Below the pieces are notes generated by a model. The model did no database searches. It was not told the DNA's origin and saw nothing but the letters and a program-made list of their open reading frames with translations. DNA of 64,000 bases from Mytilus galloprovincialis (Eukaryota; Mollusca; Bivalvia; Mytilida; Mytilidae), in NCBI RefSeq assembly GCF_965363235.1, contig NC_134840.1, positions 60,754,793-60,818,792 of the forward strand, read 5' to 3'. The position numbers and the translations under genes are program-made. Shown piece after piece: positions 1 through 64,000 of the stretch. Position 1 is the stretch's first letter; each line of letters starts with the position of its first letter.

Positions 1-479
1 TTAATAATAATTGCTTGGTAATGTCACCTTTGGGACCTTGACATTAATGATAAATATTTGATTTGATTTGATTTCTTACAGATTTGTACAAAATGGAATA
101 TATCATATTTGTTGTAATTAATCATTGATACAAACCCTTTTGTGCAAAGCTTACAAGAAAATCAATTTATTCTAGAGATTTCCAGGAAAAAAAACCTAAA
201 AATGAACAACAATAGACAAAAAGACGGAACAAAAATGAAAATAGAAAAGACAAACTAGGCACGGAATGAATCGATGTCTACTTTTTTCACTGCAAACGTT
301 TCTTTTTTTACTTTTTCATGTTTTAATACAAAAATTAAGGAAACATAGTATGTTATTCAGCAGTAGGGATGAATAATATGTTCAAAAATCAGTATATTTA
401 ATTTTAGTCCTCGAGTGACTGTTGCATTCAAAAGTCCTTATTGAAAAAATGATATTTACTAAAATAGGCATAGAAGGAT
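1..479. other. Gene-free edge with a pentamer retroposon tail
   Basis: No coding region. Positions 56-74 are a short run of ATTTG pentamers preceded by TAAATA, the form of 3' tail seen on many LINEs and SINEs; the same kind of tail recurs at about 8265-8290. The body of the retroposon would lie left of or at the window edge, so its family cannot be named. Confidence 0.4.
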
Positions 480-1435
480 ACCAACGGGGGGATTGAGCTG
501 GATTTTTCATAAGATGAAGACATAATCTTTCAATCAGTTGAATTGCGGTTTAGAGCTGGCATGTCAGTATCTGCTAGTAGTACTTTGTTAATTTCCGTAT
601 CATTGTCATTTCGTAAGTTTCTTTTGTTACATACTCTGGCATTGGATTCGGACTTCCTTAATCCTGAGTTTTACTGTGCGTTTTACTATGCTTTGTTTAT
701 ACCACATTGAATAGATATATAGGGGAGGGTTGATATCTCACAAAACATGTTAAACCCTGCTACAGTTTTGCGCCTGTCCCTGTCCCAATTAAGGAGTCTT
801 TGGCCTTTCTTAGTCTTGTATATCTATGTCTTTTTACTTAATATAGATAAAGGAAGATGTGGCATGAGTGCCAAAGAGACAACTCTCCATCCAAATGTGT
901 TTTTCTATGTTGTGATGTTATACTATTGTGTCAGTTTTGGTACCACTAAAACGTTTAATCCCGCTGCAAATGTTTGCACATTTACAATTTATAAAAGTAA
1001 ACCATAATAGGTCAAAGTACGGCATTCAACACAGAGTCTTGGCTCACATCGAAAAACAAGCTATTAAGGGCCCTAAAAATTACTTGTGTAAAACCATTCA
1101 AACGGAAAAATAAACGGTCTAATCTATATAAAAAAAAAAACGAGACACGAGCAACACGTATAAATTACATAAACAAACGACAAAAACTGTACATCAGATT
1201 CCTGACTTAGGAAATGTGCAAACATTTGCAGCGGGATTAAACGTTTTAGTGGTACCAAAACTTATCTCTTTTCTGACACAATAGTATAACATCACAACAT
1301 TTTGTTTAGAGTCAACTGAACTCCGCATGTAGGATTTTCCCACTGTGTAGAAGATAAATTGTTGGTCTTCGGCTGTTTTCTGCTCTTTTGTCGGATTGTT
1401 TTCTCTTTGACTCATTCCCAAGTTCTATTCTCAAT
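480..1435 (+). repeat. Copy of retroelement 3' region, split by another repeat
   Basis: Positions 480-840 are the reverse complement of 8640-8985, and 1306-1435 match the reverse complement of 8417-8560. Together they are a second copy of the non-coding 3' part of the retroelement nested at 8417-11036, in opposite orientation. The two halves are separated by the family B repeat at about 850-1305. No RT-coding sequence of this copy is visible to the left. Confidence 0.6.
850..1305 (+). repeat. Family B interspersed repeat with internal foldback
   Basis: The head (GATGTGGCATGAGTGCC) and body match the copies at 48763-49048 and 61447-62735. Unlike those, about 894-985 carries an inverted copy of the element's own tail, which also lies at about 1207-1300, so this copy can fold on itself. 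Short predicted peptides here are translations of the repeat. The family looks SINE- or MITE-like and non-coding; its class is not established. Confidence 0.6.
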
Positions 1436-1871
1436 TCTATGTTTAAGAAAAATTCATGTAGAAATACATGCTACAATAATACCAAAAAAGATTTTTTTTC
1501 TATATTTGAATTGTTGGATAAGTTATTTTATAGTCTGTATCTTTGACATATCCCACAAACATCATTCTCAATTTTATATTGTTGGAACTCACAAAAAGAA
1601 AAAAACCCACCCGAAAACATTATTTTCTGTCCAAACTGACTTTAAATCGAGCTTTAAAGTTTATGGTAAAGGGATTCAACATGAGGTTCTTATGCAATTC
1701 TCAGATGTAATAAATAATCAAAAGACCATCCATCATCACAATAAGCTTTGCAGATTATGCATATTCAGTCTGAAAAATTCACTATAGTGCATTCACAACT
1801 GCATGAATGGCACTCGAATTAAAGAAGATAAGCTTGCAAACAAATAAGGGCAACGGAAGTATAAAGCTGTT
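1436..1871. other. Gene-free stretch, nothing recognised
   Basis: AT-rich sequence. A 142-codon open frame at 1359-1787 starts inside retroelement-derived sequence, is low in complexity and shows no domain. I see no other structure. Confidence 0.4.
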
Positions 1872-2125
1872 CTAATTCGAATTCATAATTCGAACGAAAG
1901 AACACCATTCCGGGTGATAAGCTAAATCCGAGGGAAACACATCAACTATAAGAGGGAAACAACGAAACGTCAGAAACACTGAAGTGCAAAAAAAAACAAA
2001 AAAACAACCAAAAAAAAACCCCAACAATAATACAACAAACATAGGAACGAACAGTATGATAGCATTTGCCATATTCCTGACTTGGTAGTGGACATTTTAA
2101 GAAAAATAGGTAAAACCTTGGCCAA
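1872..2125 (+). repeat. Family C interspersed repeat
   Basis: It shares the core TGTCATATTCCTGACATGGT, in variant form, with 11990-12130 and 20390-21080, and a reverse-strand relative lies at 19110-19350. Flanking adenine runs are internal to the repeat. Non-coding. Confidence 0.5.
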
Positions 2126-2319
2126 AATTTGAAATTTAATGAAACCAATTATTATATATTTTTTTATTTTCTTCACAATTCCCTATGTTTAATGTACAAT
2201 TAAAATAACCATAAGTTGCGAATAAGAAAACAATCCATATAGCCCATTTAACATAAAGTCCTTTTTTGTTAAATTGAAAAAGATGTTTTACACATTGACT
2301 ATGGTTATGTTTTTATTAC

Positions 2320-2575
2320 CCTAATGTATCACCAGCCCAGTAGTCAGGACTTCTGTGTTAATATGAATTATCATTAACTGTATAACATTAGCGGTATTTT
2401 ACCAAGTTTTAGAAATCATAGTCTCTAATGCTCTTCAACTTCATACTTTATTTGCCCTTTTTAACTTTGTTGATTCGAGCGTCACTGCTAAAACTTTTGT
2501 AGACAAAACGCGTTTATGGCGCAAATACAAAATTTCAATCCTGGTATCTATGATGAGTTTATTTGTATGATTTAC
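2320..2575 (+). repeat. Family D interspersed repeat
   Basis: It contains TTCGAGCGTCACTGCTAAAA and ends CTGGTATCTATGATGAGTTT. The same order of blocks occurs at 3095-3405 and, reversed, at 14035-14175. Non-coding and diverged between copies. Confidence 0.5.
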
Positions 2576-3094
2576 TTCTATGAATAATCGGAGATGTGGT
2601 GTCTACACATATAAAATCTGATGATATAGAAGGCAGTTTGGTCAAGTAAAAAAAGTCAAAACTAAACACCCTTGTGTGTAGCATACTGAATTTCAGAACA
2701 TATCACTTGCTAGATGTGCTTTTCGGGGTTGCGACTTTTTATGTCGGATATAAATTTTTCAAGAAAAGGTATATTAATTGTTAGCGCCTTATCAATACAA
2801 GTGTTATTAGTTCTGGTTGATCATTAATACATCATCATGATGTGGACACGTGCACGTGGTTCGGCGTTACATAATTAAATGAACCAAGGACTGACATTTG
2901 CACTACCTTTTTACTACAACAAAATTCCTATTAGGTCGATGTTTTGACATTTGTTCCTGGTTGATAGTGATTTAAATTCCTTGAAAGGCTGATATTGCAG
3001 AATATGCCACCGTAGCAATGAGTCAAACATTGTTCTGTAGGTCATGTAGTTAAAAAATTATAATATTTCCATGTCTGGCGGACGTTTCGTCTAT
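2576..3094. other. Gene-free stretch, nothing recognised
   Basis: No open frame, repeat or hairpin that I can support. It lies between two family D copies. Confidence 0.35.
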
Positions 3095-3405
3095 GAGCGT
3101 ATCATCAACCAAGTAGTCAGCACTTCGGTGTTGACATGAATATTAATTATGTAATTTTAATAAATTTACTGTTTGCAAAAGTATGAATTATTCGAAATAC
3201 TAAAGATTTTCTTATCCCAAGAATATATAACCTTAACCGTATTCGGCACAACTTTTTTTTGGAATTTTGTATCATCAGTGCTCTTAAACTATGTACTTTA
3301 TTGGCATTCGACTCTTTTCATCTGAGCATCACTGATAAATCTTTGTTGACGAAACGATCGTCTTGTGTATCAAATTAATAGCCTGGTACCTTTTATAACT
3401 TCTAT
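3095..3405 (+). repeat. Family D interspersed repeat, second copy
   Basis: It shares the GTAGTCAGCACTTCGGTGTT start region, the CATCTGAGCATCACTGATAA block and the CCTGGTACC end with the copy at 2320-2575. Confidence 0.45.
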
Positions 3406-5949
3406 TACTGTAGGATTCATATCAAACAAAGATTACAACAAATTATAAACCGTACACTTAAGCCCACTGTTTTCAATTTCAGTTAAAATTGTCTCCAATC
3501 CCTCTTTAAATGTATGAACTATTTGCTGCTGGACCTCAAACAATAACTATATTTGTTCTAAAAAAATGATATTTTGCTACAACCTTTAATACTAGAATAA
3601 CGAAATACAATTTGTTATCGACATGAAAAGAAAAATACAAAACGAAGAATTCAATTTTGATTATAATTAATATAGGACAATCGCTTTGAAAAAATTACAC
3701 CATTCAAGGACCTTTCGTTTTCCACATATTAATACTACGAGTAATTTAAAACAAGTTCAGGGTCGAATCCTATACCGATACCAATAGTATATGCCACCTT
3801 TTACCTACCCTGTACGTTCCGCCTCTGCACCATCAATCGTTGTTTTTTTTTGAGATTGGCAATCTACAAATGTCATAATCACACCTGAACTCAGCCATTT
3901 TGGCTATCTGCAAGGGTCATAATAACACTGAAAATAGTCATTATACAAGGATTTACACTACTTATATCAATCTTTGTTACATATAGTTTATATAATATTA
4001 GTGTTATATTAAAAAAAATCTTTGGGAATTTATAATTTTACTATAACAACTGAGGAACATTAGTAAGAAAACCAGGACGGGTTCAAACAGAAATTTTCAA
4101 AGCAGAGAAAACTGCTCAGATGCCAATATAAATACTTAACATCCAGTATAAAAGAAAGCATAGTCAGGTTAATTCAGTCACGGACTCGCGATATCGAAGC
4201 TGTGTTCTAGTACATGTATGTCTTATACAAATTGTTGGTGTATGAGTTACATATATGTACGATGTTCAAATATTTCCAGGAAACCAATGTGTAAATTGCT
4301 TTTAGTAGATAAATATTAAGTTTTGTTATTTTTCAAGATAGGGTCATTGTATACAATATTTCTGTATTAAATGGACAAAACAATGTCGTCTCATTGATCA
4401 ATTTATCCAAACAAAAGTAACGCATGTGATATGAGAAAACTGTAAGTTGAAACTCATTGCTCTTATTTACAACCCTCTTTTGAACAGAAAACTACAGATT
4501 CCGATAGCTATATGCTAACATGCTGGTACTCTTGGTCTATATGTAGCCCCCCCTCCGAAAATATACGCTGAACCCTACATACCGCATCGCGGCGATACCT
4601 GCCAAAGTTGTGCCATTTCATGACCATTTTTTTGCCATACATTTTGTCCATTTTAGGACCTCATCATTCAATCTTTTTTTTTTTTGCCTTTTATTCTGCA
4701 GTATTTGTCCATTATTTTGTATTCCGCAGGTAAACCCCAATACAATCTAGAAACTCGCTAGTACAACATATCAGTGGTAAAAAAATATGTTATGTCCATT
4801 ATCATTTCTCCTGCTTTAGTGGAACTCCCCTTCGAGCGTTCGCTTTTTCATAAATTAGCAATCTTTACGGCGGAATCGAAAACGGCGACGTCATAATACA
4901 GTTACGACACTATGGCGGCGCCGAGAGCGATGCGTATAAACAATAGTGTGATTTCCCTTTAAGTATAACAATTTTCGTAATCTCAGATGCCTATTATTAT
5001 TTTTTTTATATTTCATAACCCTAAGATTAAGACTTCACATTTTTTGCAGAGTTTTGGAAATATGTAATGACCATAGGATTGACTCTTGTAAATATGGATA
5101 TCTGTACATGTACTTGCAAGTGAATAAGTTTATTATCGATGTTTCTTAGCTTATTTTGACAAAATGAACCATACTTACTGCTAAAAGCGAATTATTATTT
5201 CAATTTTTACTTTCATTAATGATTGAGCAAAAAAAAAAAGAAAGAAAATCAGAATTCAAATTTGTTTGGTATCTCGTAATCAGTACTGAATTCACAGAAA
5301 GTATAACATTATCGATTTTTAGTCTTTCCTTACAGTACTGATATGTACGAGGGTAGAAAACTGAAAACAACACGATTAATAATTTCTTGCGTCCGAAGCG
5401 CTTTTCTGCATTTTCCAAATGTACCAAAAAAACGTGGATAAAAGTACGGTCAGATTGGGACGAATAAACCGATGCAATGAGTAGGGAAGTGGTAAAGAAC
5501 TTTTCAAATGACCTTCTTGGGATGACGAAACACAAAACTTCCGTTTTTAATCAAACATGACCTCCATTTTCAATTGCAGTCCACAATCTGAACTTCATTC
5601 CCATCGACTAACTTTCAGATCAATTTTTTTTTGTCACATTCTGATATCATGTGCGTAGCTATATTTGGCACTGGACGTTAAGTAACTAAACCCTTTTTTT
5701 TTATCATTAATATCCGGACTATTTAAAAAAAAAAAAGCGACATAATTATATTTTTTTTTTGCGTAAAAACATTATTCTATTCAAGATTAATTGTTTTAAG
5801 TAAAACATTTGAAGAAACTATAAGGATATTCGAGCTAAAAGCTTCGATACGCATTTTTTGATAAAATTTCATAAATCAAATAAAACTATGACTAACATAA
5901 TTGATTTGTTTGGTACGGACAATTGGATTTAAATCTTACAAAAAGACAA
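3406..5949. other. Gene-free stretch upstream of receptor 1
   Basis: No gene that I can support. Two things stand out. A GC- and CpG-rich patch at about 4868-4930 (GGCGGCGCCG and a GACGTCA-like CRE half site) is embedded in AT-rich DNA. A fragment at about 5640-5695 contains CACTGGACGTTAAG, the end motif of the repeat at 27400-27722. A 111-codon reverse open frame at 5200-5535 has no recognisable domain and is probably chance. Confidence 0.4.
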
Positions 5950-6007
5950 CTTCAGGTGATTTTTGGACACAGAAATTCACAAGTTGAGAAATTCTTCAAC
6001 CTTACAG

Positions 6008-6413
6008 GTAAATATTTAATGCATTTGATATTTAGAGCTTTATGTTAAAATTTCAGTCAATTCATTTCTAAGATATATTTGATTTTATGTTTGATTTGTG
6101 TCGTCCATTCAAAAAAACAATCCCATACAATTATTTCCTATGAGACGTTTTTCTAGGATATGTATGTCGTAACAGCTAAAACATCCATTAAGCTTATATA
6201 ATATATATGATATTAATATTCAGATGAAAGAGATGTTTTCGATTGAAAATTTCATTATATAATACACGTCACGTTTTCATTTAAATAAAAAACTAACGAA
6301 AAAGAAAAATGAGGATCATTCAAGATATCTAAAAAAAAAAAATCAATTTTACAGGCTGTATAAGTAATTATAAAATCTAATATTTTCGCATTGTTAATTT
6401 TGCTTCTATTCAG
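6008..6413 (+). other. Probable 5'UTR intron of receptor gene 1
   Basis: A good donor (CCTTACAG then GTAAATATTT) at 6008 is followed 406 bp later by a pyrimidine-rich acceptor (TTTTGCTTCTATTCAG) ending at 6413. The acceptor leaves only GAGACGAC before the receptor ATG at 6422. This is the usual design for an otherwise intronless GPCR with a separate leader exon. Prediction from signals only. Confidence 0.5.
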
Positions 6414-6421
6414 GAGACGAC

Positions 6422-7537
6422 ATGAACTTATCACAGGACCAAAAACTCCAGCAATGGAACGATGAACAAGTTCACATTTATATCGGCAACGATGTACTTC
6501 TAATAGTTTATATTTTACTTGGATTAATTGGCAATACTTTAGTGATGATTGTGTACAAGTATAAAATGAAACAGAACGTTGACGATCGGTATTTTATTCC
6601 ATGGCTTGCATTGTTAGATCTCTTGGCTTGCACTTTTAGATGTTCATTTGAGTTTGCAAGAAAAATGAACCCAGTTAACTTTCGCGGATCAGTGTTGTGT
6701 AAATTATGTTGGACTCCAGTTAATATAACTGGACTCTCATCTATAATTCTCTTGTTTGTAATAGCTTTACATAGATATCTAAAGGTGTGTCGACCTTTCG
6801 GAAAACAGATGACATTGTATTGGAAAAGAGTGGCACTAGGATTGACGTTCGGGATTTCTCTCATTCCAACTACTGCATTAGCCTTTTACAATGAAGAAGT
6901 CAAAGTTTACAACTCAGAACTAAATGTAACTGGATTTGTTTGTGAAATTGATATAAATGGTATAGATGCTGGTTTCATCGTACTTATCGTTTTTGCAACT
7001 GTCTTCATCCTTGTAATTATGTGCGGAATGTTATTGCTGAATATTTTAATTGGACGAAAAATTTACAAGCAGATTCATTTTAGAATGAAAATGACTAGGG
7101 TTGATCAGTCAGCCTTTCACAAACCCACTACCAGTGTTGAAATAGATCAGTTACCGTCTGTGTCCGGACAGTTCAGTGAAGACATGTCAAAGTCAGCGAA
7201 CTCGTTTCAGCAGCGAAAGGCTGTGAAAAAAGAAAACATGTCCCACACATTTTCGTACATGTTTATGATGGTTGCCATTGCATTTTTCCTATCATATATT
7301 CCACAGTTTATTATTCTTTTTATGTCACTTGGAAGCGATAACTTGTGGATAGATAAAAGTAAAGCTGAGCTTTCACTTTTGGCGTTTTTTCGAGAAATGT
7401 TCGTCTGGAATAACATTGTTAACCCTGTTATTTATGGATATTATGACAAAAAGTTTAGAGAAAAAAGCATTCATTTGATGAGATGCAATACTTGTTGTTT
7501 GTGTAAATCAAATACTGTTGTTCCTGAAACATTTTAG
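6422..7537 (+). CDS. Class A (rhodopsin-like) orphan GPCR, receptor 1
   Basis: The product is a 371-residue seven-helix receptor of the plasma membrane, inferred to signal through G proteins; its ligand is unknown. TM1 (about 24-46) carries the GN pair at 37-38, TM2 has D66, C93 and C174 are the likely TM3-ECL2 disulphide, and NPVIY at 334-338 ends TM7. The DRY motif reads HRY (117-119) and is followed by LKVCRPFGKQ. TM6 has SYIPQ instead of CWxP. ICL3 is long and Ser/Lys rich (about 213-275), and the C-tail has a Cys cluster (CNTCCLC) suited to palmitoylation. The short N-terminus lacks a signal peptide and has N2 in an NLS sequon. The coding region is one exon. It is closest to receptor 2 and to the pseudogene at 15840-16870. 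The start is the first ATG after the predicted acceptor and aligns with receptor 2. Confidence 0.93.
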   Translation: MNLSQDQKLQQWNDEQVHIYIGNDVLLIVYILLGLIGNTLVMIVYKYKMKQNVDDRYFIPWLALLDLLACTFRCSFEFARKMNPVNFRGSVLCKLCWTPVNITGLSSIILLFVIALHRYLKVCRPFGKQMTLYWKRVALGLTFGISLIPTTALAFYNEEVKVYNSELNVTGFVCEIDINGIDAGFIVLIVFATVFILVIMCGMLLLNILIGRKIYKQIHFRMKMTRVDQSAFHKPTTSVEIDQLPSVSGQFSEDMSKSANSFQQRKAVKKENMSHTFSYMFMMVAIAFFLSYIPQFIILFMSLGSDNLWIDKSKAELSLLAFFREMFVWNNIVNPVIYGYYDKKFREKSIHLMRCNTCCLCKSNTVVPETF

Positions 7538-8378
7538 AATGTAACGTATAATTAATTTTGTATTTGATTCAAGCTAAAATTTTCTAATGCAAATACATGT
7601 ATATAAATAGATGATATTGATCAAAGGTATCGTCAAAATGCTTTATCCCTGTACGAGCAGCAACGACGTGTAATTACGTTTATTCTATTGTGTACAACTT
7701 TTATCATTCAATTTGTTTCTGTGTAAGAAAATTATTTTTACAGCGTTTATCTTAGTTATTTCATCCGAACATACAACAATCAGCAACAATGAACAGAAAT
7801 AAGTTGGCCGGACCAAATAGACAGGAGTGGACGAGAAGGGAATTATAAATTGTACATGTACTCCAATTACAGCAGCAGCGGTATATGAAATAAATATGTT
7901 TCGTACACTCCTTATCTTTTTGATTCCTTGATAGAAGATAGTCATTTACAAACACAAATTATTGCCCAGCGTATAAATTTACCTATCTATGTATTTATTT
8001 ATGTATTTTAATTTAATGAACTATTTTTTTATTTTTTCATTTTTTCATTTATTTATTTATTCATTCATTCATTCATTTATTCATTTATTTTTTTATTCTT
8101 TCATTTATGGGTATTACAATTAAATTTTACTCATTTTGTATTTCATTGTTTATCCATTACTATATATTATAAGGTATAATGTATCATGGTTTATTGTTCA
8201 TTATATTGTATTTGTATCAAACAAGAATTGCTTGTTTATGCCTCTTGTAAGACTTTGTTTGGAAAAATAAATATTTGATTTGAATTTGATTTGATTGGAC
8301 TGCATGAAAGATATAATATACGTTATAAATTAGATTGAAATGATATTATTATAACAAAGACTGAAAGTATATAAAACT
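7538..8378. other. 3' flank of receptor 1 with tetramer tracts and a LINE-like tail
   Basis: Positions about 7978-8108 are an imperfect TTTA/TTCA tetranucleotide microsatellite. About 8120-8295 ends in AAATAAATATTTGATTTGAA followed by further TTTGA units, a retroposon 3' tail like the one at 50-75. A perfect polyadenylation signal for receptor 1 is not obvious close to the stop. Confidence 0.5.
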
Positions 8379-9318
8379 AGAGGCTCTAAAGAGCCTGTGT
8401 CGCTCACCTTGGTCTATGTAAAATTGAGAATGGAAAGGGAGAATGTGTCAAAGAGACAACAACCCGACCATAGAGAATACAACAGCAGAAGGTCACCAAC
8501 AGGTCTTCAATGCAGCGAGAAATTCCCGCACCCGGAGGCGTCCTTCAGCTGGCCCCTAAACAAATATATATACTAGTTCAGTGATAATGAACGCCATACT
8601 AAACTCCAAATTGTACACAAGAAACTCAAATTAAAATTAATTCAAGACTAACAAAGACCAGAGGCTCCTGACTTGGGGCAGGCACAAAAATGTTAAACAT
8701 GTTTATGAGATCTCAACCCTCCCTCTATACCTCTAGCAATGCAGAAAACTAAACGCATAACAATACGAGCATTAAAATTCAGTTCAAGAGAAGTCCGAGT
8801 CTGATGTCAGAAGATGTAACCAAAGAAAATAAACAAAATGACAATAATACATAAACATGATAAACAACATCAGACTACTAGCAGTTAACTGACATGCCAG
8901 CTCCAGACTTCAATTAAACTGATTGAAAGATTATGTCTTCATCATATGAATATCAGGCACAATCCTTCCCGTTAGGGGTTTAGTATCATACCATCATAAC
9001 ATATATGAGAAGAACATAACCCGTGTCATGCCAACAACTGGTTTTTAAATAAATATGTTTAGTTCCGATGCAAAGACCCTATAAGTGAATCAATATTAAC
9101 GCCAAAATATGCAATCTTTAATGACAACAGTATCGTAACTATATCCCTTCTTCATAAGTCTATTTAAAGGTTTTGTTAGCTTCTGAGGTGAATACTGCCA
9201 TTTTTTGTGCTTTATAAAGAATATTTCCATAGAATATTGGATGTGAAATACCTGAACGTATAAGAAGTCTGCATGTTGAGCTATATTTCCGAATGATGTC
9301 CTTATACCGATGATAAAA

Positions 9319-10642
9319 GGAGAAGTATCATTTAGGGCTCTGTGGGCCCAATTATTCCTTCAAAATTAATAAGGGTTATGAGTAAAAACAATGTTACAAA
9401 GTTTTAGATTATATATCAGTCTCGTCAAAAGTTACGTTAATTGTGATATGCAAACCCGTACCAAGCGAGATAACTCGAACTTACCTGTGCATTTGTAGCC
9501 GGAATGCGTTCATATCCGGAAATTTCACCATGATTTTAACCAAATTGGATTTGGCCGCATGCAAGTTACAGAATAATATTCGATAGAGAGTTCTTGAATT
9601 TTATTTGGAAGATATTGGCGTAGTTTCATTTTGTAACTAGCATGCGGCCTCAGTGAAAAATAATAAAATCGCCGTTTTTGTTGTTGTTAAAAAATCCGGG
9701 TAAGTTTTGTAAATTATGTACCGGAAGTAAACAGAGGGTTTTTACGGGTTACACTAATGACTGGACCGAATGACAAGACCAAATGAAAAATGCTAATAAT
9801 TTTTTCATTTCTTTAAGGATTGATCTAAAATTTGAAATATAGTAAGATTTCATCATTTGGTATATAGATTTAAAATAAAAATTAAAAACTTTGATATTGT
9901 AAACTGTATCAATTCAAAACATATGCACCATACTTGTTATTTTAACTATTTGTGCAGTGATTGTTATTAAATTATCCCAGAAATTCTCATTTTATGAAGA
10001 TTTTTACAGTATTTTGCCAAAAAATGACTTTAAAATGCATTCTTATGTATTTTTACAATTTTGATATTTTAAACTGTATCAATTCAAAACATATGCACCA
10101 TACTTGTTATTTTAACTATTTGTGCAGTGTTTGTTATTAAATAATCCTTGAAATCTTCATTTTATGAAGATTTTTACAGTATTTTGCCAAAATATGACTT
10201 TAAAATGCATTCTTATGTATTTTTAAAACTTTGTTATTGTAAACTGTATCAATTCAAAACATATGCCCCAGTCTTGTTATTTCAACTATTTCTGAAGTGT
10301 TTTGTTTTTAAATAATCCCAGAAATCCTCATTTTATGAAGATTTTTGCAGTATTTTGCCAAAAAATGACTTTAAAATGCATTCTTTTGTATTTTTACAAC
10401 TTTGATATTGTAAACTGTATCAATTCAAAAGATATGCACCATACTTGTTATTTTAACTAATTGTTCAGTGTGTGTTATTAAATAATCCCAGACATCCTCA
10501 TTTTGTGTATATTTTTAATGGTTTTTGCCAAAATATGACATTTGACTGCAGTTTAATGTCAATTAAAAACTCTGATATAGTTGTTGGTGTTGTTATATAA
10601 CATATGCATTATTGGATACATTTAACTTGTGTTTAATAAATT
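9319..10642. mobile_element. 1.32-kb insertion with 20-bp target duplication
   Basis: The 20-bp sequence TCCTTATACCGATGATAAAA occurs at 9299-9318 and again at 10643-10662, on either side of 1,324 bp foreign to the retroelement. Removing the insert and one copy restores a continuous RT/3' region. The insert contains the 170-bp tandem array at 9880-10590 and an inverted pair around GCATGCGGCC/GGCCGCATGC near 9554 and 9640. There is no poly-A tail on either strand and no coding frame. A long target duplication points to a target-primed mechanism rather than a cut-and-paste transposon. Confidence 0.6.
9880..10590. repeat. Tandem repeat, 170-bp unit, about four copies
   Basis: The block AAACTGTATCAATTCAAAA begins at 9901, 10071, 10241 and 10412, giving steps of 170, 170 and 171 bp, with a decayed fifth unit to about 10590. 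Units also share ATGACTTTAAAATGCATTCT. It lies wholly inside the 1.32-kb insertion. Confidence 0.85.
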
Positions 10643-11716
10643 TCCTTATACCGATGATAAAATTTAGTAAATGTTTTGACTAGTTTGTGATATCGAAAAC
10701 TCTGGTGTAATAATTTTTCAGTAATACATAAATTTCTCTCGTTAAAATCTAAAACATTGTTACATACACGAGCGAATCGTACAAGTTGAGATATATGAAC
10801 ACCGTAAGATGGTGACAAGAACGTCACCATCTAAAAATGGATAATTAACGATAGGAAATAAGAAATCATCTCTTTTATCATAAATTTTAGTATTAAGCTT
10901 TCCGTTAATGATATAGATATCAAGATCGAGGAAAGGGCAGTGGTTTTAGTTAGTATAAGCTTTATTTAAAGTAAGTTTAACAGGATAAATTTCTTTAGTG
11001 TACATACTGAAGTCGTCATTATTGAGAGCCAAAATATCATATTAAACTAAGGACACAGATGGATTCATGACAAAATTGTGTTTTGGTGATGGTGATGTGT
11101 TTGTAGATCTTACTTTACTGAACATTCTTTGCTACTTACAATTTTCTCTATCTATATAGACCTAATCGGCCCTTTAGATACAGAGTAAAATATTTTGTAA
11201 AAATTTACAAAAATTTACAAAATTAATGAAAATTGTTAAAAATTGACTATAAAGGGCAATAACTCCTTAAGGGGTTCACAGTTTAATCTCTATCTATAAT
11301 AGTATTCAAGCCAAAAACCAAAAATTTCTTTAAAAATTACCAATTGGGGGCAGCAACCCAACAACCAGTTGTCTGATTCATCTGAAAATTTACGGGCAGA
11401 TAGATCTTGACTTGATAAACCATTTTATCACCGACAGATTTGCTCTAAATGCTTTGGTTTCAGAGTTATAAGCCAAAATCTACATTTTACCCCCTATGTT
11501 CTATTTTAGCCATGGCGGCCATCTTGGTTGGTGACCCGGCCAAATTTTTTTAACTAGATACCCCAATGACGATTGTGGCCATGTTTGGTTAAATTTGGCC
11601 CAGTAATTTCAGAGGAGAAGATTTTTGTGAAAGTTAACGACGACAGACGACGGACGACGACGACGGACGCCAAGTGATGAGAAAAGCTCACTTGGCCCTA
11701 TGGGCCAGGTGAGCTA

Positions 11717-13084
11717 AAAATAAATAAAAAAGATATCGAAAGGATTCATCTACAATAATCTTTATTAAGAATTATTTCGTGTTTACTTTTTTAAACTTTG
11801 ATACTTAAAAAACCGAGAATAAGTGATCTAATTTAACTAAAGGATTGTATAAAGGATTTGAAATTTCAAAAATTCGTTTTACTGTTTTCAGTCGGCGAGT
11901 GACTTATTTATTAAACAAGATTTTATTGAAACCAAGTTAATAGAAAAAGGCATATTGTTAAAAAGACAGTAAAAGCAAAAACAAAATAGTCTGGATACCC
12001 TCCAATGAGTTGCTGAAAGTCCCTAAGCAAAGACAGAATCAAAAGCGCTAAGACATCTAACGAATGGATAATAATTGTCATATTCCTGACATGGAACAGG
12101 TATTTTCGAAAGTATAAAATGGTGGTTTGAACCTAGTTATTTCATTCATTGGTATTGTTAATATATTTCAAAATCAATTTTGCCTTTGTTTACGGATTCG
12201 AATCGTTGTACTGACCGAACATATGTTTTCACTTCTTAAATTTACTTCTTACTTTTATTTAATGCTTTTAAGTAATCAAATATATTCGTTTGAAATAAGA
12301 GTTAAGTACCTTGTTTATATGTTTGTTATAATTTTATTGTCCAATTAGGATTAAAAATACGGCAGTGATTCATCTTTCTTTAGTTATTCATTAGCTGAAA
12401 AATAACTGTGTTCTTTTAAATTGAATATAAAAAAAAACATCGACTTCGTGATTGGGGTATTGGAATATTAATTGTAATACTAGAAAAAAAAAAAAAAAAC
12501 AAATGATCTAAGTTGAATCAAAAGTTAAATGGAAGAACACCCCTACATTCCTTTAAAAAAGTATAAATTATTATTGTAAATAATATATTAATTATTCATC
12601 TCGTTTTGAGATCCCAAGGAGCTTTGATACATAGTCATTCAACGATTGATAATGTTTTCATTTTATTTGTTTGAACTAATTTCAATTCACTTTTCTATTT
12701 TTTTTAAAAAGGAAATACTATTCCTATTCTTTTGTTGACTTTATGAGTGCTTTTATATTTTCAAACAATGGAAGTGGTAGTACCGTTTTTTTGCCTTAAA
12801 AATTAAATGCAATATCGTTTTCTACCAGAGAGAAACATTGGATATAAAGGAACAGATACCGAAGCACTTTTATTGATTGTTTGATTTGCTTGATTTTATT
12901 TGTCATCTATAAGCCTTTGACAATAAAATATATTTGTATTTTAGAGACATTTTCTGTTTTGAAAAAGGATAAATAGGCTAGCAAAACATACTTTGGATGT
13001 GATGAGATGAGTTAAATTGCAAATAATCTACTTGGCAACATCTTTGTACTTGTCTGCAATAAAAACAAAAATATCAAACGGTTG
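11717..13084. other. Gene-free stretch with a family C fragment
   Basis: About 11990-12130 is a family C repeat fragment (TTGTCATATTCCTGACATGG). The remainder is AT-rich with homopolymer runs (A16 near 12485) and no supported gene; the 73-codon frame at 12127-12348 is low complexity and starts in repeat sequence. Confidence 0.4.
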
Positions 13085-13205
13085 TAGGTATATTGATTGG
13101 CACCAATTTGATCCCTTTTATAGCAGACTTTTCCTGTTATTGTTATTCTTCACTTAAGAGGATTGATAAATACAACACTTACCGCTACCTTGATGAAAAT
13201 TTTGC
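13085..13205 (+). mobile_element. Short reverse transcriptase fragment
   Basis: The forward strand reads as a degraded piece of the same RT as at 47520-48310: GIPMGTN-like residues, then ADF/CYCY, then a TYRYLD-like catalytic block near 13175. It is about 120 bp long, broken, with no flanking domain. Confidence 0.45.
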
Positions 13206-14034
13206 CTTATATATTATTATTATATATTAGTATATTTTAAACAAACTGCGGAAAACTGTATTGACAAAAATATTGAACTCGAAGGTAAAACATTAAACCT
13301 AACGTCTTTTCAAACAACTGAAAATCTGCCTCATATCAAAGGGTCGCCAAGAAGAGATACACAGTAGGTTTCCTTGGAAATGCTGATTGTTTGGTTTAAA
13401 AACACGTCATCCAAACGTTACAAATATGTTGTTAATCAAGAACCTTGATAGTGTCAGTTTAAGATAATTTTAATATTGAATAAAATGTTTTTTGTTTTAA
13501 CAAAGTCAAATCCCCTCCGGAAGACTAGATACTTATATTTACATTGATCATCTTTTAACGAGACAAAACTGGACCAATGTTTTTTTTTTTTGTTTTTTTT
13601 TTAGTGTGGAATGGGGAATACTTGTGTAAAGGGTGGAAAAGTCAAATGTTTTAATACATTTTAAATTATAATCCTGGTACCTTTGATAACTATTAATACC
13701 ATTTCAAGACGAAAGAGACTTAGATTGTATGTACGATAACAGCTCTTTTAATATTTTTAGTATCCACATTTACTTCACGCCATGGATATAAATATTTCCC
13801 TTTGGAAAGATTAAACCTATTTTAGAAAAGTTGTTTCTTGTATTAATCTAGTAAAGGATGAATGACAAAGGAAAATCTCTTAATGAGAAATTTTTTTATG
13901 CTATAAATGCAATAAAGGTTGAATGTTAAAGTAATATCTCACAGAAAATTGATATTCCCTTCTTCAATTCAAATCATGTAAAATATTCTGTATATTCATT
14001 TCAAAATCAAGCAATTGCAAATCCTACAATAAAC
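13206..14034. other. Gene-free stretch, nothing firm
   Basis: It contains a poly-T tract at about 13579-13603 and a small fragment (ATCCTGGTACCTTTGATAAC, near 13671) resembling the family D end. No gene. Confidence 0.35.
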
Positions 14035-14175
14035 TCGTCATAGATACCAGGATCAAAATTTTATATTTACGCCAGACGCGCGTTTCGTCTAAACAAGACT
14101 CACCAGTGAGAAATAGAGTACACAGTTGTTATTCAAGTTTTATATTGAAACTATATGGAGCTAACAAGCACCGTG
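14035..14175 (-). repeat. Family D interspersed repeat, reverse copy
   Basis: It begins with AACTCGTCATAGATACCAGG and contains ACGCGCGTTTCGTCTA and ACTCACCAGTGAG, the reverse of the family D block order at 2320-2575. Confidence 0.45.
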
Positions 14176-14689
14176 ATTTTCAGATTGTATAACTCCACAT
14201 GGAAAACGATGCATGGACACTGACGAATGTTATATGTTTCAATGTGTGTCATTGTCCTATATTAAATAAACTTATTTGTACATACATTTTCATAACTTTT
14301 AAATGATTTTTTTATATGCTTTATGAACGGTAACAAAATCTTTTTTTTAAGTATTGTACTTGATGGTCAATGGCATTTTGATTACTATTGATGTACATTT
14401 GATGTCTCTGGTATTATCTTTAATGTTTAGTCTAGATATAAAATTATGACGGATATTTTGGCGACCACCTGTGTACGTTAAGCTGTAATTTAAAACCAGA
14501 CGGACCAATTGATGTTTTCAAGATAATGTGCATTATAAAGAGTACTTAGATATATCTATTTAGACATACAAATAATGTATCTGCAGCATAAAAGGCAGTT
14601 GTAATTATCTTACATGCATTAAAATTATTTTTTTAAATTGATACATTTTTAATTCCGTTGTTTATTATCTTATCTCATCTAGGGTTTCG

Positions 14690-15075
14690 ACATAATGTTA
14701 GTGAGCATGATACTGCAATAGTACGTACCTAATGACACCGAATCCTTGCTAAAGAAAGACGAATGATACAAGTACAAGGGACAGTCAAACTCATAAGACG
14801 AAATTAAACTGACAACGCCATGTCTAAAAAGGAAAAAGACGAACAGACAAATAATATTACACAAAATACAGCACAGAAAACTAAAGACTAAGCAACACGA
14901 ACAATCAAAATCTAGAAGTGACCTCAGGTGTTCCGAAAGGAGATGAGCAGATCCTGATCCGCATGTGGTACCCGTCGTGTTGCTCATTCTAGAAAAAAAA
15001 AATCCCGGTAATAAGCCTGATTCGGTCATCTGTGAAGCGGATATTCCATAACGGTCAAGCAACTGGTAATGGCGT
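14690..15075 (-). mobile_element. 3' end of a Penelope-like retroelement
   Basis: On the reverse strand the 127-codon frame at 14679-15062 begins LDRYGISASQMTESG, which resembles the tail of the RT encoded by the fragments elsewhere in the window, then runs into repeat-like 3' sequence (CCTCAGGTGTTCCGAAAGG on the plus strand). Opposite-strand relatives of this 3' part lie at 17270-17460 and 17885-18160. Decayed; no intact element. Confidence 0.45.
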
Positions 15076-15390
15076 CCGTAAAATCAACTAATTTGCAAAT
15101 CATTAAGGTATTATAAAAACTAATCATAGATACCAGACTTAAGATTAGGGAGAAATCTAATTGGTCCGGACGGGTAAGCAGATTTTGCTAATTTCATGCA
15201 ATATTTAACATACAAACACTAAAGAGAATGGTTATACTTATTAACGTCATAAGCTGATTGAGATAGTATATTACTATACACATGAATTCATAGTCGTACT
15301 TAGATCCGTAAAATAAGGTCATTACTGTTGGCAAAGAGACAAACAGTACCATAAAGGCCTTTGAATGTACCCCGCTCTACCCGGGAAAAA

Positions 15391-15690
15391 ACACCTGTGG
15401 TATGATTGCCAATGAGACAACTATTCCCAAGAAATCAAATGACACAGAATAACTATAGGTCACTACACGGCCTTCAACAATGAGCAAAGTCATACCTTAT
15501 TTAGTCAGCTATTAAAGTCACCGAAATGAAAAATGTAAAACAATAAAAACGAGAAAACAATTGACCTAATTTCTGTACAAAACAATGAACGAAAAAAATT
15601 TTATAACACAACAAATAACCGAAGCCACTTAATTACAGGCTTCTGACTAAGGACAGGCACATACAGAATGTGGAAGCGTAAATAAAAAAA
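15391..15690 (+). repeat. Family A interspersed repeat
   Basis: It matches 25812-26168: GTGGTATGATTGCCAATGAG, AACTATAGGTCAC, GGCCTTCAACAATGAGCAAA, and a tail with GGACAGGCACATACAGAATG. Diverged, non-coding, probably SINE-like. It shares its head with family B. Confidence 0.55.
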
Positions 15691-15839
15691 AAAAAACAAT
15701 TGAATTAATGATATTCAGTAATATGGTTATAAATTATTTCCATTACGAATTTCCAAATGAGACCGGCAGTATGCAATGTCTGTATAATACCACCAAAACT
15801 GGTTGTTTAGTATCTAACAGCACTTCGATAACGTACAAG

Positions 15840-16870
15840 CCTTTAAATTTCTTTTTTGAATGGTCTATTTAAAACAAATCGTGCACAAACGGATAAATCA
15901 TATTATAAATAACGTTGATATTACTAGTCAATAAAAAAAATTAACTCAGCTTTGTTCGATTCATGCACATATTATTATTACCAATCCCTGTGAAAAGAAA
16001 GATAAATTGTGGAAGGTATGCTATAATGTAAAGAGTAACGATGATCATTAACATGCAAGAATATGTATCCTTTTCAATCTTTCTCTTTGTCTTGAGGTTG
16101 CATCTTCACTTATATAATTTTATCGATTGTCTTTCAGTCAGCATTGTATTGGGAAACTCTTCAGTTTCAGCCATATACATTACTGAATTTTGTGATTTGT
16201 GAATTGGAATAGCTGGTTCGCCATTTATCGTCAACATTTTTTTAATGTATTTGAATGTCTATTTGTTGCATTCGTTTTCTATTCATTATCAACTGCTTCT
16301 AAATTTATAGACAACTAATACTAACTGTTATTATTTCAAGCACTATTTTAAAGTTCAGATCCGTGATAAAATCACAAATATGCAGCCATAAGTTTTCTCC
16401 AGTTCTGCACCGACCATATACTCAGTTGTTAGTCTTTTGTTTCCAACTTATATCTTCTCATTCACGATGTTAAGGAGTATTAAATAAAGTGCAAACTAAA
16501 AAAAAGTAAAGTCTCTTTTCAGGCAACTATTTGAGAGTTATCTGCCATTAAAACGGTCGACATACTTTCAAACATCTACGAAGAGATATGAATTACAGAA
16601 TGATGAAGATTAAGCTACATTGGTCGGCACCCAAAACAACTTAATGCAAAGTGGACCCTCTGACATTTACTGGCAGTATATTCATAATTATTTCCAATGA
16701 AGATCTTGTTAAACTTGCCATACATAATGTGATATACGGCAAGATACGGTTTGCAAAACCAATCGTTGCATTTAGGTTTCATCTTAATGTTATAAATAAC
16801 TACACAAGTTGTATTACCCAAAATTCTTAAAACATCAATGTAACAAGAGATACATTATTCATGATTGTTA
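15840..16870 (-). pseudogene. GPCR pseudogene related to receptor 2
   Basis: Collinear with receptor 2 over nearly its whole length. From the 3' side: a TM7-like block (about 15860-15930), a TM6 block containing the reverse of ACCAATCCCTGTGAAAAG (about 15975-16060), an ICL3-like region, an ECL2/TM4 block near 16400-16480, the CGACATACTTTCAAACATCT block equivalent to RYLKVCRP (about 16556), and TM1-TM3 to 16870. The reverse frame at 16615-16821 still reads GNTTCVVIYNIKMKP and PYLAV, aligning with GNATVVAVYSFKMKS and PYLAV of receptor 2. No frame covers more than a fraction of the gene, so it is a dead paralogue. It lies 4.7 kb from receptor 2 on the same strand, as expected for an old tandem copy. 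Confidence 0.85.
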
Positions 16871-17269
16871 GTCCACTGGTTAACTTTTCCGTGTTTTATT
16901 TATTTCGGCATCCTTATGTCTTTTTCAGACATAGAAAAGAGAATTCGTTTGCCTTTTGGAGTTGGCCCACATGGCACTTGTATCTTATCTTTTTATACAA
17001 ATAACATATTCACGATGAGCACAGGGATAACGAAATCCTACATTTTCAAACAGAAAACTAATGGCTAAATTTAAGTTATATCGAGAAACAGTTATTGTAG
17101 TTGGCGACTTAGTAACATTGTGACTACAGTTTCGTAGCTTTGGCATATAGAAAATGTACTTTAATCAAACACGATTGTGAGTATTCAATCTTTCTCCTAA
17201 TGTAGTGGAGAATCAGCACACGATTTATATCTAAAAATGGTTTGAAAACAAAGAAATAACACGACGGGT
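16871..17269. other. Gene-free stretch, nothing recognised
   Basis: Short open frames at 16865-17068 and 17124-17309 have no domain and no homologue in the window. No repeat recognised. Confidence 0.35.
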
Positions 17270-17460
17270 GCCGTATACGGTGCAAGAAATGCTTACCCTT
17301 TCGGAGCATCTGATTTCACTCCCGGTTTTTAGTGGAGTTCGTGTTGTTTCTTATTTATTATTTATAACTGTTGATGTAAATGTCCTTTGGTTGTTTTAGT
17401 CTTTGTTTACTCCTTGGTTTTGGTTGTTATTGTCTTTGGCTCTAGAGATTGATAAAGAAC
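17270..17460 (+). repeat. Retroelement 3'-end fragment
   Basis: ATGCTTACCCTTTCGGAGCA, then TAGTGGAGTTCGTGTTGTTT, match the block order at 17930-18010 and the reverse of 14930-14960. Confidence 0.45.
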
Positions 17461-17884
17461 TAAACTGAATTAACAAAAATCACATATTAAAGTATAAGAG
17501 CAACTTTTAGATACACAACGTTTCCTCGAATGAATAATCAGTCAAACGTTCAAGGATATAATTGGGAAGACACCATAAGCAGACTGCAACATTAAAAAAA
17601 AAAAGAAAATTAAATTAAAACAATAAGGAAACATAGAACCCTCACAAAATATAAGTATTGGCAAGATGCTGGAAAATAAGAGTTACAAGAATGATTAACA
17701 TTTATGTTTTGTTTGGTATCACAATTTTGTAATAAAAACCGATACAAACAAAATTCAAAGATTTCATTGTTAAAATGCAAAAATAAGTTTATTCATAGGG
17801 CAAATAAATTAACACGGATCTTATATAATTTTATAGGCTATACAAACAGTATTAGTTCAAAATTTATGATGAACCTTTTTGCGT

Positions 17885-18160
17885 TCCGATGTACCGGGTT
17901 TGTAATAACATGAGCAACACCACTGGTGCCACATGTGGAGCAGGATATGCTTACCCATCCGGAGCACATTAAATCCTCCCAAGTTTTTGGTGGGGTTCGT
18001 GCTGCTTGGTCTTTTGTTTTTTTATGTTGTGTCGTTTTTACTATGGTTTGTGTTTGTCTGTTTGTCTTTCTATTTTGGCCATGGCAATATCAGTTTGTTT
18101 TCGATCTATGAGTTTGAATGTCCCTCTGGTATATTTCACCCCTCCTTAAGATAAGTAGTG
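17885..18160 (+). repeat. Retroelement 3'-end fragment, second copy
   Basis: GAGCAACACCACTGGTGCCA, CTTACCCATCCGGAGCAC, GGTGGGGTTCGTGCTGCTTG and GGCCATGGCAATATCAGTTT are the reverse complement of the blocks at 14760-15000. The predicted 61- and 73-codon frames here are translations of this repeat. Confidence 0.5.
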
Positions 18161-18842
18161 GTCATTGACACAAAGATTAGTCTTTAGTCTTCTATTTTGT
18201 GTTTTGTATACTGCTGTTTGTTCGTCTATCAATAAAGGCAACAGTAGTATCCCGCTGTTCAATACTCATTAATCTATTAAACGAAAACAAATCCAGCTTA
18301 CAAAGTAATATTAAGGTTAATGTGGTCCCTTTGGCTTAAATATCTTTTTTTCATCTTAAATACCATATGAATACAGACAAGACTATGTATCTGGAAAACT
18401 TTAGGCATAGAATGTTTAAGATAAATATAATTTAAGTATTAAATTTTCTGAAACATTAAATGCATTCTAAAGTGTCTATCTAGGATAAGCAATCTCTTAA
18501 ACTTTTCAAGATTAACAGTATTTCCAAACGGAAGATTATACACACAGAAGAAAAGGTATACTTAACAACAAAATTGTTTTCATTTACCTGTATATAATAT
18601 GACGTAAGTTTTTATCTTTTTTCAAAGTTTATGTTTTTCTAAAACAAAAATAACATTTCACAGCAGTTTTATACTTTTACCTTAGTTTAAACCTATTTAT
18701 TTATTTTCAACCTTAATTATTTATCTTTCATTTTATAGGAACTATGTATTTGCATTGTATCACAGATCAAAATTATTCGTTCATTAAGTGTTAATTTGTG
18801 TTACTACGTTTTTTGATTGAGTTAAGCCTTCCAATTGATATT
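18161..18842. other. Gene-free stretch, nothing recognised
   Basis: AT-rich; no frame, hairpin or repeat that I can support. Confidence 0.35.
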
Positions 18843-19110
18843 TTATAATGTGTCTTTCTACGTTGTGACATTAAACTACTGTTTCAGAAAAGGGAGAAGG
18901 TTTGGTACCATTAAAAATTTAATCCCGCTACAATTGTTTGCTCCTGTCCTAAGTCAGGAATCTGATGTGCAGTGTTTGTCGTCTGTTTATGTGGTTCTAA
19001 AGCGTTTCTCGTTTTATATATTTTGACCGTTGGTTTTCCCGTTTAAATGATTTAACCATTGTAATTTGTGGGGCCTTTTATAGCTTGCTGTGTCTAAATG
19101 CCTTTTTGTG
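18843..19110 (-). repeat. Family B interspersed repeat, reverse copy
   Basis: AGGTTTGGTACCATTAAAAA, then TAATCCCGCTACAATTGTTT and CCTAAGTCAGGAATCTGATG, are the reverse of the family B tail seen at 1190-1300; GGGGCCTTTTATAGCTTGCT reverses its middle. Confidence 0.55.
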
Positions 19111-19350
19111 TTTCTTTGGTACATATGATGTGGCTCTGTGCTTATACATCCTGTGACTGTGTGATTGTGCCAATGTTTGTTTTATAGTGATTAAGATAAT
19201 AACACAATGGTGACTGCTGTACCCCCCCTTTTTTTTAACGTTTTTACATTTTTACCTATTATATCGGTTTCAATATAATGGAATTTTATGCGACTGTCAT
19301 ACAAGTGAGATTAGTTATAAAACCAGGTTCAATCCACCATTAAACATGTC
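19111..19350 (-). repeat. Family C repeat, reverse copy
   Basis: TGTTTTATAGTGATTAAGAT, GACTGTCATACAAGTGAGAT and AACCAGGTTCAATCCACCAT reverse the block order at 20575-20770. It abuts the family B copy. Confidence 0.5.
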
Positions 19351-19680
19351 TACCAAATAACAGTTGTTGTCCATTTGTTTGATGTTTTTTAACATTTGAT
19401 TTTGCTATTTAATTAGGACTTTCTGTTTTGAATTTTCCTCGGAGTTCAGTATTTTTGTGATTATACTTTTATTTATATAATGGTAACATGGTTTTATAGA
19501 TTACTTTACATAAATAGAGAAATGAATTCAGAAATATTTTATGGTTTCTTTAAAAATAAACAATGCAAAATGATGACACTGTTAACATTCAAGTACTTAC
19601 TCTTGTGAAAAGAAATATAGTTTTGATATATAAAAGTATAACATAAGACTGCGCATTAATAACAAGGTCTGTACTGTTAC

Positions 19681-19743
19681 AAAGTGCTTGATATTGTTAA
19701 GAACAATTCACATTTTACTCAACGAAACAATATCAAGCACTTT
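19681..19743. repeat. 18-bp perfect inverted repeat
   Basis: AAAGTGCTTGATATTGTT at 19681-19698 is exactly reverse-complemented at 19726-19743, leaving a 27-nt loop. It could be a small MITE remnant or an RNA hairpin; no target duplication is evident. Confidence 0.6.
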
Positions 19744-20389
19744 AAAACAATACCGATCTTGTTATTGTTGCGTAGTCTTTTGTTATAATATTATGTATAA
19801 AACGAAGTTTATCTTTATCCTTCGCCACTCATTTATCATAACCAAATTTTCAAGTCTTTTTCTTTTGAGTCAATTGTGCATTGTTCTGAACAATAAACTG
19901 TTAGATTCTTGGGAACATACATCACACAATAAAGAAGTATTTGTTCATTTCAAAAATTAACTGCCACTGTAATGCTGAATTTGTATCGCATTCTGTCAAT
20001 AGAAGACTAAACTGATGTGTTGGTTTTATCCCAGTTAATGAAGTTACGCCGCTCTCTGAACAATGGTTTTTTTTAAATATAAAAATCCAACTTCTGTTTT
20101 CCTTGAAAGACCTTTAGTAGTGATGGAAATTGTAAGATTAACATATTAAGCAATTTTAAGAAATAGAATTTTACCTATGTTCTAGTCTCATTAATCGATT
20201 ATAAAGACAAATCAAGTTTACAAAGAAAAACTGAAGGAAACGTTTGGTCTTGAAAAGGAACCAGATCGGTTGCGTCGACAGGGTACACAGCTCATGCAAT
20301 GGCTGTTTTACTCGCCAAACGAATACATTCTCCGTCAAAATGTCTCAAACGGTATAAATTATCCCAGTGAATAAAGATCTAAGACAGAT
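19744..20389. other. Gene-free stretch, nothing recognised
   Basis: A 90-codon frame at 19688-19960 begins inside the hairpin and shows no domain. No repeat recognised. Confidence 0.3.
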
Positions 20390-21080
20390 ACAATATGTCG
20401 CTAGTGAGTAAACACAAAGAATCAAAGAATTTGAAAAAAGTAAAGTCACAAAAAACTGAAATCCGAGGAAAATTCAAAAAGAAAAATCCCTAATCAAATG
20501 GCAATATCAAAAGCTCAATCACATCAAACGAATGAATAACAACTGTCATATTCCTGACATGGTACATGAATTTTCTCATGTAGAAAATGGTGGATTAAAC
20601 CTGGTTATATAGCTAGCTTAACCTCTTACTTGTATGACAGTTGCATTAAATTCCATGATATTGACAACGATGTTTGAATGAAACAAACAGACATAATAGG
20701 TAAAAATGTCAAAGTCAACATTGTGTTATAATCTTAATCACTATAAAAACAAACAAATATGTAACAAAGAAGCACAAAAAAGCACAAAACAAAGCACATT
20801 AGCAAAAGTTAAAGACAAGAACACAAAAATTTACCATAGCATAATAACCGATGACGGGATATATAAGTACAAAGCCACGTCATATGTATCAAAGAAACTA
20901 AAAAAGGCATAAAGACAAAGCACATTAGCAAAATGAAAGAAAAAAGTACAAATTGTTGAGTAACACAATGACGGGATGTATAAGTACAAAGAAACACAAA
21001 AAGGCATATAGACAAAGCACAAAAAAAGGAAGACAAGAATACAAAACTTATAGAACAATAACATAATGACGGGATGTATC
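20390..21080 (+). repeat. Family C interspersed repeat with internal tandem
   Basis: The core ACTGTCATATTCCTGACATG lies at about 20543 and is followed by AATGGTGGATTAAACCTGG and TATTGACAACGATGTTTGAA. The 3' half repeats imperfectly with ATGACGGGAT at 20851, 20968 and 21065 and adjacent AGACAAAGCAC blocks. Long A-rich frames on the reverse strand are low complexity. Confidence 0.5.
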
Positions 21081-21587
21081 AAACAGACTAAACACTAAAA
21101 GTAATATTGATAAAGGAGAAACAAGAGAATGCGTATGCGTTGTAGTGTTCGTATTTATTGAGATATACGACATACGACAGGCTTATGTATGTTAATGCAT
21201 AGAAATGTAATTTTAAAGATTGGAATGATGCAATTAACAACTTTGTCATTTGTATTTTAGTCGTCAATAAGTGTCTCTATCTAGAAACAGATTAATGTTG
21301 ACGTGTGAAGATGATTTAATATTTACTTCAAAAAGTGTATATCAATTCAACAGTCCTCAATATGAAGTCCCCAACGCATCCACAATCTTATGTTAAAATT
21401 TCAATAAAATGTGTTATGAAACTAAATCAATTCATATTTTACTTGCAATTTGACTCTGACAGCCTACTATAAGTTATATTTCAAAAAGCAAATTAACGTT
21501 ATCAATATACAAAAAGCTACATGTTTCAGTTTTGTATTTACAATGAATATTATTAATTTACAAAAAAAACCCAGATTTTTGATGTAT
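21081..21587. other. 3' flank of receptor 2
   Basis: Probable 3'UTR and intergenic DNA of the reverse-strand receptor; no repeat or frame recognised. On the reverse strand an AATAAA-like signal is not evident close to the stop. Confidence 0.35.
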
Positions 21588-22751
21588 TTACCAGCATTTC
21601 AATGAAGAAATAAACTTCTTGGTTTCTTGTCTGAATGTTCTATCGAAAAACCCATAAACAAATGGATTAACGATATTATTAATAACGTTCATCTCTCTTA
21701 TCAATGAAAAAATTGTCAACTCAGCATTTGTTCGGTTTACCCAAAAATTGTTATCACCAATCCCTACGAAAAGCAAGAGAAATTGTGGAAGGTATGACAA
21801 CATAAAAGCTGTAGCGATAACCATAAACATGTAAGAGTATCGGTGGGAGGACAACATTCGCTTCCTTTCCATTTTTTCTCTTTGTTTTGGTGTTAATTCC
21901 TCATTTCTGTTAAATTTATCATCCACCTTTTCAGTGTTCATATCGGTAGAAGATTCGTCATTTGCAGTCAAAGACGGTGTTAGTTCTTCTGATTGTTCTG
22001 ATACATGGCTTGGAATTGCTGTAATAGTCTTCCTGCTTATAGCTTGTCTATGTCGCGTTAGTTCTACTTGCTGTTGTCGTTTTCTTTCCAGTTTTAGCTG
22101 TCTATAGATTGTTAAACCAATAAGAGTATTGAATATAATCATTCCGAACATTATAATTAAGGCAAGAACTGTGATACAGACAACAAATATGATAAAAGCA
22201 GCCCCTATGTTTCCTTCAAGTTTTGCATCACACATATATCCAGTTATATTTAGCGCTTTGTTAACCACTGGTATCTCCTGATTCCAGATGTTAAGAGGCA
22301 TTGAAAGAGAAAACGATGAAATTAACGTCACTGCTAAAGCAAATCTTTTCCATTTGATTGTCATTTGCTTTCCAAATGGTCGACATACTTTCAAATATCT
22401 TTGAAGGGATATGGTTAGAAGAAGGAACATTGATGAAAATGAAGTAACATTGACCGGAAACCAAAGCACTTTACACAGAATGCTGCCTCTGAAATTAACT
22501 GGCAGTAGATTCATGGCTAGTTCGAATGATGATCTTGTTGTACAAGCCAGAAGATCAACTACGGCAAGGTATGGAATGAAATACCGATCGTCCCGTTTCG
22601 ATTTCATTTTAAAACTATAAACAGCTACAACAGTTGCATTTCCAAATAGTCCTAAAATGATATATATTACAAGAAATATATCATTGACTATGTATATTTG
22701 AGCTATTTCATTATTCCATTCCCAAAGCTTTTCTTCGTCAGTTTTATTCAT
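21588..22751 (-). CDS. Class A (rhodopsin-like) orphan GPCR, receptor 2
   Basis: A 387-residue single-exon seven-helix receptor whose N-terminus aligns residue for residue with receptor 1 (shared W12-N13, Y20-I21, N23-D24). GN at 37-38 in TM1, D66 in TM2, QRY at 117-119 in place of DRY, then LKVCRPFGKQMT. TM6 has LSYLPQF in place of CWxP. NPFVY at 362-366 ends TM7, and the C-tail is short (21 residues). ICL3 is about 100 residues long and very hydrophilic, rich in R, K, E, S and T, and is the part that differs most from receptor 1. N2 forms an NKT sequon. No close intron acceptor is clear upstream; TTGATATACTAAG, ending 8 bases before the ATG, is a weak candidate. The ligand is unknown; a peptide-type ligand is a guess only. 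Confidence 0.93.
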   Translation of the reverse strand: MNKTDEEKLWEWNNEIAQIYIVNDIFLVIYIILGLFGNATVVAVYSFKMKSKRDDRYFIPYLAVVDLLACTTRSSFELAMNLLPVNFRGSILCKVLWFPVNVTSFSSMFLLLTISLQRYLKVCRPFGKQMTIKWKRFALAVTLISSFSLSMPLNIWNQEIPVVNKALNITGYMCDAKLEGNIGAAFIIFVVCITVLALIIMFGMIIFNTLIGLTIYRQLKLERKRQQQVELTRHRQAISRKTITAIPSHVSEQSEELTPSLTANDESSTDMNTEKVDDKFNRNEELTPKQREKMERKRMLSSHRYSYMFMVIATAFMLSYLPQFLLLFVGIGDNNFWVNRTNAELTIFSLIREMNVINNIVNPFVYGFFDRTFRQETKKFISSLKCW

Positions 22752-23719
22752 AATGTCAACTTAGTATATCAAATTAAACAAATCTAAAAAGCTTTCACAG
22801 TGTCAATGCTGTATCCACAAAAATAAGTTCATCCCACAATCAACAAATTTTAAATACGAAAATATCATGTGTTATTATTCGTTTTAAGGGTGACATATTT
22901 ATTTTTCCGGTGAAACAAATATTAGGTTTTTCCTGTTGTCTTCCGGGACATATTGCAGCGACGACATTTGAATAATAACCAACATATCAATTAAGCAATT
23001 AGATATAAATAAAGTTAATTGATGTTAGTATCAGAACAACATTTTTTTTTAAATAAAAGAATAATGCTGTTATGAAAATGAATGAACAAATTTTGAATTT
23101 GTATTGGTAAACTGATGAAGATTAGACTATAGAAAAGCATTGATAATTATTTATAGCTCTTCATACTTCTGAATCAGTCAAAGTATTCCACTTTTGAATA
23201 AAATTAATACCGGATATATATACGACCACTTCAAGAATATTAAAAGGTGTGAACAGTCAAAGGTAGGAGTGACCATTTCCTTATCTTAAATGTGGATTAA
23301 ATATTTATGGTATGAATGTCAACACCTTTGTCAAGTGAAACATTATAGTTCCATTGATGTCTTTATAAGTCACCGACATACTTAAACATTAGATTTTGAC
23401 TGTACATTATAATTATATTATATACTTTTATTTTTGTTTTATCCACACGAGTTATTATTGTATCACAATGTAAAATTTATCCTAGCTTAGTCTCAGTGTA
23501 AATTGAATTTTGAATTTTGAATTTTCAAACACACATTCTCTACAGTTGGAGTATATGAAAGGAGGAAGTAGTTCCAACTACAAAAATGGATCAAATCCAT
23601 GTAAATGTGTGGAACAGATATGAGGATCTGAATGTGGGTCATTACTTTCTGAATTATTAATTCATTTTCTCTATTCTGTTTTTATTTTGCCCATTATTCT
23701 CTATTCTTTGTTGGTTTTT
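22752..23719. other. 5' flank of receptor 2, with a LINE-like tail
   Basis: Promoter-side DNA of receptor 2, no element recognised. About 23395-23530 ends in TTGAATTTTGAATTTTGAAT, a retroposon-style tail. Otherwise nothing supported. Confidence 0.4.
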
Positions 23720-23762
23720 ATACGCCCGTCTAAGACGGGCGTATTATGGTATAACGTTGTCC

Positions 23763-23801
<39 letters not shown>

Positions 23802-24278
23802 GTCCACACTTCGGACAACTACTAAAAAAAGCTTCCACCAACTTTTATGAAACTTTGGTGAATTGTTTATATCTATTGACTTAAGTTCCCTTTCGATTTT
23901 TATAAATTTTAGATTTTACGTTTCCGTGTTATGAATTTTTATGCTTAAAAATGGGGGCATTTTCCAGTTTTAGGACAATCACTCATAAACATTTTCACAA
24001 AATTATATGAAACTTTGGTGAATTGTTTATATCTGCTAACTTAAGCTACCTTTCAAAATATAAAAGAACATTAACAACTATAGGTCACCGTATGGCCTTC
24101 AACAATGAGCAAAGCCCATATCGCACAGTCAGCTATAAAAGACCATGAAATGACAAATGTAAAACAATTCAAATGAGAAAACTAACAGCTTAATTAATGT
24201 ACCCAAAAAAATCATTTAAAGCATAAAGACAAGCTAAAAGGGCAACGGGCGTATCATGCGCTTATAGCGCAGCTCTTT
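23720..24278 (+). mobile_element. Second hairpin-ended element, interrupted by family A
   Basis: It begins with a perfect hairpin (ATACGCCCGTC, loop TAA, GACGGGCGTAT; 23720-23744), has a (GTCT)n run at about 23760-23800, and ends with a GCGCTTATAGCGC hairpin (about 24258-24271). A family A copy lies inside at about 24066-24240. Non-coding. The two-hairpin layout resembles H1/H2, but the sequences differ. Confidence 0.5.
24066..24240 (+). repeat. Family A repeat nested in a hairpin-ended element
   Basis: ACATTAACAACTATAGGTCA, GGCCTTCAACAATGAGCAAA and CAGTCAGCTATAAAAG match the family A copy at 25812-26168. Confidence 0.6.
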
Positions 24279-25204
24279 ATTTGTTTGCCTATGATTTTTT
24301 TTATTTAATTTGCTTTACTCTTGATTCTTCACCTTTTGTCCATTATTCTATATTCTGTAAATACCACCCAGACCCTCAGATATTACCTGACTTTACTAAA
24401 TCATGATGATCACAAATATGATTGTAAAAGTTAATAATCTCGTCATTTGTTATCTTGTTTTATTTGTCATGCTTTGTTTTGCTATGTAAAGAATTGGTGT
24501 TCTTGCAAATGGTTCTCAAATTTTTAGATTCTGAACAATTTTGAGCTTGACATAATTATTCAAAAACATGTTTTTTGTGAAAGGTGGCATTTGACATTCA
24601 GATTTGAAGGGGTTATGGCTGCTGTCTCATCGACACATACCCCAAATTTTCTTTTAATCATGACATAAACATTTATTGAATTCACTGATGAGGCTTGTTT
24701 AGGGGGAGGGTATCAATATCCCATATTCCATTAAGTTTTTATCCCAATATCCCGTATCCCTATAATGTTTACCCATAATATCCCAATAAATATTTTTTAC
24801 AAATATCCCATATCCCTAAAACTATTTTGAAATATCCCAAAAAATCATTATAAAGTCATTCCCAAGCCCATTTTTTTCCTCATCATCACAGCGTCAACAA
24901 TTTTGACTGGTGAAACAAACTGTGTTAAAGGAAATTTACAGTGCATACTTCCAGTGTTAAATAAGAATATATGTGTCCAAAAGATGAAGTGTTCCATCTT
25001 AGAGCCTTCAAGTTGTATAACAATCTTTTTTATGTGATCTTAAACGATAAATTTAGTGTAAGGGGTCTAATTTCAGACTTTTTTTTTAATTGTTCAAACC
25101 GTAATGCATATGACTGTAAAATTTCATTTTGATAGCATTCTTCTTTTATTGATAAGAAACTTCATCCTACACGTTAACCTATGTTGGAAAGAACAGAAGG
25201 ACTC

Positions 25205-25700
25205 AACCCTGTCTCTTGTCCGAGATTGCTCTGACATCCAACGGCTGTTTTGCCAGACAAGCTGAGACTGTGGGACGTCAGAGCACATCCATATCAAAAC
25301 GTGTATATTTAGCATGCAAGTTCAATAACTCAAAATTTAACACAAGAAAGCTTTCTGCTAATGTACCCACATTACACTTAACTGTTGCAATATTTTTACA
25401 GCAGGCAAAATTTGCACAGCCCTTGTTTTGCAAAGAAATAACACAACATTTGACTCTGTGATCTTGAAGAATTACATAGATCCCAATATTTTTGTTACTT
25501 TTTTTAATTTCCTTCCTCACATCACCAGTAATAGAAGAACATATATTAATTTACGTTGATTATTTAGTAATTATTTGTTATTAACATAGTTTATACGGCG
25601 ATATATCTACTTTTTGATATGGGACGTGCTCTGACGTCCCTCGGCCCTAGCTTGTCTGGCAAAACAGCCGTTGTACATCAGAGCAATCTGTGAAACGTGG
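25205..25700. repeat. Inverted repeat pair, arms of about 90 bp
   Basis: About 25209-25303 and 25612-25693 are reverse complements with a few differences. Both contain GGCTGTTTTGCCAGACAAGC or its complement, and the inner ends are ATATCAAAA / TTTTGATAT. The spacer is about 310 bp. Possibly the two ends of a small element; no target duplication found. Confidence 0.6.
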
Positions 25701-25811
25701 AGACCTCTGAAGATCCTCGCCACGTAAAGAATAAGAGGTAAAACACTAGAAAATATCCTGTAATCATATAAAGCATCAAAACAAATAAAAACATTGAAAA
25801 CAATAAGGCTT

Positions 25812-26168
25812 ATAAAAAAGAAGATGTGGTATGATTGCCAATGAGACAACTATCCGCAAAAGACCAAAATGACACAGACATTAACAACTATAGGTCACCG
25901 TACGGCCTTCAACAATGAGCAAAGCCCATACCGCAAAGTCAGCTATAATAGGCCCCGATAAGACAATGAAAAACAATTCAAACGAGAAAACTAACGGCCT
26001 TATTTATGTAAAAAAAATGAACGAAAAACAAATATGTAACACATAAACAAACGACAACCACTGAATTACAGGCTCCTGACTTGGGACAGGCACATACATA
26101 AATAATGTGGCGGGATTAAACATGTTAGCGGGATCCCAACCCTCCTCCTAACCTGGGACAGTGGTATA
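25812..26168 (+). repeat. Family A interspersed repeat, fullest copy
   Basis: Head GATGTGGTATGATTGCCAAT, then AACTATAGGTCACCGTACGG, CCCATACCGCAAAGTCAGCT, CAGGCTCCTGACTTGGGACA, and an end near GGGATCCCAACCCTCC. It serves as the reference copy for the family here. Confidence 0.65.
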
Positions 26169-26253
26169 AAAGTAACTCATCAGATGGATACATCTAACAA
26201 AAATCTATGATTATTTCAAGAAAATTATCAATGCATATGAGCATATAATATAA

Positions 26254-26472
26254 AAAAAGATATGGTATGATTGCCAATGAAACAACTCTTCACAAGAGAC
26301 CATGTGACACAGAAATTAACAACTATAGGTCACTATACGACCGTCAACAATGAGTAAAGCTCATACCGCATAGTTAGCTATAAAAGGTCCATACAGAATG
26401 TGGCGAGGTTAAACATGTTGGCGGGATCCCAACCCTCCCCTTAACCTGGGACAGTGGTGTAACAGTACAACA
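26254..26472 (+). repeat. Family A interspersed repeat, internally deleted copy
   Basis: The head and AACTATAGGTCACTATACGA are followed directly by the tail GGCGGGATCCCAACCCTCCC; the middle present at 25812-26168 is missing. Confidence 0.6.
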
Positions 26473-26779
26473 TAAGAACGAACTATACAAATCAATTGAA
26501 AAAGGCTCAACACATCAGATGGATACAAATAGAAATACATCTAACAAAAACAGAGAGTGGACGTGACCGAGTACTTGTACATCCCATCAACAAAAAGACA
26601 CTAAGTACAGATCTGAGAGTACTCGCAGTTACTGACAGCTAGTTCAAAGTCAATTACAACTAATAAAAAGTAATGCATCTGAGGCTAAATTATCAATCAT
26701 TACACATCCAGCATCCCATGGCACGGTAAACAACATCTCCGTAAAAATGAGGATGTGCTATCCCGTTTGAAATAAGTTT

Positions 26780-27020
26780 TCTACAGGTAGAACCAAACTT
26801 CAAAACCAAATCTAGAATTTAGTAAAGATTTTAAGTGATTTATGGTAACGAAATCCCTGACTTAATAATTTACCAGTAATACATAGATTTCGTTCATTAA
26901 AATCCAAAACGTTACAACAGACACGGGCATAGCGGAGGAGTTGTGATATACAAACACCGTAAGATAGTGCCAAAGGAACATTACCATCCAAAAAGGAAAA
27001 TTAACAATAAGGAACGAAGT
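26780..27020 (-). mobile_element. Reverse transcriptase fragment (Penelope-like)
   Basis: The reverse strand encodes, in pieces, FPFWDGN-like, SYGVCISQLLRYARVC, DFNERNLCITGKLL and RYHK segments, matching those at 10645-10830. It is preceded by 26530-26680, which matches the flank of the copy near 48600-48700. Decayed. Confidence 0.55.
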
Positions 27021-27399
27021 ATGGAAAGCAAAACAAATACTTTTAAAATTATCAGTACATATGAGCATATAAATATCGAAAATAGATCAATACTTTTCGC
27101 TTGGGTTTGGAAGACTTTTAAATAAAACGACCATAAACTCAATTAAAATCAACAAAGCACTAAAATGACCTTTAATATTAAACTTTTTGAGCAATTTTAT
27201 CAAGCGAGATGTAAATATTTCTGTACCTAACTTTTAAATTCCACTTATTATTTTTTATGTTAAAAATTCAATATCCTTATAAATGCATCAATATCCCATA
27301 TCCCATTTACTATTAGGACAAATATCCAATATCCCTAAAATTAAAATGGCAAATATCCCGTATCCCAATATACCCTATACAAGCCTCACTGATTAATGT

Positions 27400-27689
27400 T
27401 CGGTCAGACTGGGGACGTTAAATCCGATGTCTCGTGTAAAGAGAGTGCCATGCTCTTTGCACGTTAAGAACCATTGCAACAACTCTCTGAGGGGTCCGTA
27501 GGTGGCCTGTTGCAAGGCAAAATTTCTGTCCCTATCCAATATACCCTTATTTTCCAGTGGCAATCCAAATTTCTCCGACCATCATCCCAAATGGCCTCTA
27601 TTATGACAAGACCTACCTATTGTATTTATTGTGAACTTGTTCTCGTCCTGAATATGCATGAAATATTTGCCACTGGACGTTAAGCAACC

Positions 27690-27722
<33 letters not shown>
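27400..27722 (+). repeat. SINE- or LINE-end repeat with (AATC)n tail
   Basis: It ends in GCCACTGGACGTTAAGCAAC followed by a run of AATC units (about 27694-27721), the kind of short-repeat tail seen on CR1/L2-type LINEs and their SINEs. The end motif recurs alone near 5660. The 69-codon frame at 27474-27683 is a translation of the repeat. Confidence 0.55.
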
Positions 27723-27723
<1 letters not shown>

Positions 27724-29097
27724 CAGTTTGGAAATAGTAGCCAATAACTATCTAAAAAACATTTTTCTTTAGAATCGTAGATGGAATTTGATAGATCTAG
27801 GTAAATCTCGCTTATCAATTGTTTTACTAAATATCAGCATTTATTTGGATTTAAAAAAGGGGAATCGATACTTTTGTAAAAAAGTAAATGCTGTCAACCT
27901 CATTATATTCCTATCAGAACTTTTGTTCAGTGGCAAGTATTTGACTTCCTGCAAAAATACACGTCACGTAGATAAGGTCACAAAATATATCAAGTGATAT
28001 AACAGCATACTCCTACCCTCTGATCCCTTCCATCCCCCCCCAAAAAAAAAATAATAAAAAAAATAAAGGCAAAAGGCTTTTATTGCTGTCCCTCATCTCA
28101 AAGTCGGAGCACTTAAACATGTTAAACACAGAGGGTCGTAAAGGAGTCAAAACAACATCAAATTTCACATTTAAAAGGTTAACATTGGCCTTATTCAATT
28201 AACTTATCAATCCAAAGAAATTAAACGGATATCATAATGCGAGACGATCATGTGCGAAAATTGAATGACAATTTCCTATATGTGTAAATACATACGTACA
28301 TGTATTTAGTATATCGATTTTCATTAATGAACGAATGGATATTTCCTTATGTTGTAAATACATACGTATTTAGAGAAATACGATTATAAAGTTGTAACAT
28401 AATTAACAATCTATTCAGAATATTATCCTATCATCTTACAATAAACTGAAATAAAAATCCTGTACACATACTAAAGTTAAAAAAGAAAAGAAAAAAGAGG
28501 ATATTAAGAGTGAATTTTTTGAAGAAGTGTCAGTCGAGTATATCTCTATACAAAAAAATATTGTGAAATTATAATTAGCTTCATTTATTATATATTAAAG
28601 ATAAAAGAAACCTGTAGGACTGGAAAGATTAATTTAAAGATAAATAATACAAAAGGTTCATGACAGATTTAAAACGAATGCCAGAATGAAACTGAAGAGG
28701 TTAAAGCGCCAGAATAAAAACATAATCATTTATGATATGCACCTCAGAACAATTCGCATACATTCGTTAAAATTAAAATCTTAGAAACACAAATAGTTTA
28801 CCAGAACTAGTTTTAACGACTGATAAGCTGACCACAACTATTCCAAGTATATCCCTCCCCCACCCCAGAAAGATGAAAAACAGCAACAACAAAAGAAAGA
28901 AGAACTAATACACGTATACGAACCAATATTAATCAACAAGATCGTAGATCTATCAGATTTACGATGACAAAACTTCAGAGTCACTTTTTATGCGCTGAAT
29001 CTAGGGGGATTATTGCTTGACTTTCGAATTTGCTATTATTGCAAAGTCTTTTTATGTAAACAATGTATTAGGTGAAATTGATACGATTTTTTTTATT
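27723..29097. other. Gene-free stretch upstream of receptor 3
   Basis: Small frames at 27788-27997 and 28013-28198 show no domain. CCTATATGTGTAAATACATACG-like text recurs imperfectly around 28275 and 28345. No gene or named repeat. Confidence 0.35.
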
Positions 29098-29141
29098 AAT
29101 ATATCCGTATTTGTTCGTCAATACAGATCCTTAAGATTAAG
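29098..29141 (+). promoter_or_regulatory. Conserved upstream block of receptor 3
   Basis: ATATATCCGTA followed by CAATACAGATCCTTAAGATT is shared with the upstream regions of receptors 4 and 5 (about 53207-53242 and 56824-56859), although most flanking sequence differs. It lies about 230 bp before the receptor 3 start and about 120-155 bp before the others. Leader exon or promoter element; function is inference. Confidence 0.45.
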
Positions 29142-29257
29142 TTAGATAAACTGATATGAAACAATAGGATTTATTTCATATTTTTTCAAAGAATATTAAT
29201 TTCATTCACCAAGGAATACGTTATTTTTTGAATGTAGAAAAACTTATTTTCGATTAC

Positions 29258-29260
<3 letters not shown>

Positions 29261-29338
<78 letters not shown>
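29261..29338. repeat. (TA)39 microsatellite
   Basis: 78 bp of pure TA run directly into the receptor 3 leader, 28 bp before its inferred start codon. It supplies an in-frame upstream ATG at 29340. Confidence 0.95.
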
Positions 29339-29341
<3 letters not shown>

Positions 29342-29366
29342 GTTTTTATATTATAAATTCTCATCA

Positions 29367-30530
29367 ATGGCTTCAACAAAGACACAAGATGAACGTTTGA
29401 CTGAATGGAACAGCAGTGTTATGAAATATTTGATTCCGAACGACGTTGTATTATCTCTTTACTTGATACTAGGAACTATTGGAAATATAACTGTTATTTT
29501 GGTATATGTTTTCAAAATGAAAGTAAAGCGAGATGACCGATTTTTTATACCAGTGCTTGCTTCCGTGGACTTTATAGCATGTCTTATTGGAGCATCGTTT
29601 GCCTTTACTTGGAACATAATACCAGTAAAGTTCAGTAATGGAATTGTCTGTGAAGCACTGTGGTTTGTTTCTCAAGCGGTAACAATTATATCTGCAGTTT
29701 TATTGATAATAATAGCAGTGCAGCGATACCTTAAAGTATGCAAGCCATCATTTATTTTTACGCAGAAAATGAAAAATGTTTGTATTATTTTGGCTGTTTG
29801 TTTCGGATTTGCATTTTCAGTTCCAATATTTTTCTATTATGGTTCGGTAGAAATTTATAACCCAAAGCTGAATGTTACAGGATTTTGGTGTGGACAAAAG
29901 AGAGAAAACATAGATCACGTGATTATATATGATATAAGTGCCGTTGTCGTAGCAGTTATAGCTTCCTTTGTTCTTATCATATTGTACATTTTGATTGGAA
30001 AGGCAATTTATCAAAAATTTATAGTATTCCAACAATCTGTGAAAGAGGGAAAGTATACTAAAAAACACAGGAGTTCGGTGGAGTTAGAAAGTGTACTATC
30101 TGTTGATAAAGATAAAGACAGCGGATCTTCACGATCAAGAGCGAACAGTATCGAAGATCTCGTCGAATGCGATACATATAGACGAAAAGTCAAAAGAGGC
30201 TCCGCTGATACCCTTGACCAAGGACGTTTCTTCACAATAGGACAACATTTTCGGACGCACAGATATTCATACATGTTTATGACAATCACTGCACTATTTA
30301 TCATTGCATATACACCACGACTAGCACTGATGGTTTTAGAAAGTATGGATCCTACTTTTTGGAACAAACCTAATGACGCAATCGCAGGATTTTTGTTTCT
30401 GTATAGGATGTACATTTTAAATCATGCTATTAATCCATTTATTTATACCTTTTTCGATACAAGATTCCGCAAAGCAGTTTCAGAAATATTTTGTTGTTGT
30501 TGTTCTACGAGAAAATCCGTGTCGCTATGA
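29367..30530 (+). CDS. Class A (rhodopsin-like) orphan GPCR, receptor 3
   Basis: A 387-residue single-exon receptor. I place the start at 29367 (MASTK) rather than the in-frame ATG at 29340, because receptors 4 and 5 start at the matching codon, have the same length, and share the preceding TCAATGG context. GN at 39-40 in TM1, D68 in TM2, C95 and C175 as the likely disulphide, QRY at 119-121 in place of DRY followed by LKVCKPSF, AYTPR in TM6 in place of CWxP, NPFIY at 356-360. ICL3 carries SRSRANSIEDLVECD and KRGSADTLDQG, conserved in receptors 4 and 5 and holding basic-directed serine sites. The C-tail has four adjacent cysteines (FCCCCS). Very similar to receptors 4 and 5, more distant from 1 and 2. 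Ligand unknown. Confidence 0.93.
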   Translation: MASTKTQDERLTEWNSSVMKYLIPNDVVLSLYLILGTIGNITVILVYVFKMKVKRDDRFFIPVLASVDFIACLIGASFAFTWNIIPVKFSNGIVCEALWFVSQAVTIISAVLLIIIAVQRYLKVCKPSFIFTQKMKNVCIILAVCFGFAFSVPIFFYYGSVEIYNPKLNVTGFWCGQKRENIDHVIIYDISAVVVAVIASFVLIILYILIGKAIYQKFIVFQQSVKEGKYTKKHRSSVELESVLSVDKDKDSGSSRSRANSIEDLVECDTYRRKVKRGSADTLDQGRFFTIGQHFRTHRYSYMFMTITALFIIAYTPRLALMVLESMDPTFWNKPNDAIAGFLFLYRMYILNHAINPFIYTFFDTRFRKAVSEIFCCCCSTRKSVSL

Positions 30531-31564
30531 TGAACTCGCCATTGGTAAAAATAGTACTATCATTATTCAGAAGTAACGTTGTTCAATTTATCATGCATTT
30601 AAGATTATCAATTTTTATTAGTTACTTTTAAGATTTGTTATGTATTTATTATTATACTTTAATACACAAATGCTGAGATAAATTGATTTGAATTAAATAT
30701 TTTGTGACAACAGCATCCCCTAATTGAACAAATGTATATCAGCTTTGGATTTCAAATATTTTGGCCACGAGCATCACTGAAGAGACATGTATTGGCGCAA
30801 TGCGCATCTGGTGCAAGAAAATTGGTACAGTTAATTTTATAATTGAATGCTCCTCTTTGCATTGGAATGTAAAAGCATTGACGGAATGGTATTTTGTATG
30901 ACCACGCTTTATACTAAAAATTATGAGCACGTTCAGCGCTGTAGATAACGGCTTCTTTATCCTAATTACAAAATGAAACATTCAATGCATATAACTACAT
31001 CATGAAATAACGAGTAAAATTAATCATTTGGTTTTTTTTCTTCTTTTGCAAAATAGTTGTCTTGGATAGCATGTGCATTTCGAAAGTAAAATGTAATGCA
31101 TAAGCCAATCAAAATTACTGAATTCAATGATAAAAATTAAAATTATCAATGCCCATTTTAGCGCAATATTTTTAACTCATTTAATAATAGATAATAAATG
31201 TTTTTTTAATAGAGACAAGAAGGCACACTATAACAAATATCATCCTGATCAATCCCATTAAGATAAGCACTAAAAGTCTAAACGAAATACAATGTTAAAA
31301 GTTAAAAATCCTAGCTCTGGATATACCCCCTGTACAATACAGTTGCTGTTCTTTCTCTTAATCTTTTCTAGGTTGTGGTCTTTAATACTTCGTATATTTA
31401 TATAATATGATGTTGTTTGCAATTTGATGATAGTGTCAAGAAAAGCGTTAATAGCTGGTGACATCTATGAAATTGCTAATAATAATGGGAAATGGAGCGA
31501 CTCTAAATCATTATTTGTTTGCTATGAATTTCAAGGAATTATTTGTGGTTTCAGTAAGGTGAAT
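30531..31564. other. 3' flank of receptor 3
   Basis: AAATTGATTTGAATT near 30679 also follows receptors 4 and 5 (about 54675 and 58292), so the 3'UTRs are homologous. About 30745-30835 (CGAGCATCACTGAAGAGACA, GCGCATCTGGTGCAAG) is an interspersed repeat fragment that shares a motif with family D. No other gene. Confidence 0.45.
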
Positions 31565-31745
31565 TTTGTTCAACCAGGTAAGATTTCGCTAAAACGGGAT
31601 CTAATCGGGCCTTTTATAGCTGACTATGCGGTATGGACTTTGCTCGAACTCATTGTTAAAGGCCGTACGATGACCTATAGTTGTATATTTCTGTTTCATT
31701 TTGGTCTCTTGTAGAGAGTTGTCTTATTGGCAATCATACCACATC
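31565..31745 (-). repeat. Family A repeat, reverse copy
   Basis: GGGCCTTTTATAGCTGACTA, then TTGTTAAAGGCCGTACGATG, CCTATAGTTGTATATTTCTG and TTGGCAATCATACCACATCT, reverse the block order at 25812-25940. It ends 25 bp before the target duplication of the giant element. Confidence 0.65.
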
Positions 31746-31770
31746 TTCTTTTTTATATCTTATGTATGCA

Positions 31771-31779
31771 CTGAAATGA
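31771..31779. repeat. 9-bp target-site duplication, left
   Basis: CTGAAATGA, immediately outside the terminal inverted repeat; the exact copy is at 47131-47139. Confidence 0.85.
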
Positions 31780-31822
31780 ATGGGCGTCAAGTTGGTTACC
31801 TATTCCCTATTCCCTATTCGTT
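31780..31822 (+). repeat. Left 43-bp terminal inverted repeat
   Basis: Identical to the reverse complement of 47088-47130. The outer 16 bp are unique sequence; the inner part is TACC followed by three CTATTC units, that is, the element's own short repeat. Confidence 0.9.
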
Positions 31823-31949
31823 ACATACTAACATAATGTGGTGGAGTTAAACATGTAAGCAGGGTGTACATCGCTTCGGAGCATGCTATTACCTTGTTTA
31901 ATTCGTTCCATCACTCGCTTATAATTCGCTTATAATACGAGTATCTTAC

Positions 31950-34900
31950 GTTGCACCTTTTAAAACATCATTTTCAATTGTTTTGTTGTCTCTGGTGGAA
32001 GATTTGGGCTCTAAGAGGTGATATAACTCTATAAGTGCATTTGTATCCGTTCCAGCGCTCGGATAATACCCTGTTAAATATTCGTTACTTATTCGCTTTT
32101 AAAAAGTTTGTTGTACGTTGCACCTTTTAGAAAAGGATTTTTCATTGTCTCCATGTCTCTTGTGGTAACAATGTGTTCTAAGAGATGAAATTACCCTATT
32201 AGCGCGCATGTACCCGTTCCAGCGCTCGGTAAATACCCTGTTACCTATTCGTTAACTATTCGTTACCTATTCACTTATAATACGTTTGTTGTACGTTGCA
32301 CCTTTTAGAAAAGGATTTTCAATTGTGTCCGTGTCTCTGGTGGTAACAATGTGTTCTTAGAGATGAAATGACCCTAATAGTGCGCATGTACCCGTTCAAG
32401 CGCTCGGTTAATACCCTGTTACCTATTCGTTACCTATTCGTTACTTATTCGCTTTTAATACGTTTGTTGTACGTTGCATCTTTTAGAAAAGAATTTTCAA
32501 TTAAATTCATATCTCTGGTGGTAACAATGTGTTCTTATAGATGAAATACCCCTATAAGCGCATATGTACTCGTTCCAGCGCTCGGATAACACCCTGTTAC
32601 TTATTCGTTCCTTATTTGCTTTTAATGCACGAGATATACGTTGCACCTTGAAATAAATCGTTTTTTAATTGTGTTCATGTCTCTGGTGGTAAGAATGTGT
32701 TCTTAGAGATGAAATGACCCTATTAGAGCGCATGTTCCCGTTCCAGCGCTCGGTTAATACCCTGTTACCTATTCGTTACCTATTCGTTACCTATTCGTTA
32801 CCTATTCACTTATAGTACGTTTGTTGTACGTTGCACCTTTTAGAAAAGAATTTTCAATTAAATTCATATCTCTGGTGGTAACAATGTGTTCTTATAGATG
32901 AAATACCCCTATAAGCGCATATGTACTCGTTCCAGCGCTCGGATAACACCCTGTTACTTATTCGTTACTTATTCGATTTTAATGCGCGGGATATACGTTG
33001 CACCTTGAAATAAATAGTTTTTTAATTGTGTGTATGTCTCTGGTGGTAACAATGTGTTCTTAGAGATGAAATGACCATACTAGCGCGCATGTATCCGTTT
33101 CAGCGCTCGGTTAATATCCTGTTACCTATTCGTTACCTTTTTGTTACCTATTCACTAATAAAACGTTTGTTGTACGTTGCACCTTTTAAAAAAGGATTTT
33201 CAATTAAATTCATATCTCTGGTGGTAATAATGTGTTCTTATAGATGAAATACCCCTATTAGCGCGTATGTACCCGTTCCAGCGCTCAGTTAATACCCTGC
33301 TACTTATTCGTTCCTTATTTGCTTTAAATGCACGAGGTATACGTTGCACCTTGATATAAATCGTTTTTTAATTGTGTTCATATCTCTGGTGGTAACAATG
33401 TGTTCTTAGAGATGATATGACCCTATTAGAGCGCATGATCCCGTTCCAGCATTCGGTTAATACCCTGTTACCTATTCGTTACCTATTCGTTACCTATTCA
33501 CTTATAAAACGTTTGTTGTACGTTGCACCTTTTAGAAAAGGATTTTTAATTGTCTCCATGTCTCTTGTGGTAACAATGTGTTCTTAGAGATGAAATTACC
33601 CTATTAGCGCGCATGTACCCGTTGCAGCACTCAGTAAATACCTTGTTACCTATTCGTTACCTATTCGTTACCTATTCACTTATAATACGTTTGTTGTACG
33701 TTGCACCTTTTAGAAAAGGATTTTCAATTGTTTCCGTGTCTCTGGTGGTAACACTGTGTTCTTAGAGATGAAATGACCCTATTAGCGCGCATGTACCTGT
33801 TCAAGCGCTCGGTCACAGTAATACCCTGTTACCTATTCGTTACCTATTCGTCACTTATTCGCTTTTAATACGTTTATTGTACGATGCATCTTTAAGAAAA
33901 GAATTTTCATTTAAGTTCATTTCTCTGGTGGAAATAATGTGTTCCTCTAGATGAAATACCTCTATTAGCGCATATGTACTCGTTCCAGCGCTCGAATAAT
34001 ACCCTGTTACTTATTCGTTCCTTATTTGTTTTAAATGCACGAGGTATACGTTGCACCTTGAAATAAATCGTTTTTTTAATTGTGTTCATGTCTCTGCTGG
34101 TAACAATGTCTTCTTAGAGATGAAATGACCCTATTAGAGCGCATGTGTTCGTTCCAGCGCTCGGTTAATACCCTGTTACCTATTCGTTACCTATTCACTT
34201 ATAATACGTTTGTTGTACATTGCACCTTTTAGAAAAGGATTTTTAATTGTCTCCATGTCTCTTGTGGTAACAATGTGTTCTTAGAGATGAAATTACCCTA
34301 TTAGCGCGCCTGTACCTGTTCCAGCGCTCGGTAAATACCCTGTTACCTATTCGTTACCTATTCACTTATAATACGTTTGTTGTACGTTGCACCTTTAAGA
34401 AAAGGATTTTCAATTGTGTCCGTGTCTCTGGTGGTAACAATGTGTTCTAAGAGATGAAATGACCCTATTAGCGCGGATGTACCCTTTCCAGCATTCGGTT
34501 AATACCCTGTTACCTATTCGTTACCTATTCGTTACCTATTCGTTACCTATTCACTTATAAAACGTTTGTTGTACGTTGCACCTTTTAGAAAAGGATTTTT
34601 AATTGTCTCCATGTCTCTTGTGGTAACAATGTGTTCTTAGAGATGAAATTACCCTATTAGCGCGCATGTACCCGTTCCAGCGCTCAGTAAATACCTTGTT
34701 ACCTATTCGTTACCTATTCGTTACCTATTCACTTATAATACGTTTGTTGTACGTTGCACCTTTTAGAAAAGGATTTTCAATTGTTTCCGTGTCTCTGGTG
34801 GTAACAATGTGTTCTGAGAGATGAAATGACCCTATTAGCGCGCATGTACCTGTTCAAGCGCTCGGTCACAGTAATAACCTGTTACCTATTCGTTACCTTT

Positions 34901-37900
34901 TGTTCACTTATTCGCTTTTAATACGTTTGTTGTACGATGCATCTTTAAGAAAAGAATTTTCATTTAAGTTCATTTCTCTGGTGGAAATAATGTGTTCCTC
35001 TAGATGAAATACCTCTATTAGCGCATATGTACTCGTTCCAGCGCTCGAATAATACCCTGTTACTTATTCGTTCCCTATTTGCTTTAAATGCACGAGGTAT
35101 ACGTTGCACCTTGAAATAAATCGTTTTTTTAATTGTGTTCATGTCTCTGGTGGTAACAATGTCTTCTTAGAGATGAAATGACCCTATTAGAGCGCATGTT
35201 TTCGTTCCAGCGCTCGGTTAATACCCTGTTACCTATTCGTTACCTATTCGTTACCTATTCACTTATAATACGTTTGTTGTACATTGCACCTTTTAGAAAA
35301 GGATTTTTAATTGTCTCCATGTCTCTTGTGGTAACAATGTGTTCTTAGAGATGAAATTACCCTATTAGCGCGCATGTACCCGTTCCAGCGCTCGGTAAAT
35401 ACCCTGTTACCTATTCGTTACCTATTCACTTATAATACGTTTGTTGTACATTGCACCTTTTAGAAAAGGATTTTTAATTGTCTCCATGTCTCTTGTGGTA
35501 ACAATGTGTTCTTAGAGATGAAATTACCCTATTAGCGCGCATGTTCCCGTTCCAGCGCTCGGTTAATACCCTGTTACCTATTCGTTACCTATTCGTTACC
35601 TATTCGTTACCTATTCACTTATAGTACGTTTGTTGTACGTTGCACCTTTTAGAAAAGGATTTTCAATTAAATTCATATCTCTGGTGGTAACAATGTGTTC
35701 TTATAGATGAAATACCCCTATAAGCGCATATGTACTCGTTCCAGCGCTCGGATAACACCCTGTTACTTATTCGTTACTTATTCGATTTTAATGCGCGGGA
35801 TATACATGTACGTTGCACCTTGAAATAAATCGTTTTTTAATTGTGTGTATGTCTCTGGTGGTAACAATGTGTTCTTAGAGATGAAATGACCATACTAGCG
35901 CGCATGTATCCGTTTCAGCGCTCGGTTAATATCCTGTTACCTATTCGTTACCTTTTTGTTACCTATTTACTAATAAAACGTTTGTTGTACGTTGCACCTT
36001 TAGAAAAGGATTTTCAATTAAATTCATATCTCTGGTGGTAAAAATGTGTTCTTATAGATGAAATACCCCTATTAGCGCGTATGTACCCGTCCCAGCGCTC
36101 AGTTAATACCCTGCTACTTATTCGTTCCTTATTTGCTTTAAATGCACGAGGTATACGTTGCACCTTGATATAAATCGTTTTTTAATTGTGTTCATATCTC
36201 TGGTGGTAACAATGTGTTCTTAGAGATGATATGACCCTATTAGAGCGCATGATCCCGTTCCAGCATTCGGTTAATACCCTGCTACCTATTCGTTACCTAT
36301 TCGTTACCTATTCACTTATAAAATGTTTGTTGTACGTTGCACCTTTTAGAAAAGGATTTTTAATTGTCTCCATGTCTCTTGTGGTAACAATGTGTTCTTA
36401 GAGATGAAATGACCCTATTAGCGCGCATGTACCTGTTCAAGCGCTCGGTCACAGTAATACCCTGTTACCTATTCGTTACCTATTCGTCACTTATTCGCTT
36501 TTAATACGTTTGTTGTACGATGCATCTTTAAGAAAAGAATTTTCATTTAAGTTCATTTCTCTGGTGGAAATAATGTGTTCCTCTAGATGAAATACCTCTA
36601 TTAGCGCATATGTACTCGTTCGAGCGCTCGAATAATACCCTGTTACTTATTCGTTCCTTATTTGCTTTAAATGCACGAGGTATACGTTGCACCTTGAAAT
36701 AAATCGTTTTTTTAATTGTGTTCATCTCTCTGGTGGTAACAATGTCTTCTTAGAGATGAAATGACCCTATTGGAGCGCATGTTCCCGTTCCAGCGCTCGG
36801 TTAATACCCTGTTACCTATTCGTTACCTATTCACTTATAATACGTTTGTTGTACATTGCACCTTTTAGAAAAGGATTTTTAATTGTCTCCATGTCTCTTG
36901 TGGTAACAATGTGTTCTTAGAGATGAAATTACCCTATTAGCGCGCATGTACCTGTTCCAGCGCTCGGTAAATACCCTGTTACCTATTCGTTACCTATTCA
37001 CTTATAATACGTTTGTTGTACGTTGCACCTTTAAGAAAAGGATTTTCAATTGTGTCCGTGTCTCTGGTGGTAACAATGTGTTCTAAGAGATGAAATGACC
37101 CTATTAGCGCGGATGTACCCTTTCCAGCATTCGGTTAATACCCTGTTACCTATTCGTTACCTATTCGTTACCTATTCGTTACCTATTCACTTATAAAACG
37201 TTTGTTGTACGTTGCACCTTTTAGAAAAGGATTTTTAATTGTCTCCATGTCTCTTGTGGTGACAATGTGTTCTTAGAGATGAAATTACCCTATTAGCGCG
37301 CATGTACCCGTTCCAGCGCTCAGTAAATACCTTGTTACCTATTCGTTACCTATTCGTTACCTATTCACTTATAATACGTTTGTTGTACGTTGCACCTTTT
37401 AGAAAAGGATTTTCAATTGTTTCCGTGTCTCTGGTGGTAACAATGTGTTCTGAGAGATGAAATGACCCTATTAGCGCGCATGTACCTGTTCAAGCGCTCG
37501 GTCACAGTAATACCCTGTTACCTATTCGTTACCTTTTGTTCACTTATTCGCTTTTAATACGTTTGTTGTACGATGCATCTTTAAGAAAAGAATTTTCATT
37601 TAAGTTCATTTCTCTGGTGGAAATAATGTGTTCCTCTAGATGAAATACCTCTATTAGCGCATATGTACTCGTTCCAGCGCTCGAATAATACCCTGTTACT
37701 TATTCGTTCCCTATTTGCTTTAAATGCACGAGGTATACGTTGCACCTTGAAATAAATCGTTTTTTTAATTGTGTTCATGTCTCTGGTGGTAACAATGTCT
37801 TCTTAGAGATGAAATGACCCTATTAGAACGCATGTTCCCGTTCCAGCGCTCGGTTAATACCCTGTTACCTATTCGTTACCTATTCGTTACCTATTCACTT

Positions 37901-40900
37901 ATAATACGTTTGTTGTACATTGCACCTTTTAGAAAAGGATTTTTAATTGTCTCCATGTCTCTTGTGGTAACAATGTGTTCTTAGAGATGAAATTACCCTA
38001 TTAGCGCGCATGTACCTGTTCCAGCGCTCGGTAAATACCCTGTTACCTATTCGTTACCTATTCACTTATAATACGTTTGTTGTACGTTGCACCTTTAAGA
38101 AAAGGATTTTCAATTGTGTCCGTGTCTCTGGTGGTAACAATGTGTTCTAAGAGATGAAATGACCCTATTAGCGCGGATGTACCCTTTCCAGCATTCGGTT
38201 AATACCCTGTTACCTATTCGTTACCTATTCGTTACCTATTCGTTACCTATTCACTTATAAAACGTTTGTTGTACGTTGCACCTTTTAGAAAAGGATTTTT
38301 AATTGTCTCCATGTCTCTTGTGGTGACAATGTGTTCTTAGAGATGAAATTACCCTATTAGCGCGCATGTACCCGTTCCAGCGCTCAGTAAATACCTTGTT
38401 ACCTATTCGTTACCTATTCGTTACCTATTCACTTATAATACGTTTGTTGTACGTTGCACCTTTTAGAAAAGGATTTTCAATTGTTTCCGTGTCTCTGGTG
38501 GTAACAATGTGTTCTGAGAGATGAAATGACCCTATTAGCGCGCATGTACCTGTTCAAGCGCTCGGTCACAGTAATACCCTGTTACCTATTCGTTACCTTT
38601 TGTTCACTTATTCGCTTTTAATACGTTTGTTGTACGATGCATCTTTAAGAAAAGAATTTTCATTTAAGTTCATTTCTCTGGTGGAAATAATGTGTTCCTC
38701 TAGATGAAATACCTCTATTAGCGCATATGTACTCGTTCCAGCGCTCGAATAATACCCTGTTACTTATTCGTTCCCTATTTGCTTTAAATGCACGAGGTAT
38801 ACGTTGCACCTTGAAATAAATCGTTTTTTTAATTGTGTTCATGTCTCTGGTGGTAACAATGTCTTCTTAGAGATGAAATGACCCTATTAGAGCGCATGTT
38901 CCCGTTCCAGCGCTCGGTTAATACCCTGTTACCTATTCGTTACCTATTCGTTACCTATTCACTTATAATACGTTTGTTGTACATTGCACCTTTTAGAAAA
39001 GGATTTTTAATTGTCTCCATGTCTCTTGTGGTAACAATGTGTTCTTAGAGATGAAATTACCCTATTAGCGCGCATGTTCCCGTTCCAGCGCTCGGTTAAT
39101 ACCCTGTTACCTATTCGTTACCTATTCACTTATAATACGTTTGTTGTACATTGCACCTTTTAGAAAAGGATTTTTAATTGTCTCCATGTCTCTTGTGGTA
39201 ACAATGTGTTCTTAGAGATGAAATGACCCTATTAGCGCGCATGTACCTGTTCAAGCGCTCGGTCACAGTAATACCCTGTTACCTATTCGTTACCTATTCG
39301 TCACTTATTCGCTTTTAATACGTTTGTTGTACGATGCATCTTTAAGAAAAGAATTTTCATTTAAGTTCATTTCTCTGGTGGAAATAATGTGTTCCTCTAG
39401 ATGAAATACCTCTATTAGCGCATATGTACTCGTTCGAGCGCTCGAATAATACCCTGTTACTTATTCGTTCCTTATTTGCTTTAAATGCACGAGGTATACG
39501 TTGCACCTTGAAATAAATCGTTTTTTTAATTGTGTTCATCTCTCTGGTGGTAACAATGTCTTCTTAGAGATGAAATGACCCTATTGGAGCGCATGTTCCC
39601 GTTCCAGCGCTCGGTTAATACCCTGTTACCTATTCGTTACCTATTCACTTATAATACGTTTGTTGTACATTGCACCTTTTAGAAAAGGATTTTTAATTGT
39701 CTCCATGTCTCTTGTGGTAACAATGTGTTCTTAGAGATGAAATTACCCTATTAGCGCGCATGTACCTGTTCCAGCGCTCGGTAAATACCCTGTTACCTAT
39801 TCGTTACCTATTCACTTATAATACGTTTGTTGTACGTTGCACCTTTAAGAAAAGGATTTTCAATTGTGTCCGTGTCTCTGGTGGTAACAATGTGTTCTAA
39901 GAGATGAAATGACCCTAGTAGCGCGGATGTACCCTTTCCAGCATTCGGTTAATACCCTGTTACCTATTCGTTACCTATTCGTTACCTATTCGTTACCTAT
40001 TCACTTATAAAACGTTTGTTGTACGTTGCACCTTTTAGAAAAGGATTTTTAATTGTCTCCATGTCTCTTGTGGTAACAATGTGTTCTTAGAGATGAAATT
40101 ACCCTATTAGCGCGCATGTTCCCGTTCCAGCGCTCGGTTAATACCCTGTTACCTATTCGTTACCTATTCGTTACCTATTCGTTACCTATTCACTTATAGT
40201 ACGTTTGTTGTACGTTGCACCTTTTAGAAAAGGATTTTCAATTAAATTCATATCTCTGGTGGTAACAATGTGTTCTTATAGATGAAATACCCCTATAAGC
40301 GGATATGTACTCGTTCCAGCGCTCGGATAACACCCTGTTACTTATTCGTTACTTATTCGATTTTAATGCGCGGGATATACGTTGCACCTTGAAATAAATC
40401 GTTTTTTAATTGTGTGTATGTCTCTGGTGGTAACAATGTGTTCTTAGAGATGAAATGACCATACTAGCGCGCATGTATCCGTTTCAGCGCTCGGTTAATA
40501 TCCTGTTACCTATTCGTTACCTTTTTGTTACCTATTCACTAATAAAACGTTTGTTGTACGTTGCACCTTTTAGAAAAGGATTTTCAATTAAATTCATATC
40601 TCTGGTGGTAATAATTTGTTCTTATAGATGAAATACCCCTATTAGCGCGTATGTACCCGTCCCAGCGCTTAGTTAATACCCTGCTACTTATTCGTTCCTT
40701 ATTTGCTTTAAATGCACGAGGTATACGTTGCACCTTGATATAAATCGTTTTTTAATAGTGTTCATATCTCTGGTGGTAACAATGTGTTCTTAGAGATGAT
40801 ATGACCCTATTAGAGCGCATGATCCCGTTCCAGCATTCGGTTAATACCCTGCTACCTATTCGTTACCTATTCACTTATAAAATGTTTGTTGTACGTTGCA

Positions 40901-43613
40901 CCTTTTAGAAAAGGATTTTTAATTGTCTCCATGTCTCTTGTGGTAACAATGTGTTCTTAGAGATGAAATTACCCTATTAGCGCGCATGTACCCGTTCCAG
41001 CGCTCAGTAAATACCTTGTTACCTATTCGTTACCTATTCGTTACCTATTCACTTATAATACGTTTGTTGTACGTTGCACCTTTTAGAAAAGGATTTTCAA
41101 TTGTTTCCGTGTCTCTGGTGGTAACAATGTGTTCTGAGAGATGAAATGACCCTATTAGCGCGCATGTACCTGTTCAAGCGCTCGGTCACAGTAATACCCT
41201 GTTACCTATTCGTTACCTTTTGTTCACTTATTCGCTTTTAATACGTTTGTTGTACGATGCATCTTTAAGAAAAGAATTTTCATTTAAGTTCATTTCTCTG
41301 GTGGAAATAATGTGTTCCTCTAGATGAAATACCTCTATTAGCGCATATGTACTCGTTCCAGCGCTCGAATAATACCCTGTTACTTATTCGTTCCCTATTT
41401 GCTTTAAATGCACGAGGTATACGTTGCACCTTGAAATAAATCGTTTTTTTAATTGTGTTCATGTCTCTGGTGGTAACAATGTGTTCTTAGAGATGAAATG
41501 ACCCTATTAGAGCGCATGTTCCCGTTCCAGCGCTCGGTTAATACCCTGTTACCTATTCGTTACCTATTCGTTACCTATTCACTTATAATACGTTTGTTGT
41601 ACATTGCACCTTTTAGAAAAGGATTTTTAATTGTCTCCATGTCTCTTGTGGTAACAATGTGTTCTTAGAGATGAAATTACCCTATTAGCGCGCATGTTCC
41701 CGTTCCAGCGCTCGGTTAATACCCTGTTACCTATTCGTTACCTATTCACTTATAATACGTTTGTTGTACATTGCACCTTTTAGAAAAGGATTTTTAATTG
41801 TCTCCATGTCTCTTGTGGTAACAATGTGTTCTTAGAGATGAAATGACCCCATTAGCGCGCATGTACCTGTTCAAGCGCTCGATCACAGTAATACCCTATT
41901 ACCTATTCGTTACCTATTCGTCACTTATTCGCTTTTAATACGTTTGTTGTACGATGCATCTTTAAGAAAAGAATTTTCATTTAAGTTCATTTCTCTGGTG
42001 GAAATAATGTGTTCCTCTAGATGAAATACCTCTATTAGCGCATATGTACTCGTTCCAGCGCTCGAATAATACCCTGTTACTTATTCGTTCCCTATTTGCT
42101 TTAAATGCACGAGGTATACGTTGCACCTTGAAATAAATCGTTTTTTTAATTGTGTTCATGTCTCTGGTGGTAACAATGTGTTCTTAGAGATGAAATGACC
42201 CTATTAGAGCGCATGTTCCCGTTCCAGCGCTCGGTTAATACCCTTTTACCTATTCGTTACCTATTCACTTATAATACGTTTGTTGTACATTGCACCTTTT
42301 AGAAAAGGATTTTTAATTGTCTCCATGTCTCTTGTGGTAACAATGTGTTCTTAGAGATGAAATTACCCTATTAGCGCGCATGTACCTGTTCCAGCGCTCA
42401 GTAAATACCCTGTTACCTATTCGTTACCTATTCACTTATAATACGTTTGTTGTACGTTGCACCTTTAAGAAAAAGATTTTTAATTGTTTCCATGTCTCTG
42501 GTGGTAACAATGTGTTCTTAGAGATGAAATGACCCTATTAGCGAGCATGACCCGTTCCAGCGCTCGGTAAATAACCTGTTACCTATTCGTTACTTATTCG
42601 ATTTTAATGCGCAGGATATACGTTGCACCTTGAAATAAATCGTTTTTTAATTGTGTTCATATCTCTGGTGGTAACAATGTGTTCTTCGAGATGAAATGAC
42701 CCTATTAGCGCGCATGTACCCGTTCCAGCGCTCGGTTAATACCCTGTTACCTATTCGTTACCTATTCACTTATAATACGTTTGTTGTACATTGCACCTTT
42801 TAGAAAAGGATTTTTAATTGTCTCCATGTCTCTTGTGGTAACAATGTGTTCTAAGAGATGAAATTACCCTATTAGCGCGAATGTACCCGTTCCAGCGCTC
42901 AGTTAATACCTTGTTACCTATTCGTTACCTATTCACTTATAATACGTTTGTTGTACGTTGCACCTTTTAGTAAAGGATTTTCAATTGTGTCCGTGTCTCT
43001 GGTGGTAACAATGTGTTCTAAGAGATGAAATGACCCTATTAGCGTGCATGTACCCTTTCCAGCACTCGGTTAATACCCTGTTACCTATTTCTTACCTATT
43101 CACTTGTAATACGTTTGTTATACGTTGCACCTTTTAGAAAAAGATTTTCAATTGTATCCATGTCTCTGGTGGTAACAATGTGTTCTAAGAGATGAAATTA
43201 CCCGATTACCACGTATGTACCCGTTCCAGCGCTCGGTTAATATCCTGTTACCTACTCGTTACATATTTGTTACCTATTCACTTATAAAACGTTTGTTGTA
43301 CGTTGCACCTTTTAAAAAAGGATTTTCAATTGTGCCCATGTCTCTGGTGGTAACCATGTGTTCTTAGAGATGAAATGACCCTATTAGAGCGCATGTACCC
43401 GTTCCAGCGCTCGGTAAAAAATCTGTTACCTATTGGTTACTTATTCCCTTTTAATGCGCAGGGTATACGGTGCACCTTGAAAGAAATCGTTTTTTAATTG
43501 TGTTCAAGTCTCTGCTGGTAAGAATGTGTTCTTAGAGATGAAATGACCGTAATAGCGTACATGTACCTGTTCCAGCGCTCGGTTAATACCCTGTTACCTA
43601 TTCGTTACCTATA
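31950..43613 (+). repeat. Satellite array, left arm (about 65 monomers)
   Basis: Monomers of about 165-200 bp carry, in order, TTGTACGTTGCACC, TCTCTGGTGGTAACAATGTG, TTAGAGATGAAATGACCCTA, GTTCCAGCGCTCGGTTAATA and CCCTGTT, then one to four units of the 11-bp TTACCTATTCG motif that make the length vary. Two monomer types alternate irregularly: ACGTTTGTTGTACGTTGCACC-like and a type with GCACGAGGTATACGTTGC. A diagnostic type recurs at 33907, 34960, 36543, 37596, 38660, 39357, 41280 and 41977 (spacing 1053, 1583, 1053, 1064, 697, 1923, 697), showing reshuffled higher-order blocks. The eight 60-codon reverse frames are satellite translations, not genes. Confidence 0.9.
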
Positions 43614-44443
43614 TAAGTGAATAGGTAACGAATAGGTTACGAATAGGTAACAGGGTATTAACCGAGCACTGAAACGGGTACATGCGCGCTAATAGGGTAA
43701 TTTCATCTCTAAGAACACATTGTTACCACCAGAGACATGAACACAATTAAAAAACGTTTTATTTTAAGGTGCAGCGTATACCCCTGCGCAGTAAAAGCGA
43801 ATAAGGAACGAATAAGCATCTGGGTATTATCCGAGCGCTGGAACGAGTACATACGCGGTAATAGGGGTATTTCATCTTTAAAAACACATAATTACCACCA
43901 GAGATATGAACTTAATTAAAAATCCTTTTCTAAAAGGTGCAACGTACAACAAACGTATTATAAGTTAATAGGTAAAGAATAGGTAACGAATAGGTAACAG
44001 GGTATTATCCGAGCGCTGGAACGGGTACATGCGCGCTAATAGGGTAATTTCATCTCTTACAACACATTGTTAACACCAGAGTCATGGACACAATTAAAAA
44101 TCCGTTTCTAAAAGGTGCAACGTATAACAAACATATTATCAGTGAATAGGTAACTAATAGGTAACATGGTATTATCCTAGCGCTGGAACGGGTACATGCG
44201 CGCTTATAGTCGTATTTCATCTCTAAGAACACATTATTACCACCAGAGATATGGACACAATTGAAAATCCTTTTCTAAAAGGTGCAACGTACAACAAAAG
44301 TATTAAAAGTGAATAGGTAACGAATAGGTAACGAATAGGTAACAGGGTATTATCCGAGCACTGGAACGGGTACATGCGCGCTAATATGGTCATTTCATCT
44401 CTAAGAACACATTCTTACCACCACAGACATGAACACAATTAAA
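43614..44443 (-). repeat. Satellite array, right arm, inner part
   Basis: The satellite continues in reverse orientation (GAATAGGTAACGAATAGG, GAGCGCTGGAACGGGTACAT, GGTGCAACGTACAACAAACG) for about five monomers. The switch at about 43613 joins ...TTACCTAT to ATAAGTGAATAGGTAA... with no spacer. Confidence 0.9.
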
Positions 44444-45877
44444 CAAGAGGCTCTCAAGAGCCTGAATCGCTCACCTTAATTTTTTTGGTTAAATCTCTGA
44501 TCAATGATTATTTTGGCTTTTCAATTTATTTTTAAATGTTCTTTGAATCGTCCTATTTTCTTCAAAAGCAAACAAAATTTTTTCTCCTATGTTCTATTTT
44601 AGCCATAGGAGCTATGTTTCTTGACATACAAGGAAATAAAATATAAAATTTATACTAGATACTCTGAAACTCATTTAGCCTAAGTTTGGCTGAAATTGAT
44701 ACAGCAGTTTCAAAGGAGAAGATTTTTTTAAAGTAAGTCAACATGATGAACAAATTGTGTAAAAAGTTGTTAAAGGGCAATAACTCCTTAAGGGGTAAAT
44801 TGACAATTTTGGTCAAATTGACTTATTTGTAGATCTTACTTTGCTTAACATTTTTGCTATTAACAGTTTATCTGTATCTATAATAATATTCAAGATAATA
44901 ACCCAAAACTGCAAAATTTCTTTAAAATCATCAATTCAGGGGCATTATACCTGCTAAACCAGTTACCCGATTCGGCTGAAAATTTCAGGACAGGTAGACC
45001 TTGACCTAATAAATACTTTAACTTCTTGTCTTATTTGCTCTAAATGCTGGAGTTTTTGAGATATAAGCCAAAAACTGCATTTTAACCTGTGTTTTATTTT
45101 TAGCCATGACGGCCATGTTTTTTGACGAAATAGAAAATAAAACACAAACTTTATTTTATACACCCTACTGATCATTCAGTTGAAGTTTGGTTGAATTTGG
45201 TTGAGTAGTTTTAGAGGAGAAGATTTTTCAAAGTTAGCAAATATGATGAACAAATTGTGAAAAATTGTCATTAAAGGACAATAACCCCTTAAGGGGTCAA
45301 TTGACAATTTTGGTCATATAAAATTTATTTGTAGATCTTACTTTGTTGATCATTTTTGCTGTTTACAGTTTATCTTTATCTATAATAATATTCAAGATAA
45401 TGACCAAAAACTGCAAAATTTCCTTAATTTACCAGATAAGTGGCAGCAACCCAACAATGGGTTGTTTGATTCATCTGAAAATTTCAGGGCTGATAGATCT
45501 TCACCTAATGAACATTTTTACCCCCATGTCAGATTTGCTCTAAATGTTTTCGTTTTTGAGATATAAGCCAAAAACTGCATTTGACCCCTATGTTCTATTT
45601 TTAGAAATGGCGACCATGTTTTTTGATAGATCAAAACGTCGGATACAATTTATAAACTAGATACCCTAAGGAACATTCAGTTAAAGTTTGGAAGTATTTG
45701 GCCTAGTAGTTTCAGAGGAGAAGATTCTTGAAATAGTTTACGACGACAGACGACGACAACGACGACGACAGACGACGACAGACGACGGACGACGGACGAC
45801 GACAGACGACGGACGACGACGGACGACGACGGACGCCAAGTGATGGCATAAGCTCACATGGCTATGCCAGGTGAGCT
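44444..45877 (+). mobile_element. Hairpin-ended element H2 inserted in the satellite
   Basis: Left hairpin AGGCTCTCAAGAGCCT (44448-44463) then TCGCTCACCTT; right end a GAC/GACG-rich run, then GCTCACATGGCTATGCCAGG and TGAGCTAAAAA. It is the uninterrupted relative of H1. Satellite text on both sides (ACACAATTAAA | ... | AAAAACGATTTATTTTAAGG) joins to a normal monomer, so the boundaries are defined to within the A run, with at most one or two duplicated A residues. Internally two diverged copies of a segment of about 500 bp are recognisable (GGGCAATAACTCCTTAAGGG and GGACAATAACCCCTTAAGGG). Non-coding. Confidence 0.7.
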
Positions 45878-46337
45878 AAAAACGATTTATTTTAAGGTGC
45901 AGCGTATTCTCCTGTGCATTGAAAGCGAATAAGGAACGAATAAGTAACAGGGTATTATCCGAGCGCTAGAACGAGTACATACGCGCTAATAGGGGTATTT
46001 CATCTATAAGAACACATTGTTACCACCAGAAACATGAATTTAATTGAAAATCCTTTTCTAAAAGGTGCAACGTACAACAAACGTATTATAAGTGAATAGG
46101 TAACGAATAGGTAACAGGGTATTAACCGAGCGCTGGAACGGGTGCATGCGCGCTAATAGGGTCGTTTCATCTCTAAGAACACATTGTTACCACCAAAGAC
46201 ACGGACACAATTGAAAATCCTTTTCTAAAAGGTGCAACGTACAACAAACGTATTATAAGTGAATAGGTAACGAAAAGGTAACGAATAGGTAACAGGGTAT
46301 TAACCGAGCGCTGGAACGGGTACATGCGCGCTTATAG
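45878..46337 (-). repeat. Satellite array, right arm, outer part
   Basis: About two and a half reverse-orientation monomers resume after H2 and stop abruptly in GTACATGCGCGCTTATA, within a monomer. Confidence 0.85.
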
Positions 46338-46800
46338 GCCATTTTGAAAATTCTAACTTCAAAATCCAACTCTGCCTATGCCAGTTACCATTCCTGTAAA
46401 GTTTCATCCAGTTTACTCAAAATTCTTATTTTTGAAATTTTTGACCTTTTTGCATTGTTTCCATGGTAACAAGACCTATTTTGGAAATTCCAACTCCAAA
46501 TGCCATATCTACCAATGTTGCTTATCATTACTGTGAAGTTTCATGAAGTTTTGAGCATTTTGAGAATTTTGAAAATTTTGGTGTAGTTTCCATGGCAACA
46601 TAGTAGTTCCAATGATCGCCAAAATCATCCAACACCTGTATATAGTGGGCACCTACAATGTTTTAAAATATGATGACTCTGAGTTGAAGCATATCCAAAC
46701 AGTTCACCAAAAACCAAAAACTGATTTTTTTCACAATTGTGCCGTTTCCATGGTAGCGGCAGCCATATTAAACTATTCCATGCCATAATTAAAAAGGGGG
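46338..46800. repeat. Foreign segment with diverged internal repeats
   Basis: Two diverged units of about 150 bp each end in GTTTCCATGG(T/C)AACA (about 46458 and 46588), and a third GTTTCCATGGTAGC lies near 46743. It has no counterpart in the left arm, so it was acquired later or marks lost sequence. Non-coding. Confidence 0.5.
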
Positions 46801-46814
46801 AAGGATATTAAAAA

Positions 46815-47118
46815 TCAAATAAGTAACGAATAAGTAACGAATAGGGAATAGGGAATAGGTAACGAATAGGTAACGAATAGGGAATAGGGAATAGGTAACG
46901 AATAGGCAACTAATAGGGAATAGGGAATAGGTAACGAATAGGTAACGAATAGGGAATAGGGAATAGGTAACGAATAGGCAACGAATAGGGAATAGGGAAT
47001 AGGTAACGAATAGGTAACGAATAGGGAATAGGGAATAGGTAACGAATAGGCAACGAATAGGGAATAGGGAATAGGTAACGAATAGGCAACGAATAGGGAA
47101 TAGGGAATAGGTAACCAA
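46815..47118 (-). repeat. Terminal 36-bp minisatellite of the giant element
   Basis: About eight copies of a 36-bp unit built from GAATAGGTAAC and GAATAGGGAATAGG. Because 36 is divisible by three, the reverse strand stays open for 113 codons as a 12-residue repeat (TYSLFPIRCLFV), which is not a gene. The 11-bp AACGAATAGGT core is the same motif that separates the satellite monomers. Confidence 0.9.
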
Positions 47119-47130
47119 CTTGACGCCCAT

Positions 47131-47139
47131 CTGAAATGA
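47131..47139. repeat. 9-bp target-site duplication, right
   Basis: CTGAAATGA, exact copy of 31771-31779, running straight into a run of about 20 C residues (to 47158). Confidence 0.85.
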
Positions 47140-47158
47140 CCCCCCCCCCCCCCCCCCC

Positions 47159-47519
47159 GAAGTACTTAATTTTTTCCGCTAAAATGTCCTGCTCCCTATG
47201 AAACCTATATTATATAATGTTAAAGTTCAATAAAGTACACCTTTGTTTGGTTTTACGTGCTGCTTAGTTGCTCTCTCGTTGATGTTTACCCTTTTTTACA
47301 TAAGAAATACCATGTTGTATATCGCCATTTCTTCAACCTTTATAACTTTATTCAGAGTTTAAAATAAATGAAAACTTTTCTCGTAGAAAGAAGAATACAA
47401 GATTTATCTGGAAAAAAAATGTCAGCAAATCAAACTTTAAGAAGCAACAACTTTTGCGTTTGTGTGTAAATTTAGTCTGTATGTATTTGCCTAATCATCA
47501 ATATTGTTCTGCTTTTCGT
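47159..47519. other. Gene-free stretch
   Basis: AT-rich flank of the giant element; nothing recognised. Confidence 0.35.
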
Positions 47520-48310
47520 TATTGCTGCTAATTGAATGCAAATATATTTGCTGCAAATCATTTAAACCAATTTTCTCTAATGAGAAAGGTAAATATGCAA
47601 TATACTTACTGGAGATGTGATGAAATATATGAAGCTGTTAATTTTATCCTGGATAATAATTACGAACGTTTCGGCAACAAAGTTTATCAACAAGTTGTAA
47701 GTATTCCTATGGACAATAATTGCGTCGGTTTGATAGCGTGAGACCTGTTTGTACTATTATGAATCACAGTTTATGACCAAACACAGTAAATACCCGTCTA
47801 AATTGCATTTAGTTGATAATTCAACAACACTTACCGTTATCTTGATGATATTTTTCGTTAAATAATCAAGAATTTTCTAAATATACTGTCAAAATTTACC
47901 AAAGGATATTAAAAGAAGATATGGTATGACTGCCAAGTAGACAGCTCTCCATAATAGACCCAAATGTCAAAGAAATGAACAACTATAGGTCACTGTACTC
48001 ACTCTAAATAAATCAAATTCAAGAGGTAATGACTGTCCTTTCCTAGATTAAGATATTTCAGTTTTACACGAGAAACTCCTCACTAAAATTTACGACAAAA
48101 GGGACGACGTTACGTTCCCTATTGCTAATTTTCCCTTTATGATGGTGATGTTCCTTTGGCACCATCTTGCGGTGTTTATTTTTCACAACTCGTTTTCAAT
48201 GCCTGTGTCTGTTGTGACGTTTTTGATTTTAACGAAAGTTATCTATGTATTACTGGTAAATCATTAAGCCAGAGATTTCGTGTTGTTCGGATATACAAGT
48301 ACCTGGCCAC
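47520..48310 (+). mobile_element. Reverse transcriptase fragment (Penelope-like), split by family A
   Basis: Forward reading shows GNKVYQQVVSIPMDNN, then a TYRYLDDI catalytic block near 47830, NNQEFSKYTVKIYQ, and after a family A insertion (about 47893-48000) LTLNKSN, CPFLD, KIYDKRDDV, GDVPLAPSCGVYFSQLV and DFNESYLCIT. This is the longest RT remnant in the window. It is a dead fragment. The family name is from motif resemblance. Confidence 0.6.
47893..48000 (+). repeat. Family A fragment inside the RT remnant
   Basis: AGATATGGTATGACTGCCAA, CAGCTCTCCATAATAGACCC and ACAACTATAGGTCACTGTAC; RT-like sequence continues on both sides. Confidence 0.6.
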
Positions 48311-48379
48311 GTCCAATCTGTTTTTTTATTGTTATATGTATTTCTATTTGTATCCATCTGGTGCGTTAATAGATATAGG

Positions 48380-48432
48380 AAAAATAGGAAAATGTGATAT
48401 AAGTGCCAATTAGACAACTCTCCATCCAACTT
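48380..48432 (+). repeat. Family B head fragment
   Basis: AAAATGTGATATAAGTGCCA then ACAACTCTCCATCC only. The flank GCGTTAATAGATATAGGAA also precedes the full copy at 48763, so two insertions or a duplication of the junction occurred. Confidence 0.45.
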
Positions 48433-48762
48433 TTGTTATCAGTAAATTAAAAACAAACTGAATACTATTGTTATATACTTATAGATGTTCATGGATCTAC
48501 AATATGTCGATACCTGTATCTTGGCATTACACAAGGTAATGTTTGTCTCTAACTGTTTATGACGTCTTTAATCTTAATAATCCGTTGGATGTTGGATGTT
48601 TATTGATTGATAATTTAGTCTAAGATGCATGATTTTTTTTATAAGTTGTAAGTGGTTTTAAACTAGCTGTCAGTAACTGTGAGTACTCTCAGATCTTAAC
48701 ATAGGGTCTTCTTGTTGTTGGGATATACAAGTACCTGGCCACATCCAATCTGATGCGTTAAT

Positions 48763-49048
48763 AGATATAGGAAGATGTAGTATGAGTTTCAACGAGACAA
48801 CTCTCCATCCAAGTAACAATTTGCAAAAGTAGACCATTATAGGTCAAGTTACGGCCTTCAACATGTATCCTTGGCTCACACCGTACAGCAAGATATAAAG
48901 GGCCCCAAAAAATACTAGAGTTAAACCATTCAAACGGGAAAACCAACGGTCTAATCTATATAAAACGAGAAACGAGAAACACTTATGAACCACATAAACA
49001 AACGACAACCACTGAACATCAGACTCCTGACTTAGGATAGGTGCTTTA
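48763..49048 (+). repeat. Family B interspersed repeat
   Basis: GACAACTCTCCATCCAAGTA, AGTAGACCATTATAGGTCAA, GGGCCCCAAAAAATACTAGA, CGGTCTAATCTATATAAAAC and GACTCCTGACTTAGGATAGG, in the same order as 61447-62735 but without the 46-bp expansion. Confidence 0.6.
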
Positions 49049-49972
49049 AATTACATTGTTGGCCTTCATCACAAAATTCAGAAGTCGAAATCCCTTACAA
49101 AAACTAAAATTGGTGTAAATTTCAGTTGAGTATATTAAGTACATGCATGTGTCTGTTAATAAATAAATCTTGTGGACTTTTTTTTTTGCAAGTGAATAGA
49201 AAGAAAAAAAGAAGGAAAGAAATGATAAACTCGTTTTTTAAAAGATAAAAAAAAAGAAAAGAAAATAATAACCCTCACAAAACAAAATTAACAAGTGCTA
49301 GTATGCCATCTAACCATTTGGAGATCCATGATTGTAGAAGTAATATGGATTAGAATGAAATTAAAGAAATACGAGAACCACAATAGAAACATAATCCTTC
49401 ACAATTACTCAAATTAAGTATTCCTAAAGCCAAAACTGAACAGTTCGTTAGAAAACAATTTGCAAAAACTAATATCTTCTACAAAATCATGGAAACACAT
49501 ATATACTGTACTTTTGATGGCAAATAAGCTGATCCTAACTCTTCTCATCATATTCAAACTCCTCTAGACAAAATATGTCCCCACTACAAAAAAAAAAATA
49601 CCAACAAACACACTGGTATCAACCAACACTAAAAGAGAGGCGAAAGATTCTAATAAGACTAATTCGGTAGGTCACATTCGGGGAACAGAAGATGGGATTG
49701 TAACGACATTCGGAAAATATCTGTGAAACGAATATTCCATAACTGTTTAGGTACAAATTGAGGATTAATGCGCTCTATAGAATATTAATTTAACATTTCC
49801 AGGAAAACGGGGGTTATGTTTGGAGTACCTTTGTTTGAAGGTCAGTTTTTTTTTAGACGGCTTTTAAGGTATGTTGGAAATTGGCATGTAGAAAGCTAAT
49901 AAATGATGGAACAGATAGTGATTTTAATCAACCCGTATAAATATAAAGTCCGTAAAATTAAAACTAAAATGA
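49049..49972. other. Gene-free stretch
   Basis: AT-rich with A-rich runs at about 49199-49265. About 49670-49760 (TTCGGAAAATATCTGTGAAA, ATTCCATAACTG) loosely resembles the retroelement 3' text near 15030. No gene. Confidence 0.35.
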
Positions 49973-49980
49973 TCGTAAAC

Positions 49981-50061
49981 GACAGGCACTCGTCTCAGAA
50001 CTTTTTTTCCTATATACCTTTTATGTGTATAGGAATTTTTTTTCTGAGACGAGTGCCTGTG
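49981..50061. mobile_element. 81-bp hairpin MITE, hAT-like
   Basis: Arms CAGGCACTCGTCTCAGAA and its complement fold over a short AT-rich loop. TCGTAAAC flanks both sides (49973-49980 and 50062-50069), an 8-bp duplication. An 8-bp duplication with CAG-starting termini fits the hAT superfamily. Too small to code. Confidence 0.65.
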
Positions 50062-50139
50062 TCGTAAACTTATCATTTTTTTCAAAGTCTTGAGTCACAA
50101 ATAAAACATTATTTGTATACATTTTTCAATCTTGCTTTA

Positions 50140-50856
50140 TAGAATGAAATTCAAAACAGTGTGGCTGTGGCCATTGATTGACACATTAAATTCATCCATT
50201 GACTGGGACAATTTAGGTGAACGTTTGTATGTAACGACCACTGCTCACTATGTACTTTTTAAAGACACTTAAACTATGGGGTCACCAAAGGTTCTCAACA
50301 CCTTAATAAAGTAATTCGAAAAATTAATCAGAAATAACACGATGTTTTGATTTATATCAATCACGGCTGGTAATCTACACACGCAGAACATTTGGTTCTG
50401 CAATGAAAACCGTGAGAGGATTTTCCGGTTGTGCTTGAGTGGAGTAATTGTCACCGCTTCAAAAGGTATGTACATTTCTAAATCTCAATTTTCTTATACA
50501 ACTGATCAAAATATTGAAAATCGGAGAATGCTATGCTGTGGTGAATACTTTAACGAAGAGATACATGTATCATTTCCTGTTGTACGTAGAGTTGAACTCC
50601 AACAAAATCAGTTGTTCCACGAGAAATTGCCTAAAAAAGTGACATTTCAATTTTGAAATGGTTCTATTTACAGACCTACAAGTTCAAATTTAGTTTTTTT
50701 TCGTGCAATGGGTATGAATGTTGTTTTTGGCGGCGTGTGCGCTGTCCTGTGTTGATAGACGTCTTAATAATTCCAAAAACAACATTTTTCCATGAAGTCA
50801 TGCGTGAGGGGATCGGTTCTGATTGAGGACATCGTGAATGCGTGAGGGGAAGTACA
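50140..50856 (+). repeat. Inverted duplication, left arm
   Basis: Reverse-complementary to 51615-53000 (after removing the MITE at 52193-52850) with scattered differences. Short frames in both arms (about 50350-50656 here) encode GNLHTQNIWFCNENRER and SGVIVTASKGMY; I do not recognise the peptide. A good splice donor (AAAAG then GTATGTAC) follows, but no acceptor is seen before it. Confidence 0.8.
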
Positions 50857-51020
50857 CCCTTTTTTTTTAATCTTTGGCTTTGTGACTTTTGTTGACTCAA
50901 TGAATAAATGTGATCAAATCAATGCTGATTAAAAAGCACAGATTTATCCTTATACTTTAATAGACGTAAACTGATCACTGATTCAATGAAATCAAACTAT
51001 AAATTGTTTGTTTAATTTCA

Positions 51021-51151
51021 GAAAATGCCATTGTTCAAAGGAAAAAGGAAAAGAGGACTGAAATTGACTCTACAAAAAGCCATGGAGATACAAGTTATCC
51101 CCGCCCTCGAAGTGAACTAAACCCTCTGGGAACTGTAAAAATCAGTTGAAA
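51021..51151 (+). other. Possible terminal coding exon
   Basis: TTTAATTTCAG is a plausible acceptor, followed by an open stretch encoding a polar tail (IVQRKKEKRTEIDSTKSHGD ... PLGTVKIS) and a stop. Its phase fits the donor at about 50466 in the left arm of the inverted duplication. It could be the last exon of a membrane-protein gene or a relic; no homologue recognised. Confidence 0.25.
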
Positions 51152-51442
51152 AAACTTAATGAAAATTCATGTTATACACATTTATGAAAGGAGTTATCTC
51201 CCCTAAAATAGTTTATTTAAAAAAAGAAGATGATTCTAAAAACATAAAATTTGATATTTGTTTAAATATTTTGATTTATACAATAAATCACCAAATATAT
51301 ATTCTTTATATGAATAAAGTCTAACTATTGAATTGCAAATCTGTTTCCAAATTTGCAGATGTGGGCAAATAATCGGTCCAGTTTTCACTTGTAGCAAGAA
51401 AACAAAATCGTTGACAACATTTTTTGTCTTTATTCTTCGTGA

Positions 51443-51484
51443 AACCAGAGACATATATACACATGTGTATATATGTCTCTGGTT
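51443..51484. repeat. 42-bp perfect palindrome
   Basis: AACCAGAGACATATATACAC is followed directly by its mirror complement. It lies in the spacer of the inverted duplication, about 230 bp from its symmetry centre (near 51236). Confidence 0.85.
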
Positions 51485-51614
51485 CCTACAATTATTTCAT
51501 AATCCAATCTCATAAACTTTTTTAAGCACACTCACATATGTGTTTTTTCATGAACAATGGAGCCAAATTTAGGTAAGCTTCAACGACTCATAGCTTGAAT
51601 ATAAAGATATGATT

Positions 51615-53000
51615 TGTACCTCCCCTCACGCATTTACGATGTCCTCAATCAGAACCGATTCCCTCACGCATGACTTCATGAAAAAATGTAGTTTTTGGAA
51701 TTATTAAGACGTCTATCAACACAGGACAGCGCACACGCCGCCAAAAACAACATTCATACCCATTGCACGAAAAAAAACTAAATTTGAACTTGTAGGTCTG
51801 TAACTAGAACCATTTCAAAATTGAAATGTCACTTTTTTAGGCAATTTCTCGTGGGACAACTGATTTTGTAGGAGTTCAACTCTACGTACAACAGTAAATG
51901 ATACATGTATCTCTTCGTTAAAGTATTCACCACAGCATAGCATTCTCCGATTTTCAATATTTTGATCAGTTGAATAAGAAAATTGAGATTTAGAAATGTA
52001 CATACCTTTTGAAGCGGTGACAATTACTCCACTCAAGCACAACCGGAAAATCCTCTCACGGTTTTCATTGCAGAACCAAATGTTCTGCGTGTGTAGATTA
52101 CCAGCCGTGTCAATTATATAAATCAAAACATAAAGGTTATTCCTGATAAATTTTTCGAATTATTTTATAATTAAAGGCGTTAAGAAACCTTTGGTAGCAA
52201 TACACAGTTAGAAGTTTAGTTTCGCATTATGACCCCTGTGAATTTTTTAAATATAAAAGTTTTTGTACAATAAAATTGATTTTTAGATAATTGAAGAATA
52301 ATATAGCCTTCTTAGTGGGTGTATTTGAACATTAAGATTGTTTTTAACATGTTTTATAGGCCATTTATATGATTGACAGTCCGTATTTTCCTATCCGTAC
52401 CGTTCATAGGTCCATACATTATTGTAGTGTTTATCAACAAAGATTTTGCGCTCGATCTTTTCAATTCAATTTTATGGAAAAACGAGCAGATAAGCATATG
52501 ATTTTTTTGGGACTACTTGATAGATATAAACCTATGGATTCAGGAAAGGTATTACTGTAATTGATTGAAATTTTCCTTTAGACCAAATTATGGAGACTTT
52601 TGTGACATGTTCACCCCCCTTTTTTGCTATATTTTGTATCTAAGAAATGCAGATTGTTGCCATGGTTACACCCAGGAGGGATTATATTTCACCCTTATGA
52701 CCATTAGAAATTAAATCTATGGAAGATTCTCTTTCTATAAGTATATACATGCATAACACAAATATAAAGCCTTCTTTGTTAGACAGGAGGGGAAAGAGGG
52801 TGTTTATGAGTGTCAATTTTAGGTTTTTTCCCTAACTGTGTATTGCTACCTTTGGTGACCCCACAGTTTAAATGTCTATCGTAGGTAGGTCGTGAACAGT
52901 GGTCGTTACAGACAAACGTTCACGTAAATTGTCCCAGTCAATGGATGAATTTAATGTGTCAATCAATGGCCACAGCCACACTGTTTTGAATTTCATTCTA
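51615..53000 (-). repeat. Inverted duplication, right arm, with MITE inside
   Basis: Pairs with 50140-50856. Only this arm carries the MITE at 52193-52850, so the arm at 50140-50856 preserves the empty site (AACCTTTGGTGACC in this arm's orientation). The outer 147 bp (52854-53000) belong to the receptor 4/5 tandem duplication and recur at 56471-56617. Confidence 0.8.
52193..52850. mobile_element. 658-bp MITE, PIF/Harbinger-like
   Basis: Terminal inverted repeats GGTAGCAATACACAGTTAG, flanked by TTT on each side (52190-52192, 52851-52853). A second copy at 61786-62448 has the same ends and TTA flanks, which fixes the element boundary at GG...CC and the duplication at 3 bp. A 3-bp T/A duplication with GG-starting termini fits PIF/Harbinger. 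The 63-codon internal frame is not a transposase. A possible ambiguity with a 7-bp CCTTTGG duplication is resolved by the second copy. Confidence 0.75.
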
Positions 53001-53206
53001 TTAACAAACGATATGTCAATATGATCTTCTTTTAATAGACAAATGGTCAGTCTTTAAATTGAGGTTTGATTGGTGCGTCGAAGCAAAACGGATAACTGCT
53101 CGACTTTCTATCTTACTATCATTGCGAGTCTTTTTCTGCGTTGCATAACGTTGAAATTTATATAATTTTTCAATTATATATCTGTATAATTTTTCAATTA
53201 TATATC

Positions 53207-53242
53207 CGTAGTAGTTCAACAATACAGATCCTTAAGATTAAG
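53207..53242 (+). promoter_or_regulatory. Conserved upstream block of receptor 4
   Basis: TATATCCGTA and CAATACAGATCCTTAAGATT, shared with receptor 3 at 29098-29141. About 121 bp before the start codon. Confidence 0.45.
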
Positions 53243-53363
53243 AGAGATTAATCGAATTATTTTATACTCGTAAAGAAAATTATCATTTACCATCTACCAC
53301 GGAATTGTTCTCTTATATGTGTAAAAAATATATTTGCTGTAGTAAATATATATATTCCTATCA

Positions 53364-54527
53364 ATGGCGTCAACAAAAATACAAGATGAACGTTTGACCG
53401 AATGGAACAACAGTGTTATGCAATATTTGTTTCCGAATAACGTTGTTTTATCTCTATACCTAATACTAGGAACTATTGGAAATTTAACTGTTATTTTGGT
53501 ATATGTTTTTAAAATGAAGGTCAAAAGGGATGATAGATTTTTTATACCGGTGCTTGCGATCGTGGATTTTATAGCATGTCTCATTGGTGCATCGTATGCC
53601 TTTGCTTGGAACCTTTTACCGGTAAAGTTCAAAAACGAATCTGCATGTCTAGCACTGTCCTTTGTTTCTCAAGGGGTAACAATTGTAGCTGCAAGTTTAT
53701 TAATGATAATAGCAGTGCAGCGTTACCTTAAAGTCTGTAAGCCATCATTTATTTTTACACAGAAAATGAAATATTTTTGTACTTTTTTGGCTTTTTGTTT
53801 TGGATGCGCATTTTCAGTTCCGATATTTTTCTATTATGGTGTGGTAGAAATGTACAATCCAATTCTTAATGTTACAGGATACTGGTGCGGACAAACGGTC
53901 CATTACAAAGACCACTTTATTCTTCATGATATAAGTGCTGCAGTATTTGCATTGATTGCTTCCATTGTTCTTATTATACTGTACATTTTGATTGGAAAGA
54001 CAATTTATCAAAAATTTATAAGATTCCATATATCTATGAAACAGGGAAAGTTTACCAAAACACCTAGTAGCTCTACGGAGGCGGAAAGTGTAGAACCGGT
54101 TGATAAAGATAACGTTCACAAGTCTTCAAGATCAAGAGCTAACAGTATCGAAGATCTCGTTGAATGCGACTCATATAGAGGAAAACTAAGACGAGGATCC
54201 ACTGATACCCTTGACCAAGGACGTTTCTACACAATAGGACAACATTTTCGAACGCACAGATACTCATACATGTTTATGACAATCACTGCACTATTTATCG
54301 TTGGTTATACACCACGATTAACACTGATGATTTTAGAAAGTCTTGATCCAAATTTTTGGAACAAACCTAATGAGACAATTGCAGGATTATTGTTCCTCTA
54401 TAGGATGTACCTTTTAAATCATGCTATAAATCCATTTATATATACCTTTTTTGATACAAGATTTCGCAAGGCAGTTTCAGAAATATTTTGTAGATGTTGC
54501 TCAACAAGAAAATCCATGTCTTTATGA
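53364..54527 (+). CDS. Class A (rhodopsin-like) orphan GPCR, receptor 4
   Basis: A 387-residue single-exon receptor. Helices by hydropathy: TM1 about 26-49 (GN at 39-40), TM2 about 59-81 (D68), TM3 about 96-118 ending QRY (119-121) then LKVCKPSF, TM4 about 138-158, TM5 about 193-215, TM6 about 291-313 with GYTPR in place of CWxP, TM7 about 338-360 with NPFIY (356-360). C95 and C175 are the likely disulphide, and NVT at 169-171 in ECL2 is an N-glycosylation sequon. ICL3 holds SRSRANSIEDLVECD, and the tail has FCRCCS for palmitoylation. The protein is identical to receptor 5. The start is the ATG in CTATCAATGG, and no earlier in-frame ATG is near. Ligand and coupling unknown; the loss of the acidic DRY residue suggests unusual activation, an inference. 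Confidence 0.94.
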   Translation: MASTKIQDERLTEWNNSVMQYLFPNNVVLSLYLILGTIGNLTVILVYVFKMKVKRDDRFFIPVLAIVDFIACLIGASYAFAWNLLPVKFKNESACLALSFVSQGVTIVAASLLMIIAVQRYLKVCKPSFIFTQKMKYFCTFLAFCFGCAFSVPIFFYYGVVEMYNPILNVTGYWCGQTVHYKDHFILHDISAAVFALIASIVLIILYILIGKTIYQKFIRFHISMKQGKFTKTPSSSTEAESVEPVDKDNVHKSSRSRANSIEDLVECDSYRGKLRRGSTDTLDQGRFYTIGQHFRTHRYSYMFMTITALFIVGYTPRLTLMILESLDPNFWNKPNETIAGLLFLYRMYLLNHAINPFIYTFFDTRFRKAVSEIFCRCCSTRKSMSL

Positions 54528-54850
54528 GAAATTCGTCATTCGTAGCAATTTAGTAAGAATTTACTTTATACAACGTATATTATATTTAGTAGTAATTTTC
54601 TATCAGATACTTTTAAGATTTGTTTTTTTTCTTAAGTCATACTTTATCCATGAAATTTCAAAACACTTTCTTAGATGAATTGATTTGAATTGCACTTAAA
54701 TCGATGTAACAAGATGGCATCTTCAGGATGAAGATGGTGTTTACTGAATATATAGAAAAATGATCCAATACTACAGAAAAATGAACCAATAAAAGAAGAG
54801 AAAAATCTAAATTTTCAAAATAGATAAGAGAATAGAGGATAGCTATAATA
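54528..54850. other. 3' flank of receptor 4
   Basis: Likely 3'UTR: GATGAATTGATTTGAATTGC near 54673 matches the receptor 3 3' flank. No canonical AATAAA close to the stop. Confidence 0.45.
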
Positions 54851-55138
54851 TAAAGAATAAAGAAAAATGACATAAAGAAATATAAAGAAAAAAGAAAAAT
54901 GACATAAATAAATATAAAGAATAAAGAAAAATGACATAAATAAATATAAAGAATAAAGAAAAATGACATAAATAAATATAAGGAATAAAGAAAAATGACA
55001 TAAATAAATATAAGGAATAAAGAAAAATGACATAAATAAATATAAAGAATAAAGAAAAATGACATAAATAAATATAAAGAATAAAGAAAAATGACATTAA
55101 TAAATATAAAGAATAAAGAAAAATGACATAAATAAATG
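54851..55138. repeat. 32-bp minisatellite, nine units (unit 1)
   Basis: AAAAATGACATAAATAAATA recurs every 32 bp, with ATGAC at 54867, 54899, 54931, 54963, 54995, 55027, 55059, 55091 and 55123. Because 32 is not a multiple of three, all three reverse frames are open in turn, giving spurious frames of up to 176 codons. Confidence 0.95.
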
Positions 55139-56058
55139 ATTGTATGTGCTGTTGTGTACCTTTTTGTATAACGTATACCATATTGCAAATCGTCAATACT
55201 TCAATTATTATAGCTTTATTTTAGGTTAACATAACAGACAGTTTGTACATATCGAATCATTAAGCATCATGGATTAAAAGTCTGATGATACGATTTTTTT
55301 GGGGGTAATTCTAACTTTGAACCAATACATGCATATATAATCTCAGGTGCTCCGGAAGGGTGAGCAGATCCTAAGAGATGAAGAATACCCAATAGGTGTC
55401 GAAATGGAACGATATGTGACAGGTTTTAGTGTAGTGTAGTCCATGGAAACTAGTATATAATCAAAACCTTCAAATATTCAGAACCATCCTTTAGATGAGA
55501 TTTTTTAAACGACTTTCAATGAAACAAAATTCTTATTTCCTAATTTTTGTGTTGTATCAACGTTATACCTTAATCAATTGTGGGATACGTTTTATGTCGG
55601 TACGAACACAAAACGCTTTGAGTGTCATGAAAATTTCTAAACCTAGCAACTGGCCTATCATAAACTCTTTTATTAATTAAAAAAAAATCTAAATCCATTA
55701 TGATAGTTTTCATACATTTATTTCAAAAGACACGAGGGATTTTAAAACATTGGTTTGTAAAAGATTCTGCCGTAATAATCTGACGACATATCCCCGAAAT
55801 TTATTTGCGAAGGAGTAGACTTTTTTCACCTTACACGATGCTAAAGTCTTGGTTTTGAACGATGTAGAGGGATTAGTTTTGATCAAGCACCAATTTTCTC
55901 GTGACGTCAAAGGGTGGCATTATTCTATTTATAGCTTTTAGTTGCAACTTGAAATCTCCTCACTTTGTTTTTTTATTCTTTTGAAATATTTTATATGTTA
56001 AATCTGCAAATTATGTTCTTTCCTCGTCCAGATTCAAACGTATGCTATTAAGATATCG
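55139..56058. other. Intergenic DNA between receptors 4 and 5
   Basis: TCAGGTGCTCCGGAAGGGTG at about 55346 is a scrap of the retroelement 3' end. Small frames at 55495-55680 and 55710-55910 have no domain. Otherwise nothing. Confidence 0.4.
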
Positions 56059-56157
56059 AGACAACACCACGTGCACTGTATCCATCGCTCTAGACAACAC
56101 CACGTGCACTGTATCCATCGCTCTAGACAACACCACGTGCACTGTATCAATCGCTCT
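56059..56157. repeat. Three 33-bp repeats, each with a CACGTG E-box
   Basis: The units begin at 56059, 56092 and 56125, each with ACAACACCACGTGCACTGTA. The third has one change. CACGTG is the canonical site for bHLH factors such as Myc/USF/CLOCK types; whether it acts here is unknown. Copied at 59676-59774. Confidence 0.9.
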
Positions 56158-56823
56158 AGACCACACGTCCACCTAGACTAAACTAAATACAATGTAACCC
56201 AGTATATGATGTTAGCACGAAGATGGAATTGATTTATATGAATTTGGATTGATCAATTGATTTCTGTTATTTAACACTACTTTCACTTTCAGCACCATTG
56301 CCTAAATCGTGCAGATAAGCCAGAGTACTCGGTGAGAACCACAGACCTTCGTGCAGGATAACTGGCATTCATTCTAAAAAAAAAATATTATTGGTGTCGG
56401 ACGCAACTGCCTCATGCATGGTTTCTCTCACAACCTCAGTGAAACAGTACATGAACAACTTAGAACACTAGGTGACCCCACAGTTTAAATGTCTATCGTA
56501 GGTAGGTCGTGAACAGTGGTCGTTACAGACAAACGTTCACGTAAATTGTCCCAGTCAATGGATGAATTTAATGTGTCAATCAATGGCCACAGCCACACTG
56601 TTTTGAATTTCATTCTATTAACAAACGATATGTCAATATGATCTTCTTTTAATAGACAAATGGTCAGTCTTTAAATTGAGGTTTGATTGGTGCGTCGAAG
56701 CAAAACGGATAACTGCTCGACTTTCTATCTTACTATCATTGCGAGTCTTTTTCTGCGTTGCATAACGTTGAAATTTATATAATTTTTCAATTATATATCT
56801 GTATAATTTTTCAATTATATATC

Positions 56824-56859
56824 CGTAGTAGTTCAACAATACAGATCCTTAAGATTAAG
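56824..56859 (+). promoter_or_regulatory. Conserved upstream block of receptor 5
   Basis: Copy of 53207-53242 in the tandem duplication, so receptor 5 keeps about 510 bp of the same upstream DNA. Confidence 0.45.
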
Positions 56860-56980
56860 AGAGATTAATCGAATTATTTTATACTCGTAAAGAAAATTAT
56901 CATTTACCATCTACCACGGAATTGTTCTCTTATATGTGTAAAAAATATATTTGCTGTAGTAAATATATATATTCCTATCA

Positions 56981-58144
56981 ATGGCGTCAACAAAAATACA
57001 AGATGAACGTTTGACCGAATGGAACAACAGTGTTATGCAATATTTGTTTCCGAATAACGTTGTTTTATCTCTATACCTAATACTAGGAACTATTGGAAAT
57101 TTAACTGTTATTTTGGTATATGTTTTTAAAATGAAGGTCAAAAGGGATGATAGATTTTTTATACCGGTGCTTGCGATCGTGGATTTTATAGCATGTCTCA
57201 TTGGTGCATCGTATGCCTTTGCTTGGAACCTTTTACCGGTAAAGTTCAAAAACGAATCTGCATGTCTAGCACTGTCCTTTGTTTCTCAAGGGGTAACAAT
57301 TGTAGCTGCAAGTTTATTAATGATAATAGCAGTGCAGCGTTACCTTAAAGTCTGTAAGCCATCATTTATTTTTACACAGAAAATGAAATATTTTTGTACT
57401 TTTTTGGCTTTTTGTTTTGGATGCGCATTTTCAGTTCCGATATTTTTCTATTATGGTGTGGTAGAAATGTACAATCCAATTCTTAATGTTACAGGATACT
57501 GGTGCGGACAAACGGTCCATTACAAAGACCACTTTATTCTTCATGATATAAGTGCTGCAGTATTTGCATTGATTGCTTCCATTGTTCTTATTATACTGTA
57601 CATTTTGATTGGAAAGACAATTTATCAAAAATTTATAAGATTCCATATATCTATGAAACAGGGAAAGTTTACCAAAACACCTAGTAGCTCTACGGAGGCG
57701 GAAAGTGTAGAACCGGTTGATAAAGATAACGTTCACAAGTCTTCAAGATCAAGAGCTAACAGTATCGAAGATCTCGTTGAATGCGACTCATATAGAGGAA
57801 AACTAAGACGAGGATCCACTGATACCCTTGACCAAGGACGTTTCTACACAATAGGACAACATTTTCGAACGCACAGATACTCATACATGTTTATGACAAT
57901 CACTGCACTATTTATCGTTGGTTATACACCACGATTAACACTGATGATTTTAGAAAGTCTTGATCCAAATTTTTGGAACAAACCTAATGAGACAATTGCA
58001 GGATTATTGTTCCTCTATAGGATGTACCTTTTAAATCATGCTATAAATCCATTTATATATACCTTTTTTGATACAAGATTTCGCAAGGCAGTTTCAGAAA
58101 TATTTTGTAGATGTTGCTCAACAAGAAAATCCATGTCTTTATGA
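56981..58144 (+). CDS. Class A (rhodopsin-like) orphan GPCR, receptor 5 (identical to receptor 4)
   Basis: The nucleotide and protein sequences match receptor 4 throughout the coding region (387 residues, same QRY, GYTPR and NPFIY motifs). It has its own copy of about 510 bp of upstream DNA, so it may be expressed from an equal promoter. Upstream of that, receptor 4 has the MITE and inverted duplication, whereas receptor 5 has the minisatellite and E-box repeats of unit 1. Either a very recent duplication, a gene-converted pair, or two haplotypes placed in series by the assembler. Confidence 0.9.
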   Translation: MASTKIQDERLTEWNNSVMQYLFPNNVVLSLYLILGTIGNLTVILVYVFKMKVKRDDRFFIPVLAIVDFIACLIGASYAFAWNLLPVKFKNESACLALSFVSQGVTIVAASLLMIIAVQRYLKVCKPSFIFTQKMKYFCTFLAFCFGCAFSVPIFFYYGVVEMYNPILNVTGYWCGQTVHYKDHFILHDISAAVFALIASIVLIILYILIGKTIYQKFIRFHISMKQGKFTKTPSSSTEAESVEPVDKDNVHKSSRSRANSIEDLVECDSYRGKLRRGSTDTLDQGRFYTIGQHFRTHRYSYMFMTITALFIVGYTPRLTLMILESLDPNFWNKPNETIAGLLFLYRMYLLNHAINPFIYTFFDTRFRKAVSEIFCRCCSTRKSMSL

Positions 58145-58467
58145 GAAATTCGTCATTCGTAGCAATTTAGTAAGAATTTACTTTATACAACGTATATTAT
58201 ATTTAGTAGTAATTTTCTATCAGATACTTTTAAGATTTGTTTTTTTTCTTAAGTCATACTTTATCCATGAAATTTCAAAACACTTTCTTAGATGAATTGA
58301 TTTGAATTGCACTTAAATCGATGTAACAAGATGGCATCTTCAGGATGAAGATGGTGTTTACTGAATATATAGAAAAATGATCCAATACTACAGAAAAATG
58401 AACCAATAAAAGAAGAGAAAAATCTAAATTTTCAAAATAGATAAGAGAATAGAGGATAGCTATAATA

Positions 58468-58755
58468 TAAAGAATAAAGAAAAATGACATAAAGAAATAT
58501 AAAGAAAAAAGAAAAATGACATAAATAAATATAAAGAATAAAGAAAAATGACATAAATAAATATAAAGAATAAAGAAAAATGACATAAATAAATATAAGG
58601 AATAAAGAAAAATGACATAAATAAATATAAGGAATAAAGAAAAATGACATAAATAAATATAAAGAATAAAGAAAAATGACATAAATAAATATAAAGAATA
58701 AAGAAAAATGACATAAATAAATATAAAGAATAAAGAAAAATGACATAAATAAATG
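58468..58755. repeat. 32-bp minisatellite, nine units (unit 2)
   Basis: Copy of 54851-55138 with the same unit count, which is notable because minisatellites usually change in length quickly. Confidence 0.95.
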
Positions 58756-59675
58756 ATTGTATGTGCTGTTGTGTACCTTTTTGTATAACGTATACCATAT
58801 TGCAAATCGTCAATACTTCAATTATTATAGCTTTATTTTAGGTTAACATAACAGACAGTTTGTACATATCGAATCATTAAGCATCATGGATTAAAAGTCT
58901 GATGATACGATTTTTTTGGGGGTAATTCTAACTTTGAACCAATACATGCATATATAATCTCAGGTGCTCCGGAAGGGTGAGCAGATCCTAAGAGATGAAG
59001 AATACCCAATAGGTGTCGAAATGGAACGATATGTGACAGGTTTTAGTGTAGTGTAGTCCATGGAAACTAGTATATAATCAAAACCTTCAAATATTCAGAA
59101 CCATCCTTTAGATGAGATTTTTTAAACGACTTTCAATGAAACAAAATTCTTATTTCCTAATTTTTGTGTTGTATCAACGTTATACCTTAATCAATTGTGG
59201 GATACGTTTTATGTCGGTACGAACACAAAACGCTTTGAGTGTCATGAAAATTTCTAAACCTAGCAACTGGCCTATCATAAACTCTTTTATTAATTAAAAA
59301 AAAATCTAAATCCATTATGATAGTTTTCATACATTTATTTCAAAAGACACGAGGGATTTTAAAACATTGGTTTGTAAAAGATTCTGCCGTAATAATCTGA
59401 CGACATATCCCCGAAATTTATTTGCGAAGGAGTAGACTTTTTTCACCTTACACGATGCTAAAGTCTTGGTTTTGAACGATGTAGAGGGATTAGTTTTGAT
59501 CAAGCACCAATTTTCTCGTGACGTCAAAGGGTGGCATTATTCTATTTATAGCTTTTAGTTGCAACTTGAAATCTCCTCACTTTGTTTTTTTATTCTTTTG
59601 AAATATTTTATATGTTAAATCTGCAAATTATGTTCTTTCCTCGTCCAGATTCAAACGTATGCTATTAAGATATCG

Positions 59676-59774
59676 AGACAACACCACGTGCACTGTATCC
59701 ATCGCTCTAGACAACACCACGTGCACTGTATCCATCGCTCTAGACAACACCACGTGCACTGTATCAATCGCTCT
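59676..59774. repeat. Three 33-bp E-box repeats (unit 2)
   Basis: Copy of 56059-56157, with the same change in the third unit. Confidence 0.9.
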
Positions 59775-60087
59775 AGACCACACGTCCACCTAGACTAAAC
59801 TAAATACAATGTAACCCAGTATATGATGTTAGCACGAAGATGGAATTGATTTATATGAATTTGGATTGATCAATTGATTTCTGTTATTTAACACTACTTT
59901 CACTTTCAGCACCATTGCCTAAATCGTGCAGATAAGCCAGAGTACTCGGTGAGAACCACAGACCTTCGTGCAGGATAACTGGCATTCATTCTAAAAAAAA
60001 AATATTATTGGTGTCGGACGCAACTGCCTCATGCATGGTTTCTCTCACAACCTCAGTGAAACAGTACATGAACAACTTAGAACACTA

Positions 60088-61446
60088 GATTTCATGATGA
60101 AAATTAAACAAACAAAATGCTCTCTTGTACTCTGAATCGTAGTAAGAGATATTGGATTAAAATGTATAGATTTTTTTGTCATTCGAAAGTAATGAATTTG
60201 AAATTGAATGGTATCATATCAGATACGTTTATTACACTGATTGTATGGCTTAGAAAATGTCTCAAATAACAAGCAATAAAGTCTTTTGTAACAATATGCA
60301 GCCGTACTCGAAAACAGACAGAGATGGAAATTAAATACCACAGTTCTCCCAAAAGATTGATATTCTTATTTGAAATATTAATTTCTCCATGAAAATGCTG
60401 CTTTTCGTCGTCTTTGATATCTACTGTGGAAAAAGTGTTCCATGGTGAAATTGACATTGCACAAAATATAGCTGTGTTACTATATTTAGGAAATAAACAC
60501 AACTAGTTGCAGTATAAAGTCTTCCGTATATTGTAGCAGGGATTTGAAATTTATTGACCTTTCCAGTTAACATCTTAGAATCAAAACGTACACCTTGTCA
60601 TTTGGTCTCTAGTGGATGCTTTTTAGATTAGCATGTACTAGGTCACATAGACCTATTTAAGATGCAGGAAAGAGAGAAAAAGAGGCAGAAGGTCCGGGGA
60701 CATGTTTATCATCCTTTGATTTACGGTGTCCGATTGTTCAGCTGCTTTAAATACATGCTACATATATATTTAGGCATTTTAAGTGCAATGATTTGCAATA
60801 TTTAAATTTTGAAGGCTCACATCTTAATAGTTATAATTGTTCAATTAAAACGTAAAAAAATATGCCCAAATCTTAAATATAAGAATTTACTCAATGACCA
60901 TATGGCATTCAATATATATGCTATTATCATGAAAATTAAAAAAAACTTTCTTATAATTCCCTAAGCTTGGATCATGCCATGTTTATTAATATTGGTCCAT
61001 TCTTTCTATCCTATTAGGTCCGGAGACATAGAGTCCTAAGTGTGGACTCTGCAAAAATCGAATTATTTTCATACACCGTTCTTATGTAGGGATGAAATTA
61101 TATGTAAAAAAAAATTGGGCCATGCATTTTTAAATAAAGTAGTAATTTGGTCCAGTCAGAAAAGGTAAACAAATAGTATGTCTGAAGAGGTCAAACTGAA
61201 TTGCATGTAACTCAACTTAAAATTGTCCACATTATATTTTTCTATAACTTTGACATTGTTTGACCAAAAAGTAGTACACTGCACTGTAAAAAACTTTTTT
61301 TGGAGCGAACAGATGCGATTTTATAAATTTGCGTTTTTTTTTCTAATAGAAATGCACTACGAAATAATTGTGTTCTAGGACTAGATATTAAGTATGCAGA
61401 TTTCTTTAAGTACAGACATTTTTTAAAGAACTTTTTTAGTTAATAG
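60088..61446. other. Gene-free stretch
   Basis: Unique right flank of the duplication. A 107-codon reverse frame at 60179-60502 has mixed composition but no domain I recognise and no splice support. No repeat recognised. Confidence 0.35.
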
Positions 61447-62735
61447 ATATAAGGAGATGTGGATTGAGTACCAATGAGACAACTCTCCATCCAAGTCACA
61501 ATTTGTAAAAGTAAACCATTATAGGTCAAAGTACGGTCTTCAACACGGAGTCTTAAGTAAACCATTATAGGTCAAAGTACGGTCTTCAACACGGAGTCTT
61601 AAGTAAACCATTATAGGTCAAAGTACGGTCTTCAACACGGAGTCTTAAGTAAACCATTATAGGTCAAAGTACGGTCTTTAACACGGAGTCTTAAGTAAAC
61701 CATTATAGGTCAAAGTACGGTCTTCAACACGGAGTCTTAAGTAAACCATTATAGGTCAAAGTACGGTCTTCAACACGGAGTCTTAGGTAGCAATACACAG
61801 TTAGGAGTTTAGTTTCGCATTATGGCCCCTGTGGATTTTTCAAATAGGAAAGTTATTGTGTAATAAAATTCATTTTTAGACAGCTGAGTGCTAATTTAGC
61901 CTTCAAAGATGGTTTATAAGAGCATCAAGATTATTTTTTACATGTTTTATGGGCTATTTTCTGTTTGACAATCCGTATTTTCATAGCTAGACCGGCTATC
62001 GGTCCAGAAATTAATGTAATGTTTACAAACACTTTTTTTCTACACGAAGTTTTTGACGCAATTTTACCAAAAAATGAGACGAAATACATATGATTTTCAT
62101 TGGATTTGCTGAATGATATATGTATACAGTTTCAGAAAAGGTATTACTTCAAGCGATTGAAATTCTACTTTTAGCCAAATTTTGGAGAAATATGTGACAT
62201 CTTTTCCCCCCTTTTTGCAATATTTTATAACAAATAAATGCAGATTGTTGCCATGGATACACCCAAAAGAAATTATATTTTACCCTTTTATATACTGGAT
62301 ATAAAATCTATGGAAGATTCTGATTACATACATATGCACATATATGACACAAACAGTAAGCTTGATATTGCAAGAAAGCAATGAAAAGGGGATGGTAAAA
62401 TCTATAAGGGCAAATTTTAATATTTTTTCCTAACTGTTTATTGCTACCTTAAGTAAACCATTGTAGGTCAAAGTACGGTCTTAAACACGGATTCTTGGCT
62501 CACACCGAACCTGCAAGCTATAAAGGGGCCCCAAAAGGACTAGTGTAAAGCCATTAAAAGAGATAAACCAACGGTCTATTCTATATAAAAAACGAGAAAC
62601 AAGAAACATTTTTGAATCACATCAACAAAAGACAACTAATGAACATCATGTTCCTAGCTTAGGACAAGTGCAAACAAATGCAACGGGTTTAACCGTTTTC
62701 ATAGGTACCAACCTTCACCCTTATCTTAAACAGTA
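61447..62735 (+). repeat. Family B repeat expanded by a 46-bp tandem and split by a MITE
   Basis: The head is AGGAGATGTGGATTGAGTAC. A 46-bp unit starting GTAAACCATTATAGGTCAAA begins at 61511, 61557, 61603, 61649, 61695 and 61741, and a seventh unit follows the MITE at 62449. The tail (GGGGCCCCAAAAGGACTAGT, AGCTTAGGACAAGTGC) matches 48763-49048. Single-unit family B copies elsewhere show that the expansion is local. Confidence 0.75.
61786..62448. mobile_element. 663-bp MITE, PIF/Harbinger-like, second copy
   Basis: Ends GGTAGCAATACACAGTTAGG and CCTAACTGTTTATTGCTACC, flanked by TTA (61783-61785 and 62449-62451). Its interior aligns with 52193-52850 throughout (for example GCAGATTGTTGCCATGG). 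It sits at the junction of two 46-bp tandem units, whose uninterrupted form (CTTAAGTAAACC) is the empty site. Confidence 0.8.
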
Positions 62736-63660
62736 TTTTATTATATATTATTTGCACCACTGCTTTAAAATATATCAATGACATGATTGGCAAATTCAAA
62801 AGTGTTGTTAATTTAATAATTATATCTTATTACCAAAAAAAGTTAGGAAAACAATCTAATTCAAGACAAACAATTCATATAACCACTAAACAAAACCGAA
62901 AACTTGTTCATGTTCCTCAGACCTATCTCATACTAGTTTGTAATTGGTATTTTTTTTCTGTCAGAATGATTAATAAAGATATAAAACATCACTTATGAGG
63001 CACATTATCATTTTGAAACATAACCACGAAGTTTGAAATGGTATAAACGTCCATTCACAATGTTTTATTTCAAATTTAGAACGAGAACAAATAGACAAAT
63101 AAAATAGAAGTAAAGTTTCTGTAATGAGGGTTCTTTCAAGATGAAGCTTGATTTATGTTGAATAACTTGCAACTGAAAACTTATGAACAACTCAGAGATT
63201 TGTTATATTCAGAGGACTCTGCTTATTTTACATGGTTCATAGGAGTTAATGGTCCCATCCCGTCAGAATTGAATTCCTATTTATACAGCATATGACTCTC
63301 AACCGATGGAATATGACTTGAAGTAGGATACCTTTCTCTAGACCTACTAAACTGTATAAAGAAAACTTAAAACAAAGAAAGCGAACCTGGTTTATTCGTT
63401 ACATGATAAATGTGAATAGTCAAAGTTTCATTTACCATCGAGTCTCAACTGTCCCATTTATATGTCTACAGTCTAATACGTATTGATAATTGAACATAGC
63501 TCACAAAAGTCATTATTGATATCTCTGGAGAATGAAAACATAGTCTGGTATATATGGCATTTGAATAGGACGTCTGCACATTAAAAACAAAAAACAAAAC
63601 AAAAGAAAGCACTTAACTCTATGATACTAGATACAATAGTACAAGTATCATAAATCACAG
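62736..63660. other. Gene-free stretch
   Basis: AT-rich; a 71-codon frame at 62783-62998 has no domain. No repeat recognised. Confidence 0.35.
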
Positions 63661-63988
63661 GCGCTTGGGTCTATGATACAGAATTTTTTTTTAATATTTT
63701 TTTTATTAAAATATTCAATTTTCTATATTTATAATACATATCTATCACTTCTGTGCATGTCTAACCTAGTTTCGAGTGATTTAAACGACCCAAAGAAAAT
63801 ACCAAATTTTACTATCCATACTAAGAAACATGGATAGTAAAATTGGGTATTTTCTCTGGGTCGTTTAAATCACTCGAAACTAGGTTAGACATGCACAGAA
63901 GTGATAGATATGTATTATAAATATAGAAAATTGAATATTTTAATAAAAAAAATATTAAAAAAAAATTCTGTATCATAGACCCAAGCGC
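63661..63988. repeat. 328-bp near-perfect palindrome
   Basis: Arms of about 159 bp (63661-63819 and 63830-63988) run from GCGCTTGGGTCTATGATACA inward to CTATCCAT, with a 10-nt loop (ACTAAGAAAC). The bases after the right arm (GTTTCTTAG, to the window end) are the reverse complement of the loop. No target duplication visible. Confidence 0.85.
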
Positions 63989-64000
63989 TTTGTTTCTTAG

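What the first reader, a model, noticed from the sequence alone, without database searches (positions are those of the whole stretch)
31771..47139. A 15.35-kb satellite block is one giant TIR- and TSD-bounded element
Seen: a perfect 43-bp inverted repeat at the two extremes (31780-31822 and 47088-47130) and an exact 9-bp direct repeat CTGAAATGA immediately outside both. Inside is satellite DNA that changes orientation once. Known: Drosophila FB elements have long inverted arms made of short tandem repeats and make 9-bp duplications; Mutator-like elements also make about 9-bp duplications. Inference: the satellite is the body of a foldback transposon that moved, or grew, as a unit. That would give a route for satellite arrays to spread as single insertions. 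I know of no description of this element, but cannot search.
Basis: partly seen in the sequence, partly recalled or inferred. Interest (0 to 1): 0.93.

Follow-up and report, generated by a model that had tools for sequence, protein, structure and literature searches.

The report
Satellite array inside a foldback transposon
A 15-kilobase block of satellite DNA, probably from a mussel, has the matched inverted ends and duplicated target site of a single transposon insertion, so a satellite array seems to have travelled inside a mobile element.

Summary
A perfect 43-bp inverted repeat (31780-31822 / 47088-47130) is flanked by an exact 9-bp direct repeat. Of 1,167 inverted pairs with arms of 20 bp or more, it is the only one with a direct repeat over 7 bp. 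The body is two head-to-head satellite arms, 66 monomers (+) and about 7.5 (-), meeting at 43612/43613 in a long hairpin. A 1,436-bp repeat is nested in the right arm. No transposase frame was found.

Ends and satellite are kin: GTTACCTATTC lies in the TIR, the 36-bp subterminal array and 111 times in the + arm, never outside the element. A paralogous GPCR locus matches both flanks, in order, but lacks the block. With 0 of 52 differences between the two ends and target copies, at least 16 monomer lineages should predate insertion. Kilobase duplications at about 99% show recent left-arm growth, before or after insertion.

Best reading: a non-autonomous foldback, probably Mutator-like, whose arms are satellite. 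Tetris of Drosophila is the precedent. No second copy, exact empty site or transposase could be sought, as no genome is held.

The parts
31771..31779 (+). Left target-site copy CTGAAATGA
   Evidence: Exact direct repeat of 47131-47139, no other copy in window
31780..31822 (+). Left terminal inverted repeat, 43 bp; outer 15 bases unique, inner part is one 36-bp-type unit
   Evidence: 43/43 with right end; outer 16 bases only at the two ends
31823..43612 (+). Left satellite arm, 66 anchor-to-anchor monomers of 166-190 bp, strongly diverged at the outer edge
   Evidence: recent internal duplications
43612..43613 (.). Head-to-head junction of the two satellite arms, no separate middle domain
   Evidence: Read; 43480-43750 folds at -105.1 kcal/mol, z -23
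43613..44441 (-). Right satellite arm, inner part
44442..45877 (.). Nested interspersed repeat (1,436 bp) interrupting one satellite monomer without loss of satellite; edges uncertain by a few A
   Evidence: relative at 11081-11720
45878..46338 (-). Right satellite arm, outer part
46339..46817 (.). About 480 bp of non-satellite DNA of unknown origin
   Evidence: only one short outside match, 27 bp at 23503-23529
46818..47115 (-). Subterminal array, 36-bp unit, 8.3 copies, made of the TIR's inner motif; overlaps the TIR
47088..47130 (-). Right terminal inverted repeat
47131..47139 (+). Right target-site copy CTGAAATGA, followed by a run of C
29340..30530 (+). GPCR gene upstream of the insertion; its 3' flank 30563-30694 matches 54550-54691
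   Evidence: 7tm_1
47280..47367 (+). Right-flank stretch matching 55150-55234 downstream of the paralogous GPCR gene, which lacks the element
   Evidence: 72.7% over 88 columns; 0 of 200 shuffles reach the score
53346..54527 (+). Paralogous GPCR gene whose 3' flank serves as element-free comparison
   Evidence: 7tm_1; 81.6% to 29352-30694

Best explanation
The block is one non-autonomous foldback-type DNA transposon. Shown: inverted ends, 9-bp direct flanks, arms of head-to-head satellite, the same 11-bp motif in ends and satellite, no candidate transposase frame. Inferred: a transposase supplied in trans (most likely Mutator-like, by the 9-bp duplication) acted on the ends, perhaps also on the repeated 11-bp motif, and inserted the element as a unit 1.2 kb downstream of a GPCR gene. 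Inferred from divergence: it already carried a multi-monomer satellite (at least 16 lineages). The left arm has grown recently by unequal exchange or a like process, before or after insertion; the right arm stayed short and was split by a later repeat insertion.
For: TIR 43/43 and TSD 9/9, unique among 1,167 inverted pairs. GTTACCTATTC: 112 forward copies (1 in the left TIR, 111 in the + arm), 23 reverse (12 in the - arm, 11 in the 36-bp array and right TIR), 0 outside. Of monomers of 167 bp 24 of 25 hold 1-2 copies of the motif or listed variants, of 178 bp 7 of 8 hold 3, of 189 bp 6 of 6 hold 4. Junction fold -105.1 kcal/mol against -23.9 for 200 shuffles. GPCR paralog: 30563-30694 with 54550-54691 and 47280-47367 with 55150-55234, same order, no block between; 0 of 200 shuffles reach either score. 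0 of 52 differences bounds pair divergence at 5.6% (95%); 73 monomers form 16 single-linkage groups at 5.63%. Recent growth: 1,017 bp exact at offset 1,064; 1,691 bp at 98.9% at offset 2,620.
Against: One copy only; no exact empty site and no transposase seen; no genome to search. Gene conversion between the ends, or a faster clock in the satellite, would void the dating argument. Monomers of 183 bp (8 of 66) break the motif-length rule. TGAAATGACCC across the right junction also occurs in 26 satellite monomers; 402 of 48,611 outside 11-mers are shared with the body, so chance is possible but not comfortable. Arms are very unequal and their mirror relation is weak. The paralog differs by other DNA too, so it is no base-exact empty site. 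Array length rests on the assembly.
Confidence: 0.8

Rival explanations
1. A small transposon with these ends and few monomers inserted, and nearly the whole array grew in place afterwards; the satellite never moved as a long array.
For: Near-identical duplications of 1-1.7 kb in the left arm; the diverged outer left edge and short right arm fit local growth.
Against: With 0 of 52 differences between ends and target copies, monomer pairs beyond 5.6% should predate insertion: at least 16 lineages.
Confidence: 0.12
2. No transposition: an inverted duplication of satellite with its edges, the 9-bp direct repeat being coincidence or a remnant of satellite sequence.
For: TGAAATGACCC is also a satellite word.
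Against: An inverted duplication makes inverted, not direct, flanks; 1 of 1,167 inverted pairs has such a direct repeat; DNA beyond it is not satellite at E 0.001; the paralog lacks the block.
Confidence: 0.04
3. A Helentron/HINE (pearl-type) element with embedded satellite monomers, as known from bivalves.
For: Satellite-like monomers of 160-170 bp ride in such elements in bivalves, one of them in Mytilus (PMC7492417 passages).
Against: Those lack target duplications; here a 9-bp duplication and terminal inverted repeats.
Confidence: 0.02
4. Assembly artefact: ends real but the array or its orientation change mis-assembled.
For: Long near-identical duplications are hard to assemble; reads were not available.
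Against: Ends, target copies and junction lie in unambiguous sequence; a collapsed or expanded array would not make a TIR and TSD.
Confidence: 0.02

Closest known systems
Tetris, foldback transposon of Drosophila virilis, and its TIR-220 satellite (PMC4079207: abstract, part 1 of 2 of Results and of Discussion read)
   Same: Non-autonomous, no conserved ORF, 8-10 bp target duplications, tandem repeats of satellite length inside the inverted arms, tandem unit sharing a 37-bp stretch with the terminal domain, amplification inside the element reported, long arrays up to 66 copies.
   Different: Tetris has up to 866 bp of terminal flanking domain and a middle domain; its three structurally complete sequenced copies hold short arrays, and the authors suggest that larger arrays may have disrupted transposition. 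Here 66 and about 7.5 monomers lie between intact ends with a target duplication in one sequence. No sequence comparison was possible.
Drosophila FB elements (arm structure recalled; Potter 1982 seen only as a reference)
   Same: Inverted arms of tandem repeats; 9-bp duplications.
   Different: Recalled as built of short 10-31 bp repeats; here 166-190 bp monomers with an 11-bp subrepeat and a 36-bp array on one side only.
Tm1 Mutator/Foldback family of root-knot nematodes (PMC3169594: passages incl. abstract)
   Same: Composite TIRs with variable numbers of a short repeat; 8-10, mostly 9-bp duplications in 45 of 53 elements; some groups without transposase.
   Different: Short non-inverted terminal motifs outside the TIR, a repeat of about 14 bp, one element of 1,080 bp named; no satellite-length monomers in the passages seen.
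Helentron/HINE elements of bivalves: pearl, Cg_HINE, DTC84, MgE (PMC7492417 and PMC5139131 passages)
   Same: Satellite-like monomers of similar length inside a mobile element in bivalves.
   Different: Rolling-circle type, no target duplication, short arrays (pearl: up to six repeats).

Membership tests
Foldback-type transposon (structural class) | Inverted arms containing tandem repeats | tested here: met
   Head-to-head satellite arms plus 36-bp repeats within matched ends; arms very unequal (11,790 against 1,290 bp of satellite)
Foldback-type transposon (structural class) | Target duplication of about 9 bp | tested here: met
   CTGAAATGA on both sides, exactly 9 bp
Foldback-type transposon (structural class) | Dispersed copies with the same ends | not testable with these tools
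   No genome held; no second pair in the window; 0 matches to the end in viral and prokaryote contigs, which are not expected to hold it
Mutator-like elements (MULE) | Target duplication of about 9 bp | tested here: met
   9 bp; not exclusive to MULEs
Mutator-like elements (MULE) | MULE transposase in an element with the same ends | not testable with these tools
   This copy: 44 frames of 60 aa or more, longest 129 aa over the 36-bp array; 6 of 44 scanned, 0 Pfam families at 0.01. Autonomous copies could not be sought
Helentron/HINE (pearl type) | No target duplication | tested here: not met
   9-bp duplication present; feature as stated in PMC7492417
Satellite DNA array | Tandem monomers with local amplification | tested here: met
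   73 monomers, mean divergence 14.8%; duplications of 1-1.7 kb at about 99%

The most novel reading that the evidence does not exclude
A transposase-mobilised satellite: long satellite arrays move as complete cut-and-paste units of 10 kb or more because the monomers carry copies of the transposon's own terminal 11-bp motif, so array growth is transposon growth, and dispersed loci of this satellite are foldback insertions at different stages of expansion.
Probability: 0.3. Interest if true: 0.8.

Novelty: new variant of a known kind. Interest (0 to 1): 0.6.

Why it matters
How satellites come to lie as many scattered arrays is an open question. Tetris showed that a foldback can seed a satellite and suggested that long arrays disrupt the element. 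Here an array of more than 11 kb sits between intact ends with a target duplication, and the monomers carry the terminal motif. If other copies exist, dispersal of satellites by cut-and-paste becomes directly testable by listing end pairs in a mussel assembly, and array growth can be dated against insertion at each site.

Tried and rejected
Further copies: no genome is held for this window. Exact-pattern scans of viral contigs with the TIR, a satellite 23-mer and a left-flank 23-mer and of prokaryote genome contigs with a satellite 22-mer and the TIR gave 0 matches each. These collections are not expected to hold mussel DNA, so the zeros say little.

Paralogous empty site through the left-flank repeat: apart from self, 9 matches at E 1.3e-6 or better stop 5 to 76 bases before the joined junction; one reaches 4 bases into the 9-mer; none continues across. 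The GPCR paralog was used instead.

Mirror symmetry of the arms: the outer right satellite matches the outer left best (92.3% over 470 columns; next equally long match 88.4%, though shorter ones of 413 bp reach 91.5%). In a 10-class cut the order D-H-C occurs once in the left arm, at monomers 3-5, and at the right outer end; the cut was chosen after seeing the data. Rare variants do not back it: none ties the two outermost right monomers to their left partners, one ties the third. Suggestive only.

The target copy as a piece of satellite was considered; DNA beyond it is not satellite. Left unexplained.

Replaced or failed methods: a first monomer scan found 46 of 67 anchors in the left arm (replaced); a megablast listing showed only the 36-bp array (replaced); one script stopped on an error after printing the edge identities used (nested boundaries redone). 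The self-comparison listing left out all rows with either side in 32050-44500; one search covers satellite outside the element. Two partial edge monomers were left out of the 73.

Literature: ten searches. In the listings that I saw (20 of 164, 20 of 70 and 15 of 109 papers; all papers for the others) no title or abstract start describes a TIR- and TSD-bounded satellite array in a mussel. Of 12 sequence words, one, from the left flank, was found, in a Mytilus coruscus primer. Papers on Mytilus satellites in subscription journals were seen only as references, so this satellite may already be named.

Full report
What was claimed and what is there. The finding says that a 15.35-kb satellite block is bounded by a perfect 43-bp inverted repeat and an exact 9-bp direct repeat. 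Both are at the stated coordinates. The 9-mer occurs nowhere else in the 64 kb on either strand and cannot be lengthened on either side. The outer 16 bases of the inverted repeat occur only at the two ends even with three mismatches allowed. As a control I listed the inverted pairs in the window with exact arms of 20 bp or more: 1,167 distinct outer ends. With up to 3 bases of trimming, 691 have no flanking direct repeat of 2 bp or more, two reach 7 bp (both inside the satellite) and only this pair exceeds that.

Anatomy, left to right: target copy; TIR; satellite in + orientation to 43612; satellite in - orientation from 43613; a nested repeat at 44442-45877; - satellite to 46338; about 480 bp of non-satellite DNA; a 36-bp array of 8.3 copies; TIR; target copy. 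The left arm has 66 anchor-to-anchor monomers with mean pairwise identity 85%. The first full monomer has a mean identity of 76%, the lowest of the 16 edge monomers printed; the 50 in the middle average 85.5%. The 124 bases between TIR and first anchor reach only 54% to their best monomer. The nested repeat interrupts one monomer without loss of satellite and has a relative at 11081-11720. Without it the element is about 13.9 kb. The window has no match to the satellite outside the element at E 0.001 or better.

Ends and satellite are kin. GTTACCTATTC lies once in the left TIR, 111 times in the + arm, 12 times reversed in the - arm and 11 times reversed in the 36-bp array with the right TIR; never outside. 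The 36-bp unit reads as 11+7+7+11 bases of this motif (read). Motif copies, counted with a list of variants, follow monomer length: 1-2 in 24 of 25 monomers of 167 bp, 3 in 7 of 8 of 178 bp, 4 in 6 of 6 of 189 bp; the 8 monomers of 183 bp, with 1-2, do not follow. So the satellite carries variable numbers of the element's own terminal motif. Internal repeats of Galileo hold extra transposase-binding sites, and the same was suggested for Tetris (PMC4079207, discussion); that it holds here is inference.

Foldback geometry. The satellite arms meet without a middle domain; 271 bases around the junction fold as single-stranded DNA at -105.1 kcal/mol, with 19 unpaired bases at the apex, against -23.9 (sd 3.5) for 200 shuffles. 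This shows complementarity, not that a hairpin forms in the cell.

Insertion. The block lies 1.2 kb downstream of a GPCR gene (29340-30530; 7tm_1). Downstream of the paralog at 53346-54527 lie, in the same order, matches to the near flank (30563-30694 with 54550-54691, 66%) and to the DNA right of the block (47280-47367 with 55150-55234, 73%). Neither score is reached by any of 200 shuffles. Between the two anchors the paralog has about 460 bp, this locus about 1.2 kb plus the block. The block is thus additional DNA relative to the paralog; this is no base-exact empty site.

Did it move or grow? Both ends and both target copies are identical: 0 of 52 differences gives a 95% upper bound of 5.6% on divergence since insertion. 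At 5.63% the 73 full monomers (66 left, 7 right; two partial edge monomers left out) form 16 groups by single linkage, 20 by average and 22 by complete linkage. Under one clock at least 16 monomer lineages, about 2.7 kb, were aboard at insertion. Gene conversion between the ends or a faster clock in the satellite would weaken this. The left arm has also grown recently: 1,017 bp are repeated without a difference at offset 1,064 (1,373 bp at 99.1%), 1,691 bp at 98.9% at offset 2,620, 1,389 bp at 99.2% at offset 3,700. Because 5.6% is only an upper bound, this growth may precede or follow the insertion. The 7 right-arm monomers stay apart from each other and from the left arm at 2-4% and share two groups with it at 5.63%, so the recent growth is a matter of the left arm.

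Mechanism. A transposase acting in trans on the ends is the simplest source of TIR plus target duplication. The element has 44 stop-to-stop frames of 60 aa or more, the longest, 129 aa, over the 36-bp array; the 6 of 44 that I scanned match no Pfam family at 0.01. The 9-bp length points to the Mutator superfamily, in which most foldbacks seem to lie according to PMC4079207, with Tm1 as a case with mostly 9-bp duplications (PMC3169594 passages). Mutator-like elements were found in all mollusc genomes of one survey (PMC10294476 passage). The superfamily is not shown for this element.

What is known. Tetris is the direct precedent: a foldback, assigned by its authors to the Mutator superfamily, with about 220-bp tandem repeats in its TIRs that were amplified inside the element and also form long arrays. 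Bivalve satellites are known to ride in Helentron-type elements with short arrays and no target duplication (PMC7492417 passages). I found no description of a cut-and-paste element with satellite arms of this length between intact ends; the ten searches are named in Tried and rejected, and most subscription papers are not in the library.

Verdict. Observation confirmed; interpretation supported in its main point; copies, exact empty site and transposase remain to be sought. New variant of a known kind.

Noticed in passing
52854-56471 and 56471-60088: A 3.6-kb tandem duplication at 99.97% identity that doubles a GPCR gene (53346-54527 and 56963-58144); very recent, or an assembly duplicate.
   Followed up: no
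6398-7537, 21588-22760, 29340-30530, 53346-54527, 56963-58144: Five long single-frame GPCR-like genes; the 3 of 5 scanned are 7tm_1.
   Followed up: partly
50136-50856 and 51615-53004: Second inverted-repeat structure (arms 91-95%), right arm split by DNA resembling 61782-62450; no flanking direct repeat of 6-10 bp near its outer ends.
   Followed up: partly
47132-47142: TGAAATGACCC across the right target copy and flank also occurs in 26 satellite monomers and nowhere else in the window; chance, target preference or a trace of history.
   Followed up: partly
44442-45877: Nested repeat with an internal duplication (44580-45232 with 45080-45733, 76%) and an ACG-rich stretch near its right end; CTCACCT and AGGTGAG near its ends are a short inverted pair.
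   Followed up: partly
61509-61789: 46-bp tandem array (6.1 copies, 98%) whose unit also matches single copies at 995-1040 and 62451-62496.
   Followed up: no
9885-10539: Short array of a 170-bp unit (3.8 copies, 89% matches) far from the element.
   Followed up: no
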